From: Allacma fusca
Lineage: Eukaryota; Arthropoda; Collembola; Symphypleona; Sminthuridae
Length of the DNA: 64,000 bases
Assembly (NCBI GenBank): GCA_947179485.1
Contig: OX359246.1
Location: 2,232,001-2,296,000, forward strand
Direction of reading: 5' to 3'
Under the pieces are notes generated by a model that was not told the DNA's origin, did not search any database, and worked only from the letters and a program-made list of their open reading frames with translations. The position numbers and the translations under genes were made by a program. Positions 1-64,000 of this stretch are shown piece after piece; position 1 is the first letter of the stretch; every line of letters begins with the position of its first letter.

Positions 1-1020
1 TTTTTAGAGCATTATTTGGGTCAAAGTTCGAAACCCCGAAGCCCCGTTTGAACAGATATGAATTGACTTTCTGGCAACGTGCAAATTTGTTTCTAAATTT
101 CCCAGTTCACATCTTGAAACCACTCTTGATTCTTTTAAAAGGAAGTTATTTAGGCAAACGAAACATGTCCGAATACTTAATCTACGATTGTACTGAGATA
201 ATTCCGGTCAGTGTGATACAACTGATTAAAGAAAAGTTTGGTGTTAACTTTGCGGCTGTAGTTATTGCAGCCGTTAACGCAGCTATTTTTCGTTCCTTAA
301 ACGAATCCGGAAAAGATGCACCTTCTAGTATCGACACCGCAACTGTACTGCCATTGCCATATCATCCTGGCGGAATGTGTAATTACTTGTAAATAAAATT
401 GATGTCAAAATAAATAATCTCAGTAAATTTACATATGATCAAAATTATTTAACAAAAAATGACTATAAATAATTACTTTAATGCTTACATTTATTTCAGC
501 ACTTCATTTGTAGAACGTTTCTTACTTACGGAAACGTCTTCGAGAGACCTGATTTGTAAAACTGACGATATATTGAGAACTATATCGAAAAACGAAGCTA
601 TATTTGCAACATTTCTGTGGTCGGAGATACTGGGAAAATTACCTTCTAGGTTTGTCCGTAAAATTACGACTCATTCTCTCCTTACACCAAGCTGGGGAAT
701 ATCACTTTTACCAACCACAAAATCAACGGATTACTTCGATGATGCAGAAATAGTTGATGTGTTTTACTTTATAACACCACCTGGCCATTTAGGTAAATCT
801 AATTTGGGTATTGCAGAAACAAGCGCATACCATGTGCAAAAAAACATTATATTTATAAAAAATGGATTACAATTTTTCAGGAATGGTTGTAACTTCTTGG
901 GGAGTAAACAATCAACAACGGTTTAGCTTTGTGATGGACAAAGACGTACTTGGTGACGGTGTAAGCGTGCAACAACTATCCCGTATGCTTACAGAAGAAA
1001 TTAAAAAGAATTATCAATGA
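1..1020 (+). CDS. WS/DGAT-like acyltransferase, C-terminal part (3 exons)
   Basis: This is the 3' part of a wax-ester synthase/diacylglycerol acyltransferase-like gene; the N-terminal half with the catalytic HHxxxDG region lies outside the window. Exons: open from about 8 to 388, 500-792 and 881-1020 (stop TGA). Splices are cttGTAAAT/ttcAGC and tagGTAAAT/ttttcAGG, and phases join cleanly. Exon 1 carries a PYHPGGMCNY motif; across the splice it continues into NYFTS, the WS/DGAT-type position (family proteins have N-H-F-T). Exon 2 carries LTPSWGISLLP and FFITPPGHLG-like strings; exon 3 begins MVVTSWG and ends with an amphipathic helix. The family esterifies fatty alcohols or diacylglycerol with acyl-CoA, usually at the ER. 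No large disruption is visible. A poly(A) signal follows at 1091. Confidence 0.75.
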
Positions 1021-1090
1021 AGAATTGCCCAGGGAACTGCAACTCCAATGAACGCAAATTCCAGCAAAGGATTCACTTGGATCGTCGTTA

Positions 1091-1096
1091 AATAAA
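1091..1096 (+). promoter_or_regulatory. Poly(A) signal of the acyltransferase gene
   Basis: AATAAA lies 71 bases after the TGA stop, a normal distance for a short 3' UTR. Confidence 0.55.
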
Positions 1097-1099
1097 TAT

Positions 1100-3019
1100 T
1101 TTAATTCAAACTTTCACTGTTCCCTCAGTATGGTGTACACAAACCATTCGTTCAATTAATGGTAAACTTGGGCAAATATTACTGTTTGTATATCGACTCA
1201 AATTGTTTAATTATTTGCAGAGAATGATTTACCCGATTCATTATTGATTATTCCAATAAATTAAAATAGTAAAACAAGTAATGATGAATAACGTTTAGCT
1301 TATTTCGTTATTACTCCCTGTATTGCATTAGGGTGTTATAACTGCAGTACTGTATAGTCTCATAACCTGTATAGTCTCATAATATGTTTTATTAAATGAA
1401 TGAATTTATTGTTACAAATCGGTAGTGAATAAAGGTGTTACTGCCATACAACCCGTCACTAAAATAATTTTCTACCATAAAAGTCGTTTTGTTTAAACAC
1501 GTTTTGCGCTATTGAAACTACATTCCTTTAAACTTCTACCAAGGGTCGTATATTTGTAAACCTCCTGGCAGGGGACGTATTTTTTCCAGATAAAAAATAT
1601 TTCTAACAAAAAATTGGTTTGCCTGACTTTCCCTGAAACGAATTTTAAAATTCTTGTTATCAAAATATAATATCTTTCCTTTGAGATTTTTCCTTCAAAA
1701 TATATTTTTTCACTGGGGAGAATCTTCTCGTCTTCCCACAAAAATACGACCCCTGAAATAGTCTGTCATTAAAATTAGAAAAATATGAGGCACCAAATTA
1801 TTAATAAAATGAATTTTCGATGTATTGGACGTACTTTCTCTGTCTAGGTTAGACAAGAAAAGATGGGAAAATGGGAAAACAATGTAGACACAATCACGCT
1901 ATTACGATTTTCAGGAATCTACAACTACACAATAAGATAACTGACCAAATAGTATGTACTATTTCTTTCCAGGAAATCGAAGCCAAAAAATCAATATTCT
2001 TTCTCGAAGTAAATCAAATATTAAAAATCCATCAATTTCGTGTTTAAAAATCGTAATTATCTATCAATTTCTTGTTTTACATTAGTAATAAATCGTATTC
2101 ATTTGTAAATAACCTACTCAACGAAATGAATATTCAGTGGATTCTTTCGATGAACTCATAAACCATGAATAGAAATCATTAACTAATGGTTTTTTTCGAT
2201 TGATTCATCAATCGTAATCATGATGTAATAGCTGTGTCCACGCAAATCATTGGTTGTTTTCAAACAAATAAATAACACGCTGGGCGATTTGATGCTTGTT
2301 GTTCAATGACTATACATCTCGATATGACCTGTTCTCAAGAGGAAGTATATTTAAGAATAGGTGCTCTAGTTTTAAAAAACTTGCTCAAGGAAATAGTCTC
2401 AATACCACAGGATCTTCAAGATCAAACGAAAGTAAAACAAATTGCGAAATTCGGTTCAAAGTGTCATAATTCATAAATTGTTAGCGATTGAAAGCATACA
2501 CAGAACTAGTACCTTTAGAAATGATTTGATAGTACAGGTAGCTTGTATGAAACAACAATGACGTTTTATATTAGTCTTAAATACTATTGGAATTTTAGAC
2601 TAAATGAATCTTATTAAAATTGTATGTAATAAACTTGTTCCCCCAGAACCATTAAAAGGAAAGGTAACAAGAAATTATTTTGAATTCCCAGTAATTTTTT
2701 TGAAAACTACTAAAGTTATTCCCATGTTGCTATGTACGTATATACCAGTGCTAGTGTAAATGTTTTTTTATATTGCGTTTCATTAATTATTGAATTTCAT
2801 GTCGAATAGAAAATCTATATTAAGTATAGGGGCATGAATGAATTAACCAAAAATCTTGATTCATCTGACACCAAAACAGCAACTACGATCATAGCAAGGT
2901 TTTACAAAAGGCTTAAGTAGTAGATGTCTTAGTTTTGCGGACGTTAAGACGGATAGTTGGGATACACTAGAAGAGACAGTCAAGGAAGTGCAAATAACAC
3001 ACAGGAAAGCGGGTCTCCC
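1100..3019. other. Intergenic, no gene seen
   Basis: AT-rich sequence without ORFs that look coding on either strand, apart from short chance frames. A short direct duplication reading ctgtatagtctcataa occurs near 1350-1380. I see no TIR pair, RNA gene or conserved domain here. Confidence 0.5.
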
Positions 3020-3655
3020 TAAAACACTGAAATACTGAACTACTGAACATTACACTAAAACACTGAACTACTGAACTACTGAACTACTGAACATTACACT
3101 AAAACACTGAACAACTGAACAGCAGATTCACGGAACAACTGAACCACTGAACCCCCATAAAACCAGGGTTGGCAAAAAACCGGCTTTTATCAATAAAGGC
3201 CAAGCCAGTGGCAAGAAATGGTAACAACCGGTTTTTATTGGACAGTGGACTTATTTGGATAATTTTAATTATGACCATTTTATACCAACCTATACAACAG
3301 GTCCAGACCGGTTAGAACCGGATTTTAACCAATAATAACCAGGCCATTTATGACCACTTGGCAACCCTGTGTTCATGCATGCGTAATATTAGCCAAGCCG
3401 GTGGTACGTTTTGGTTAAAACCGGTTTTTATTGGACAGTGGATTTATTTGGATAATATTAATTACTACCATTTTATACCAACCCAAGCAATTGGACCAAG
3501 CCGGTAAGAACCGGATTTTAACCAATAACGGCCAGGCCATTTCTTGCCACTTGCCAACCCATCATAAAACACTGACCAGTACTGACCTGCTGACTGCTGG
3601 CCTCCACAGAATCACTGACCAGCACTGACCTGCTGACCTCTGCAGGTAGCCCGGA
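3020..3655. repeat. Degenerate actgaac / actgacc simple repeat
   Basis: From 3020 to 3155 the sequence is a run of ACTGAAC heptamers mixed with attacactaaaac. After the hAT insertion ends at 3562, the related words actgacc and ctgctg continue to about 3650. The target duplication of the hAT element lies in this repeat, so the element split an older simple-sequence tract. Confidence 0.65.
3164..3562. mobile_element. Non-autonomous hAT-like element with internal duplication
   Basis: The 399-bp element starts CAGGGTTGGCAA and ends TTGCCAACCCAT. It is flanked by an identical 8-bp target duplication, CATAAAAC, at 3156-3163 and 3563-3570, the hAT hallmark. The body is a tandem duplication of about 190 bp (units beginning near 3223 and 3412) that share the stretch accggtttttattggacagt. 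A second copy of the right terminus, TTGGCAACCCTG, lies inside at 3358-3369, so the element probably formed from one copy adjoining another. There is no coding capacity. Confidence 0.8.
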
Positions 3656-4020
3656 AAGTCCAAAAAAGGGAAACATTTTTTCCTTGATTTTAGTTACATT
3701 GCTAGTGGCTATTTACAATGTATGTACTTATAGGATTACACATTATATGTAGTTCGTTAGTAGCTTATACAAGCATCAAATGTATAGATTTTCCCATTTT
3801 TAAAGAATTTCTTGTAAATTTAAAGAGGAATCTAAAACAAAACACAGCAACGAATCTCATATATTAGAAATTTTTTACTACAACCACTAAATTCTATGGA
3901 TTTGAAATATTCTTCGCTGTAGGGATTCTTTAGGGGAGGAAAACATTAATGTTCAAGTTGGAATGGTTTGAGGCTTTTTGTGTGGGTAAGCTAACTATGG
4001 ATTTTGTTCATATCGACTAC

Positions 4021-4953
4021 CAGAGGTGTGGAATATTTTGAAATATTATATTTGAAATAGTATTTGAAATACATTTAGTATTTGGTATTTTTCTAGACGT
4101 AAATTGTTTAAGGTATTTTGTATTTCGTATTTTGTCAGTACCAACATGTTTACTGTATTTTGTATTTCATATTTTGATTAGATTACGAACGTGACAGTAT
4201 TTTGTATTTTTTTATCTTGTAAAATTTACCCACCCCGTATTTCAATTACAAAATAAAGTTTTAAAATACATGACTCTGGCAATTGTTACGGTCGTCTCTA
4301 AAACATGTTCAAATAAATATTTTAAAGGTAAAAGCACTAATTTAAAACATTTTGAAACCAGTTTTTGAAACTTGGTGGGTTTGAAAAACTACCTTACTGG
4401 ATAAATACATAAAATTCAATGTGTTTTTTAACTTTAAATTTAGCTAAATTAGTGACGCGAATATAAATACTTTACCCGGAAGTTAAGATTAATTGTTTGA
4501 AGGAAAAATATTCTGTACCTAGGGTCATGTTTACTTTGATACACACAAATGCACAACTCTAAAGTCCAATAACATGCAGTTACCTTACGTTAGTTGATTC
4601 ACTTTTAAGTATCGTACATATTATTTGGCCGAATTATACAAAATATTTTGAGAGAATAAACTTTAGATATATATCACAATCAGATATGTACTTTGAGATA
4701 AATTTGAGAGTATTTTCAATATGTATTTCGTATTTTAAATACGGTATTTTTATTTCGTATTTTCTCTTTTTGTTGGAAGCAAAGTATTTTATTTTGTATC
4801 TTGCCCAAACGACTCCAGATATTTGTATTTTATTTTGTATCTTAACTAAATTACACCTGGGATTTGTATTTTATATTTGTATTTTAACTTTTTTGAAAAT
4901 GTATTTGTATTTTGTATTTCAGTAGTAAATTTCATGTATTTTCCACACCTCTG
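4021..4953. mobile_element. Non-autonomous hAT element, tattttg-rich
   Basis: A 933-bp element has perfect 13-bp terminal inverted repeats (CAGAGGTGTGGAA / TTCCACACCTCTG) and a perfect 8-bp target duplication, TCGACTAC, at 4013-4020 and 4954-4961. Both arms consist of the words gtattttg and tatttcg, repeated many times, which is why short ORFs of I/L/Y/F appear. It has no transposase. Confidence 0.9.
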
Positions 4954-5119
4954 TCGACTACATACATTCGGATGCCATGATGGAGTCATTACTTTTGGGG
5001 GAATTGGGTTGGAGGGTATATAACTTTGCATGTTAAAACTTGAAAATTCTGTAAATAGTAAAATTCAAAATTTCATCAACTTTCAAAAATTGAAAATCTT
5101 TATGGGATTTAACTATAGT

Positions 5120-5245
5120 GAGGCCAATGGTCTGGTCTGATTTACAATTTATGAAACTGATCTGGTCCAAATGTCAGACCAGACCGGACCATTGGTCTGG
5201 TCCAGTGTTTCGGACCAAACCAGACCAAAGACCAGGGCCCATAAA
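5120..5245. repeat. Dyad-rich ggtctggtc repeat cluster
   Basis: The words ggtctggtc and gaccagacc recur in both orientations between about 5127 and 5240, giving several possible foldbacks. It looks like the arm of another DNA transposon, but I could not find a matching second terminus or target duplication. Confidence 0.4.
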
Positions 5246-5249
5246 ACAA

Positions 5250-6050
5250 TTAAGAGTCATGAAATAATCAAATTTTAATAAGTGAAATATTAACAACACA
5301 ATAGTGTACAAATCTCAATACACAAAGTAAGTTCCAGTAAGAATCATGTACGTACAGGACAGGAAATTACTCCATTTCAGTCTCAGGCACATTCAGAAAA
5401 GTTTTTTTTTGCTTTTCTTACAAAAATCATCTTTTGATTTTTCTTTGTGATTTCCATAAACATCAATAATTTGGAACAGCTACAAAGGAATAAAAAAAAA
5501 GTGCCCCCGTCCCGTCCCGATTAATTCTGTTGACAAAATTTCCTATTCTAAATGTGACCCGAAATTCGTTTGCGCGGGGAAGTGCCTGCTTTCTGTTGTT
5601 CCTCCTATCATTTACTTACAGTAATTATTATTGTTTAAAAAATGGTTAATTATTTCTGTAGGTGCTAATGAAGCCGGAACCGATTGCAGTAACAATACTT
5701 GTAAATCTGCAATAAAACTCCGTACAAAAAATACCTAATACATTTGCGTAGCTTGCCTAGATACTGAAGAACAAATGGAGGAAAGATAATGGAAAACAAT
5801 GTGCAAGAATATTTGATTAAAATGAGAAGCAAAATGATTCACGTGATAACACGCTTATAACGTAAACTGATGCTACAGACACAGATCGCTTTGATTTGAA
5901 GTGCTAAATTGCTAAATAAATGACATACGTACTTTCTGCATACTAAAATATACATACGATGAAAGCATGCGAATTTTGGCTGAAAGAAATTAGGTTAGAG
6001 AAAGCTAAAGCTTCCCACAAAATTGGAAGCGCAATATTTAACTCCTGCAT
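5250..6050. other. Intergenic, no gene seen
   Basis: AT-rich DNA with a short homopolymer a-run near 5490. No ORF with recognisable content and no terminal repeats found. Confidence 0.45.
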
Positions 6051-6996
6051 TAGAAGGACCATACCGACCGACCCGTACTTGAACTCGTACTCGAACCGGA
6101 CTCGAGTATCAAGTACACTGAAAAGGAATAGTTTTGTAGACTCTATTTTTTGCTAAAGAGAGATTAATGTAGAAAACCAGTAGTAAATTCAGCTAGCAAG
6201 AATTTTTCACTGCTACTTACGAACAGTGCTTGCATTGAAAATTTTCTCCAACGAGGTTAAAATGCTCATGAACTATAGATCAAGATTTGATACTTCCAGT
6301 CACATCGACTGGATTCTCTCCAGTCAGGTCAATTTCATCCTCCACCTCCATTTCTGCACTATTTTCCGTTTCCATGATATTTTACGTCGATAGGTACTTA
6401 ATAACTAGAGTAGTACTCCATTCGGAGCTGTAACAATCACTTATTGCAACTTAATCAAGTGTTGACTCAGCTATGCCGCTGTAGGTTCAACGTTTCATGC
6501 AATTCGTTAATTCGTAGTCATTTTGAAATTAACCGCTTTTCCTTTTTCGCTCCGGAATAACAACAACTTTTTTGTAATTAAGGAAAGATGGATGTGGGCT
6601 TTGTGCTGGAGGAAATTACTCGAGCATGGCTTATAAATTCAAGTACGGGTTCAAGTACTTTTGAATTTATGTCCCGAACTCGTACTCGTGCATTGGTTTA
6701 AGTACTTTGAACTACTGTAGAGCATCTCGGGCGGTTAAAATTTACGGGTAAGCCCGCCAAAAGCCCGGCCGGCACGGGCTTCGAGCGGGTACGGGTAAAA
6801 ATTATTACGTTTGACGGGTTACGGACGGGTACGGTCTTTTCATCGCGGTTAAAAAAGACCGTGAAAGCCCGTAAAAGCCCGTGAGAAGTTCCATTAGTTG
6901 TGAATGCAATTTTAGCTTTCAAACAAACTAAGGCTTGGTGTACGATAGTGCATCACCCCGTGGGATATTTTAGGCCCGTGCCCGTCTGTACGACTG

Positions 6997-7063
6997 TTAC
7001 TAAATAACAAAATCAGGTATGCAAGAAACGTTTTCTGGCATACCTGTCTTTGTTATTTAGTAA
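6997..7063. repeat. 26-nt foldback with 15-nt loop
   Basis: Arms 6997-7022 and 7038-7063 are inverted copies with 2 mismatches in 26, starting ttactaaataac and ending at ggtatgc. The foldback lies within the 6713-8318 element and would make a pre-miRNA-sized hairpin if transcribed. Confidence 0.7.
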
Positions 7064-7285
7064 GTTTCATTTCGCTCTTCATTACTGTGGAAAATTCCAT
7101 TTAGTGTAGAAGATGAATCCTGCTTGTAGTTCAAGTATTTGTAATTAGAATCCAGAAGTTAACATTGTAATAAATTCAAGAACGCCACCAGAAGTGCTTA
7201 CCAAAGCTGAAATAGCAGCATAAGCTTTTGTATTGCCTTCTTAATAAACAAGGTATAGATAACGACTTCATATAACGGTCAAGAA

Positions 7286-8144
7286 CAAAGATGGGCACCT
7301 CGCCTGAAACTAGGCCTTGTAAATAGGCAACTAGGAAGGAAGGAAAGCAAAACGGATAGGTTTTTAGGAAAGGAGCTAGGAAGGTTGTAGAATTTATGTC
7401 AAAACTAGGAAATAAAATAGGAAGGCTGAGAATATGTAAAATAATAGGCAAGTTCATAGGAAGGGTGAGGAAATTGGAAGGATCCTTGGAAGGACTACCG
7501 GGAAGACATATTTAATTCAAACCAGCGGCAAGAGATGAAACTGGTTTGTATGATTTCTGCTAGTTATTTGTATTGGACCCTATAACGTTGAATAAACGAC
7601 ATAGTCAAAAACAAACTGGAGAAATTCCACCCATACCCATATATACCCCACTAATAGTTAGACGTCTAAATTCGGTGTTCATGGAGTGCTGTGAACAGGG
7701 TTTATTTTTAGTACATTAATATTCTGAATGCTGCGAGCGTTAAAATATATCTTCCAGAAAATCAATCCGAACTTGGAAATTATCATGTGTTCGTCTATGT
7801 ACAATATACATTTTAAATGATGACAATTATCATATTTACCCGCCTATGTTAATGTATATTGTTTTTCAACGCTATTCGTAAAGAAATGTACAATTTTGAC
7901 CAAACCGGCAAAGGTATACCCAACCAACTAAGGCTGAACAGGCTATTCAGACTGAACAAGACATTTTAGGCCCTACTAGGCAATTTAATAATTTGACAAG
8001 GAAATAGGAAGGACAATTATTTACCCATTTTTAGGAAAAAGGAAATCAGCAAAAGTCTGGTTTAGGAAGGGTATTAGGAAGGACAATCGAGATTACATTG
8101 TAGAGGTAAGGTTTCAGGCGAGGAAAACCAGTTGCCCATCTTTG
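7286..8144. mobile_element. Non-autonomous hAT element, taggaagg-rich
   Basis: An 859-bp element has termini CAAAGATGGGCA and the inverse TGCCCATCTTTG-type end (12-bp match) and a perfect 8-bp target duplication, GTCAAGAA, at 7278-7285 and 8145-8152. Left and right arms are full of aggaagg words. It is nested in the 6713-8318 element. The short minus-strand ORF here is not a gene. Confidence 0.85.
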
Positions 8145-8689
8145 GTCAAGAACACCAATATTTTAAAATACAGTTTTTCAGTATTTAAGATGTATGGTAT
8201 TTGCGGGCCAGGCCGGGCTTTTTCTATAAACATTAATTTCGGGCCGGGCGGGTGCGGGTAAAACGTTACGAGCCACGGGCGGGCAGGGGCCTAAAATATC
8301 CCACGGGGTAATGCTCTACTTTGAACGTACATACTCTTACTCGCTCTGATACTCGTTAGAAATATACCTAAGTTCGAGTACGAAAACGGATACTGGACCT
8401 ACGAGTACAAGTGCCAATCGTAAGTTGATACCGTACTCGACCCGTAATTACTCGAACTCGTGAGGAGATATATTCTATACTGTCAACTGTGCGAAATGTA
8501 ATATTATAACTTATTACCAGAGGTGTCCATCCTTAATAGAAGGATTTCCTTCAAAGAAGGCTTCTTTGAACGAATTAAGCGCTAGGTTTGGCAATTACGA
8601 AGGGAACGGAAGGAAGGCTGGAAAGGAAACGAAGGATGAACGAAGGCCTTTGCTCTATCGTCGGCCAAAAATTCTAGTTACGTTATTTA

Positions 8690-9560
8690 CGTATGGAGTT
8701 AGGATATATTTCCTCCGACACAATCCCTCCGGTTATATTCCCTCCGGATATATTCCTTACGAAACAATCCCTCCGGATATATTCCCTCCGACACAACCCC
8801 TCCGGATGTATTCCCTCCGACACAACCCCTCCGGATGTATTCCCTCCGACACAACCCCTCCGGATATATTCCCTCCGGATATATTCCCTCCGACACAATC
8901 CCTCCGGTTGTATTCCCTCCGGATATATTCCCTCCGACACAATCCCACCGGATATATTCCCTCCGACACAATCCCTCCGGTTGTATTACCTCCGGATATA
9001 TTCCCTCCGACACAATCCATCCGGTTATATTCACTCCGATTATATTCACTCGGGATATATTCCCTCCGACCACAACCCCTCCGGTTATATTATCTCCGCA
9101 TGTATATTCCCTCCGACACAAAATCCCTCCGACCACAACCCCTCCGTTTATATTATCTCTGCATATATATTCCCTCCGACAAAAAATCCCTCCGACCACA
9201 ACCCCTCCGGTTATATTATCTCCGCATATATATTCCCTCCGACACAATCCCTCCAACCACAACCCCTCCGGTTATATTATCTCCGCATATGTATTCCCTC
9301 CGACCACAACCCCTCCGGTTATATTATCGCCGCATATATATTCCCTCCGACACAATCCCTCCGACCACAACCCCTCCGGTTATATTATCTCCGCATATAT
9401 ATTTCCTCCTACACAATCCCTCCGGTTATATTCCCTCCGGTTATATTTCCTCAGACAATCCATTCGGTTATATTCCCTCCGGATATATTCCCTCCGGTTA
9501 TATTATCTCCGGATATATTCCGTCCGACCACAACCCCTCCCTGCTTGGAAATAATCCCTC
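8690..9560. repeat. Tandem array of attccctccggata words
   Basis: About 870 bp consist of near-identical words such as tattccctccggata and ccgacacaatccctccgg. In the second half they become a longer unit of roughly 60-70 bp that adds ccaccacaacccctcc- and attatctccgca-type segments. Because the array lacks stops in several frames it produces spurious 200-360-codon ORFs on both strands. An inverted, diverged echo (ggagggaatat, ggaaggaatatatccg) occurs at 10140-10230, so the array may be one arm of a larger inverted-repeat element. Confidence 0.8.
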
Positions 9561-9679
9561 GCTCAAATATTTTCCACCCATATACATATGCAGAAGTGTT
9601 AGTAATTATGACAACAAAGCAAACGCAATGCGGATCGTATGGTGACTCGGCTCAACAAATAACTTATTGGTTGGCATAG

Positions 9680-11780
9680 TAACAATTGGTTGACGAAAAC
9701 TCGCGTCTAGACCTCATCATCAAGGAAGAGGATTTTTTACGGAAATGTTATTAACAAATGCAAAATCATGCGTTACAGCATCTTGGTATGTCTGGTCATT
9801 CGTTTCTAAACTGCACTGAGTTTCTAAAAGCCGTTCAATATTGTCTTGATTATTTCATTCAAGAGTAATAATTATGTAGCTATTCTTGTAGATATTACTA
9901 TGCCTAAAATTTGTTACATGCTATTTCTTGTATAACAGAATTACTGCTTCTACTGTCGGGAAATTAGAACTAATAAAATGGTTAACATAAATAACTCCGA
10001 AACACCAAAAACAGCCATGTATCTCTCTCAGCTTCTTTTTCACATGGTATTCGGTCAATTCCTACCGTGCTTAATTATTTGAGGGTTGTTGAATTTTGTT
10101 GCCGTAGTGAGGGATAGTTTTTTGGGTGTTTATACAAACAGTCCGAGGGAATATTTCCTCTCAAGGAGGGAATATGTTTAGAAGGAATGTGTTCGAGGGA
10201 TAATATTCGGAAGGAATATATCCGAACACGCTACGTATTTTCATTGAGTCTCGTTAGTACTTGGTACTATGCTGACAATCATTTTACTATAATTTTTTTT
10301 TGACCGATGGAAACGCAGCGTCCTGTGTTTACATTTTTTGGTAATGCCGGATGCAAAAATCTAAATCTGGTTTTGTACGATCCTTCAAAAATTTATTTTT
10401 GAATTGCTTTGAGATCATTGAACTTCAAATTTCAAAGCTCATCTGGAAGTATTCTTCCGATTCCAACGCTTTGTTTTTAACCGCGTCTAAATAATGCAAT
10501 ATAGGTCATGCAGGTTCATCTTTTAGAGGAAGGACAAATTTATTAGTGCTACGTGCTACGTATTATCAAGCAAATATATACATACTTGTATTCAATTATT
10601 TGTGATAAACTGTTGTATGACATAATTCATAAAAACGGCACCCTTTTATTCTTTTCTGGTTTTCAGAAGAAGTACGAGAAAAAATCACCAGATCGAATTT
10701 TGATAATTAAATTTATGATAAAAACATACCATTTTTAAGACAAGTGAAACAAGGATTACTAATTCAGCAAAGCAAATATTCGTTAATAAACCGTACCAAT
10801 CCATTATTCCAAAACTGACTGAAATTCAATGTGTAAAGTTTTATTAAAACATTTGTAATTTTTCAATTTTTTGTAAAAGCAAGTTAGTTTTGATAGCTTA
10901 GAAGTTTCTAGGTAACTCGAAGAAGAACCTTTCGTTCTTCACCTGCAGATTAATAGATTCTTTCAAGTTCGATTCAATCATTTCCCCCTTGTTTATAAAA
11001 ACAGTACATATGATCAAATTCAATAATTATTTGCCTTCTTTTTATCCGCGTCAAGGCATGGGTTTTCTAATTGTTACATCCTGACTGGATAATGCGGAAA
11101 TAAGCAAAAAAAAACAATACTTGATAACATGTTTTATACATTTCCCATTCGTGAGTAAAGTACAAGGTCATCAACAATCGATGAGAAACTTTTTTCGGTT
11201 GATATTTCGACACGTCCGTACACGTTTTTTGTGGGCTGATTCTGTACCAGTCCGGTAGCATATCTACCGTAGCCGTATGATTCAACATGTATTTAAACGT
11301 GGCGTATTTTAATTTCCTAAGATCACAAGGAACATCTAGACATTAAAGCAATAACAATAAGGGACTTATTCGTTTCAATTCGTCTGTAAATCATGCTACT
11401 GAAATCTTCTGGATAATACAATAAAATAACAATTCAAATTCATTAGCTTTCTTGGATATTGGGAATATGAATCCTGATTTACCTGGATGATAAACGGCCA
11501 CGTAAAATTCTGCACTATGAATACGAAATTTGCTGGGCATCTCCGCTTGCGTGCTATGGTGAAACAATAAAAATATTATGAAAAACGTAACTTTTTTCAA
11601 CTTAAACTTGCTAAAAATGAAAATAATCCTAACCACGAACCACGTTACACCACGAAAATTCCTTAAAATTGATAAACCTTGCTGATTCTAGCAATATTAG
11701 TTTTGTATGTAATTCCCCTGAAATTCGTGACGTGCCATGTCATCATGTCGATAATGATGTGCTTTTATTTAAAAAATGCT
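9680..11780. other. Intergenic; no gene seen apart from the short echo at 10140-10230
   Basis: AT-rich sequence. The only structure I see is the inverted echo of the satellite words near 10140-10230, with a gaatatatccg end. No domain-bearing ORF was found on either strand. Confidence 0.5.
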
Positions 11781-11784
11781 ACCC

Positions 11785-12063
11785 GTAAATACCCAATGAG
11801 ATGAAAATTACACTAAAGAGATTTGGAACGATATTAGTTGTTCAAAACCCAAGGGTATTAGTGCTCCTGATACAATTAACTTTAAATTTTTTGAAAGTCT
11901 CATTTATTACACCTGTATTTATTCTCCTCAATCTACTGCTAACAAATGGTTCGTTTCCAACCTACTTTAAACCTGACATTGCCACCCCTGCATTTAAAGA
12001 TACAGGAATCATATACAGTTCTGACTCATGTCAACCCATACACTCCTCACCTTTCCTAAAATA
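11785..12063 (+). pseudogene. Fragment of a non-LTR retrotransposon reverse transcriptase
   Basis: Two frames that join at about 11890 give pieces resembling the start of a Jockey/CR1-type RT domain. The first has K-P-K-G-I-S-A-P-D, at the place of the family's K-x-x-G-P-D. The second has LLTNGSFPTYFKPDIATP, then CQPIHSSPFLK, at the place of F-P-x-x-W-K and Y-R-P-I-S-L-L-P. The frame change and early stop show a dead fragment. I infer the family from these motifs only. Confidence 0.5.
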
Positions 12064-12592
12064 GTTGTTTGATAGATGTATTTCAAATACATTGACAAGA
12101 CAATATGGAAAGCGTATCGATAAAAATCAATATAGGAACTGGCAACACTGCAGTTGAAAAAATGTTTCCAAAGCGCAGCAAATTTGGATACACAGAAAGA
12201 ACACGCTATGGTCCAGAGTAGAGGTGGGGCCCGGAAGCGGGTTTTCGGATTCGGGCCTGCCCAAACCCGGCCCGGCCGGGTTTCTGGCCGGGTTCGGGCT
12301 GTAAAAATGAACGTACGTCGGGCTCCGACCGGGTTCGGGCTGCACTAAAACAATGAGACCGTGTTAAGATCGGGTTTGGGCCTGTATTTATTTTTCAGTT
12401 CGGGTTTCGGGCGGGCCAGAAATTACAAATGACCCGACAATCCTACTAGAATATAGTTTAGTACAAATAGGTGGCATGCATGTTTGACGTTGCGCAGAGT
12501 TCCATCATTACTTTCACGTATGTATATTCATGATAAAATATAGTTCATTGTTTTTAATACGTACACATGTTTAAGCACTTTGAAACGATCGC

Positions 12593-14226
12593 TTGATAGT
12601 TTATGTTCAAAAACTTTCAGATCCAAAAAGAAGTTTGGCTCCTTCAGTGGACGCTTATCACGACGAGATTTCAATGCCGGCGAGAGAGATAGTGATCGAG
12701 AAGTGGAGGAACGACGAGAAAAAGCCTCTAACGTTTAGGCAAATTGCCAAAGAGGTCCGCCTAAGACCCTCGACGTTCTTTAATAGTATAAAAAAATACA
12801 AGACGACTGGTATCGTCGAAAATATGCCCGAGAGGGGTAAAGAACGCATCGTCGCCCCCCGCGAGGAGCCGATAATTATCTGGAAGGTCAACAAAGACTC
12901 AAGACTGACCTCATCTAAGATCCTCCCACAGGTGCATTCTGAGTTAGGAAAGATTGCCCATCGGACCACGATCAAAAGAATCCTGTATCTGAGCGGACGA
13001 ACTTGCTTCGAGCTAGGGGTGAGTATCTCGTTGGTTTTAAAATTCTCGTTTGTCTCGTTCTCGTTTCTGTAAAAAATACGAGAACGAGATATTTCGAAAA
13101 CGAGAGTAACGAGAGTAAGCAATGAACGAGACAAACGAGACAGGGCAAAAACATGGGTTTTTTTGTTGAAATATATGCAACTTAATTGTAGCCTGCACAA
13201 ATTCTGGTAAGAGAACAGAAGTTTATATAATTTTCACTTTTCAAACCAATCTCAAGACGCAAAATATATATTTTGGGTTAAAAATATGTTAAAAAACACG
13301 AAAACATTGAAAAAAGTAAATGAAGACCTCCTGTAATAATAGGTAGAACCAAGAGTTGAAAAACGTCTCAATTGTCCAAACGGTATAGCAAAACACCTCA
13401 TCTTCCCCACTTATATTGGCTTAAACAAGATTTAATTGCAAACGATATTCTCGGTAAATAAAGCGAGATGTCTCGTACAGTCTCGTTGATGAAAAAAGAA
13501 CGAGAGAAACGAGATTCTCGTCTCGTTGTCTCGTTATGCTCACCCCTACTTCGAGCCAAGAAAGAGCCTTATATCAATGATAAAAATAGGAGAAAGTGGA
13601 CCCTGTGGTCCAGGAAACACGCAAGCAAGTATGATACGTTTTGGAGTCCCGTTTTGTGGTCCGATGAGAGCAAATTTAGTGTCTTTGGCAGCTATGGAAG
13701 AGCCGTGGTCTGGGGAAAGCCTGGGGTGGGTCTGAATACGGATCTTACTTCCTACTGTAAAGCATGGTGGTAGTAGTGTTATGGTTTGGGGCTGTATCAG
13801 TGCATATTGGGTGGGAACAATTGATTTTATGGAAGGAAATGTGAACAAACACTACTACCAATCCATAGTAAATCGAAACATTAAGCAATTAGCCCAACAC
13901 CTGGGACTTGGACGCCGATTTGTGTATCAACAGGGCAACGACCCCAAGCACACGGAGAAGTCCACATGGGCCTAATTAAACAAAAACACGATACCAGTTC
14001 TGGAATGGACCCCCAAAGTACGGATATCACCTCTATTGAACATAAGTGTGATTGCGTAGGTCGGGACCTGACAAATTTTTACATTACCGGGAAAAAAGAC
14101 CCGAAAATCCGAATTAAGGAGAGATGGGACAACATACCCCCCGAATTCACCCGGAACCTCCCCAGCTCCGTCCCACGGTGCATAAATGTTGTCCTGATGG
14201 CAAAGGGGTGGAATACTGCTTATTAG
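12593..14226 (+). pseudogene. Tc1-like transposase, disrupted
   Basis: The reading frame from about 12593 to 13013 encodes the N-terminal helix-turn-helix part (FRQIAKEVRLRPSTFFNSIKKY). It is interrupted by a hAT element at 13014-13548. It resumes at about 13557 and shows the first catalytic Asp in LWSDESKF (near 13660). A frame change follows near 13755, then VMVWGCIS and the second Asp in GNDPKHT (near 13935). Further frame changes break the SPDLNPIEH-type motif, leaving SIEHKCDCVGRDL, and the frame ends in the usual MAKGWNTAY-type C-terminus. The protein would have been a cut-and-paste DDE transposase. It cannot be made from this copy. Confidence 0.85.
13014..13548. mobile_element. Non-autonomous hAT element, tctcgt-rich, inside the Tc1 transposase
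   Basis: The 535-bp element begins TAGGGGTGAG and ends CTCACCCCTA, with a perfect 8-bp target duplication, CTTCGAGC, at 13006-13013 and 13549-13556. Both arms are full of tctcgt and acgaga words. It splits the transposase ORF. Confidence 0.9.
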
Positions 14227-15434
14227 TCAATCGGGTCGTGAAGTTTTATCCCGTTTAAAACCATCTTTCTCTTTTGTTCCAACACTAATGCACACGAATA
14301 ATTGGATACGTTTTCGTTTTTGTCCGTTTTTTCATGTAAACAATTTTTTTTAGAAAATGTTTTTTCAGATCTATAATCAGCATAAAAAACTGAATAAAAG
14401 CAAACAGAAGCACTATAGATAAGTACTAAACTCCAAGATTATTTAGAACCCGAGTCTCAGAGTTTGCGTTGTTCCAACACTAAGGAGCAGTGCATCGTAT
14501 GGGTACAAAAATGCTGTACCTGGACCTGAACCTGGACCTGAACCTGGACCCAAATAGTGGGTACCGGCAAACATCGTACCCAAACCCGTACCTGAATAAA
14601 AGTACCCATTAAATAAATGTTGGTACCTGGACCTGATTATTTTGCAAGTAGTGCGTACCTGTACCTGAATTTTACCCATACCCAAAATATACCCAATATA
14701 TGGACCTGTACCTGAAAAATTTTCCTACGTACCTGTACCCAAACAGGTACTTTAAAAACAATTACTTTAAACGATTCAACATGTTGACATTCGATGATTT
14801 ACATCACAGCAATTACAAGCTCTGCCTCGTCATAATTTTTGATTTCATAACTATTCATCTTAATGGAATTATAACTTCAATGCCATCTGAGGTATTGCCA
14901 TCTCCAATTAAATCTTCCACTTCTAGGGCATCCTCCATAACTACAATATCATTTGATTCATTCACAAGTGGAATTTGTAATTACACGTACTTATTGCTGG
15001 CACGTTATGCTAAGCCAACCATCTCTATTGCATAACCGTAAAAATTACGACGCACTCCTGAAAACACGTTGAATATCAAAATAAACCTGTAGGTCGGAGA
15101 GAGAGTCACATACTACACAAGATGCCTCGTAAGATGAATTTCTGTTTGTAAAAGTACCCACATTTTCGGATATTAGTTTGCCAGGTCCAGGTATTTTGGA
15201 AGCTTGTACCTGTTCCTGTCAGGTACAACCCAAAAAATTCCAAGTTTGTACCTGTACCCAATACCTGGTTTTGTACCCAAAATTTGGGTACATATAGCTA
15301 GTACCCATAAAGTACCCATTCAGTTTGGGTACTTAAACAGAGTACCCATTTCGGACCTGGACCTGGACCTGTACCCAAATACTCAGGTACTATCCGTACC
15401 CATGCGATGCACTGCTAAGGAGTCCCAGTGTATG
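14227..15434 (+). mobile_element. 3' end of the Tc1 element, split by a hAT
   Basis: Outside the hAT at 14488-15414, the sequence gttgttccaacactaagg continues into gagtcccagtgtatgta at 15415-15434. This reads as a Tc1-style terminus ending near a TA dinucleotide. The left terminus of the Tc1 could not be identified, so the element is probably truncated there. Confidence 0.5.
14488..15414. mobile_element. Non-autonomous hAT element, gtacctg-rich
   Basis: A 927-bp element has 19-bp terminal inverted repeats with one mismatch (CAGTGCATCGTATGGGTAC on the left) and a perfect 8-bp target duplication, CTAAGGAG, at 14480-14487 and 15415-15422. The arms are dense with acctg and gtaccc words in opposite orientation. 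It is inserted in the 3' end of the Tc1 element. Confidence 0.9.
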
Positions 15435-15789
15435 TAAATAAAATAAAAATTATATTTACAAATACTGATCCATCTCTACTCATCACATTCAATAAGTTAA
15501 AAATAGAAAGTCTAAAATAGAATATGTAAACAAAGGTTTCACATCGGATTCAATTGTTACTAAAAAACCGGATTTTCATCGGGTTTTAAAACCATTTAAA
15601 GTTTTTAGTGTGTTCGAGTTGTAAAAAATTGGTTCGGGCTTCACAAAATTTAAGGTACAGGAAACGGGCCGGGTTGAATATCAAATATTTAGCAAGTTGG
15701 CGGGTCGGGTCGGGCTAAATGAGTATTTGTTCGGGTTTCTTCCGGGTTCGGGCCTGAAGTCAAGCCCGAATCCCACCTCTAGTCCAGAG

Positions 15790-16254
15790 TGAAAACCAAT
15801 ATTTATGTGGAGTTCTTGCGCCGATTAATAAAGACGATAATAATAAAACTTGTTCAACTCTCTTCAGGTTTTGTAAACTCAAGCCTGTTCCCGTATTGCC
15901 TTGAAAACAAAGGAAGCAAGGAAATGTAGTTAATTTCCCACAAAGTTTTACTACAAGTTACTGAATATAGCCCCATGTTGCTATGTATCTAACAATGCTC
16001 GCACACACATGTTTATTATATTGCGTCATAAAGTCAACTCAAAAGATCATTATCAAGTTTCCCATGTAAGTATCGGGTGCATGTGAAAATTATTCTACAT
16101 CTGCGGCTGCACCTTCCAAACTCAGCAACTAGCAACAAAATAAGAATACAAAAGGCTTTAGTAGTACCTGGCTGAGTACACATGGAGAGACGCAAAGTTA
16201 GAATACACACAGAAGAGGCAGTCTAGTAAGTGTAGATAAAACTGAAAGGCTACA
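15790..16254 (+). promoter_or_regulatory. Upstream region of the P450 gene
   Basis: No canonical TATA box can be assigned with confidence. The ATG at 16255 (ctacaATGATT) opens the reading frame with an ER anchor, which decides the start. The stretch contains nothing else recognisable. Confidence 0.3.
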
Positions 16255-19200
16255 ATGATTATTGAATTAATATTTCTACTCCTGGTTTCGGCCACAGTTT
16301 ATAGTTACATACAAAAGCGCGGAAAGAATTTCCCACCAGGTGCATATACTGAATCCAATACATTTTTCAATACATTTTTATGAAGTCCTCGGAATTGTTT
16401 CCGTTTATAAGAACACATTGTTATAGGTCCAATTGGACTACCTTTACTGGGGCACCTTCCTTTACTCGGATCATGTCCTCATAAAACCTTATGGGATTGG
16501 AAAAAGACTTACGGTCCCTTAATTGGGATTTGGTTTGGGAGTTATAGGTACCGAGTACACTTTAACCAAAATAATATAACCCACTTATTTTTCGTCAAAT
16601 TGAAAAATGAACTGAACTGCAACAAATTGAATTAAACTGTATCATATTCCTACTTTTGGGATTGTTTCTTTGTTCTGAACGAATTGTTTTCAAATTGACA
16701 AGCCTCATGTTTAAAGGTTATTTTCCATTTTTTGTGTCCGTGTAACCAGAGCTGTGGTAATCAACGATCCCAAATTGATTCAAGAATCTATGAATATGAA
16801 TGCTTTTGCTGGACGGCCCAAGTTAAGTTTATTTACACACAGAAGCGAGGATGGAGTAATAAGAGGTTGGTAAATTCCATACAATGATTTCTTTCCGTGC
16901 AGAGCTGCTTGCAGGTATCAGGTAGTACCTGAAAAATACCCGTCGGGTCGGGTTCGGGTCGGGTTCGGGTTGACTAAAATTAAGTACCTAGATATCGGGT
17001 CGAGTGCGGGTAGGTGTAAGATCCGCACCTGAAAATTCAGGTCGGGTTACCGTCAAGTTCGGGTAAAATAAAATACCTGAGCAATTTATCGGGTTCAAGT
17101 TCGGGTCACAGTATTTAAATTACCTGAACCCGAACTTGACATTTCAGGTAATTTGCACGTATTTATTTCCGCCAAAAAAATCAAACTTCACGTGAATAAA
17201 ACCTTCCATTCTTCATGCAATATTTATAAGGGCACTTGGTTTGGGAAAAATAGTGAATACCGAAGTGTTTAGCAAACCGTCAACCAGGCTTGTACAGTGA
17301 TTATCGATGAGAGTTAAAGTGCAATGGTTTTTAGGGTGGCGTCAGCCCCCTAGTAAAATAGCCTTGTCTGTACGTCCGTACGTCCGTGTGTCCCTCTGCA
17401 CGATTACGCAAAAACTACTGAACCGATTTCAATGAAATTTTTTATGGACATTACTTGTATCAAAAGTAAGGCTGAGACTGTATTTGGTTGAAATCGGCCG
17501 AATAGTTTTTCCGAAAAAAATTCTTGAAATTTTGGATTTTATGTCAAATGACTGTTATCTCTAAAACTACTGAATCGATTTCAATGAAACTTTTTGTGAA
17601 TATTGCTTATGTAAGTAGTAATGACTACTGTATATTTCGTTGAAATCGGTCCGATAGTTTTTTCTAAAAAAAATTCTTGAAATTTTGAAAAAAAAACTAA
17701 AATTTGTCCTACTTTGACGGCGTTGGTTGACGCCACCCTACGCGAAGCCTCAAATTATCGCGTAGCGATGATTTTTTATTTAACAATTATTGGAAATAGG
17801 TCATAATTTCGATATAATTAGCATGAGCTTTAAGTATGTTTGAATTGAAACTGTAAGATTTCAACATAAGTGAAGAAGTAGCCGAAATCATCGAAGAAGT
17901 AAATCAAAGTGAAGATGACTGAAAACATGGTCATAATCCAGAGAAAAAATCAATAGCATGCAGCCATTTCACTGACTCTGGTGAGACTCATAAATACACT
18001 TGTAGTTATTAGTTCATTTACTCATAAACTTCTAAAACAAAGCTGACGGCATACCCTACATATTTGCTAAGTAGATAAAATTTTAGGTTATGCTCAAATT
18101 TTTTAACATTTTGTAGGCACTTGTATGTAGACTGCATGTTTCGAGGAACAAATATATATCGTTGGAACAAATCTCGGGAGTGATGTATGCAGGTTGTAGG
18201 TAGGGTCAAATCTCAGGAGTGATCTATGAATGTAGGTTAAACTGTAGGCTCTACGAAAGAATCTAAAAATATGTAGAATAAAATTTAAGGTATAGGTATG
18301 CAAATATTTTGCCCAGCTTAGGCTAACAATAAGATTAACATTAAATCAGTGGGTGAAATACCTGAAAGTCAAGTGCGGGTTCAGGTTCGGGTCGGGTTTA
18401 CATTGGATCCGAACTTCAGGTAATTTTTCAGGTACGGGTATCCTAGAAATACCCGACGAAAAATACCTGACAAGTAAAGTATTGGCTCGGATCTAGAGCT
18501 TCCTTCGGGTTTCCGAAATCCCGAAGTTCCGTGTTCGGAAACGGAACGGAACAATTTCGGAACATTCTTTTTGATTCCGTCATTGAATCGGGACAAAACC
18601 GGAACATGAGCACTTGTACCGATAATATCGGGACCGGGACGGTTCAGAGCATCGGTACGAAAAATGTCCCATATAATTTATTTCACCGGAAAGCGGAATT
18701 GTTCTGTTCCGTTCCGAACCGATCCCGGTACAATTTCTGAAGTGTCGCGCCATCGTTCAACTAGAATGGAAACACATTTCTTGCTTATATGTAATGCGAG
18801 TATCGTTTTCCATGAAAATCAACAGAATAACTAATTTTGTTTAATAAACATGGGCATGGGCGATTTTTCTTGAAATGAAAATTCTGAAATCGAAATTATT
18901 AGCAGCAATGAAGCAAGCTTGCAGGAAATTAACACTGTTAGGCCATTGAAGTCCACACGCTACAAATATTTATTGCTAAAAAATAATTAATAATAATTTT
19001 ATAATACTGCACAGTAGTTCTTTTTATGTGGCCTAATTATTATTAAATATTATTTTATATAATTAAATAATAGCATTCCCTAGCATCCAATCTATTAAAA
19101 GTATATTATGTATATTAAGTTTTCAGTAATTTGTACACGCGTTTCATGCATATGTTGTGAAAAATTCCGGGATATTTCGGAACGGAACGGGTTCGGAACG

Positions 19201-20888
19201 GAAAAACTAGCATAATACGGAACGGAACACAACATGTAACGGAAAAAATACTTTACTCCTTTGTTCCGAACGGTGTCAGTTCAAATGTTCCGATGTCCCG
19301 ACAGCCGGAACGGAACCGGGAACAATATTATTTGTAGGTTTCGGAACGGAACGGAATTTCGTACGGAACAAAAATGTTGAACACGTTGGAAGCTCTACTC
19401 GGATCCGACTGAGCAAGTTCGGGTCGAAGAAAATTTTTTACCTGAAATGTCAGGTGCGGGTCGGGTTCAGGTGCGGATCCTGATTTTTTGGTACCTGAGA
19501 GCAGCTCTGTTTCCGTGCTATTGCGGTATGTATATATATGTATATATATATATATATAGTACTACCCTGAAAATATTTTCAGGAATCTTTCCAACTGAAG
19601 GGATCCAAAATATAGAACAGCGCCGGTTTACATTGAAAACATTTCGTGACTTTGGTTACGGAACAAATGCAATGGCTGTGAAAGTCCAGGGAGAAATTCA
19701 AGAATTGCTCAACTCTTTACTAGCAAGGGAAGGTGAGCCGATTCAAGTTAAAAATTTGTTCAGCTTTCCTGTACTCAATGCTCTGTGGATCATAATATTC
19801 GGTGACAGAGTGAACGAAGATGATCCGGAGTTAACGGATGCTTTGCGTGGCCTAACATCGTAAGTATTTACATTTCGTAGGGGTGACAATTAAAAACTAA
19901 ATATGGATCAAGGGTTGGCGCTGCGAAGGTCAGATATTCTTGGTTTTAAAACCAGAAATGTTTTGTTGATACTATCATGATTGATGAGGCTTGTGGATAA
20001 CCGTTTCAATTTCACTGCCATTACAGGATTGTTGATGAGTCAGATTTCCTTGGACGTTTGGCAATGTTTCTTCCTTGGTTCGCAAAAATGGCTCCAAAAC
20101 TTTCAGGGTTTGACAAAACTATACAAACTATATCACTGGTGAAACGTTTTATGCGGAAGCAAATTCAAATTCATAATATTGAGTACGTAGAAAATCATCC
20201 AAGAGACTACGTGGACGCCTTTACAGATCAAGTGCAGAAAACCAGCGATCCTCATTCAAGTTTCCACTCGAAGAACGACGTTATGCTTTATTCCGTGATA
20301 GATTTATTCGGCGCGGGCGCAGAAACGACGAGTAACACGCTGTCATGGCTATGTGCTTACTTGATCCGTTACAAGGACGTGCAAAAGAAATTGCATGACG
20401 AAATTGATGAAATTATCGGTAAAGAAAGGGTTCCCACTCTGGATAACAGGTTATTAATGCCTTACACTGAAGCCGTTATCAACGAAGTACTGCGATTTTC
20501 TTCTGTAGTTCCCGTCGTGATGCGCAGCACGACTGAGGATATTGTGTTTCATGAATTCTTCATTCCGAAAGAAACCATGATCATTAGCAACTTTCACGGA
20601 GTGCATTTTGACGAAACGATTTGGGGTGATCCGCAAAAATTCCGACCGGAGAGGTTCATTGGTTCAGATGGAAAATTCAAGAAGAATGAAAATTTAATGG
20701 CGTTTTCAAATGGCAAACGTGTTTGTATAGGGGAGAGTCTAGCAAGGCAGCAATTATTTCTCTTCACTACGAGTTTATTACAGATATTCAGCATTTCAGC
20801 TGGTGGAAAACTGCCAAATCTGGAGCCAAATGTGGGTATGGTACTCTCTCACGAGCCGTTTGAAATGATTCTGAAAAAGCGCAGTTAG
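16255..20888 (+). CDS. Cytochrome P450, CYP2-clan-like (5 exons)
   Basis: Exons 16255-16339, 16427-16547, 16750-16865, 19583-19859 and 20027-20888 join in frame to 486 residues, close to the usual 490-510. The N-terminus is a hydrophobic ER anchor (IIELIFLLLVSATVYSYI) followed by KRGKNFPPGPIGLP, the Pro-rich hinge. Motifs in order: the I-helix oxygen-binding GAGAETTSNT, the K-helix ExxR in EVLR, FRPERF, and the heme loop FSNGKRVCIGE with the Cys ligand. The C-helix WxxxR is altered: the place of the Trp is Asn in QNIEQRRF. Intron 3 is 2.7 kb because of hAT insertions. Family members are microsomal monooxygenases, for xenobiotics or for hormones such as juvenoids; the substrate cannot be told. 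The exon 3 donor (gttggt) is weak but is the only one that keeps frame. Confidence 0.88.
17334..17780. repeat. Inserted module with internal 120-bp tandem duplication
   Basis: The module begins TAGGGTGGCGTCAGCC and has the inverse GGTTGACGCCACCCTA at about 17728-17743. Inside are two diverged direct copies of a segment starting aaaactactgaaccgatttc and ending attcttgaaatttt. Just past the right inverted repeat, ctacgcga and tcgcgtag can form an 8-bp hairpin. I found no clear target duplication. Similar modules are common in arthropod DNA, but I cannot assign a superfamily. Confidence 0.5.
18494..19397. mobile_element. Non-autonomous hAT element, cggaacgg-rich
   Basis: A 904-bp element begins TAGAGCTTCC and ends GGAAGCTCTA, with a perfect 8-bp target duplication, CTCGGATC, at 18486-18493 and 19398-19405. 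The arms are full of cggaacgg and ccgttcc words. It is nested in the 16900-19509 element. Confidence 0.88.
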
Positions 20889-20998
20889 AATCTTCAAAAT
20901 TTTGAGCGATTCGTCGACCTTATGTAATGAAAAAGTTATGAATTTTTGTAACTGATTTGAGACCCTTATTGTTTGAAGAATTAGAGTGCCTTGTCAAA

Positions 20999-21004
20999 AA
21001 TAAA
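20999..21004 (+). promoter_or_regulatory. Poly(A) signal of the P450 gene
   Basis: AATAAA lies 111 bases after the TAG stop. Confidence 0.5.
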
Positions 21005-21009
21005 AACAT

Positions 21010-22068
21010 CTAACTTTCAAAGCTTTTTTCTTTGTTATGCTTGTCAATTCAATCATTTCGCATAAATTGTAACTCAATGTCTGTTTTGAAGAAAAGTTCG
21101 GATTTTGAGCACGAATTCTTAAATACCAAAAAATTGCCAAAAGTAAATTTGAATGCGCGGTAAATTTTTTTATTAATTGTCAAAACTCAAAATCATAAAA
21201 TTTCAAAGGTGTAAATAACAACAGAAATCAAGCCTGTTGCAAGACCCCATATCTGTTTTAATTTTTGTCATAGTCTTGCCAACGTATCTATTCTACTTGA
21301 AGATGTAAAGCAACAACATATTTAACAATAGATTTTGAGATGTGGAGTTACAGGCATCAACGGTTACCAGATTCAGTTCTGTATTTCTCTATTTGAATAC
21401 CGACGTTCAGTTTTTTTAGATGTGTAGAATCACATTATCTAATCAGAAATGCCAAAAATGGATTTTGAAACGAATTGTTTTGGTTGATTTTTATTTAAAG
21501 GAAGTTTTTATAAGTCAGTTATACTTTTTTTTAACCTGACATGGACGGTAATCCCGTTGAAGGACTTCTGTCGGCCATTACATTTGTCCTTCTGAAATAT
21601 TTTCGACATTTTGGATACCTTTTGGGGAATTTCATCCTGGGGCAGACATATTAGATTTTTTTTTCCACATTCAGTTGCAGTGACTCGTAATTAATGCGAA
21701 CAAATGCATGAAGTCATATTTGATGGACAACGCATGTGAAACCACATTATGCATATACTAAGGACACAAATGCATTACAAATTTAGAGTTTATATACGAG
21801 TTTGAAAACGTTCTTACCGAAACAATTATTGACATCTTCGTCACGTATTTGGCTCGTATATACGCCCGTCATGTTTTTATTAACTTTAGGAAATACAAGG
21901 GATCAAAGTCATCACAGACTTTTTTGAATTGATTCGGAACCCTTTAACCTACTCCAATTTTCAAAGGTATTCTGTCATTCTCCGACCAAAATATGCTCAA
22001 CTCTATATTTTCCTCCCGTAAATAACCTACTGTGAGATATTTCCAATTTTCGGCAACTTGGCAGCTAA
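21010..22068. other. Intergenic, no gene seen
   Basis: AT-rich DNA between the P450 and the retrotransposon; no domain-bearing ORF, TIR or RNA gene recognised. Confidence 0.5.
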
Positions 22069-22072
22069 ATAT

Positions 22073-22654
22073 TGTTACAGTTCTATCATCCGGGTATTGA
22101 TGTTGTGTGGGTAATAGACAATGTAGCCTAGGTTCGGGCGTTCCATTCCCCTGAATTATGGTTTCGATGTTGGTGAAACTCATGAATAAATGGAACTATT
22201 TATTCTGTTGTGTAAGTTCATTATTTAATTGATTGAGCCAATTTATTGTTCCTAGAACTGATACAATTTACACTGAACAATTAACATTTAACACAAAATA
22301 GAATTTGAAGTCTGAATCTCTTCTTCCTGAAATTCTCCGAATTTCATGTTGCCCCGCTTGCTACCTGTGGAGATCCATCCCGGAGGGAATGGACTCTAGG
22401 TGCGGCTCCTCTTGATGTTGCTTGCTTGAAGTCGAGATTAGAACTTGTACTTACTCTACGTGTCTTAATCTAAATCTAATCTTATCCTATTCTTAGTTTA
22501 TTGTTTATTAAATAATCTGAATCATTTCCTTTCCTTTTCTTATAATTATGTTTGGTCAGCGTTTGGCGTCACGTAGCCTCTGCTTACGACCTTCCAAACT
22601 ATTTGCTGACTTAGATTATGCTTATTCTAGTCTATTTATAATATATCCGTAACA
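22073..22654 (-). repeat. 3' LTR (sense on the minus strand)
   Basis: 582 bp, 580 identical to the 5' LTR. It keeps the late AATAAA in sense orientation (GAATAAATAG, near 22200) that is altered in the 5' copy. It ends TGTTACAG at 22073 on the plus strand next to the ATAT target duplication. Confidence 0.95.
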
Positions 22655-22664
22655 TTCCTCTTCT
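22655..22664 (-). promoter_or_regulatory. Polypurine tract
   Basis: In sense, AGAAGAGGAA directly precedes the TG of the 3' LTR. It is the expected primer site for plus-strand DNA synthesis. Confidence 0.75.
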
Positions 22665-25314
22665 GGGTAATTGTCGACCTCGACAATGTCATCTGTCGAA
22701 GTTCAAGATCATATTATTTGTAATTATACTAATTTTATTTTTGTTACCATACTTTGTAACTTAATCTTGGTCGTATTGGTAATGGCTGGTCTTTGTAGCA
22801 TGGTCGTAATGGTATTCATGGGCATTATTATTGTTGCATATAATTATTATACATGTTCATCATCATATGTGTATATACTTTGTAATGCTGTACAATATTT
22901 GTTGGTGTTACTGTTTGTATACTTTTTGTGAAAGGACTTCCTATAATCTTAGATCTTAGAATCGTTGCACAACAAATATAGTTTAATCCAGACAATTTTC
23001 TACATGTCAAGGTGTAAAAGACCTGGCCATGAAGCAGCAGTGATCTTTACAATTTTTACATATACAATATTTACATGGAATACATCGTTATTTACATCAT
23101 GATTTAACTTGATTTCTAATGTTATTGTCATATTTAAGGTATGTCAGATTCGAAACATCGTAGCAGAATTGAAATTTTGTACACATGTTTTGAAAAGGCT
23201 TTGTTTGTAAAAACTGTCAAGATTACTTGAAGGCAGATATGAAACATTGTCCCTTGTTTCTATTTTCATTTGATTTCTAATTTTCTGATACCGAATACTA
23301 GTTGTTGCAACATTGTGGTTATTTTTACTTATTGCTGCTATTAATTTAGTATTTGAATGTCGCTTAAGGGTTATTGAACTTATTAGAAGAGTTAACATCT
23401 TGAAGAAAAGATCAAAGCTTGTAAAATCCCGTGAGTTTCCTTGTAAAACAATTTAACATGTCACAGACAAATCGTTGTGGGGAAATTTTCTCGAAAGGAA
23501 CGAATTATGAGCAAGTGTCACTCACTAATACAAAAATATTTTGTAGAAACACAATGTGTGTGCCCCCTTGTCGTCAAACAAGAGAATACCAGAGAATGTC
23601 AAAACAATTTAGAATTGTGCTTTGGTAGCTAGATTAGGAATTATGTCCTTCTCATGCACAACTGTTGGCAATTTCACCAAATGTGAAAACATCGTGCTCC
23701 ATGAAGTTCAGTAAGTAGTTCTTACTACTCCATAAGACATAAACATATTGTACCGTGAACTATTTCCTCAACTGAGATGGGAATGTATTTTGGCGATAAT
23801 CATAAATATATATATATATACCTTGATCTGTAAAAAATCCTATTTGATGGAACGTGTTGAATTTGTAAGCTAAATTCTCTGTTTAAAATTTCCTTTGGAA
23901 TTTGGTTTTCTTAATACAATTTGTCTTGGGAAACTATGGAATTTATCCTAGCTAAAAAGACGTTTGATCTTTTAAGATTTAAAATTTAGATCCTTTTTAC
24001 TGAATGTTGAATTTAATCATTGTATAAACGAAGTGAATTTAATGATTCCGTAAACCTTTTGTCATCTATGATATGTACTGAAAATTGTAAAAAGATGTCA
24101 ACACTGTTTGCAATGTAGATCTTAGTTGCCTTTAAACCTCGCGATTTAAAATACGAGATAGCACTAGCTTATGTAGATGACATACTAATCATGTCCTCTA
24201 ATATTTCCATTACTGTAATTTTCTTACTTTTTATATTTTTATTTAAAGTTCCTCCTACCTATTCGTAATATGTATTTTTGTCTTTTTCCTGTCTTTTCTC
24301 ATGAGCTACTGGCAGCTCTAGGTGAATTAGAACGAGATGTTTTTGCAGCTAAGAGATCTAGTGCTCATAGGATCCTTCTGATCTAGGCACATTCATGTCA
24401 ACTTTCATTTGAAATGCGATACATTTTGCAAGTAAATAATTTATAAACGAACCTATACTACAGAAATTCTTTTGGAAGAATCTATCCTTCGGACTTCCGT
24501 TTTACTTAATCTGTCTTTCTAGGTACCTAAAATATTTTTATTAGCACATCTAGCTGGGTAGATTTTGTTGAACTGAAGCTAAAAGGTAAACTGATCCTGA
24601 TCGTAGAGAACTTGCTTATACAGGGTTCTGATTTTTGCTGGAAATTTGTTATCCCGCTCATCCCAAGCGATGAGTAGGTTAGAAATATAAATTTATCCTT
24701 CTCATATGGAGTTGAATAACCTAATAAAGTCGCAAGGCATTACAATCATCACTCATTGGCTGTTGAGTGAACAAGCCTCAAGGAATTATAATATTGCCTA
24801 AAATTTTTGTTAGAACTGAACCTTATCTTGAAACATTTCTCGTCTCGTTAACAAATAAATCTTTGTCTTCAAAACATAGCCTGACTTGATAGTGTTGATG
24901 TCTAATAAAAATCTAATCACTGGAATCAATGGGGTGGAAAGAAAATTGGAAAGAAAATGGATAATGAATCCATCGAGACACGAAAGATATATTGATTTGA
25001 ATCACATATTCTTTAGACTATTCTCCTTTTACTCCTATTGGGAATCTGCCTCTTTAACTAAATTGAACTATTCGTTCGTTATTTGAACTTTGTTATTTTC
25101 ATTGCATTTTTATATTTTTGTGTTATATGATCTTGTTTTTCTATATTTTCTTTTCCTAACCTTATTCTACTTATAACTACTTATTCTATTGTTTTTCTAA
25201 TACTACCTTATAATTAAGAAATATTTTTAATATTTTTCCATACAATTTTATGGTTTTGCGTATTTTTCTTCGTTGTTTTCTTTCTTGCGTTGATCCTTCC
25301 CGGTTGGGTTGGTT
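22665..25314 (-). other. 3' non-coding region of the retrotransposon
   Basis: About 2.65 kb between the last ORF and the polypurine tract, AT-rich, without a convincing sense ORF. A (TA)n run lies at 23807-23821. On the opposite strand a short stretch at about 24150-24200 reads AYVDDILIM, which resembles an RT active-site motif but has no supporting context. Confidence 0.6.
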
Positions 25315-26055
25315 TTACAGTTGTACAGTTGCTCTGGTTGTGTGTCGGCTGGCCTGTGGTTGTGTATTGGGCCTCACAATTCTGCATCCGACTAACTGCT
25401 CTATAGAATTTTGGACTAATGCCTGTGTGTCTGCAACATTGTCTAATTCTCTCTCGTTCGGTGTTTGTTGATCTGATTTTCTTTTCTGCATTCGAATTCG
25501 GTACAGTATTACTGTGAATATGAATATCACTACTGTGGTAATACAACCGAATGAACTGATAATGACTACGGTGTAATCCGTGTCTGATGTTGGAACCTCA
25601 TTGGATTTCCAATCAATTTCGTTGAATTGTTCCATCCATGGTGGTCTGCTATCCCTCTGCATGATGGGCTGTTGGTTTTGTATGAATTGGGGTTGTATAA
25701 ATTGTTGTTGGGGTTGTAGTAAAGCCATTTGTTGATTCCTCTCCATGATTCTCTGGGCTTCTACGTTTGGGTCGTTCGGGTCATACTGCACTATGGCTAG
25801 TTTCCCGTCATCTTTGTGGTGTAGTATGTGTACTACTGGGTCCTTTTGTGATAATATTGATGCGGTAATAGCTCCGCTTCCGACGGTTACAGCTGGTACC
25901 ATGTAATTTGCGAACCATTTTCCTACTGATTGTCCCAAAGCTGCCATCAGTGGTCCTCCCCATGGTTCTGGACTTGGTTGTGCTATTGGCCTGGTTTCGG
26001 AAACGTCCATTGCAATTAGAGTTATTGCAAGGCTCAAAAGATTGTGGTACTTCAT
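25315..26055 (-). CDS. Small membrane protein, 246 aa, possible envelope-type
   Basis: The N-terminus (YHNLLSLAITLIAM) looks like a signal peptide. A Gly/Ala-rich hydrophobic segment at about 40-68 (GKWFANYMVPAVTVGSGAIT) could be fusion-peptide-like or amphipathic. A Gln-rich stretch (LLQPQQQFIQPQFIQNQQ) and a membrane-proximal WMEQFNEIDW follow. A transmembrane helix spans about 165-189 (VIISSFGCITTVVIFIFTVI), and a basic anchor RIRMQKRK and a 55-residue tail close it. It would be a type I membrane protein. It lacks the Cys-rich ectodomain of insect errantivirus envelopes, and I do not recognise its family. Confidence 0.65.
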   Translation of the reverse strand: MKYHNLLSLAITLIAMDVSETRPIAQPSPEPWGGPLMAALGQSVGKWFANYMVPAVTVGSGAITASILSQKDPVVHILHHKDDGKLAIVQYDPNDPNVEAQRIMERNQQMALLQPQQQFIQPQFIQNQQPIMQRDSRPPWMEQFNEIDWKSNEVPTSDTDYTVVIISSFGCITTVVIFIFTVILYRIRMQKRKSDQQTPNERELDNVADTQALVQNSIEQLVGCRIVRPNTQPQASRHTTRATVQL

Positions 26056-26060
26056 TTTTA

Positions 26061-26078
26061 CTGTGAAAAAAAAACTTT
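26061..26078 (-). promoter_or_regulatory. Splice-acceptor-like site before the membrane-protein ORF
   Basis: In sense GTTTTTTTTTCACAG lies 5 nt before the ATG at 26055. It is the strongest acceptor-like site in the element and suggests a spliced mRNA for the last ORF. Confidence 0.6.
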
Positions 26079-26625
26079 GTGTGACTGTTCCTTATCCCTG
26101 AGTAGTCTCAAGTGTTTGAGTTCTCTGTGGGTGTTGAGGTTATAATGAGTACTCTGTTTCAAGAGTCTCGTATTTATATCAATTAATTGTTTGTGTTTTT
26201 ATCTTCCGATTACGAAAGAGAATTCTTTTCCCAATTCCGATGTTGTAATCCGTATGTCCCACTTCCGGTGACATAATCTTTTGTTAGTATCTCTATCCTA
26301 TGAACTCTATAAAATGTGTTAGTAAGTAATTATTTTTGTTTTGTTTTCTGTTTTGTAATTATTTTTATTTGTTTTTCTTTTCTAACTATTGTGTTATGGT
26401 GATCATTATGTAACATCCGCCGTAATCCCGATGGTTGATGCTACATAAGATCTTAAAAATGTTTTATCGTAGATCCTCTCTTGCGAAATAATCTACACTT
26501 TACATTCCCTTCGGGAATTTCTTCCGTCATCAGGTAATTTGGCTTCTGCTTTTCCCCGCTAGTTCTCCCTCTTACTATACCATGACCTGGATGGAATGGT
26601 CAGGTTATTATCCTCTGTGACGTTG

Positions 26626-29600
26626 TTACTCGTCTTCCTCGGACGGCCCTCTGAGGGTGCCTGTCTCCTCCTCTCCTTCCGCTAGTGTTCGGAATGATAT
26701 GACTGCAAATCTGTTTTCAGATAAGATCTCCGGGTCCCATCTTGCACGTGATGATCTTTCCCATAACTGATCCATTAGCCTTCTATGCTCTACAGGGTTT
26801 GTTATGGAAAGATAGCTGGTTCTCTGTTGTGTCACTGGGTCTCTTCGGAGTTCTTCCTGAATAAAATCATGTCCGAGGTCTCGAAAAACTATTTCGATTC
26901 CTGTTCGACCTCTGAGGGTTCGTATGAGGTTTATTAGATCAGGTTCATCTGGTCTTCCATCAATGACAACTGATCGCCATTGGGGTGTTTGGAATCGGTC
27001 TATTGCACTCGGTATCATGTGTATTGGTGTTATTCCTGGTCGTCTCTCATTTCTTGGAGATAATTGATATGGTTTGTAACTTGGTCCGTCTCCACGGTTG
27101 CTGATTTGCTCCCGAATCCTGTGAAAGTGTTCTCTTTGCCAGATTCGTATCGTGACAAGTTCGTTTAGGTCTCTGAAAGAACCTGTTTTCCGGGGTTGTC
27201 TTAGAGTGGCTACTCCTCCTTTTAATTTTCTAGCATATAGGGTAGTTGGCTTTTGGCCTTCTCCCGCTAGTTTCATTGCGAATATCCAGTCTTCCCATTG
27301 TCCTAGTTCTTCTTCTATGTCGTCGATTGGATTGGGTTGACTTCCGCTGCTTTGGTTTATTGCTCCGAATTGTCTCCACTCCTGAATTGCCGCGTCCTGA
27401 TGATAAAGAGTTATGATCCTTTCGGTCATACTTGCAAATTCTTGAAAACTTAGCATGTGTATTGGTATACTTGCTAGTTGTTGTAAAGCTTTTTCTCCGC
27501 GTCCGGTGATGGCGTCTCCTCTCAGTAGGAAACTATTCATCCATATTTCTTGCTCTCGCCAGGTTGGCTGAGTTCCTATGTCAAACCACATTTGAGTAAT
27601 CAATCTGCGTAGCTCGGTTCCCGTGAGCCCTTGCATTACTCCCTGATGTTCCCGACATGTTAGATATGTTGGTACTTGGTGATTATCAATACCTCTCTGA
27701 CCATTGAACAATGTTGTCCAGAGTCTCGGTATCATTTCCCCTGGTGAGATGTTCATGTCTCCTGCCATCGTTTCCAGACGGGTGTTTTCCATTGGTACGT
27801 TTCTTCGACTTTGCCCGTATAGGATGAGCAGGTCTCGCTCCCTTGGGTCTAGTCGGCGGTAATCTGTGGGATGGTCCATTGCATCATACAGCAATGCCCT
27901 TCTTTCCCGGATTAATTCTCCGTGATTATTGTAATCTATTCCTGCCTGGTGTTCGGCATATTCTATATTTGATTCATGAGCATCTGTTCTGGGTTCGCTT
28001 AAGGTGCTAAGCGCCCTTTGTAACTGCTCGAGTCGTAGTTGAGGTGGTTGGGTAGGTCGTTGGTGGATGTTGAGTCTCTCGATAAATGTCTCCCTGTACA
28101 TTCTGTTGAGCCATCTCACTAGATTTTGCTCTGGACTGTTGGTTGAACGATGTGAGATATTATATGTTGGAAATCTCTCTGGGTCGATGGTAGATTTCTG
28201 GTAACAATGAGGACACATTGTGGATCTTTCCCTGGTGTCCATGTTGTTGCTGAAGTAGTTGGTTCTCCTGGAGTACTGCGCTTCTATCCGGCTATGGCGT
28301 TCGTCTCCAGATATATCTTCCATTACGTGGTCCGGAAATCTTGGCGGTGAGTGGTCCAATGGGTCATTGGCCCTTTCCACCATCTTTCTCACTTGAAGTC
28401 GTACCGGATCCAGTTGGCTGTATAACTGTGTCTCGTGTGGGTTGGTAAAGATGACTATTTCCGCATCCTCATCTTCCCAACTTGGTGCTACCATCCATCC
28501 ACGGACTCCTATGTAAAATGATACGTGAGCTAAATCAACGAATCTTACATCAGGTGAGTCGGGTTGTGCCAGTGGATCTTCCGGTGCTGGAGCTTCTGGG
28601 TTTTCCTGGCGTTCTTCCTTAAACTCCACCTTTCGTTGACGTTGTCTAGCTCGTCTGGACTTGAGTTTGTCTTCAATGGGTGGTATGGATTGTCCTGTTA
28701 TCGCGGATGGTACTGGTGATGGTGACCTTGATCCTCGTCTGTCCCTAGTTTCGTTGAATATTACAGTCCTAATGGGTGAGTATACTCTAACCCTGGGTCG
28801 TTCAATTTCTGGCTCTGGACCTCGTTGTCGTCCTCTATACTGGAATGTACAGTTTGGAACACTGTCTCGTCCGTACAATCTGTCCAACTCTGGTCTGCTC
28901 CTTCGGATGTATTGTACAGGAATATCCTTTTGTCTTTGCCAAGCTTCATGTGCTGCTAACTTGGTCTTTGGTCTTACGGGTGGCTTATGGCCGTGTTTGA
29001 GTGGGCAGTATTCACATCTGGTCTTCACCCACTTGCTGTCTGTCTCGTTGTCTGATGAACTATCTACCTGATGTTCTGATGGTGGCTTTTCCTCGTCGTC
29101 CAAGACTTCTTCCTTGATTACTTTTGATGATGTTCCGGCTCCTTCTTCTTGAGCCTCCACAGCTTGTTCCGTTGGCACAGCCGGTTCCTCTTCTGAGGCC
29201 AAAACCGGTCCTTCTGCTCCCTCTGTCCTTCGTGGATGACTTCTTCCCGGGTCTCCTTTCCGTATAGGGTCTTGGTTCCCTCCGAAGTCCATTCCAACGG
29301 ACGTGCCAATATAGATTACCATTCTGAGGGTAAATCGTACAAGCTGTTGAATAATCCCTGTAGGTCTTCCTGACGATGAGTGAGCCTCCTCTTCCTCAAT
29401 CCGTGCCAGCATAAGCTGTAGCTGTTGTTTTAAGAATTGTCTGCTATAACTGACGGGTGACCATGCGTTGGTCGGTCCTACGAATGCCTCTCGCCTCTGC
29501 CGTTCTCTGGCTGCTCGTTCTGACGTTCGCTGGAAGAGTGGGTGGGTTTGTGAGACGTTGGCGTGTGCCTTTGTCTCCCATCCCTTGAGTTCGTCCTCTT

Positions 29601-32600
29601 CAAGATGGTCAACGCCGTTGTATATGTGTGGTATGAGCAAAACTATCGTCCAGTTTGCTTCTGTGATTGTCGTTGCTAGTGCGAAGTGTACAGCTTCGCC
29701 TATTGCAATTTCCTCGGTGGGGTGAACATAGTCTTCCCCTTTGGTGATACTGTGAGGGTTGTTTTGCATCTGGCGTTGTAGGTTATTTATCTGGTCTTTT
29801 GCCAAGATACTTCGCCTGGTACGTGTATGTGTGTTTTTAAGTCCCAAAATTTGGATAACTTTGTTGATGAATTTCCCGTACTGTATCTCGTATTCCTTCC
29901 AAATTTCGTATTTGGTCTGTAGTGGTAACGGGATTGGTTTTGTTATTAAGTCCATTGCAACTGATTGTAAAGTTTTTGTTGTTAGATGGTAACCGTCACG
30001 TATTGCCTGTGACATTAGCCAAATAGCTTGCGGTAATTTCCGTTGGTCTCGTATCTTTTGTCGTCGTTCCTCTTCCTCTGAAGTGGGTTCAGGAGCATGT
30101 CGTCGCTCTCTCCCGTTTTCGGATTCTTCCGCGTCCACTTCTTTGCCTAAAGCTTGGTTCCATACTTTGGCTACAGAAGTTTCGTTGAGGTAATGAGCAT
30201 TACTTTGGATATCACCTGGTAATGCTATTAAGTTCGGAGATATTTCTGTTGCTGTTGGATCTTCCTTAAGAAAATCTTCTAACTCTTTTTCCTCACTGGC
30301 ATTGACGGGCATTATCATCCAGATGGGTCGTTGGTCCGGTAGTTGGGACTCAATGAGTACCCAGTCCTGTGGTATTTTGACTGTTTTTAATGGTCTGTTC
30401 CATCTCCTGACTGCGTCTAGGATTGAACTGGTATAGACTCCTACTATGACCATTCCCGTGGTACACATGCCTACGGCTCCTGCTACTCCTCGTACTACTC
30501 CATTCTGCCAGAGTCGGTGCGCTGTAGCTGACCGTACGGCTGAATTTCCGACCGGTGGGCACTCCCGTTGGCCGTAAGGGTCATAGTGTCCGATTTCCTC
30601 CGAGTCTTCCTTATTTTCAAAGTCTAGGCTGACATGGTCAAAGCCTGTTGGACTGGTTGGATTCTCGGTTTCCAATCGGGTCCACCACTGGTAATGTGAT
30701 GCCCGGGTTGTTGGATATGGTCCGTAGTGTCCCGTCAATTCCTTTCTCAAGTTGGATTGTCCTACAGCAGATGTAATTAAACCGAACATTAATAAAAACG
30801 ATAACCAACTGTTACCGAGGTAAGGTATGGGTCCTCCTCGTCTTCCTCCTCCTCCACGTCCCATTTCCGGTGTGTGAGGTGGCGTTTGAATTGATGAGGT
30901 TGGTTGTCGTGGTTCCTCGTCGTCACTAAGGATGACGGTTCCGTCCTGGGGTGAGTTGGCAAAATCAGCCAATGAAAGCTGGTGGTTATTAACAATTTCC
31001 GTTGTATCCGAAGTTATTGATGATTCTCGATCTTTGGGTCTTCTCTTTGATCTGATCACCTCAAAATCCTCTGAGCTACTGCTCTGGTCATTGTGTTGCT
31101 CGGCTATAGATAGCTCGGATGTTGCAACTTCGACATTTTGTCCTGGTGAGGGTGGCATTTCCGTTGCCATTCCTGTTGGGCTTGCAGTTTCTGGACCATT
31201 TCGTTTTTCCTGAGCGAGCAAACGCTCTAGCTCCCCGGATGTGGCTGTTGACGTTGGAATGTTCGTTGGTTCAAAGTGTGCTGGAGGTAATTCTCTAGTT
31301 TGAAGGTCTATCTTTGACTCAGCACATACCAAGTGAAAGTCGTTATCATTTCTCCACTTTATCCATTCCTGGCGGTGGCGTGCTAATTCTTTCATTAATC
31401 CTTCCTTTTGCTTTTTCGCGCTGTCTGCGTTGACGTTTTGTCTGGCAAGGTTGCGGATGATTTCCCCGAGATCTTTAATTCGGTTTACCATCTCCTCGTG
31501 CTTCCCTGCCTTCCTGGAGTCCTCTCCAATCTTTACGATGTTCGACTGCCATTTCGCCGGTGGTTGGGTTGGTACTGTGCTCTGTCCAAATAGCTCTAAG
31601 ATGGTCATCTGAGCCTCCTTCTTGACCTTCTTCTCCTTTTTCGCACGCTTCTTTGCATGATGTTCACATTCCTGTTGTACCACTGGTCCATTGTCGGTTG
31701 CAATTACTTGTCGTGCCCTTTTACATCCTTTTCTACTACAGGTTTGGATGGGTACTGTCTCTTCCTCTTCTGAATCTGAAGAGGATTCATTGGCGGTATC
31801 TCTGTCCGCTGTTGTAGCTGTGTCCGTGGCTGTTTCCTCGCTCCATGGTATCACTGCTACTGATGGTGGAGTCACTACAGGTACTTCCACTGGTCTTTCT
31901 CTTTGAGCGATGCAAACTGCACGCTGTGGTTTAGGTGGTTCACTATTAACCGGTATTGTTGGCGGTGGCATCTTTGTGACCGCGGTATAGCTTAGGGCTG
32001 GAGCTGCTATGGGTACTGTCAGTATTGACTCCCTCTCCATTCGGTCCTTGTAATCTCTCGCTGCTGGCGATAGAAATGGCGAAGGTGGTGGGGTTGCCTC
32101 TCTCCTGCTCCTTGACCGCGCTGGACTGTCATAGCGGCTCCTTGACCTGTCGTCCTCCCGTCGCTTCTTCCTCTCTGATGACGACTCCGTCTCCCGCTTC
32201 CTGGTCCTGCTGTCTTTAGAGCTGTGTCTTTCCCTTGAACTTTCTCTTGAGCTCCTGTGTTGCCTGCCCGAACTTTCTCCATTGGTGATGGCCCGCCCGC
32301 GGCCTCTCCCGGCTGGTACCATATGTGCCGAGTAGGCTGCGAATCTCGGAGGCTCCCTTCGTCGGTCCTCCAAGTTCCCTCGTCTCAGATCGGGTCCATA
32401 GTTGTCATCAATACGTCTACTGATTCTATGGGCTACGTCTTCGACCTGTTCTTCTTGTTGCGGTAACCATTCACTAATTTCGGGGATGTTGACTCGGGTT
32501 ACTCCACAAATAGGGTCGGCTCCCATCACTTTCCGAGATGAGCTTCGACTTGTCTTGCCTCGTTCATATTGAAGGCCTGGAGTAAATGCCCATGGATCAT

Positions 32601-33177
32601 GGTCATAATCTCCCCTTGGATTCTTTTGTCCGGGCACGTCCTTTTCTTGCCTATAATTTTGGACTAGCCATGGATCATCTGGCTGTCTATTACGTGTTCT
32701 ACAGATAGGGATCTGTCGTCGTATGGGAGTGGGATTAAATTCTTGTCCTTTAAAAAGGTAAACAAGATCATCTGGCGCTCGCTCGCCTCTATCTACTTCC
32801 AGTTGCTGCTCCGGAAAATTTATTGACCCGCAAAAGTGCGGTTCTCGTCGTAGTATACGATAATCTATTGTTAACTCTCGAGGTTTTCTGAGAGCTCCAA
32901 TTAGTACTGAATGGGTTACGATCTCTCGCCCATCTCGTCCTTGGACGATAATCCTATGGGGTAATTTCCCGTCTACTCTAAGAACAACTTCCAATCGTCC
33001 CATATCTGAGTTTGGTAAAATTTTTGCTTGTGGTATTTCCACTTCAGTTTGACTCACGTATTGGGTCCAATAACGTGGTCGATCGTCGTCGTCCCTGTCG
33101 ACGGCGGGTAGGGCGTCTTGGCGTGGAGTCTCGTTGGTTCGAGACCCGGATGCACGTGACCCTCTGTTCTCTGACAT
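26626..33177 (-). CDS. Giant accessory ORF, 2183 aa, with embedded envelope-like segment
   Basis: The largest ORF of the element, uninterrupted. Residues 1-480 include a beta-rich start and an Arg/Ser-rich tract around 300-365. At about 480-505 is CSRKGCKRARQV ... CEHH, a possible zinc site with a Lys-rich tail. From about 787 comes a signal-like hydrophobic stretch (SWLSFLLMFGLITSAVGQS). A second hydrophobic segment lies near 896-920 (GVAGAVGMCTTGMVIVGVY), with Asn-X-Ser/Thr sites, basic RERR and RTRR sites, and a further hydrophobic segment near 1277-1297. The C-terminal 880 residues are hydrophilic, with CEYCPLKHGH (about 1387), CPHCYQK (about 1655) and helical blocks. I recognise no family. 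The middle part could be an envelope-like membrane protein. Confidence 0.7.
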   Translation of the reverse strand: MSENRGSRASGSRTNETPRQDALPAVDRDDDDRPRYWTQYVSQTEVEIPQAKILPNSDMGRLEVVLRVDGKLPHRIIVQGRDGREIVTHSVLIGALRKPRELTIDYRILRREPHFCGSINFPEQQLEVDRGERAPDDLVYLFKGQEFNPTPIRRQIPICRTRNRQPDDPWLVQNYRQEKDVPGQKNPRGDYDHDPWAFTPGLQYERGKTSRSSSRKVMGADPICGVTRVNIPEISEWLPQQEEQVEDVAHRISRRIDDNYGPDLRRGNLEDRRREPPRFAAYSAHMVPAGRGRGRAITNGESSGRQHRSSRESSRERHSSKDSRTRKRETESSSERKKRREDDRSRSRYDSPARSRSRREATPPPSPFLSPAARDYKDRMERESILTVPIAAPALSYTAVTKMPPPTIPVNSEPPKPQRAVCIAQRERPVEVPVVTPPSVAVIPWSEETATDTATTADRDTANESSSDSEEEETVPIQTCSRKGCKRARQVIATDNGPVVQQECEHHAKKRAKKEKKVKKEAQMTILELFGQSTVPTQPPAKWQSNIVKIGEDSRKAGKHEEMVNRIKDLGEIIRNLARQNVNADSAKKQKEGLMKELARHRQEWIKWRNDNDFHLVCAESKIDLQTRELPPAHFEPTNIPTSTATSGELERLLAQEKRNGPETASPTGMATEMPPSPGQNVEVATSELSIAEQHNDQSSSSEDFEVIRSKRRPKDRESSITSDTTEIVNNHQLSLADFANSPQDGTVILSDDEEPRQPTSSIQTPPHTPEMGRGGGGRRGGPIPYLGNSWLSFLLMFGLITSAVGQSNLRKELTGHYGPYPTTRASHYQWWTRLETENPTSPTGFDHVSLDFENKEDSEEIGHYDPYGQRECPPVGNSAVRSATAHRLWQNGVVRGVAGAVGMCTTGMVIVGVYTSSILDAVRRWNRPLKTVKIPQDWVLIESQLPDQRPIWMIMPVNASEEKELEDFLKEDPTATEISPNLIALPGDIQSNAHYLNETSVAKVWNQALGKEVDAEESENGRERRHAPEPTSEEEERRQKIRDQRKLPQAIWLMSQAIRDGYHLTTKTLQSVAMDLITKPIPLPLQTKYEIWKEYEIQYGKFINKVIQILGLKNTHTRTRRSILAKDQINNLQRQMQNNPHSITKGEDYVHPTEEIAIGEAVHFALATTITEANWTIVLLIPHIYNGVDHLEEDELKGWETKAHANVSQTHPLFQRTSERAARERQRREAFVGPTNAWSPVSYSRQFLKQQLQLMLARIEEEEAHSSSGRPTGIIQQLVRFTLRMVIYIGTSVGMDFGGNQDPIRKGDPGRSHPRRTEGAEGPVLASEEEPAVPTEQAVEAQEEGAGTSSKVIKEEVLDDEEKPPSEHQVDSSSDNETDSKWVKTRCEYCPLKHGHKPPVRPKTKLAAHEAWQRQKDIPVQYIRRSRPELDRLYGRDSVPNCTFQYRGRQRGPEPEIERPRVRVYSPIRTVIFNETRDRRGSRSPSPVPSAITGQSIPPIEDKLKSRRARQRQRKVEFKEERQENPEAPAPEDPLAQPDSPDVRFVDLAHVSFYIGVRGWMVAPSWEDEDAEIVIFTNPHETQLYSQLDPVRLQVRKMVERANDPLDHSPPRFPDHVMEDISGDERHSRIEAQYSRRTNYFSNNMDTRERSTMCPHCYQKSTIDPERFPTYNISHRSTNSPEQNLVRWLNRMYRETFIERLNIHQRPTQPPQLRLEQLQRALSTLSEPRTDAHESNIEYAEHQAGIDYNNHGELIRERRALLYDAMDHPTDYRRLDPRERDLLILYGQSRRNVPMENTRLETMAGDMNISPGEMIPRLWTTLFNGQRGIDNHQVPTYLTCREHQGVMQGLTGTELRRLITQMWFDIGTQPTWREQEIWMNSFLLRGDAITGRGEKALQQLASIPIHMLSFQEFASMTERIITLYHQDAAIQEWRQFGAINQSSGSQPNPIDDIEEELGQWEDWIFAMKLAGEGQKPTTLYARKLKGGVATLRQPRKTGSFRDLNELVTIRIWQREHFHRIREQISNRGDGPSYKPYQLSPRNERRPGITPIHMIPSAIDRFQTPQWRSVVIDGRPDEPDLINLIRTLRGRTGIEIVFRDLGHDFIQEELRRDPVTQQRTSYLSITNPVEHRRLMDQLWERSSRARWDPEILSENRFAVISFRTLAEGEEETGTLRGPSEEDE

Positions 33178-33193
33178 CTGGTTGAAGATAAAA
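33178..33193 (-). promoter_or_regulatory. Splice-acceptor-like site before the 2183-codon ORF
   Basis: In sense TTTTATCTTCAACCAG directly abuts the ATG at 33177, a good pyrimidine tract plus CAG. Joined to a leader donor, it would put this ORF first on a spliced mRNA. Inference from sequence only. Confidence 0.55.
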
Positions 33194-33366
33194 TACTTTG
33201 CAGTAATCTGTTTTAATGATTGTGTACGTACCTACGTATCGGATTCTCCTTCGACCTTGTCGTATGAGATAACTAATGAGATTTATACGGTCTCCAATCT
33301 TGAGATCAATCTCGCTTTGACCAAAACTAACACAGTTTGGTATTGTTGTTAAGTATCTGGTGGTGC

Positions 33367-33630
33367 TCATTCGCTTTCAGACTGATCCAAATCTTCTCGT
33401 CCTTTTTCGGGTACGAGTTGGGTATCGTCTACTTTCTCCGGTTTCTTCCGCGCTTTCTCCTTGAGATGTTTCGCCTGCTTCTGTAACTCCCGAATTTCCT
33501 CCTGAACTTGTTGAAGTTCCTGTTGGATTTGTACTCGTCGGGTTCTGAGGGTCGCTGAATGTTTCTCGGTGATCTGACGTATTTGTTCTAATTCTCTCAG
33601 GCCTTCTGGGATTGTCTTTCGTGAAGACAT
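33367..33630 (-). CDS. Coiled-coil mini-ORF 5 (87 aa)
   Basis: Long charged helix with heptads (GLRELEQIRQITEKHSATL, QQELQQVQEEIRELQKQAKH), a Lys-rich stretch and an acidic end (DLDQSESE). Same frame as mini-ORFs 1-4. Function unknown. Confidence 0.55.
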   Translation of the reverse strand: MSSRKTIPEGLRELEQIRQITEKHSATLRTRRVQIQQELQQVQEEIRELQKQAKHLKEKARKKPEKVDDTQLVPEKGREDLDQSESE

Positions 33631-34795
33631 CCAATGACCTGTCCTCTTCTGTAGAAAATTCTACAGGTGTATTAATGACTTCTGTATGCGTATCTACAGA
33701 GTCTTGTCCGTTTTTGTCTGCTAGAACTTCCTGGAACTCTTCGTCCTCTTCTGTAGAATTTTCTACAAGGACTTTTCGTTCCGTGGGTTGGTTGAATTGT
33801 TGGCTAGCCTGTTGGCTGCTCGAATTTGATTTTTCAGAGTATTCTTGACTCTCTCGGTTTGTTCTATCTCTCTCTCCACTCGTGCTATTGCTTCTCTGAT
33901 CCGACTGCCTTGCGCTTGTAGGCTTTGCAGTGTTTGTCTCTGAGCTTCGCTGGGTGGGCTTGGTGTTGTGTTCCACAAAGGGGGGCTCTTCCAAGGCCTT
34001 TTGCTCATCTGAGTGAAGAAATTGTGTCGAAATATCCGCCTCTACTGAGGGCCAAGGCACCTCAACTCGTGAAGTCGCTTCTGAAGGTCCTTGATTTCCT
34101 GTTTCAATTTGTCCAGGTCTCCCTCTCTCTGTCGTAGGCGGTTGATTAATTCTCGGTTCTGATCCCGAATTGTAAGAATCTGTCTCTCTATACTCACTGC
34201 TGTCGTCCACATCAAGTTCTGTTGGACTTATCCCTGAACTACTTAATTTCTTAAGTGTTTTAAAGTCACTTTCGTCAATGAGTGGTTGAGTTTCTTCCTC
34301 ACCTTCCGATGTTACACCTGCGCTGTTTTCAGCTGGTTTATTAAATCCGAAATATCTTCTTTGGCTTTCTGAGTTTCCTGGAGGGTCGCTTTGTGATCTC
34401 CCTCGAGTTGTTTCAGTTTGCTCAGTACTTCCTCCTGTTCCGAAATCTGATGTAAAATTCTTTGTTGGAGACGAATTTCGTTCTCCTTTGCCTTGATTAA
34501 TTGGGCTTGTAATCCCTGGATGATTAGGATTAATTCTCTCTTTGTATGTGTCATCAGTTACTCTGGTTGCACCTCGTCTTGTGATTTCTCCACTTGTGGG
34601 CAGAAACTTGACGTTTGAGGTTTTGTCTCTTGAATTAGCAGTTCTAAAGCTGCGATTCTCTGTTTGATGTACTCTTCCTGAGCTGCGTACTTCCAAATTT
34701 TTATTTGGACTAAATTCCTCTGTTGTTTCAATCCCCTTATCTCGTCCCTGATCTCCTCTAGGGTGTTCATTTACTTTCGAGCGAGTGAAATATGA
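33377..34795 (-). CDS. Open frame after integrase, about 470 codons, overlapping mini-ORFs
   Basis: Directly after the integrase UAA, the same frame is open with no stop until 33377; its first ATG is at 34696 (439 codons). The product is Ser/Thr/Glu/Arg/Asn/Gly-rich and looks disordered, like the tail of integrase before the stop. No domain is recognised. It overlaps five mini-ORFs in another frame along nearly its whole length. An open frame this long is not expected by chance, so it is either translated (as a readthrough tail of IN or alone) or kept open by the codon bias of the overlapping frame. Confidence 0.5.
   Translation of the reverse strand, partial: SYFTRSKVNEHPRGDQGRDKGIETTEEFSPNKNLEVRSSGRVHQTENRSFRTANSRDKTSNVKFLPTSGEITRRGATRVTDDTYKERINPNHPGITSPINQGKGERNSSPTKNFTSDFGTGGSTEQTETTRGRSQSDPPGNSESQRRYFGFNKPAENSAGVTSEGEEETQPLIDESDFKTLKKLSSSGISPTELDVDDSSEYRETDSYNSGSEPRINQPPTTERGRPGQIETGNQGPSEATSRVEVPWPSVEADISTQFLHSDEQKALEEPPFVEHNTKPTQRSSETNTAKPTSARQSDQRSNSTSGERDRTNRESQEYSEKSNSSSQQASQQFNQPTERKVLVENSTEEDEEFQEVLADKNGQDSVDTHTEVINTPVEFSTEEDRSLDVFTKDNPRRPERIRTNTSDHRETFSDPQNPTSTNPTGTSTSSGGNSGVTEAGETSQGESAEETGESRRYPTRTRKRTRRFGSV
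33763..34008 (-). CDS. Coiled-coil mini-ORF 4 (81 aa)
   Basis: A Pro-rich start (KSPPLWNTTPSPPSEA) precedes a helical heptad part (LQSLQAQGSRIREAIARVER and on). Same frame as its neighbours, 33 nt after mini-ORF 3. Function unknown. Confidence 0.5.
   Translation of the reverse strand: MSKRPWKSPPLWNTTPSPPSEAQRQTLQSLQAQGSRIREAIARVEREIEQTERVKNTLKNQIRAANRLANNSTNPRNEKSL
34042..34212 (-). CDS. Coiled-coil mini-ORF 3 (56 aa)
   Basis: A short ORF in the same frame as the other four, starting MWTTAVS and ending LRCLGPQ. Residues 8-50 are a clear heptad repeat (ELINRLRQREGDLDKLKQEI). About 100 nt separate it from mini-ORF 2, with three stops of the frame in between. Function unknown. Confidence 0.5.
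   Translation of the reverse strand: MWTTAVSIERQILTIRDQNRELINRLRQREGDLDKLKQEIKDLQKRLHELRCLGPQ
34312..34554 (-). CDS. Coiled-coil mini-ORF 2 (80 aa)
   Basis: Its ATG lies one codon after the stop of mini-ORF 1, so reinitiation by the same ribosome is possible. Nearly the whole product is a heptad-rich helix (LILIIQGLQAQLIKAKENEI, EVLSKLKQLEGDHKATL). Function unknown. Confidence 0.55.
   Translation of the reverse strand: MTHTKRELILIIQGLQAQLIKAKENEIRLQQRILHQISEQEEVLSKLKQLEGDHKATLQETQKAKEDISDLINQLKTAQV
34558..34770 (-). CDS. Coiled-coil mini-ORF 1 (70 aa)
   Basis: Starts 26 nt after the integrase stop. Residues 3-50 have heptad-like spacing of Leu/Ile with Glu, Arg, Lys and Gln between (LEEIRDEIRGLKQQ, YIKQRIAALELLIQ), giving a likely coiled coil; the tail is short and acidic. 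All five mini-ORFs share one frame, different from that of integrase. Function unknown. Confidence 0.55.
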   Translation of the reverse strand: MNTLEEIRDEIRGLKQQRNLVQIKIWKYAAQEEYIKQRIAALELLIQETKPQTSSFCPQVEKSQDEVQPE

Positions 34796-36196
34796 TTAAT
34801 TTTTATCTAAAAATTCCCGATTATCTGAATAATTTTCTGACGAAAATTTTCTTACTTGTGTACTTGACTGCTTAGTAGTACCTTTTCCTCCTTGAGTGTT
34901 ATCTTTGTGTTGATTTAGTCCCTGGTTTGGTTTCCCTCCTTCACTTGGGGTGATTTGAGAGTGTGAGTAATTTTTATCACAAAATTCTCCTCTCTGTTGT
35001 ACTGGCTGAGCTTTGTCACTTGCACTGTCTGAGTAACTTTCGGATGAAAATTCTCTAGTTATTTCTTCGGTTTGAGCAGGTTGAACTTTAAAAGTCACCT
35101 TCTTGCTCGTAGTTGAACTGTTATCTGAAGTGGTCGAACTCTTAAGAATTGACCGTGGCTGACTCACTATAACTTTTCCACACTTGTTCCAATTTCGTTT
35201 TGTCACCAATTCCACTATATCGGAATCTAAATCATAACTATACTCGTCCTCAATGTGTTCTCGCTGGAGGCACTTCTTAAGCCTTTCCACATGGACTTTC
35301 TGTCTCTTTTTAGAATTCCTAAGGTCTTGAATGATATAATTGTCTTTGGCTAAAACTTCTATGACTACAAAGGGTCCTTTGTAAGGGTGAAGAAAGCGTT
35401 CGCTCTTTCCAACTATCCTGGTCGGTGTAAAGACTCGCACTGTGTCTCCGATGTTGAATTTAACGAACCTTCTTTTCCTATCATACCAATCCTTACTGTA
35501 GTCCTGACGTTCCCTTATCTTAGCAATAGCTTTTTCTATTCTAGTAGTGGCTTCCTCAGCACTCATAAAATTTGTGTCGACGCTGCTTAAACACAGTTGT
35601 AAGTTAAAGTCATATATGGGTTGTCGCCTAAACATCATAAAATAAGGAGTTTCTTTGGTCACGTCATGGTGACTGCAATTGTAAGCATTTATTAGAAACG
35701 GTAAACAACTGCACCATAGTGCTTGCTCTTTTTGAGTATAATGACTCAGCATAGTGCTTATAGTCTGGACCATTCTTTCTATTTGTCCAACACTATTATG
35801 TCTTAATGCTGTAGATGTAGAATGGTTCATGCCTAATCTGCGAAGTAATGCTTGAGTGATTTCCGCTCTGAATTCGGATCCTCCGTCACTCAGCAAGTTT
35901 TTAAACAGTCCGTATTTTAAAACTACTTTGTGAAGCAAAAATTCTGCTATCCTGTCAGCAGTTTTATCTGGAATTGCTTCTGCGATCACGAACTTTGAAA
36001 CATAATCCTGTGCGATTATAATGTACTTGTTCCCTTTTATGCTAATTTGCATGGGTCCAATGAGATCAATACATAATGCATCCCCTACATTTTCTATCAT
36101 GATAGGATGAAGTAGTCCTGCTGGCTTCGTTCTCATGGATTTAGCTGCTTGGCAACTTTCACATGACATGACATATTTTGCTACTGAGACGTTCAT
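34796..36196 (-). CDS. Integrase (IN)
   Basis: 466 codons from the first ATG; coding extends upstream in this frame to the A7 run near 36236. CESC at residues 12-15 (MSCESC) completes the HHCC zinc domain begun in the previous ORF. The catalytic triad is D44 (CIDLIGP), D104 (LLSDGGSEF) and E140 (VGQIERMV), exactly DD35E. The GPF motif in PYKGPFVVIEVL and a chromatin-binding-like LRNSKKRQKVHVERLKK follow. The last 150 residues are Ser/Gln/Asn/Lys-rich. It stops at UAA (34796-34798), after which the same frame remains open to 33377. Confidence 0.92.
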   Translation of the reverse strand: MNVSVAKYVMSCESCQAAKSMRTKPAGLLHPIMIENVGDALCIDLIGPMQISIKGNKYIIIAQDYVSKFVIAEAIPDKTADRIAEFLLHKVVLKYGLFKNLLSDGGSEFRAEITQALLRRLGMNHSTSTALRHNSVGQIERMVQTISTMLSHYTQKEQALWCSCLPFLINAYNCSHHDVTKETPYFMMFRRQPIYDFNLQLCLSSVDTNFMSAEEATTRIEKAIAKIRERQDYSKDWYDRKRRFVKFNIGDTVRVFTPTRIVGKSERFLHPYKGPFVVIEVLAKDNYIIQDLRNSKKRQKVHVERLKKCLQREHIEDEYSYDLDSDIVELVTKRNWNKCGKVIVSQPRSILKSSTTSDNSSTTSKKVTFKVQPAQTEEITREFSSESYSDSASDKAQPVQQRGEFCDKNYSHSQITPSEGGKPNQGLNQHKDNTQGGKGTTKQSSTQVRKFSSENYSDNREFLDKN

Positions 36197-36224
36197 TTTT
36201 CTCCAAAAATAATTTTTGTTGAGT

Positions 36225-39200
36225 CTATGAAGAGTTTTTTTGGAATCCTAAATGTCCTCCGCATAGGATCCCATCATGAGCTTTTGATAGTAGGAAATTT
36301 CTAAGTACTCGGGGTACGTATAACTTACGTCCATCTTTATGTACTATAGTAAGAATCCCTTCTTCATCAATTTCATATCGGCTATACTTTTCTTTGTCCT
36401 TCCAATTTAACGTATGCCGCATCTTTATTTTGTCCATGATGAATAAACAATCTGGATCGTCCCTTTGCATCTCCTGCATGTTATGTTCCTCTAACATAGT
36501 AACTTGCTCTTCATCTTCAAGTATCCTACACACAGGCTTGTGTGTGGAAAAAGTATCTTTGCTCCCTTCGCACCCCTGTAGTGCGTGAGCTCCTGGAACA
36601 AATTTTATTGCTCTATTTAATGACATGTCCTCAGTTTTCTGAGCGTCTTTATTCCTTTGGTCTTCATCCTGTGAAAGACATAGTGAATGTGACGTCTTTT
36701 TACTTGTCACAACACCCTGCCCTTTCAGAGGTTGAATCTTCCATGATCTTCCATCGGTGAATTTGATTTCACCTTCCCGGATATTTTTCCTCAGCTCTTC
36801 TACTGTGGTCGCCAGTAGAGAGTAATTTTCTTCATTATCTGGATTCTTTGTGGATATGTACGTATGCGACGGCGGAGGGTTTTTGTTTTCCTCCGACTCG
36901 CGTACTGCAGATCTTCGTTGGATATTATTCATCCATTCATCCACATCTCTGGAAATCTTCATCGCCTTGATCCGCTGTGGGGTATCAAGATCCGGATTGT
37001 TAGCATATCCTGGACTTTCTGCATCAGGAACTTGATCAGTCTTCCTGGCAGATTGTGCAGTGTATGTCTTCAATTGCGAAATGACTTCCTGTTTGAGCTT
37101 CCATTCATCTCCTTTTGCCGACGTTGGATTCCTCCAAGTCTCTTCAAATGCAAACCATTTTTCCTCATCTGTGGGATCGTGTCCGGATGGAATGTGATTT
37201 TCCACACTGAACTTTTCCTGTTTCAGTGTCGGTCGGTCGCATTCCTTTTGGACGTTCCTATCCTCATCCATGAGTACCAATTTCTTGGCCTCTTTAGGAC
37301 TGGCGGGATGGGTGGGCGGGAAAGTTGAGGACTTCTTTTGTGTAGTCTCAGCTGCCTGGCTCACCAGATCCGCTGTCTCCTGATTCTTCAAAGTTTGATC
37401 ATGGACTTCCGTATCGGAGTCTACAATTATGGCTGGTGGTAGATGTACAGCTTTTGTTTCAGCCTCACCTGCCCCATCCATTGTTGTGAATTCCATTGTA
37501 CTCCGTGTCATCTGTCCTAGGGATTTTGGTGAATCAATGTCAACCTTCCCATTGGCTGGACTTTGTGACGTTGTTGCTGTCGTTGACTTTGGAGTAGGAG
37601 ACCAATCAGTCCCCATTCCAATGTCAGTGATAGTATTTCTGTCAAAATCTTCATTTTCATTTTGAACTTGAGCTTTCTTTGGCGATAAAAATTCTTTCAT
37701 ATCTAAATCGTTTATTGTTGCATTGTGAAACTCTATATCTTGTATTAGTTTGAGATTTTTCTCGTAGATATACTCATTGGTGTATTTCCAGGTATTTTCA
37801 GCCTCTTGTGGGTCATCCTCCCGAAATTCGTGGATTGTAATGATGTCATCTACGGATAATTTCCATTCTTTGAGCGCTGAGTAGCTGTGTGTAACTTCAT
37901 TAACACGGCTCTTTACGCTCATTGTATGGTTCTCCCAATCCGTTTCCTCCAAATTCGGTTGAGGTACTAAAATTTCCACTTGTGATTTGACTTTACGTCT
38001 GGGTTGACCTTTCAATCTCCCTGACCATGGATTTTGTCGCTGTGGGATTATGGCTTCATCTTCATCTGAGGATTGACTTTCGTCATCCGTCCAATATTTT
38101 CCCTTATAGCTTTCCGTGGTCGTAAGGCTGGCTGCACACGCTGGTGGTGGCATTATTATGTTCCCCTGAGGGATTTGTTTTTGCTCTTCCAAAGCAATTT
38201 TATGTTCTTTGACCGGGTCTGGTTCAAATTCAATCACTCGGTCCTCTGTATCTTCCAAATCTTCCTTTGTATAGGGTAATGGAGCTCTGGATAGAAAGTC
38301 TGCATCCAAGTGTAATGCTCCTTTCTTGTATGTAACTTGAAAGTCAAATTCTTGTAGTTTATTTACAAACTTACTTATTCGGTGGTTTGGATCTTTTTGT
38401 AATCGTAGGTAGCATAATGCTAAATGATCTGATCTGATTAAAAATTTTCTCAAATAAAGATATTGTCTGAATTTGCGAACTGCATATACGACTGCTGCTA
38501 GTTCTAATTCTGTGACTGAGTAATTCTTTTCTGACTGAATTAGTGTCCTTGAAGCATAAGCTATTGGATGTTCTCCTCCATCATCTTGAAGTACACAGCA
38601 TCCTAGTCCTGAAATTGATGCATCTGTATGCAGTATGCAATCCAACTCTGGGTTGAAATGAGCTAGAACTGGCTGTGTCATTAACTTGGTTTTGAGAATG
38701 TTGAAGGCAATTGTTGCATCTGCACTCCATTGGAAGCATCTTATGCGTTTTTGTCCTTCAGATTTCCCCTTACTTCCAATCCATGATTGTGAGATGGGAC
38801 TAGCAATCTTTGCGAAGTCCTTGATGTATTTTCTGTAGAAACTGCATATTCCGAAAAATCTTCTTGCTTCTGTTTCAGATTTTGGTATTGGCACATGTCT
38901 AATAGCGTCCACCTTTGCAGGATCTGGACTGGTGCCTTCCCTGGATACTTTAAATCCTAAAACAATTACTTCAAAATATCCGAATTTGCATTTCTTTGGC
39001 TTGAATTTAAAGTTTTTGTTGCTGGCTCTTAACATCAATTCTTCGAGTGATGCTAATTTGTCCAAAAGATGAATTCCGTAAGAGATTACATCATCTAAAT
39101 ATACCATGGCTCCCCTAAATTTGAGTGAGCCCAGCATTTGATCTGCTGCTCGCTGAAAAGCTGACGGTGCAATCTTGACTCCCATAGGTAGTCGTTTAAA

Positions 39201-39983
39201 TGCATATAATCCATCCTGTGTGATAAAAGAGGTTATGACTTGGTCATCCTCATGTATTAATAATTGAAAGAAGCCTGACTCCATGTCAAGAGTGTCGAAA
39301 ATTGCAGATTTTCCAAATTGCATAAGTATGTCATCTATTCTTGCTAAAGGGTAAACTTGATCTGTGATGGTCTTGTTTAACGCTCGATAATCCACAACTG
39401 ATCTAAATGTTCCGTCTTTCTTTTTGATGAGAAATAATGGACTGCTGTAGGGTCCGTTCACTTCCTTAATAATATCTGCATCTACCATCTTTTGTACTTC
39501 TTCTCGTACTTTTTGTCGCTCCATTGGTGAGCAAGGGAAAGGTTTTGCCTGAACGGGTGGGTTATTTCCCGTATGGATCCGAATGGGATCAATCCACGCT
39601 GGTTCTTTCAAATCTCCCTTGTTAAATGCAAAACATTCTGGATATCTTGTCAACAATGCTCGGTACTTAGCTCGTCCTTCTTCGTCGAGCTCCTCGTTGA
39701 CGTCAAAACAGTCGAGCTGTTCTTGTGTGAGCCTTTTGTGAGCATCACGTAATTGATTGCGTTTGATTTTGATGAGATCAAAATTTTCTTCAGCATGACC
39801 TATAGCTGTACGTCCATACATTGTCTGTGGGCATGGAGCTGGATTAAATACATATGCGAAAGGTTCTTCATTTGGTACTACACCTGCGGCTACTAAAAGT
39901 CGCTTACTGGTGTAAAGTTTCTCTGATGGTTGTAAATAAAAATCCTTTTTGATGCGTTTTGGAATTTGTATGGGCACTTTCAT
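36225..39983 (-). CDS. Reverse transcriptase-RNase H with long spacer and integrase zinc start
   Basis: 1252 codons. RT spans about residues 120-300, with LFLIKKKDGTFRSVVDYRAL, LDMESGFFQL, LPMGVKIAPSAFQR and the active site YLDD at 294-297. RNase H follows at about 425-540 with ILHTDASISGLGCC and ELELAAVVYAVRKFRQYL. A stretch of roughly 600 residues without a known fold, acidic and Ser/Thr/Lys/Asp/Glu-rich, then separates RNase H from a small ordered part at 1150-1252 that begins the integrase HHCC domain (HDGILCGGHLG). The ORF stops at 36225 just after an A7 run in sense. Integrase continues in the +1 frame. It copies the RNA genome into DNA. Confidence 0.92.
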   Translation of the reverse strand: MKVPIQIPKRIKKDFYLQPSEKLYTSKRLLVAAGVVPNEEPFAYVFNPAPCPQTMYGRTAIGHAEENFDLIKIKRNQLRDAHKRLTQEQLDCFDVNEELDEEGRAKYRALLTRYPECFAFNKGDLKEPAWIDPIRIHTGNNPPVQAKPFPCSPMERQKVREEVQKMVDADIIKEVNGPYSSPLFLIKKKDGTFRSVVDYRALNKTITDQVYPLARIDDILMQFGKSAIFDTLDMESGFFQLLIHEDDQVITSFITQDGLYAFKRLPMGVKIAPSAFQRAADQMLGSLKFRGAMVYLDDVISYGIHLLDKLASLEELMLRASNKNFKFKPKKCKFGYFEVIVLGFKVSREGTSPDPAKVDAIRHVPIPKSETEARRFFGICSFYRKYIKDFAKIASPISQSWIGSKGKSEGQKRIRCFQWSADATIAFNILKTKLMTQPVLAHFNPELDCILHTDASISGLGCCVLQDDGGEHPIAYASRTLIQSEKNYSVTELELAAVVYAVRKFRQYLYLRKFLIRSDHLALCYLRLQKDPNHRISKFVNKLQEFDFQVTYKKGALHLDADFLSRAPLPYTKEDLEDTEDRVIEFEPDPVKEHKIALEEQKQIPQGNIIMPPPACAASLTTTESYKGKYWTDDESQSSDEDEAIIPQRQNPWSGRLKGQPRRKVKSQVEILVPQPNLEETDWENHTMSVKSRVNEVTHSYSALKEWKLSVDDIITIHEFREDDPQEAENTWKYTNEYIYEKNLKLIQDIEFHNATINDLDMKEFLSPKKAQVQNENEDFDRNTITDIGMGTDWSPTPKSTTATTSQSPANGKVDIDSPKSLGQMTRSTMEFTTMDGAGEAETKAVHLPPAIIVDSDTEVHDQTLKNQETADLVSQAAETTQKKSSTFPPTHPASPKEAKKLVLMDEDRNVQKECDRPTLKQEKFSVENHIPSGHDPTDEEKWFAFEETWRNPTSAKGDEWKLKQEVISQLKTYTAQSARKTDQVPDAESPGYANNPDLDTPQRIKAMKISRDVDEWMNNIQRRSAVRESEENKNPPPSHTYISTKNPDNEENYSLLATTVEELRKNIREGEIKFTDGRSWKIQPLKGQGVVTSKKTSHSLCLSQDEDQRNKDAQKTEDMSLNRAIKFVPGAHALQGCEGSKDTFSTHKPVCRILEDEEQVTMLEEHNMQEMQRDDPDCLFIMDKIKMRHTLNWKDKEKYSRYEIDEEGILTIVHKDGRKLYVPRVLRNFLLSKAHDGILCGGHLGFQKNSS

Positions 39984-40013
39984 GTGTCCATAGGCTGGTA
40001 TTGTGACTGCTTT

Positions 40014-40640
40014 TCAAGTCCTGCACATCATGTTCTTTGGTCCTTTGACTTCATGAAATGAAAAAATTGACCTGACAAATTCTATGTCGGCCTTTTTCTC
40101 CCCGACATAGAGATGAGTATCTCTAGTCATTGGAACTGTTTGAAATCGGTCGCTCCGTATTTCATTATTCTTGTAATCTAACGTTATTCCGTAACGTGAT
40201 AAAAGATCTTCACCTATAATCATTCGTGGTTCTAGTGTTTCCATCACTAGACCTTTGAATAAAAGTTTTTCACCTTCAATCATCATTGTGAATTTGGTGA
40301 GGCAAATTGGTTTTACCAATTCCGCATTTGCTACTGCTACCCGCAGAGCGCTTGGAACTTCTTTTATTTCCGCACATCTTGGTACTAAGTTTCTTTGGAT
40401 ACAGGATCTTGTTGCTCCTGAATCTAGTAAAGCTGGTATCATCATACTGCATATTTGCACTTGTAAAGTTGACTTGTTGCCGTTTGATAAACGACATGGG
40501 TTGAGATCAATAATTTCTAATTCTTCGTCGTCTTTTGACTGACTTTCTACTCTAGTTGCTATAATTGCATTCATTCTTTCTTGGATATCTTCAGTTACTG
40601 GGGGTGCGTCCCCCTCTGTGAGTTTCCCGACGGATATGGG
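40014..40640 (-). CDS. Aspartic protease (PR)
   Basis: The frame is open from about 40640 and overlaps the Gag 3' end by roughly 45 nt in the -1 frame; the first ATG is at 40574. It carries the catalytic ALLDSGATRSC (Asp51 counting from that ATG) and a downstream MIIGEDLLSRYG, which is the flap/ILG-type part of a retropepsin. A GAGGGGGA run in the overlap could be a -1 slip site, as in many gypsy elements. The frame ends at a UGA (40014-40016). The same frame continues open into RT ten codons before the next ATG, so PR and RT are interrupted only by this codon. Confidence 0.85.
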   Translation of the reverse strand, partial: PISVGKLTEGDAPPVTEDIQERMNAIIATRVESQSKDDEELEIIDLNPCRLSNGNKSTLQVQICSMMIPALLDSGATRSCIQRNLVPRCAEIKEVPSALRVAVANAELVKPICLTKFTMMIEGEKLLFKGLVMETLEPRMIIGEDLLSRYGITLDYKNNEIRSDRFQTVPMTRDTHLYVGEKKADIEFVRSIFSFHEVKGPKNMMCRT

Positions 40641-42170
40641 CTAGACTGTCTTTTGTGTGGGCAATTCCTCCTCAGGTGGCCCATCTCTCCACACCCGAAA
40701 CATTTTATGTCGGTTTGGGTGGATTCTAGCGCCAATTGTCCCGGCATCGGCTGTGACTGCTCCTGGCGGTCTGATTGATTCCTCCAGGAGTTGTTTCTGT
40801 CATTGCTTTGGCTGTTCCGGTCCCTGGAGTTAGTTCTACTCCTGTTGTTATTGTTGTTGTACTGTTGGGGTCGCTGACCTCCTTGGTTATTGTTTGGCTG
40901 GTAACTCTGGTTCTGGTAACCTTGTGGGTTGGCCTGAATTTGTTGCATGCCAGGGTTGGCGTACCCTGCATTTTGTCCTGGACCGTATCCTTGAGATGGT
41001 CCATAACTTTGGGTGGGTGCATAACCTTGAAACGGTGCATAACCCTGTTGTGGTGGGTACCCTTGATTCGGATTAAACCCTTGAGGTGGCATAAAGCCTT
41101 GAGTTTGGTTAAATCCTTGGCTGTTATAACCGTTGTAGGATTGGTTGTATCCTTGGTTCATCTGTTGGTCGTTCCACTGACGATTTCCCTGGTTGTTAGG
41201 GTTGTTGTTATAGTATTGTCGGTTCGGACTTTGTCTAGATCCGAAATTTTGGTTCCGCTGCGGGTAACCTTGATTGTTGGAGTTGTTGCCATCATTTCTA
41301 TACTGAGGCCTACTCCTATCTTGATTATTGTAGAATCTCTCAGGTGTTGGAGATCTACCTCGGTTCCCATAATTTCTTCGGTCATCATACCCTTGGTTGT
41401 TACGTCCCCTGTCCGGGTAGTTGCTATTGTTGCTGTAACCTGGACTGGAATTTCGTGAGTTGTTGAAGTTTCCCTGACCTGGACTTCGTCCTCGTTGGTC
41501 ATTAGATCTAATTTCAGGTCTCCGATAGTCCTGTTGTTCTCTTACTGCAGCTACTTTGACGACGGTTGTTTCCGTTGGAGCTGCTTTCATTCCGGAGGTC
41601 AATTTCTCCAACATTTCTTGGACTTTGGCAAATCTGGTCTCAATAGATTCCGCGCCGTCCGTTTTTCGGTCTTCATCATACTGTTTTATTCCCTCTATGA
41701 AGTCTGCTACAGTTCCTGCTGTCCATCCTCGGCAGAAAACTATGTATTCGGATGTTACGAATGCCGTTGGGTAGACTGATGTGTCTATGATAGAGCCTAA
41801 AATCGGGTGCAATGTAACTAGTAACTTGATTCGGGTCTACCGATCTTTGAGCTAGTATCCTCCAAAAGGTAAATATGGGATTGGTACTCAGAACAATCTC
41901 TTCGTGTTCTGCTCTGGTAGCTGCAAATGCCTCAAAATCAGAGTCTCTAGTTGGTCTGAACCTTCGTTGTATTATACCGTCCCTTCTATTGAAATAAATT
42001 AGACGTCTCACTTGACCTGTCCAAGTTGCTTCGTTTTCTACCCCCTGATTTCTGAATCTGTCTTGTTTTCGGGCGATCTTAGAGTATTGTCTTACTGTTA
42101 TCCTGCTTGGTACTAACTCGTCTTCGGTTGCCTCGTTCTCGCTGGTGTATACTCTGCCACTTGGTCCTGT
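40595..42170 (-). CDS. Capsid/nucleocapsid part of Gag, with frame change
   Basis: From 42170 to about 41800 the frame of the upstream Gag ORF is open past the TAG, with capsid-like text such as PIFTFWRILAQ. Between about 41840 and 41680 coding character moves by +1 into the frame that ends at 40595. That frame shows EYIVFCRGWTAGTVADFIEGI, then a 250-residue prion-like domain rich in Asn, Gln, Gly and Tyr with QGY-type repeats, then a CCHC zinc knuckle (CFGCGEMGHLRRNC, CX2CX4HX4C) about 20 residues from the end. Nucleocapsid binds the genomic RNA. Whether the +1 change is programmed or damage cannot be decided from one copy. Confidence 0.75.
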
Positions 42171-45100
42171 CTATATATTTACTCCGTATTGTAAGTCATC
42201 AAGCCAATTGACTGTACCTTGACTTGTGGTTGGAGTTGTTGTTACTCGAGATGGTCCTGCTACTGCTGAATTTGGTCTGACGGGGACAGCTGGAGCTGTC
42301 GGTGTCGTTGGTCGGTTCGCTGACCTGGTTATAAACCTTCCAGTTGGTCTAACTGGTACTGCAAAAGTCGTTGCTGCGCGTGTCGTAGATGCAGGTGTTG
42401 CTGTCCGTGACCTTAGGGTGTCACCTTGGACGTATGACTCGTTGCTTCTAGATGTTTGTTCCGAAGGTGGTGGTTGGGGTGCTGTTACAAGCTCTCCACC
42501 TTCTATGATGGTCCTGTCGTTGTTGGTTGCTCGTTGCAGGATGTCTCGACCTCGTAAACTGTGGCGGTGTATACCTGTGCGTCCTATCGGTAGGCTGTTA
42601 TATAACGAGCCTCTCGGTGATTGATAGACAGTAAATCTGTCTTGGGGTCTAAATGCCTGATAGTAAGTACCTGTGTCAGAATTTCTGATGGTATTTGCGA
42701 TAGTTAATGACGGATTCTGTTCTCTTAGTTGTCTCCCTACTTGCACCAACGTTCTTAAAGCTGTTTCACTAACGTCAAGTGGCGGTGCTCGCAACGCGTG
42801 CACGGGGGGATGTACGTAGATTCGACCTCCCGGCGACTGGTAAACTCGGTGTACCAGTTGCTCGTTGTTGTTTGCCTGGGTGGAATCTGTGTTGACGTAC
42901 AACCTTGTTGTCGTTAAATCCCTCTTAACGTTAGCCTGTGATGTACTACCAATTTGGGTGGTCTCGACCTCCTCAGTTGGTGTCTCCAATTCGTCTTGGG
43001 TGGGTTGTGGCCTAAATTGCAGGTTAGGTTGAGTTGGTCTGTTCCTTGGCGTATTTTCCGTTGAAACCTGTCTATTCTGACTGGTTGGTGAGATGTGTAC
43101 TGGGTTAATTTGCTGTGTTATCTCGTGAGAGTTGCTGTGTCGGCTTGACTGCCCTCTTTCACCTGTTGCAGGTGTTGAGCGACAGGAATTACTGGACCTC
43201 GGGGTCACTCTCGGTTGTGCCGTAGAGCTCCCTGCTGGTGTCTGATTACCTGTCTGGACTGTAGGTGATGTCGTGGGTGCTCTAGGGCTACCCTTCTGTA
43301 TGGCTGTCTCGCAACGGCTGTTGCTTGGTCTCTCACGTATCGTAATTCCCTGTGGACTGGTCCTGGGATTTAAGTTGCTGTTTTCCTCAGCACTATTTAC
43401 CCTGTAATGTCTTCTCACCGATTTCTGGAAAAGCTGTGACCTAGGTGATGAGTAATCTACCGGGTTACTATCCGTTACCTGGTTACTTGGTCTGAGATGG
43501 TCACGATCGGAGTTACTCGACTTCCGATTTCGAGGGGTTGTTAAACCTGCTTGAAGTGTCGCTGAGGCTATTGCCTGGGCTATAGCCTTGTTGATTGAGC
43601 TTGAGCTGGTATTTAAGCTTTCGGGTGAAATCCTTCGTGACGTAACGGGTTGTACTGTAGGTTCGCCTGAGATGGTCCTTAGCGTAGATCTAGATGCTGG
43701 TTCTAATAAACCCGTAACCGGATTCCGTGTTACTGGTGGGTTTCTTCGGTCGTACCTAAGGTACCTGCTAATGATGTCGTCAGCGCTGGAGTCGATTACG
43801 CTTTGTTGGGTGGTCCCGTTGTTATTTGAATCTTGTTCTGGACCTGGCCTACTCTCGTCGCTGACTCGCCTTTCTTGTCGTTGTTGACCAAATTCTAGAT
43901 TTTCACTAAGTCTTCCGGATTGTATCACGGTCGTGTACCTAGGTGTATCGTTGAAGAAAATCTGGCTATCCTGGTGTGCCTGATGACTTCTCAACGACAA
44001 TACCCGGTGCTCTAAAAGGTTTCGGATGACGTCTGTGGGGATGAAAATGTTGTCCCTGACGTTCCGACCGTACTCGAAGGCACGTGTACGTAACACTTCC
44101 CTTTCTTCCCTATTCGGATCTCTGTTATTGTCCCGTCTGTGGGTGACTTCAGCTAATCTAAGGAAAAAATGTGTCCACTGGACTGTACCTGTATAAAGAT
44201 TTTGAGCTAACCTGTGATACACCTCTATCAGTTGTCCTTCCAATCCTCGGACTACCAGAAAATTTTCCACTGAGTTCCGTTGGAAGCCTGCGGTGGTCAC
44301 TAGTTGTTGAAACGATCCCGCTGGTACTATCACACCTGTACCTGTCACTAACTGTACGAAATTTTCTTCCACCCTTTGGATGTTATCTTGCCCTTCTCTG
44401 ATCGGTGGTAATTGATCCTCGACTGGGCCTTCCTGTTCTGTAGACTCAGACACCCGGCTGAGTGTCCTTTGAAAGCCTATATCTCCTCTATTGGAAAATC
44501 CTGGAGATGGTCTTGATAGGAACCTATCTCGCACAAGTTGTTGTATGTCTGGTTGTTGAGAAACTGTAGTATTCGACTGTGAAGCCTTACGGTGGTCGCT
44601 GATGCTTAAGTTTGATAACTGCTGATTTAATTGAGTAGTGACCTGGTCACGATCACTCCCTATACTGTTATTGGTACGTGGTACTCCTGTTGGTGAGTCA
44701 CCTTGTTCACTCTGTTCGGTTGACTCGTCCGATTGAGTTATTGCTAAATTGTCCCTAAATGATGAGTGTGTACTGAGATTCCCTTGCTGGATAATCTCTG
44801 GTGTACTTGTTGCTATAGCTATTGGTCTGTTGGAATCCTCCAAATCATCCAATTCCGTTGAGCTTTGCTGATTAACCTGTTGTTCAGTTTGTCCAGTAGC
44901 TTTGCTGCACATTCCTTGACTTTGTACATCCTGTTGGGATTGTATGCTCGTGTCTTGAGGAATGTCTCCGTTGCCAACTGGGTTTGTCAGGTTGCTGACA
45001 ACCACATTGTTGGGTGATTCATTGGTCACATCTTCCATCTCACTTTCTGGAGTTGCGAATCCTTGCTCGCCCTCCCCTACGCTTGTATGGTTGCTTCCGG

Positions 45101-45809
45101 GATCCGTGAGAATTTCAAATGATGACATGGCAGCGCTACTAGTTGGTCTTTCCTCAGGTTGATTGAATTGCGACAAGATTTCCTTGATCGTGGGGTCAGC
45201 ATCGTGACTGACAAAAACCATGTCTCCTCTAGCATTTAGCATGAATTCGCCTGTGGCCTCAACCTCCTGGTCTTGTTGGACCTGTTGGCCCTCCAGGTTG
45301 GTTACCTCGAGGTCGCGTAATTCTCGTTGCATAGCTAGTCTATGGAGATTTTGTCCTTGCACCACCTTTGTTTTTGAAAACTTTGGTGTTTGTGCTGTCG
45401 ATACTGTTGGTGTTCGTTTAGGACTGGTTGTCGTACCTGTTACAGGTGTTGACACCGTGTCCAAGAACACATCCATGCTTTCATCATTATTGTCAGGATT
45501 ATCTCCGTGCCCCGTGGCCTGCGAGCCCGATGGACTTTGTGCAGATAATGCCAAGGTTGTACTGCCGGATTCTTCCATGACTGTAGATGTCGAAGCTGAA
45601 GACGTTGAAGAGAGGTCTACACCTGCCGTTGCTGTATTAGCTTTGGCTTTCGCTGCTTTCCTCTCCTCTTTCCTACGGGCGAGGATTTCCTCCAAGCCTG
45701 TTTCATTCTGTGGTACTGGTCCTGCCGATCGCGTAGTCCTTCGAGATGGTATTGAAGGTGCAGGTGGTGGTTCCCTTCTTGATGGATGTTGGTTCTTTTC
45801 GGGTTCCAT
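42171..45809 (-). CDS. Long N-terminal Gag region, 1212 codons
   Basis: This is the first long ORF after the leader. Most of it is low-complexity (Ser, Thr, Gln, Asn, Arg, Pro-rich) and predicted to be disordered. A more ordered, hydrophobic and helix-like block lies at about residues 480-610 (around FVQLVTGTGVIVPAGSF and HFFLRLAEVTHRR). It ends at an amber stop (TAG at 42171-42173), after which the same frame stays open to 41676 and runs into the capsid-like region. I recognise no domain. Its place before capsid and nucleocapsid argues that it is the N-terminal part of Gag. The length is far beyond a normal matrix domain. Confidence 0.7.
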   Translation of the reverse strand: MEPEKNQHPSRREPPPAPSIPSRRTTRSAGPVPQNETGLEEILARRKEERKAAKAKANTATAGVDLSSTSSASTSTVMEESGSTTLALSAQSPSGSQATGHGDNPDNNDESMDVFLDTVSTPVTGTTTSPKRTPTVSTAQTPKFSKTKVVQGQNLHRLAMQRELRDLEVTNLEGQQVQQDQEVEATGEFMLNARGDMVFVSHDADPTIKEILSQFNQPEERPTSSAAMSSFEILTDPGSNHTSVGEGEQGFATPESEMEDVTNESPNNVVVSNLTNPVGNGDIPQDTSIQSQQDVQSQGMCSKATGQTEQQVNQQSSTELDDLEDSNRPIAIATSTPEIIQQGNLSTHSSFRDNLAITQSDESTEQSEQGDSPTGVPRTNNSIGSDRDQVTTQLNQQLSNLSISDHRKASQSNTTVSQQPDIQQLVRDRFLSRPSPGFSNRGDIGFQRTLSRVSESTEQEGPVEDQLPPIREGQDNIQRVEENFVQLVTGTGVIVPAGSFQQLVTTAGFQRNSVENFLVVRGLEGQLIEVYHRLAQNLYTGTVQWTHFFLRLAEVTHRRDNNRDPNREEREVLRTRAFEYGRNVRDNIFIPTDVIRNLLEHRVLSLRSHQAHQDSQIFFNDTPRYTTVIQSGRLSENLEFGQQRQERRVSDESRPGPEQDSNNNGTTQQSVIDSSADDIISRYLRYDRRNPPVTRNPVTGLLEPASRSTLRTISGEPTVQPVTSRRISPESLNTSSSSINKAIAQAIASATLQAGLTTPRNRKSSNSDRDHLRPSNQVTDSNPVDYSSPRSQLFQKSVRRHYRVNSAEENSNLNPRTSPQGITIRERPSNSRCETAIQKGSPRAPTTSPTVQTGNQTPAGSSTAQPRVTPRSSNSCRSTPATGERGQSSRHSNSHEITQQINPVHISPTSQNRQVSTENTPRNRPTQPNLQFRPQPTQDELETPTEEVETTQIGSTSQANVKRDLTTTRLYVNTDSTQANNNEQLVHRVYQSPGGRIYVHPPVHALRAPPLDVSETALRTLVQVGRQLREQNPSLTIANTIRNSDTGTYYQAFRPQDRFTVYQSPRGSLYNSLPIGRTGIHRHSLRGRDILQRATNNDRTIIEGGELVTAPQPPPSEQTSRSNESYVQGDTLRSRTATPASTTRAATTFAVPVRPTGRFITRSANRPTTPTAPAVPVRPNSAVAGPSRVTTTPTTSQGTVNWLDDLQYGVNI

Positions 45810-46189
45810 ACCTGTAAACGTCCTAACTTTTTCTGGATGGGCTGAAAAATGCTAAGGCGTTTCGTAGAGTTTGGTTTTATGAATTGTTTTGACGGTTGTG
45901 AGAGTTCTTTTGTCAATTCCAATCCTGAAAACCTTCTTAAAACTTATGCCAAATTTCAACTTAAACCGTTTCCTAAAATTTTGCCTTGTATGTCTATGCT
46001 ATTTTAATCCTAGTTTTAAAACTTAATTGTGCCAATTGGTGATGATAACCTGGAAAAGAAATTTTCTGTGCTTATAACCTAAGTGTTCAAACCCTGAACA
46101 TCCCTAACCTTAGCTGTGAATTGTCTTAAACTTTAATCTCTGTAATCCTAACGTTTCCAATGAGTACCTCCTGGTGTTACCACCTGAAT
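45810..46189 (-). other. Leader next to the first ATG
   Basis: Sequence between the TAAGTTTAAG repeat and the Gag ATG. Short alternative ORF starts overlap the Gag start in another frame and do not look coding. Nothing else is recognised. Confidence 0.4.
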
Positions 46190-46410
46190 TTCCTTAAAAC
46201 CTAAACTTTTCTAGTCTTAATTCCGCTAAAACTTATCTTCCTTAAACTTATCCCTTCCTTAAACCCTAACTGCTCTTAAACTTAATTCCCTTAAAACTTA
46301 AACTCCTTTAAACTTAAACTTCTCTAAACTTAGTCTCCTTAACCTTATCGTCCTTAAAACTTAACGCTCTTAAACTTACTCACCTTAAAACTTAACCTTC
46401 TTAAAATAAC
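46190..46410 (-). repeat. Degenerate TAAGTTTAAG repeat in the leader
   Basis: Over about 220 bp the plus strand repeats cttaaactta, ttaaaactta and related words roughly a dozen times at 12-20 nt spacing (TAAGTTTAAG in sense). It sits between the hairpin array and the first ORF. Confidence 0.6.
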
Positions 46411-46466
46411 TTATTTGCAATGGCTAGTTGCGTCTAACTCCTTAAACTATCAGTCTTATTGTCAAT

Positions 46467-48226
46467 CAACACTCCTCACATTCGGGCCGGTGTTGCCTAA
46501 ATTCCCTAAATACTCCTGTAATGATTCCTAGAATTAATAAGGACTGTATTCCTCGCTACTAATTACCCTTCTGCCCCAAAGGATATGTTTCGCGTCCTAA
46601 TTCGTACCTAAGAACTTCCTTGCACCGATCCTACCATCAGCAAGGCTTGTATCTGTTGTTAGACAGCAAAAACTGAAAGCACCAGAATTTACTGAATTCC
46701 TATCCCTATAACCAACTCTCAAAAGCCATGAGCCTGTGGTTTCTTATGCCAAATCTCTCTACTCTAGCAAAATCCTTCGAGAATGGCTAATCTTATGATG
46801 CACTCAAAACCATGAGTCATCTATGGAAGAAGTAATAAATATGAAAGTCCCTATGTATGGCCATAGCTGGAAACCGCATACATAGATTTTAAAGTGAACA
46901 TCCGTGCTTTGGAGTGTCCCCTGTTATCCTATCCACTAAACCATGGACCTCCTTACTAGTAATAGTCATTGCTGTTACCTATCCGCTAGCTTGGGCACCT
47001 TACAAACATATACCTATATCGGTGCGTCAATCATAGCCTCTCCGATTACCTCTAGTAGGTCACAGGCTTATCGGTACTTTTGTCGGCACTCCATCCGATC
47101 ACCTCCGTGCTTGGAATGACTCGAACCCTACTAAACCATAAGGTTCCTCCTAATCTTCCTAGCCTCTCGGATTCTACGTGTACTAAAACTTATATACGAC
47201 AATGATTCCGCTCACATTTCGGCCCTTGAATCCCTAAACTACGTAGATGAGAATTTTCTTATATGTATGCTTATGTACTATGCCAATGTGTCCACGCTCA
47301 ATGTACCTCGGCCCTTTGGACTAAATTTTGTTCAAACCTTACTTAAACTGTCCTAATCACCTCGGTGCTCATATTCGGCCCTCCCGATCTAATTTTGTTC
47401 TCCTTACATACTATAATCTTTAGATGGTCTGATCTACCTATGCTCTCTAACTGAGCTGTATAGGTTTTGATTTGCAAACTGACTAACTGAAATCTGATAT
47501 GCTCCGTGCTCACATTCGGCCTTCCGGATTAACTTTAAAGTCCTAATATTTGCCAAAACCATGACAACTTATGTCCTAATTACCCAGCGCTCAACCGGCA
47601 CTTCTGGTGGAAATGGAAAGATGGAAGAAGAAAAGATGTTTGTGAAAAGTTTATGATAGGTCCTATTGTTACCCGTGTAAACCTACACATCAGGTAAAGA
47701 AAGTAATTTTCAGCGAAAGGGTTTTAATTGGGTTTTGCCCCCTACCAATGGGGCTCTTAATTACGTAATTTGGAGATAAAGAATCTAAAGACATTTGCGC
47801 TCAATCCCGGCCCTTCAAATGTGCTTATATTAGAAGGAGAAAGAGATGTAGAGAAAGAAGAGAGTGAAAAATATTTTTTTGAGTTATTTACTGAAAGATA
47901 GATCATATTTTTGCTTTAAACTAAGCTTGGAAAGTGAATTTTGAGAGTCTTGTATTAATAAAAAAATGTCCTAATTAATTGAAAGATTTTAATTGTGTTT
48001 TGGGTTCCTATCCCCTAGCCTGGGGTTTCCCAAAACTTAGAAAGGTAATTTGAAGAATTAAAAGAATTTCAACGCTCAAAAACGGCCCTTTTGAAATTAG
48101 GAACTTAAACTTACGAAGAGAAAGATTACTATTTTACTGCGCACAAGAACGGCACTTCAGCCGGAATAGTTCCCTTTACAATACGAACACTGTTTATGCC
48201 TACGCTCAAAACCCGGCCCTTTAGGC
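46467..48226 (-). promoter_or_regulatory. Array of ten hairpins with a conserved GGGCCG...TGAGCG core
   Basis: Ten sites share, in sense, stem-AAGGGCCG-N(2-8)-TGAGCG-stem'. Positions with stem length: 46467-46495 (6 bp), 47204-47232 (5), 47290-47321 (5), 47362-47387 (4), 47503-47528 (4), 47584-47607 (4), 47791-47822 (7), 48065-48098 (8), 48137-48160 (3), 48198-48226 (5). Stem sequences differ at every site yet stay complementary (ACATTTG/CAAATGT, AATTTCAA/TTGAAATT, GTCCA/TGGAC, GCCTA/TAGGC), which is covariation. The core keeps GGCC, a self-complementary tetramer, at most sites. Packaging or dimerisation of the genomic RNA is my inference from the leader position. Confidence 0.7.
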
Positions 48227-48784
48227 GTCTAAAAAGATAGAAGAAGACTTATTTTACTGGAAGAAGCTAATTTTGGTGAAAATTTGTTATGCACGTACAC
48301 CTACTATGTACTCTGAAAACCACAAAATACATATACATATATGCGCAATTTTCTAATTTGAACATATGATTTGTCTCTAAACTCTGGTTAATTACTCCTG
48401 AATATTAGCTACGCCTCGTAACTACATTACAAAATTAATATGCTCCTAAACATGAAATTCATGAACCTTAAAGAAAATAGTATTACCTTATTGGACGTCC
48501 TCTTCCCCTAATTTTCCGGTTGGAAAGAGTCCCAATTTCACTAGCACTTAAAATAATATTTCTGGCCACAAAATAGTTCTTTTTCTAGTGCCGCACTAGG
48601 ACTTCTGAACTGTTATTTGAATCCGCGCGTGATGATAATGGCCAAATTTTCTTTCTTGAGGTAACATTGTTGCATGTTATGACTGCCTTTCACGAGAATT
48701 TTCGGGTGGCCCTGGAGAGAAATGAGATATCTTCTCCTTATCGAGCCCCATACTTCCATCCCATGAATTTTGTTTGACTCACGA

Positions 48785-48866
48785 CCTTACTTGCTACAAA
48801 GTTCGGTCTTATGTCACAGGGTCATCCGCAGGTCCCCGACCTACGGATCCTCCGGGTCCTTACCAA
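48785..48866 (-). promoter_or_regulatory. Leader start: splice-donor-like sites and a strong hairpin
   Basis: In sense, TTG|GTAAGG (donor at 48863/48864) and CAA|GTAAGG (48790/48791) match the donor consensus just after the 5' LTR. Between them, 48824-48848 folds into an 11-bp hairpin, ATCCGTAGGTC-GGG-GACCTGCGGAT. Its only non-Watson-Crick pair is a G-U in the minus-strand RNA (C-A on the other strand), which favours a role in the sense transcript. The layout resembles retroviral leaders, where a stem-loop and the major splice donor are adjacent. Confidence 0.55.
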
Positions 48867-48896
48867 ATAAAACCCGAAGGCCTGGCAGAAACATCA
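48865..48896 (-). promoter_or_regulatory. Primer-binding region, primer not recognised
   Basis: In sense the bases after the 5' LTR read TGATGTTTCTGCCAGGCC. They do not begin with the TGG that would pair with a tRNA CCA end. The nearest TGG is about 31 nt downstream (TGGTAAGGACCCGG). The primer could be an internal tRNA segment, a tRNA lacking a match here, or self-priming. Confidence 0.4.
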
Positions 48897-49478
48897 TGTT
48901 ACAGTTCTATCACCCGGGTATTGATGTTGTGTGGGTAATAGACAATGTAGCCTAGGTTCGGGCGTTCCATTCCCCTGAATTATGGTTTCGATGTTGGTGA
49001 AACTCATGAATAAATGGAACTATTGATTCTGTTGTGTAAGTTCATTATTTAATTGATTGAGCCAATTTATTGTTCCTAGAACTGATACAATTTACACTGA
49101 ACAATTAACATTTAACACAAAATAGAATTTGAAGTCTGAATCTCTTCTTCCTGAAATTCTCCGAATTTCATGTTGCCCCGCTTGCTACCTGTGGAGATCC
49201 ATCCCGGAGGGAATGGACTCTAGGTGCGGCTCCTCTTGATGTTGCTTGCTTGAAGTCGAGATTAGAACTTGTACTTACTCTACGTGTCTTAATCTAAATC
49301 TAATCTTATCCTATTCTTAGTTTATTGTTTATTAAATAATCTGAATCATTTCCTTTCCTTTTCTTATAATTATGTTTGGTCAGCGTTTGGCGTCACGTAG
49401 CCTCTGCTTACGACCTTCCAAACTATTTGCTGACTTAGATTATGCTTATTCTAGTCTATTTATAATATATCCGTAACA
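48897..49478 (-). repeat. 5' LTR (sense on the minus strand)
   Basis: 582 bp. In sense it starts TGTTACGGATATATTATAAATAG and ends CTGTAACA. The TATA-like TATAAATAG is only about 15 nt from the LTR start, so if used, U3 would be unusually short. AATAAA occurs in the R/U5 part as TTTAATAAACAATAAAC. Compared with the 3' LTR it has two substitutions, at 48913 and 49025; the second turns a late AATAAA into AATCAA. Confidence 0.95.
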
Positions 49479-49482
49479 ATAT

Positions 49483-50984
49483 CTACCATTGAAATTGCAT
49501 TCTATTCACAGAAAGGTATTCCCCCAAATCGAATTTGAAAGACATTTCCACAGTTTTGTGTTAAGGTATTTCAAACTCTGTCAATGGCCAGGTTTCGGAC
49601 ATTAGGTCTGCTGACATCTGACAAAATTTAATTCCCATCTCCATTTTACAAACCGCGAGGTATCCTTGTAATGAGTATACATAAATGTTGATGTGTTATT
49701 AAATAAGAAGGGTTATTAACTATGTTATGAAATATTAACGAAATTAAATATTAACAGTGTATAAATTGATTACTCACAATCAGATCAAACGCTAAAATTT
49801 ATTGTTATGTCAGTTCAAGTTCAAGGTTCAATCTCCTAGTTCCTAGTCCATTTAGGAATACGAATTTATTCTTAAGGATTTTTTTCCGCCGTCCATTCAT
49901 CTATAAATTTACTTACATCAATCATTAATAATTTGAATAATAAAATTGGATGCTGCAAATGTTTAGCACACACTTCTAAACAGGCGTGGATTTATGGGGT
50001 GGTCTATGAAGCAAATTTTTTATTTTCCTGGCCACAATAACTTTGTATAAGTAAGTATAATGACAGTATTGTCTCCTTAATATTATAGAAACTGCTCTTT
50101 AAAGATTAATGTTATTAATTTAGAAATCTCTGGCAATTCCAGATAGAAATACTTTGCAAGACATACGCACATGTATTGGCAATATGTAAAGTTATTTTTT
50201 TCTGTTTTTTGTGATTTAAATAAGGGCCAATAATTGCAATAGCTACAAAATCATCTTGCAAATGCTACTAGCAAAAAAGGGTAAATGCGGCTCAAACGTA
50301 TGTCGAGATCGTATATAACCTTACATTCAATGGATATTTGAACTTCCAATCCTTGGCTTTCACGAGGGAAATTTTAAAAAAGTTCACCCATATTTTCTCG
50401 ATTTTTGCACGGATATTTTGCCAGATTAAAAATTTTGGCCTGCCCATACAAATTTTCAAATGCCCCAATTTAGTAAATTCAACGGTTTCCGGGAATAATA
50501 TGAAAAGCACAAAGCCTTGTCATTCAAAATTTTACCAAAGCCAGAAAATTGGCCCAGACGGGTAAGACCAGATTTATTACAACACTCAAAATATCAATCT
50601 TGCATAAAGTCCCTAATTGTATTCAAAGTAACTAATCAAAATGGGGTGCATATATATTTCAGTAATTGAATATAAATTTGGAAAAAACCACTTAAAAACC
50701 CAGAAACAGCCACAATCGACTGGAAATTATAAGCATGGCGTTGGCAATAAAATTTCAAGAAGAAATAAAAGTCGTCAAGTCGGGGAAATGATAGGATCTG
50801 TTATGATGCCATAACAAGGCTTATTTGCTAAAAACATTAAAAATTGAAAATTTTACTGAGCTCCGCCAAAACCGCTGAACAGAACGGCGGTTAAATGGGA
50901 TTTTTTCCAAGCCGTAATAAAATAAATTGCCTTGTCTATGAATTTGAGAGAGACTGACCGTCGACAAGGCTTGTTGTACAAAGG
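49483..50984. other. Intergenic, upstream of the zinc-finger gene
   Basis: AT-rich. No coding ORF or repeat with visible ends. The region presumably contains the promoter of the gene starting at 50985, but no TATA or other element can be assigned. Confidence 0.4.
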
Positions 50985-53189
50985 ATGGACCTGGAAAGTT
51001 TATTTCTAAGTGGAAACTCCACTGGAGAAGACGAGGCAAGACCATTCATTGAAACGTGTGTAAATTGTTGTGCTCAGCTTGCGGATATGGAAAAATGTGG
51101 GAATCCATACGAGATCAATACTGGTCTCGAATCAGTCAAAAATAAAAACGTTCTCTCTTCCGTGTTCCATTTGAGTTGTTTGGACGCCTTGGAATATGAG
51201 AATGCAACGTTGCCGGAGGAATCTGCGTTGTGCGTCATTTGCGCCAGCGCGCTCGACAACCTGGCCGTAGCCTACGAGCAGTTCGGGAAACTTCGCCATG
51301 CTCAGTCCTTGGTGTCAAAGAGTATTACCAAATTAGATGAAATCATTGACAGGGGTTTGGCGGGTTTTGGAGAAAATTTGTCAGATGTGAAGACACCTGT
51401 CACCCAAGTCCGGATTAAAGCAGAGCCCAGGGACGTCGAAGAGGTCATTATTCCGGTAGATCCATACCTCCAGCCAGCCAATGGGAACAAGGGTCCCTGG
51501 GTCAGGTTGCAGAGGCTGAGACCAGAAGAGATACCAGCAGGAATTCCTAGCCACGAAAATGTCGAAAGTCCTCCGAACTCTTCTAAGAATAATGAAGACA
51601 GTGGGAACTTCCAGGAAGACGTGGGCATGGGGTATTTGGGAAATTCTGGAATGGACAATTTTTTGAACGAGGGTATCAATATTCTAAAAAAATTCCAACT
51701 TTTAACAATTAAAACATGACAATATTAATGGCTTTAAATTTACACAAATTTTATAATTACCAAATAATTAATAGCCTTAACTCCACCCAAGCGAAGAAAA
51801 AGAACACCTTCAAGAAGTCGACATCTCTCTGAAAATGAGACTGGGACGATACGTCACCAGAAGATCTCCGAAAAGCTGGGCCAAAATCCGAAGAAGATTT
51901 TCGAACCCTCAAAAATTCCTTCCGAAAAAGATGCTTCTCTACGAACAGGGGCGGAATATTCAGAACTATCTGACAGCGCAGATACGTTTGAGGATTCAGG
52001 AACTGCGGAAGCAACCGAACATCCCGGATTCTCAGAAAGTGCCGAAACAGCCGAAACCCTTGAAGCGCGGAGAGATTCCAGAGAAGGGGAGGCGTCAAAG
52101 CGGAAGCGCATCTTCAAGCCCACTCATGGACGCTTCTACGAGCTCTTTTACAGACGTCAATTAGTCCACCCCTTTCCATGCGTTTACTGTGACCAGGATT
52201 TTGACTCCGAGTCTGACCGTTCATTTCACCTTCAGTGCACTCATGTGACCCTGGCGAAGCCCGAATTTTGTTCAAAGTGTGGGAAAGTTTTCGGAGACGA
52301 CTCAAGGAAAAAGCTTCACGAGCCCAAATGTGGGACAATCCCTCCCGGAGTTCACTTACCCCCCTACAACTGCAAACATTGTAATAAAGAGTATCCATCT
52401 TGGTCCAAACTGTCCACACATATGCGTCAGGTCCATGTGGCCGAGCGTCGTTTCGCATGTGATCAGTGCTCGTACAGAACAATAGCACCGTCCCTCTTGG
52501 AAAATCATAAGCAACGGGTTCATGCAGTTACGGTCGAAGTTCAATGTCCGGAGTGTCAAAAGGTGCTCAAAAGCCAGGACTTATTCCGCTCACATTTTGA
52601 TCGCATGCATGGGGAGGGGCATGAATTGTACAAACAGCAGTTGATTAAGTCCTCGCAGAGACGCAGGGAGCGCCGGAAACCCCCCCTGACCAGTTTCATC
52701 TGCCCTGTTTGCAATGTAGACTTTTTGACCAAAAATCGGCTTACTAATCACCGCCTGGCGGCCCATGAGACGGAAAAGAAATATATGTGCGATCAGTGTG
52801 GGAAGAGTTTTATAAATCCAGGGAGGTTGCGCAAGCACATTGAGTACACTCACACGGACGAGCGCCCCTTCATTTGTGACCAGTGCGGGAAGAATTTCAA
52901 GTCCATGGATAATCTAAAATGTCACATTGTCCGATCCCATACGGAAGAGGGCAGACTCAAGTACAATGAATACACAAGGAAGAAGAACCGACATCGTCAA
53001 CTCGTGGCCATGGCGCAGTCCAATCTTGGGGAGAAGGATAGTAATAGCAATAGTAGTAATAATACATTTAATAGCATTAATGATAATCATGACGCTTTGG
53101 ACTCAAGAGAGCAGACCAGGACTGACCATCTAAGTGTTCCAACATCTGAGTCCTTATTGGCAGCATTTCAGCATTCCATTTGCGAATAG
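50985..53189 (+). CDS. ZAD-like / C2H2 zinc-finger transcription factor
   Basis: Exon 1 (from 50985 to about 51640-51675, donor not fixed) carries a cysteine module with CVNC near residue 25 and CVIC near residue 84, spaced like the ZAD dimerisation domain of arthropod zinc-finger proteins. It is followed by IKAEP, a SUMO-type psi-K-x-E site. Exon 2 (from about 51792 to the TAG at 53187-53189) begins with a Ser/Glu-rich linker. Eight C2H2-type fingers follow from FPCVYC to the finger ending HIVRSH: the first two are irregular, the rest have C-X2-C-X12-H-X3/4-H, and two have TGEKP-like linkers (TDERPF, ETEKKY). After a basic KKNRHRQ patch, the tail is Asn/Ser-rich. This is likely a DNA-binding nuclear regulator; its targets are unknown. 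A polyA signal is at 53412. Confidence 0.85.
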
Positions 53190-53411
53190 CAGAAGCTTTT
53201 TGTATGACAAATTTTTACATTAGTGTAGAATTCGTGTTTTTGATATTTGATTAAATGGTGTTGTTTCAAGGCTTTTTGCGGAAACACACTCTGACAACAA
53301 TACTCATGTTTAGTTTATTTATAGAAGCTATGTTCATTTTCTGTCTTTTGTTTTTAATAATATCTAATTTTTTCAGCGCCTTTCGTACTATTTTGCAATC
53401 TTGATTTTTGC

Positions 53412-53417
53412 AATAAA
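53412..53417 (+). promoter_or_regulatory. Poly(A) signal of the zinc-finger gene
   Basis: AATAAA within caataaataaacc, 223 nt after the stop. An ATTAAA at about 53250 is an alternative. Confidence 0.45.
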
Positions 53418-53419
53418 TA

Positions 53420-54288
53420 AACCGGTTATCTACCAGCTCGTAAAGTATAATTACTTCAACCTATTACTGAACGTTTACAAAAGCTAATTTTTCGAAACTG
53501 CGACAAAGCCTACATGGTTAATTTTGCGGGTGCTTCCAAAATTATGATTTTGCTGGAATCTTTTAACGGTTTTATATATCAACAAGTCGTACAGAGACTG
53601 GCAGCATGCGGATCTAAGGAACCAATTCAAACTATAAATAACAACGACCAACTGTATTAGCCCGTAGGAAAACATTGCTCTAAAAAGAGGTTTGTGAGCT
53701 ATTAGACCATCCAAATGACCATTTCTAGATTGGTTCCATGAATTATTTTTTATATGTACCAGAGCAAAATATAACGCTAGGTTGTTTTGTTAAGCTTGAG
53801 AGACAGTGAGATTTAGATGGGTCATTATGAAAACAGACTATGATTTGATACAGATGAGTTTACAATAAAATGATTATCAATAATATTCCTATTGATATTC
53901 CCTTTCAAATATCGATCATACATTTTTAGGTTTTTCAGTAGTAATTTTTATCGAAATTAACATTAAAGCAATGAATGTTATTCTTGTTTTTAAGTTTGAA
54001 ATACAAAAGGTAAATAAAACACTTTTTCCCGTAATAATTTACGTTAATTTTGCACATAGTGTTTTACAGCTCCAAGAAACACATAAAATATAACCCTATG
54101 TTAATAGAAAAATACTCTGTTCGGGAGTATTTACAGCATCCTGATTCTTATTTTTCAAACGTACAAGCGAGTAATAAATAATTATTTTTTAATTATTTTG
54201 CGTGCACGCTCTTGCTCAAGACTGGTAACACTTCCTGGCTCAAAAGAATTTTGACTCATCTCTCAGTATATCCAGCTATCGACAAAGG
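53420..54288. other. Region between two convergent genes
   Basis: AT-rich spacer between the zinc-finger gene (+) and the NYN ribonuclease gene (-). It probably holds the 3' UTR of the latter. No repeat or ORF of note. Confidence 0.45.
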
Positions 54289-57200
54289 CTAAAATCTAAG
54301 GAACTGATCCAAAGGGGGTCCTGTCGGACCTAAAGGGTCTGGCGGGAACATAATGTAATTCTCATGGACCCACGTGTACTGCAAGATTCTACAAATAAAC
54401 AAAACAATTACACCTATAAAATCTTCATTGTAAGAATAAGACATAGCTACAATAGCACATCACTTTGGTTCGTTTTCTAGTATCTGTATTATATAATTTC
54501 GGTGGAAGCTCAACCTGGCTTATCAAATACAGAATAAAAATAAGAATATAATTTTGGTAATTCCTAATTTCAGGAGATATTGTCAGACTAAAGTAGTTTG
54601 GTTTACGATATATAAACATTACGGCTTGGTACTAGTAGTCAAGCAAAAAAAGCCTCCTAACAATTAAAAACAGGTATTTTAGGGCAATTAAAATTTTTTT
54701 TGCCTTGTTCAGCATGAAAAAACCCGGAATAAGATAATCTAACATTCGAGATCGGGATAATCTAAATATCTTGAAAATCTAGTTTGAATCTGTAACGTGT
54801 AATCAGATTTAATTTCCCCGAAACTCCAACAACATACGACCCAATGTAGATGTACCAAGCTATCATGCAAGTAATTACCATTACCTATCTCTAATTGCTT
54901 CTCGCCAAAGCGGTTGCTCGTCGTATAAGTCTCTAAAATTATCGTTGGACACAATTATCCCTCCTGTATCAGCTGCATACTGTACAACAAACCTGTAAGT
55001 TAAATTTTTGTAAGTAACATTAGCGCAATTCCCACAAGATTTTTCGTTCATTTATTAAAAATTATTTATACTAAATCATGAAAATGTTTGAGTATAAAAT
55101 ACACTCTCCTTAAGAGCACATCGTCGTTGAGGAGGCAAAAAAGTGTTGTACTAAAGCATGTGCACGTAGACGATTTTGCCTCTTCAGCGACGATATGATG
55201 TAAAAGTATCAGAATTCGATTCTTCCAGTTACAAGCCCTTATGTGTATATGTTCAAATATTCGCGACCATAAGCCTAAACTGGTTCCAGAAGAATGTCTC
55301 TTATAGAGAGCCACAGGTCACTGTTCTTAATAAATAAACATTGAAAAATGCGCAAAATAACTCACCTATCATCATATGAGCAAATAGTAAGGCCTTCAAC
55401 TTCTCTACTAGGTGTGAATTTAACTATACCGCATTTACTTAATTCCTCCAGAATATGCGAATCTTGTGCCTTGGACTGCTTTAAACGGTATCTCGGGACG
55501 AATGCCACTACCGAATGACCTCTACCCAGGAAATAGTCGCTACAAACCTTGATGCCCCGACAGGAGAACTTCTCGTTATTACCATGCCTATAAAAACGCA
55601 AGGTAAAAGGTGAATACAATATTTATTTACAAACATTCCAAACGCGCTGGCAAACTTTAATGATGTTATTATCGTTAGTATGAATCAATCAGTGTATATT
55701 TACTATAAAAATATCGCTGCGGAGTAAAATCCCGCTAGTCATAAATTATGTGACAATGGATCTCAGTCTACGTCTACAATTCCTGCAAAATCAGATGTTC
55801 GACCTGTCTATACCAATTACTTCGAAATAGCACCTATCTAAACAAATCCATCGAAATCGCACCTCAGTATATAATGATTACTCCAAAACTCATCCTATAA
55901 ATAACAGCTGAAGCATTATAGCTTCGGAAATAAATTACACATCTTCTTAAGTTGTCTTCCCGAATGTACATACATTGCAATCTTATGCAATAAGATCTAT
56001 CCTTCACGGTGACTAGTAATTATTAATCCGCGATTACATTACGCTACACACTTATTCGAGGGATTGTGTCGAATAAAATATCTCAATTATGTATTGTATA
56101 TATATAGATACTATTACGCTGTGCGAGAAAACATACCCCCAAGCCACATTACTACCGTCGATAACGACAGGTCTGAGAGATCCCTTCGTTCTAGCTTGTA
56201 CAGGCCCGGCTTTGTAGCAGTTGGAACCGAAAGCGGAAAAATTATTTTTATCTACATTAGCTTCCAGGTCTTTAAGGTCAGGGCCTTTCTCTTCTAAACT
56301 TCCCGGGTTTATTTGTCCATCCAATGCTTTCTCTTCGCCTTCGCCAATGACACTGGACGAGCAAGTTATAGTGAGGTTATCACAGTCCGGACCGGTACCT
56401 TTGGTGGTAACTATCCTCTTAGGTTCCACCTCTGGGGAGCTTTCAGGTTTTGATTGTGCTGAAGATTTCTTCTCCTCCGACTCTGTCATAAAAGCCGCTT
56501 CCTTCAATAACTGATCCACCGGAAATGCTGGTTCAAGTCTAAACTTTGGCTTTCCGTTCTCAATCGGAACACCTCGATTCCTCATTATCTTAATTGGAGG
56601 ATCATGACGAAATTTCCCTCGTCTACAATCAGTAAAAAAAAGTGGGTAAGTTGATTAGGATAACCAAAACCTAAAAATTATTTATTGCTGACATACATAC
56701 AAACACCAAAAAGCAAATACACTTGCGCTTCTGCACCTTCAGTTGCATTTTACCCGAAGTTTGAACTTACTGGTTGACAGGTTGACTCTGAAGAATCAGT
56801 CGAGCTTGTTGAGACTTTTGAGTGGCTTTCTTTGCATTCTTTTTGCTTTTACCCGGACTCCGACTCTGAGGAGATGGCGCTTCGGGCTTTTCCTTCTGTT
56901 TGATTAACCATGCCTTCTTTCCTTTCTTGCCTTTCTTCTTCGGGAATTTCTTAACTAGGGTGTTGCTGGAGATGCCTCTATAGACCGTGGTTGGGCTGAG
57001 TTGCCCAAAGCGTTTTTTACTATTACCTATATTCGTTCCCAACAGCTTCTTCGGCGTCAAGCTGATAAATTTTGGTGCGGAATTGAACCATGGGACTTTT
57101 CTCTTAGCAGCGTTGATTTGTACCGCAATCACCTCCACCTCATCTGAATTTTCTTGCTGACTAAATAGTTTCTTCGGCGTAAGACTTTTCCTCGATCCCT

Positions 57201-57417
57201 TTGCAGGAGATTTCTTTTTGGATTTATTTCTACTACTATTATTATTATTTTCCGACAGACTTAGGCGTCCCGTTTGGTCACTAATGACAGAGCAATTATC
57301 GTCATCCAGGGTGATGGTCTCAATATCATTGAATACCGTTGAATCATTCTTGCTATCTGGCTCGTCGTCCGTGTCACAAAGATCAATCGTCTCGTTAGGA
57401 CTCTTTTTCACCGCCAT
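54289..57417 (-). CDS. NYN-domain endoribonuclease (N4BP1/Regnase-like), 5 exons
   Basis: Exons 57417-56771, 56622-56137, 55587-55366, 54992-54885 and 54388-54289 join in frame to 520 residues. Residues 1-360 are charged and disordered, with an acidic start (IDLCDTDDEPDSKND, SUMO-interaction-like), a Lys-rich stretch and repeated SLTPKKL. The NYN nuclease domain starts near 357 with RPVVIDGSNVAWG, then KAQDSHILEEL, CSYDDR and VSNDNFRDL, which supply the conserved acidic residues. It ends with FPPDPLGPTGPPLDQFL, the usual C-terminal boundary. Family members cleave mRNA or viral RNA. No CCCH finger or KH domain was seen, so it is nearer to a bare NYN protein than to Regnase. All splice sites are GT-AG, and a 5' UTR exon precedes. 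Confidence 0.88.
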
Positions 57418-57482
57418 TGCGTCATTCGATCGGGTTCAGATTCATCCACGCACGATTCTAATGATCTTAATTGTTCCAAATC
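57418..57482 (-). other. 5' UTR exon part of the NYN ribonuclease gene
   Basis: In sense, a pyrimidine-rich TTTATTATATTACAG precedes this stretch, so the coding exon begins with about 65 nt of 5' UTR and an upstream non-coding exon probably exists. The ATG at 57417 is chosen because the frame has stops upstream. Confidence 0.45.
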
Positions 57483-57489
57483 TGTAATA

Positions 57490-60400
57490 TAATAAACAAC
57501 AAGCTTATTAAATCCAATGCTCTTGAATTGAAACAACACATTTTCACTTCATTAAAAGGCTGAATACAAGTAACTCCATGAAATCAAGCGGCATGACTTA
57601 ATTTCAAAACGAACAACCAAAAAACATAAATAATCAAATTCGAATACAAATTCAAAACCAAACAATTTCACCTCCTTAAGATTTTGAAACTGTATCCCAC
57701 GTACAGTTTTACCCAAATCAACCACCCAATTTATTTTTACCTTCAGGAATAGTTTGACCGTAATTTTTGAATACAACAGCAACAATGGACGACAATCATT
57801 TTTAAAAATATGCAACCAATTGTATTCTTCACGATTGCAGGACTTGCAAAAATAATCCTTTAAAAAAAATTTAATCTCAAATATTCAGTCCAAACAAAAA
57901 AATGCAAAACTGGGTCGCTGTCCCTGTACTAAATAATTACAGAAATACAATTTAACAACATACATAGATACACAGCAGTCGGAATTTCCAAAGGGGCTAA
58001 ATTTCAAAAAGGTAACATTTCAAAAACAATTTTAGAATCAAAACAAGAAATGAATTGACTTGTTGAGGGATTTTTCTTTACCTTTACGGAACCCATATAT
58101 GAATTTAATTACATCAACACTATTATTAAATTGCAAGCAAGAATATCAAGGAAATAACCAACCTGTTACGAAAAATTCCAAGAATTTAAAATATGCTGGA
58201 ATGAAAGTTGAAAGGACAATAAGTTGAACAATATTATGATTTCTTGAAATATTACTTCCCCAGACTGACACACAAAATTAGAAAACAAATCATGTGAACA
58301 AATTGAATGCCCAAACAATGTTATTCCAAATTTTGGTTTTAAAAAACTAAACTTCAAACAACGTAGATACGAAACTAATCTCAACACAAGAGACAAGGCT
58401 GGAGAAAGCTGAAGGTTGTAGCTGAACGTCCCCTCTCAAAAAAGTTGGAAGTAATTTTGAAAGTCCCTCCAAGAACATGAAGTGATTGACATGATTTAGA
58501 ATTTGTACGAGAGGAAAAAAATTTACGTTCAAGTGCCAAGCATTGGATTTTAACGTGCTATGCAATCCCTTAATAAAAGGTATTTATTATTGGAACTTTG
58601 AAAGCAGGTCTGGGCATTTGTGAACGCCTACCCAGCACAGTTACTGTTTTGGGGTATTGTGCGAAATTCCACAACTTCAATATTAACATCTCTCTCTATT
58701 GGGGTTTAACTAGCTCCATTCCAGAACCCAGAAGTTCAAGGTAGTAAATCATGCCATAAAATTTTATTAGATTATAGTATAATCGTTATTTATATTTTTT
58801 TGAATTTCAAGGCCAGATAATTCCAGCGTACTCAGATGTTGTAAGGCATTCAATAAAATTATTATTTATTATAACCGATTGTTATAGTCAGGGGTAAGTA
58901 TTTCTCATTAATAGTCATTAGCACAGAATTGTCCGGCGCTAATTGCTATTTAAGACTAGAAATGAAGATTTTAGAATTTTCTGAGTCAAGGGATAAAGTA
59001 CATATTTGGGCACATTCCACTCCGTCCTATATACAATAATATTTATTTATTTCCTTGAGGGACCATGCCATTACTCGGAGTATGTTTTTGCTCAATTCAG
59101 GAGCAACAATGTGCTGTATTGGAATGTAGTTGAAAGCGCCAGCTTAACCGATATGCTGTTCATTGCAGAAACATTTCCTAATTTTACCTGAAGTAAATAA
59201 TATTGACAATTTAGGATACAAGTAGTACGAAAGCTTTTATCGGTTTTTTTCTGAAAGAAAATTAAATGGATAAAACTGCTCGCTGACATTAGTATGTTGC
59301 AAAAATTGTTAACCAGTAATAAGTATTATTATAAGACCTTGAAAGCAAGATGGGTAGAAAAAGGATTTTACAGCTTACTACATAAAAACTTCAGCTTTCA
59401 AGTGTTTATTGTTCTGCGTAGTTATTAACATATATACATTACTATCAATTCCAAAAATAGCGTTTCGTCCATGGTTCGTATGTTTAATCTGTCTATCTAT
59501 GTACTTACTTACAACAAATAACTTATCAGGTAGCATTGAGACATTTTGTTTGGCTAAGCGAAACATTTTGAGTGCCAGCACTTTTACAAAATATCTCTAT
59601 TTAAAATGTAATAACAATGAACACATTATGCTCTAACAATAAATAAGTCTCGTATTTGCTCTACAAAAACACATAAGTCTAGTATTTACTCTAACAATAA
59701 ATTACTAGTTACTCCCAAGTTGGCTTTAAGCTAATTCAGCACAAAATTTTAAAGATATCAGGAAGAATTTATTATATTATTTCTAATGCATCTCATACTA
59801 GAACATTTTTTAAATCTCACCAGGCATGTAATGTAGCCTTGGCCATTGATATAATCACATAATTAGTATACGACTATAAAATTAAAATTGAGCATTTTAC
59901 TAATGCAGCAAATCTGGTACAAATAAATGTACAATACAACACCATGTATGCACTAAAACTATTTATTTAGCTGACAATAGCTATCACAAAAACCAATCTG
60001 CCCTTCAGATTAACTGCCCCTGCTCCTTGCCCTTCGTGTACAAAGACAGACCATAAGTTCTGGAAGAACTGCTGGATAGTCATTAGTAGTGTCGTCAAAG
60101 TGTACACATCAGATAGAACGATATTAAGAGTTGGACATCTCAGGAAAGTAGCCAGCCAATTTCAAGCAGAGCTCAAACCTAGTTTCCTTGTCCAAGCTGA
60201 GGGTATACAATTTACAACTTGTGTAAACATGTGAATACGCTGCGCCATTCGTGTTTTCTCTCGCTCTGCAAATATTTCAAAACAACAACAAATTAATTCT
60301 ATATTTGCCCAAATATCAAAACAGTTTTTACAGATACACAGGAGATGCTTCAAAAGAGTCCTTCATCGAGTAGTTCAAAGTCAATGTTAACAGTTAATAT

Positions 60401-60600
60401 CCCTATAAAAAAACTGTTATTCACATTAATGTCAAAGGAATAAAATGTCAAGTGGTCTATCTCTCAGTTGTCAATAAGTTTAAAATGTCAATACAAACAA
60501 AAATAGTTTTATTATGTATGTGCCTATCTGCAGCCCTCAATGTGAGACAATGTTGGCTTACTATATAAACTTCATAAAGTATAAAATATTCATTTCCTTG
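57490..60600. other. Intergenic, no gene seen
   Basis: AT-rich DNA with several short ORFs of low complexity and no recognised domain. The part near 60507 has TTTATT (AATAAA in sense), about 105 nt beyond the SLC25A38 stop, and may end that gene. Confidence 0.45.
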
Positions 60601-60614
60601 ACTTACATGGCATT

Positions 60615-63600
60615 TTATTTCAGCCCAATGTTCCGCATCAGTTGCTCATACACTGTCCAAGACATAGCTGCAATAAGAGTTCGCCGGACCATCCGAGGCA
60701 TAAGACCTTTGAAATAGCCCTTTAGTCCATATTTCTAGAAACATACAAGAAATAAATACATTAGCAAAGAAAATATGCAATAGTAGCCAGCTGCATCAGC
60801 CGTACAGGTATTTTGCTATTTGTGAATGTGCCTTTCAAAATAGGCTCTCAGTTGATGTAATGATGTAAAATATAGTATAGTTATCAGTACCTGGTAGATA
60901 TAAACGAGGACGGGAGGAATAGTGTGGAACCGATCCGGGAATAATTGCATTTTTGTTTTAACTACATCAAAGGGCTGAGTGACTAGAGAGGCCCCGACAC
61001 CTGCGGAGATCCCGCAAGAAAATCGGACCAAAGGGCTAAGACTAGACTCTGTCCACTCCTTTGGCACAGCTTGCTTGGTCCAAGTATACATCATAAGGTA
61101 CAAGGCGGAAAAAGGCGCATCTCGCAAAAGGGTAGGGAGAAGGCCACAAGTGAGTCCTCGAACTCCCTCCCGCTTGTAAATGAGAGTCAGGGCCTCAGAA
61201 ATGCTCCCATATTGGTAGACCTTACTCTGTGAACATTAACGGATACATTAAAATATATAACTCACATTTAGTACAAAAATACTTACAGAGTAAAATTATT
61301 AAAGGTTCCCAGGAAAAAAAAATCTATAATTAGAAATGGAGTCAGCCACATTACACAGAAGATAAGACTCGCAGATACAATTAAATTAATTCTTTCCAGG
61401 CGCGTGACTCTATGCTGATTCAAGTGAAAGATTCCCTCATTCATTAACTTAGTCGACTTGAAGGAACTGATTACACGTTATCTCAAACCCTCAGACACGA
61501 AGACTCACAAGAGCCCCACGCACGCCTAAACTTTGACCCGACGCATTTTTATGTCCCGTTTCTTTTACTTATGTACGTTTATCCAATTGTAAATGTTCTT
61601 TAGTCAATTATTTTACATTTTTTATACATGATCCCGAAAGCGTCTACACTTTATCTTAAATATAGTCCATAAAGACCAGTAATCGCCACGTGAAACTATG
61701 TAATAAATTTTGGAAATTCCAACATGTTCGAAAAAGTAATGGATTTTTGAATTCAATAATTTTGAACTAGGACTTCAAAACTACGAGTTAAATTTACTAG
61801 ATAGGTAATATAAAACTGAAAATACAGCTAACTATTTCAGGAGCATTTTGAGTGTTACCACTGCAGGAGTATAAAAATGGGCGTCTTCAAATCACAAACA
61901 GTTGTAATTATTACATAATCTAATTTACTGAGTCTATCGAACTATCCATCAGAGAAGGTCTACTTCTGAAAAAAAAACTTGATAAGGTTTACCAAAGTCT
62001 TGTGCTTTACAGGAAAAAATGGAACTGGTGATAAGACAGATCTCAAAAGAATTTTGAGGTCAATCCTGTAACGCCTTATATCTCCACCAATAACGTTCGT
62101 TCCTCCAAGTCACATTTGCAGAGGCTTGGTATAAAAAACTAAATAGTAAAGGTCAGCAAAGCTATGACTATGATGGGTTGCATGTTGCATCAACTCAACG
62201 CCGGATCCCTATCTCCTGCTTATGTACTTACAATTAGCCTAATAAGCAAAATTTGCTTCCAATCAAACCAAACCATTCGGACGCTGTTAGAAAAGCCTGG
62301 AAAAATTAACTCGAAATCTAAGAAAGATCAAACGAACAACTACAAATAATTAATTGTATTAATTTTTAGCATTATTCAGTTGATTATTGCTTCATTTCTG
62401 CATCTTGTGTCACAAGTTCTAACGAACATTGCGAATATCTAGCATTAAAAAATATCTGAGGAAATTCACAAGCCTGACGTCAGTCGAAGAATTACTGCTG
62501 AGTGTGGGAGATAAACTATATGATAAAAAGGATTCATTCGACATGAAGTTGAAATCAACTTGCAATTTTTTTCCTCCACACGAAAGATCATGCTCCTCTT
62601 TTCATAACTTCTAAGATAGCTTATTTTACTATATAACGCTTTTATAAATGTAATAGCTCTTGATCAGGAAATTAGCAACGGTTTTTTTTTGTCTTAAGTC
62701 CATCCAATTGATAAACGCATTTTTTTTATCATACGGACAACTAAGAGTATTCTTACGCGAAAATAGCTTCAAAATATTTTATAAATCAAGTGGTATCAAA
62801 AGTAATGGGTCGATAAGATCTATTTAAGGGTCAACTAAGATAAAAAAAATTATTGTAAATGTAACTAGGAGCCAACTAGCACTATTTTTTAGGTACGTTT
62901 ATGAAGCAATTACTATTAAATTACTGGTCTAGAAAGACGGAAGATGAAGTAAAAAGTTCTCACTCACCTCAAATCTGGTCTTGATTACTGTGAAGGGAAT
63001 CATCGTGACGCCTGAGATAGACCGAGCAGTGGCTCCTAAGAGAATTGACTGCAGAGCTGTTGGTTCAGAGTTAATGTCGAAGAAAATCTTCAGGCCGTGG
63101 ATTGAGCCGAAGTAGAGGCCCACACCAGGCACACATCTTGTCAGAGACTGTGAATTTAATATGAAATTATATTTATTAACATGACAAATTATGACAATTT
63201 TATGGGTTTCGGCTCCAAGTGTTTAAACATATAGAAATGTAAAGAGACAAACAATCTTACAGGCGTCATGCCCCTCCAAAGGCCCAGAAGGTTCTCGTTA
63301 CGAACAATACTGCCAACAATGGCTACCATCCCATTGCTCTGTCCAACCGGATGCTGCAGTCGAGTTTTGACCAGATCCAGGGGCTGGAAGATAACTGTGG
63401 AACATGTCCCGGAGATAGACCCAATCAGGAAAGACTTCACCACTGGATGCTTAAATTGGAACACATTTTTACGATTACACCACTTTTTCAGTACTCCGTG
63501 TTAATAGTTACTCTTAACTGCAAACGTCAAACTTCTCGATATCTCGATAGTTCTCCTTTTCCGTTTGATATCTACATTACTACACTATCCCTCAGTAAGG

Positions 63601-63953
63601 TAATAATTACTTCCAGGAACTTGTGATAAATATTCCAACAAATTGATTTAATTCTTTTACTTTAGTCTCACAATATTCTCGTATTCAAGCACATGCATTA
63701 CAAGTATCAACAATTGAGCCTTTGCTCCTACTATATAATGGGTACAACCGATACTAATGACATTATAAAATATCCCATAGATATAAATAAGTTGTACTAA
63801 TTACCTCCTTTTAATTAAACATAAAATACAAAATTTCCACAAATTAAAAAATTAATGTACTCTAGAGTTATTAATACAATCCCATCAGGGAACCTTGTAT
63901 ATACATATTTAAGATAGAGATAAAATACTTACAAAAGAAGCAATAGTATCCAT
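60615..63953 (-). CDS. SLC25A38: SLC25A38-like mitochondrial glycine carrier, 5 coding exons
   Basis: Exons 63953-63933, 63449-63261, 63147-62968, 61226-60891 and 60734-60615 join in frame to 281 residues (human 304). Three mitochondrial carrier repeats are visible, each with its PX(D/E)XX(K/R)-type signature: [10 protein letters not shown] in repeat 1, IPFTVIKTR in repeat 2 (T for the acidic residue) and [10 protein letters not shown] in repeat 3. [22 protein letters not shown] matches the SLC25A38 subgroup rather than other carriers. The protein imports glycine across the inner mitochondrial membrane for heme synthesis. The first coding exon encodes only MDTIASF. Its acceptor partner (CAATTTAAG) is weak, so the N-terminus is the least certain part. 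The 5' UTR continues past the window. Confidence 0.85.
61227..62967 (-). other. Long intron of the SLC25A38-like gene
   Basis: 1741 bp between the exons ending KTRFE and starting SKVYQYG. No nested gene or transposon with visible ends. Confidence 0.6.
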
Positions 63954-64000
63954 AGCAAAATCGGACTGGGTAGGCTCACTGGATGTCAATAAAGAATATT

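What the first reader, a model, noticed from the sequence alone, without database searches (positions are those of the whole stretch)
46467..48226. Ten covarying hairpins around one conserved motif in the retrotransposon leader
Seen: ten sites share AAGGGCCG...TGAGCG in sense, each framed by a different stem whose two sides are complementary (3-8 bp; perfect 8 bp at 48065-48098 and 7 bp at 47791-47822). Different stems with a fixed core mean selection on structure plus motif, not a simple repeat. The GGCC inside the core is self-complementary, so loops could kiss. Known: retroviral leaders hold packaging and dimerisation stem-loops, usually a few. Inference: a multivalent binding array for the CCHC/prion-like Gag of this element.
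Basis: partly seen in the sequence, partly recalled or inferred. Interest (0 to 1): 0.88.

Follow-up and report, generated by a model that had tools for sequence, protein, structure and literature searches.

The report
Repeated RNA hairpins in retrotransposon leader
A giant retrotransposon in an unnamed animal genome carries a row of about ten small RNA hairpins with the same heart but different stems in the untranslated start of its RNA, and other copies in that genome keep the hairpins, often by paired changes on both sides of a stem, so the RNA shape appears to be preserved by selection, perhaps as a landing array for a protein that handles the element's RNA.

Summary
Ten sites in the 3.1-kb leader of a 27.4-kb Ty3-type element share AAGGGCCG-N2-8-TGAGCG (five with changes), framed by ten different stems of 3-8 bp: 51 Watson-Crick pairs; wrongly combined flanks average 0.33 bp; 0 of 200,000 permutations reach 51. 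The same genome holds 298 motif places against 18 for the reversed control. Of 40 regions fetched, 37 hold 8-11 modules and 3 hold 4-6. Across 37 copies plus the window, 98.4% of stem cells stay paired; 8 of 13 stem pairs with a variable column are compensated, against 134 of 3810 background pairs. Single internal G.U pairs outnumber A.C 17 to 0, pointing to the sense RNA. An inner helix with one bulged A, found de novo, has a compensated change at site 10 that separates 13 family A from 10 family B copies. No Rfam family reaches its threshold. GGCC kissing is not general (170 of 199 distinct modules). Which protein reads the array is untested: I favour the element's CCHC, N/Q-rich Gag on genomic RNA; nuclear export is the main rival. 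Energy models do not predict stable folding in context.

The parts
48897..49478 (-). 5' LTR of the element (the 3' LTR is at 22073-22654)
   Evidence: 99.66% identical over 582 bp; 4-bp target duplication ATAT outside
45810..48896 (-). Leader, 3087 nt, with 37 ATGs and no uORF above 49 aa
48824..48848 (-). Stem-loop just after the primer-binding region (ATCCGTAGGTC/GACCTGCGGAT); found in 31 copies, 15 of them with two mismatched positions in the stem
   Evidence: lies just downstream of a donor-like GGTAAGG at 48864-48858, seen in 8 of 8 loci printed
48198..48226 (-). Hairpin s1, 5-bp stem GCCTA/TAGGC
48137..48160 (-). Hairpin s2, 3-bp stem CTG/CAG, variant core GTGCCG...TGTGCG
48065..48098 (-). 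Hairpin s3, 8-bp stem AATTTCAA/TTGAAATT
47791..47822 (-). Hairpin s4, 7-bp stem ACATTTG/CAAATGT; compensated forms in other copies
47584..47607 (-). Hairpin s5, 4-bp stem CCAG/CTGG; CCCG/CGGG in a group of 14 copies with near-identical flanks
47503..47528 (-). Hairpin s6, 4-bp stem TCCG/CGGA; TCTG/CAGA in other copies
47362..47387 (-). Hairpin s7, 4-bp stem TCGG/CCGA
47290..47321 (-). Hairpin s8, 5-bp stem GTCCA/TGGAC; GTCTC/GGGAC in other copies
47204..47232 (-). Hairpin s9, 5-bp stem GATTC/GAATC; GATTG/CAATC in 21 of 37 copies
46467..46495 (-). Hairpin s10, 6-bp stem CAACAC/GTGTTG; inner pair C-G in 13 of 13 family A copies and G-C in 10 of 10 family B copies
42171..45809 (-). First gag-region ORF (1212 aa), downstream of the array; no Pfam match
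40595..41812 (-). CCHC zinc-knuckle ORF with an N/Q/G/Y-rich stretch (candidate reader of the array)
   Evidence: zf-CCHC 5.5e-05; 37% N+Q

Best explanation
Shown: the leader of this Ty3-type family carries an array of about ten small modules whose stems are conserved as pairs while their sequence is free. Read as sense RNA (favoured), each is a site-specific stem, a mismatch of the first and last core letters (mostly A.G, also A.A and G.A), a 3-nt purine-rich bulge (AGG, AGU, AAG), a G-C/C-G step, one bulged A, a C-G and perhaps G.U closing, and a variable loop. Inferred: each module is one binding site for a protein that recognises the bulges, and the row gives avidity. The likeliest reader is the element's own Gag, through its CCHC, N/Q-rich nucleocapsid part, so that full-length genomic RNA is selected and Gag assembly or condensation is nucleated on it. 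A donor-like GGTAAGG upstream of the array might confine the array to unspliced RNA; that too is inference, and a stronger donor-like site lies downstream of it.
For: Paralogue covariation. Structure found without guidance. 298 motif places against 18 control. 4-11 modules in each of 40 fetched regions, all on one strand within a region. 191 of 199 distinct modules have the three pairs next to the core all Watson-Crick or G.U. Orthologous compensation: 37 copies plus the window, 45 stem pairs, 98.4% of cells paired against 23-42% for slid pairs; 12 pairs changed on both sides against 0-4; 8 of 13 against 134 of 3810, p 3e-9. Inner helix: C-G in 13 of 13 family A, G-C in 10 of 10 family B copies at s10. 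Sense strand: 17 G.U to 0 A.C at single internal non-Watson-Crick positions. Core halves and stems vary less than loops (24% and 23% of columns against 62%; rest of the leader 38%). The array lies in non-coding leader and is kept between families whose ORF1 blocks are about 42-54% identical in the one family B copy compared.
Against: No binding data. Nearest-neighbour folding gives low stem probabilities in context (means 0.05-0.17 sense, 0.22-0.31 antisense), so the modules may need a protein or unmodelled contacts. Consensus energy favours the antisense slightly (-6.40 against -5.95). A.C is not absent from the broader counts: 41.5 G.U to 16 A.C weighted cells; at the 4th pair 18 G.U to 11 A.C, and at the 6th and 7th, beyond many stems, A.C is the commoner (25 to 22, 42 to 29). 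Five sites with strong cores have no stem at all (one each in L129, L145, L159, L160, L164). The best donor-like site by my recalled weights (46383) is downstream of the array; GGTAAGG at 48863 ranks sixth, and no acceptor near gag is among the best 16. The window's own gag region is interrupted, and coevolution with Gag was not tested.
Confidence: 0.5

Rival explanations
1. Nuclear-export array: the modules bind an accessory protein of the element or a host export factor, as Rev/RRE or the Mason-Pfizer element do, so that a 27-kb unspliced RNA leaves the nucleus.
For: Multivalent structured RNA is typical of such elements (established knowledge); the element has large extra ORFs without Pfam matches; Cer1, a Ty3/gypsy-related element, needs its own CERV protein for export of genomic RNA (PMC10309623, passages read).
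Against: No export-factor motif was tested; the 2183-aa ORF is only mildly enriched in RS/SR dipeptides (38 against 32 expected).
Confidence: 0.22
2. Translation control: the row blocks or guides ribosomes over a 3-kb leader with 37 ATGs (shunting, internal entry or repression).
For: 37 ATGs in the leader; the array ends about 660 nt before the first gag-region ATG.
Against: Repetition of one protein-site-like module with weak stems is not what known ribosome-entry elements look like (established knowledge, recalled); conservation sits in core halves and pairs.
Confidence: 0.1
3. Binding site for a host RNA-binding protein, recruited by the element or used by the host to recognise it.
For: Nothing specific; a protein reader is implied by fixed bulges and free stems.
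Against: Maintenance of 8-11 sites in most fetched copies of both families argues for benefit to the element.
Confidence: 0.1
4. DNA-level array such as the gypsy insulator (12 Su(Hw) sites in the 5' UTR), with the motif read in double-stranded DNA.
For: Same place and similar copy number in a Ty3/gypsy element (PMC2374998, passages read).
Against: Conserved pairing of sequence-free stems and single G.U but not A.C positions have no role in double-stranded DNA binding; by eye the modules do not resemble the Su(Hw) consensus quoted there (no search was made).
Confidence: 0.04
5. No function: reverse transcriptase repeatedly repairs imperfect palindromes by template switching, which makes stems look compensated.
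For: Window stems are nearly free of G.U (1 of 52 contiguous pairs); double changes could be one event.
Against: Does not explain the conserved core halves, a G.U intermediate at s6 (TTAATCTG with CGGAGCAT, one copy), nor the compensated change in the inner helix at s10.
Confidence: 0.04

Closest known systems
Dispersed packaging signals of single-stranded RNA viruses (MS2, parechovirus; PMC6281560, passages)
   Same: Many stem-loops with one recognition motif, read by a capsid protein there
   Different: Here they are clustered in one leader of a retroelement, and the fixed part includes bulges as well as loop-side letters; no protein binding shown
Retroviral leader packaging and dimer stem-loops (recalled)
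   Same: Position between primer-binding region and gag; another stem-loop lies near the primer-binding region
   Different: About ten copies of one module instead of a few different stem-loops; the palindrome is not universal
gypsy insulator of Drosophila (12 Su(Hw) sites; PMC2374998, passages)
   Same: Repeated sites in the 5' UTR of a Ty3/gypsy element
   Different: Those are DNA sites; covarying stems are not part of their description in the passages read
Rev response element and constitutive transport element (recalled)
   Same: Multivalent RNA structure for handling of unspliced RNA
   Different: Those are one branched or one symmetrical structure, not a row of independent hairpins
Yeast Ty1/Ty3 packaging regions (PMC4974528, passages)
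   Same: Gag/NC-dependent RNA selection in LTR elements
   Different: There the cis signals are 'not clearly defined'; here candidate signals are precisely delimited

Membership tests
Ty3/gypsy LTR retrotransposon | Two near-identical LTRs and a short target duplication | tested here: met
   582 bp, 99.66%; ATAT
Ty3/gypsy LTR retrotransposon | Domain order PR-RT-RNase H-integrase | tested here: met
   RVP, RVT_1, RT_RNaseH, rve on the minus strand in that order
Conserved structural RNA | Compensated changes at orthologous positions beyond background | tested here: met
   8 of 13 against 134 of 3810; kinds listed; not an R-scape test
Known Rfam family | Match at or above the family's gathering score | tested here: not met
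   45800-49500 searched up to E 5: only FTX_2 at 18.8 bits, cut-off 48
Retroviral-type packaging signal | Binding by Gag/NC and need for packaging | not testable with these tools
   No binding or packaging data
Retroviral-type dimer (kissing) hairpin | Self-complementary exposed sequence in every copy | tested here: not met
   170 of 199 distinct modules hold GGCC near the core start
Dispersed packaging signals | Many stem-loops, shared motif, variable stems | tested here: met
Dispersed packaging signals | Contact with the capsid protein | not testable with these tools
   None available
gypsy-type insulator | DNA motif independent of pairing | tested here: not met
   Pairing is conserved
RRE/CTE export element | Binding of Rev-like protein or NXF1 | not testable with these tools
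   None available

The most novel reading that the evidence does not exclude
The array is a multivalent scaffold that makes an N/Q-rich, prion-like Gag condense on genomic RNA: genome selection by phase separation with about ten like RNA stickers on variable stems, kept across element families and adjusted together with Gag (core variants with U at position 4 cluster within copies, 0 of 2000 permutations, relatedness not controlled).
Probability: 0.25. Interest if true: 0.88.

Novelty: new variant of a known kind. Interest (0 to 1): 0.7.

Why it matters
Cis-acting packaging signals of yeast LTR retrotransposons are described as not clearly defined (PMC4974528, passage read). Here a family offers about ten natural replicates per copy and dozens of copies, each with a pairing test built in, so the recognition rule (core halves and pairing fixed, stem sequence free) can be read directly and tested with short RNAs.

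Tried and rejected
Rejected: simple repeat (stems differ and covary); mobile micro-insertion with direct target duplications (the flanks are inverted repeats); known RNA family; GGCC kissing as the common principle; double-stranded DNA sites only.

Led nowhere: relatives in IMG/VR and in GTDB genomes by the RT protein (none); homologues of the first gag-region ORF (none at E<=0.001 among the 7993 candidates scored); strand by folding energy (undecided); a five-site hold-out model was not built because its alignment lost register; ranking raw column covariation was uninformative because the split between families A and B dominates (475 of 63,746 column pairs score above 0.1, with 8 of the 44 stem pairs tested among them, from rank 2 to 424). 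Literature: searches were seen as listings with the start of abstracts; passages were read in PMC4974528, PMC2374998, PMC10309623 and PMC6281560. None of those listings mentions such an array; that is all I can say about print.

Full report
What is there. The window (C8:2232001-2296000 of a 392.7-Mb genome in 91 contigs) holds a 27.4-kb LTR element on the minus strand, 22073-49478. Its LTRs are 582 bp and 99.66% identical, with ATAT on both sides. Pfam finds aspartyl protease, reverse transcriptase with RNase H, and integrase, in the Ty3 order. The leader, 45810-48896, has 3087 nt, 37 ATGs and no uORF longer than 49 codons.

The observation. Ten sites in the leader read AAGGGCCG, 2-8 nt, TGAGCG in the element's sense, exactly in five and with changes in five. 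The flanks directly beside each core pair for 3 to 8 bp, in total 51 Watson-Crick pairs. Combining left flanks with wrong right flanks (90 combinations) gives 0.33 bp on average and never more than 2; 0 of 200,000 permutations reach 51; moving the register by 1 to 4 nt gives at most 6. As an outside control, 121 exact core matches in 120 unrelated viral contigs have stems of 0.30 bp on average. The count tool gives a covariation score of 0.528 against 0.160 in shuffles, with the known caution that a structure derived from the sequences favours itself. No other strong site lies in the window. Sites s3 and s4 have homologous downstream flanks (score 28.5, shuffled maximum 19), so at least part of the array arose by duplication and the stems then diverged while staying paired.

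The fold. RNAalifold, given only the ten aligned sites, returned the outer stem plus an inner helix G-C, C-G, a bulged A, C-G, G.U. So a module is: stem; a mismatch of the first and last core letters; a 3-nt bulge (AGG, AGU, AAG); a G-C/C-G step; one bulged A; a closing C-G; a variable loop. Over 199 distinct modules from the genome (window included) the mismatch is A.G 130, A.A 43, G.A 24, other 2, and never G.G. The inner pair is mostly constant, but at s10 all 13 family A copies that could be read have C-G and all 10 family B copies G-C: a compensated change inside the core.

Other copies. The pattern with up to one mismatch occurs at 298 places in the genome, against 18 for the reversed pattern (100 places listed). 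I fetched 40 regions, about one per cluster, leaving out about 15 of the listed clusters and all unlisted ones. Sites were called from the core alone, apart from a tie-break between overlapping calls. All 40 regions hold at least 4 sites, in each region on one strand; 37 hold 8 to 11, while L134, L144 and L161 hold 4, 6 and 4 (s10 is below this threshold, and one weak call in L132 without a stem is included). R1 gives 373 matches at E<=0.01 in 122 kb, of which 300 were listed. By identity of the longest leader block the regions fall into family A, like the window (23 regions, 88-97%), and family B (17 regions, 74-80%). In the one family B copy whose coding part I compared, the aligned blocks of ORF1 are about 42-54%, protease 70% and the first 475 residues of the RT ORF 88% identical to the window's. 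Not every site is intact: five strong cores have no stem, and 8 of 199 distinct modules lack a Watson-Crick or G.U pair among the first three.

Covariation across copies. At orthologous places, defined by shared flanks, the stems change on both sides together: GATTC/GAATC to GATTG/CAATC at s9 (11 and 21 of 37 copies, with unchanged flanks), TCCG/CGGA to TCTG/CAGA at s6 with one copy in a G.U intermediate, CCAG/CTGG to CCCG/CGGG at s5 (grouped apart by the script, but with near-identical flanking letters), ACATTTG/CAAATGT to ACCTTTG/CAAAGGT and ACCTGTG/CACAGGT at s4 (two copies each, from one tandem array), GTCCA/TGGAC to GTCTC/GGGAC at s8. Counting distinct stem types in ten site groups gives 38 double changes that keep Watson-Crick pairing, 2 that give G.U and 11 that break (6 A.C, 5 other); among single changes 14 Watson-Crick, 21 G.U, 9 A.C and 20 other breaks. 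Group 0 joins related sites of the two families, so its 19 double changes are less certain; 15 of the 20 other breaks are in the s7 group, whose majority stem was counted 8 deep through G.U pairs. In an alignment of 37 fetched arrays and the window (31.3 effective), 45 stem pairs are 98.4% paired against 23-42% for pairs slid by 1-4 columns; 12 show both-side changes against 0-4; of 13 with a variable column 8 are compensated, against 134 of 3810 other column pairs that are complementary in the window and 17-40 nt apart (p 3e-9). The background pairs share the same phylogeny, which makes this a fair internal control; it is not R-scape, and many of the changes fall on the split between families A and B, so independent events are fewer than cells.

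Which strand. At single internal non-Watson-Crick positions, G.U occurs 17 times, A.C 0 and others 2 among 199 distinct modules; over weighted orthologue cells 41.5 G.U against 16 A.C. This favours the sense RNA, hence genomic RNA. Against it, consensus energy slightly favours the antisense (-6.40 against -5.95), and at the 6th and 7th positions out from the core, beyond many stems, A.C is commoner than G.U.

What speaks against a simple picture. In 75-nt context the stems are rarely predicted to form on either strand, so either a protein or contacts outside the energy model hold them.

How it may work. Free stems with fixed bulges and closing pairs are the signature of a protein (or RNA) that reads the bulges on a helix and does not care about the helix sequence (inference from established RNA-protein recognition). 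About ten such sites give avidity. The element's own nucleocapsid-bearing ORF has one CCHC knuckle and an N/Q-rich stretch (37% N+Q); selection of genomic RNA by Gag is therefore my first choice, export of unspliced RNA my second. A donor-like GGTAAGG just after the primer-binding region is present in the 8 loci of both families that I printed; if used with an acceptor near gag, the array would mark only unspliced RNA. By my recalled weights, however, the best donor-like site (46383) lies after the array, GGTAAGG at 48863 ranks sixth, and no acceptor near gag was among the best 16. No transcript was seen.

Compared with what is known. It works like the dispersed packaging signals of RNA viruses (PMC6281560, passages), sits where retroviral packaging signals sit (recalled), and shares place and copy number with the gypsy insulator (PMC2374998, passages) but not its DNA nature. 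It reaches no Rfam threshold. I file it as a new variant of a known kind: a leader RNA array of a Ty3-type element, with function unproven.

Noticed in passing
L153 / L173 / L154 / L177 (C8:35457000-35476899): A 7317-bp unit repeated in tandem (three array hits at that spacing) joins a family B leader array and LTR-like sequence to a non-LTR element with endonuclease, RT and RNase H, with no significant match to the window element's proteins; the non-LTR element's 3' end runs straight into the next LTR-like stretch.
   Followed up: partly
window 46851-46885 (-): A separate 9-bp hairpin CTATGTATG/CATACATAG, seen in 24 family A copies (17 identical); two family B copies have a different but largely paired stem around a similar loop.
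   Followed up: partly
window 47997-48036 and 47727-47763 (-): A second repeated hairpin type (CCCC...GGGG), one copy after s3 and one after s4. The first is present in 23 copies and mostly paired in the forms printed; pairing of the second was not properly tested because my segment cut its end.
   Followed up: partly
window 46175-46406: About 16-nt periodic array of TTAAGTTTTAAGG-like units between s10 and gag; also five exact ATTAGGAC elsewhere in the leader.
   Followed up: no
window 47072-47102 and 47013-47044 (-): Two decayed or variant modules (ATCGG...CCGAT) with only parts of the core, found by eye; the sequences recur in 35 and 33 copies, but their pairing there was not counted properly.
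   Followed up: partly
window 40595-45809 (-): The gag region of this copy is split by an in-frame stop and a frame change, while in at least one other copy one 2188-aa frame spans the corresponding region.
   Followed up: no
window 26626-33177, 33377-34696 and 25315-26055 (-): Large open frames of 2183, 439 and 246 aa after integrase without Pfam matches; the last has signal-like and membrane-like stretches by eye.
   Followed up: no
family A and B arrays: Core alleles recur at different sites (12 of 117 distinct cores at two or more site groups; identical cores at different sites 29 of 1538 within a copy against 583 of 60,458 between copies), and U at core position 4 clusters within copies, as if loops were exchanged or adjusted together (relatedness not controlled).
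   Followed up: partly
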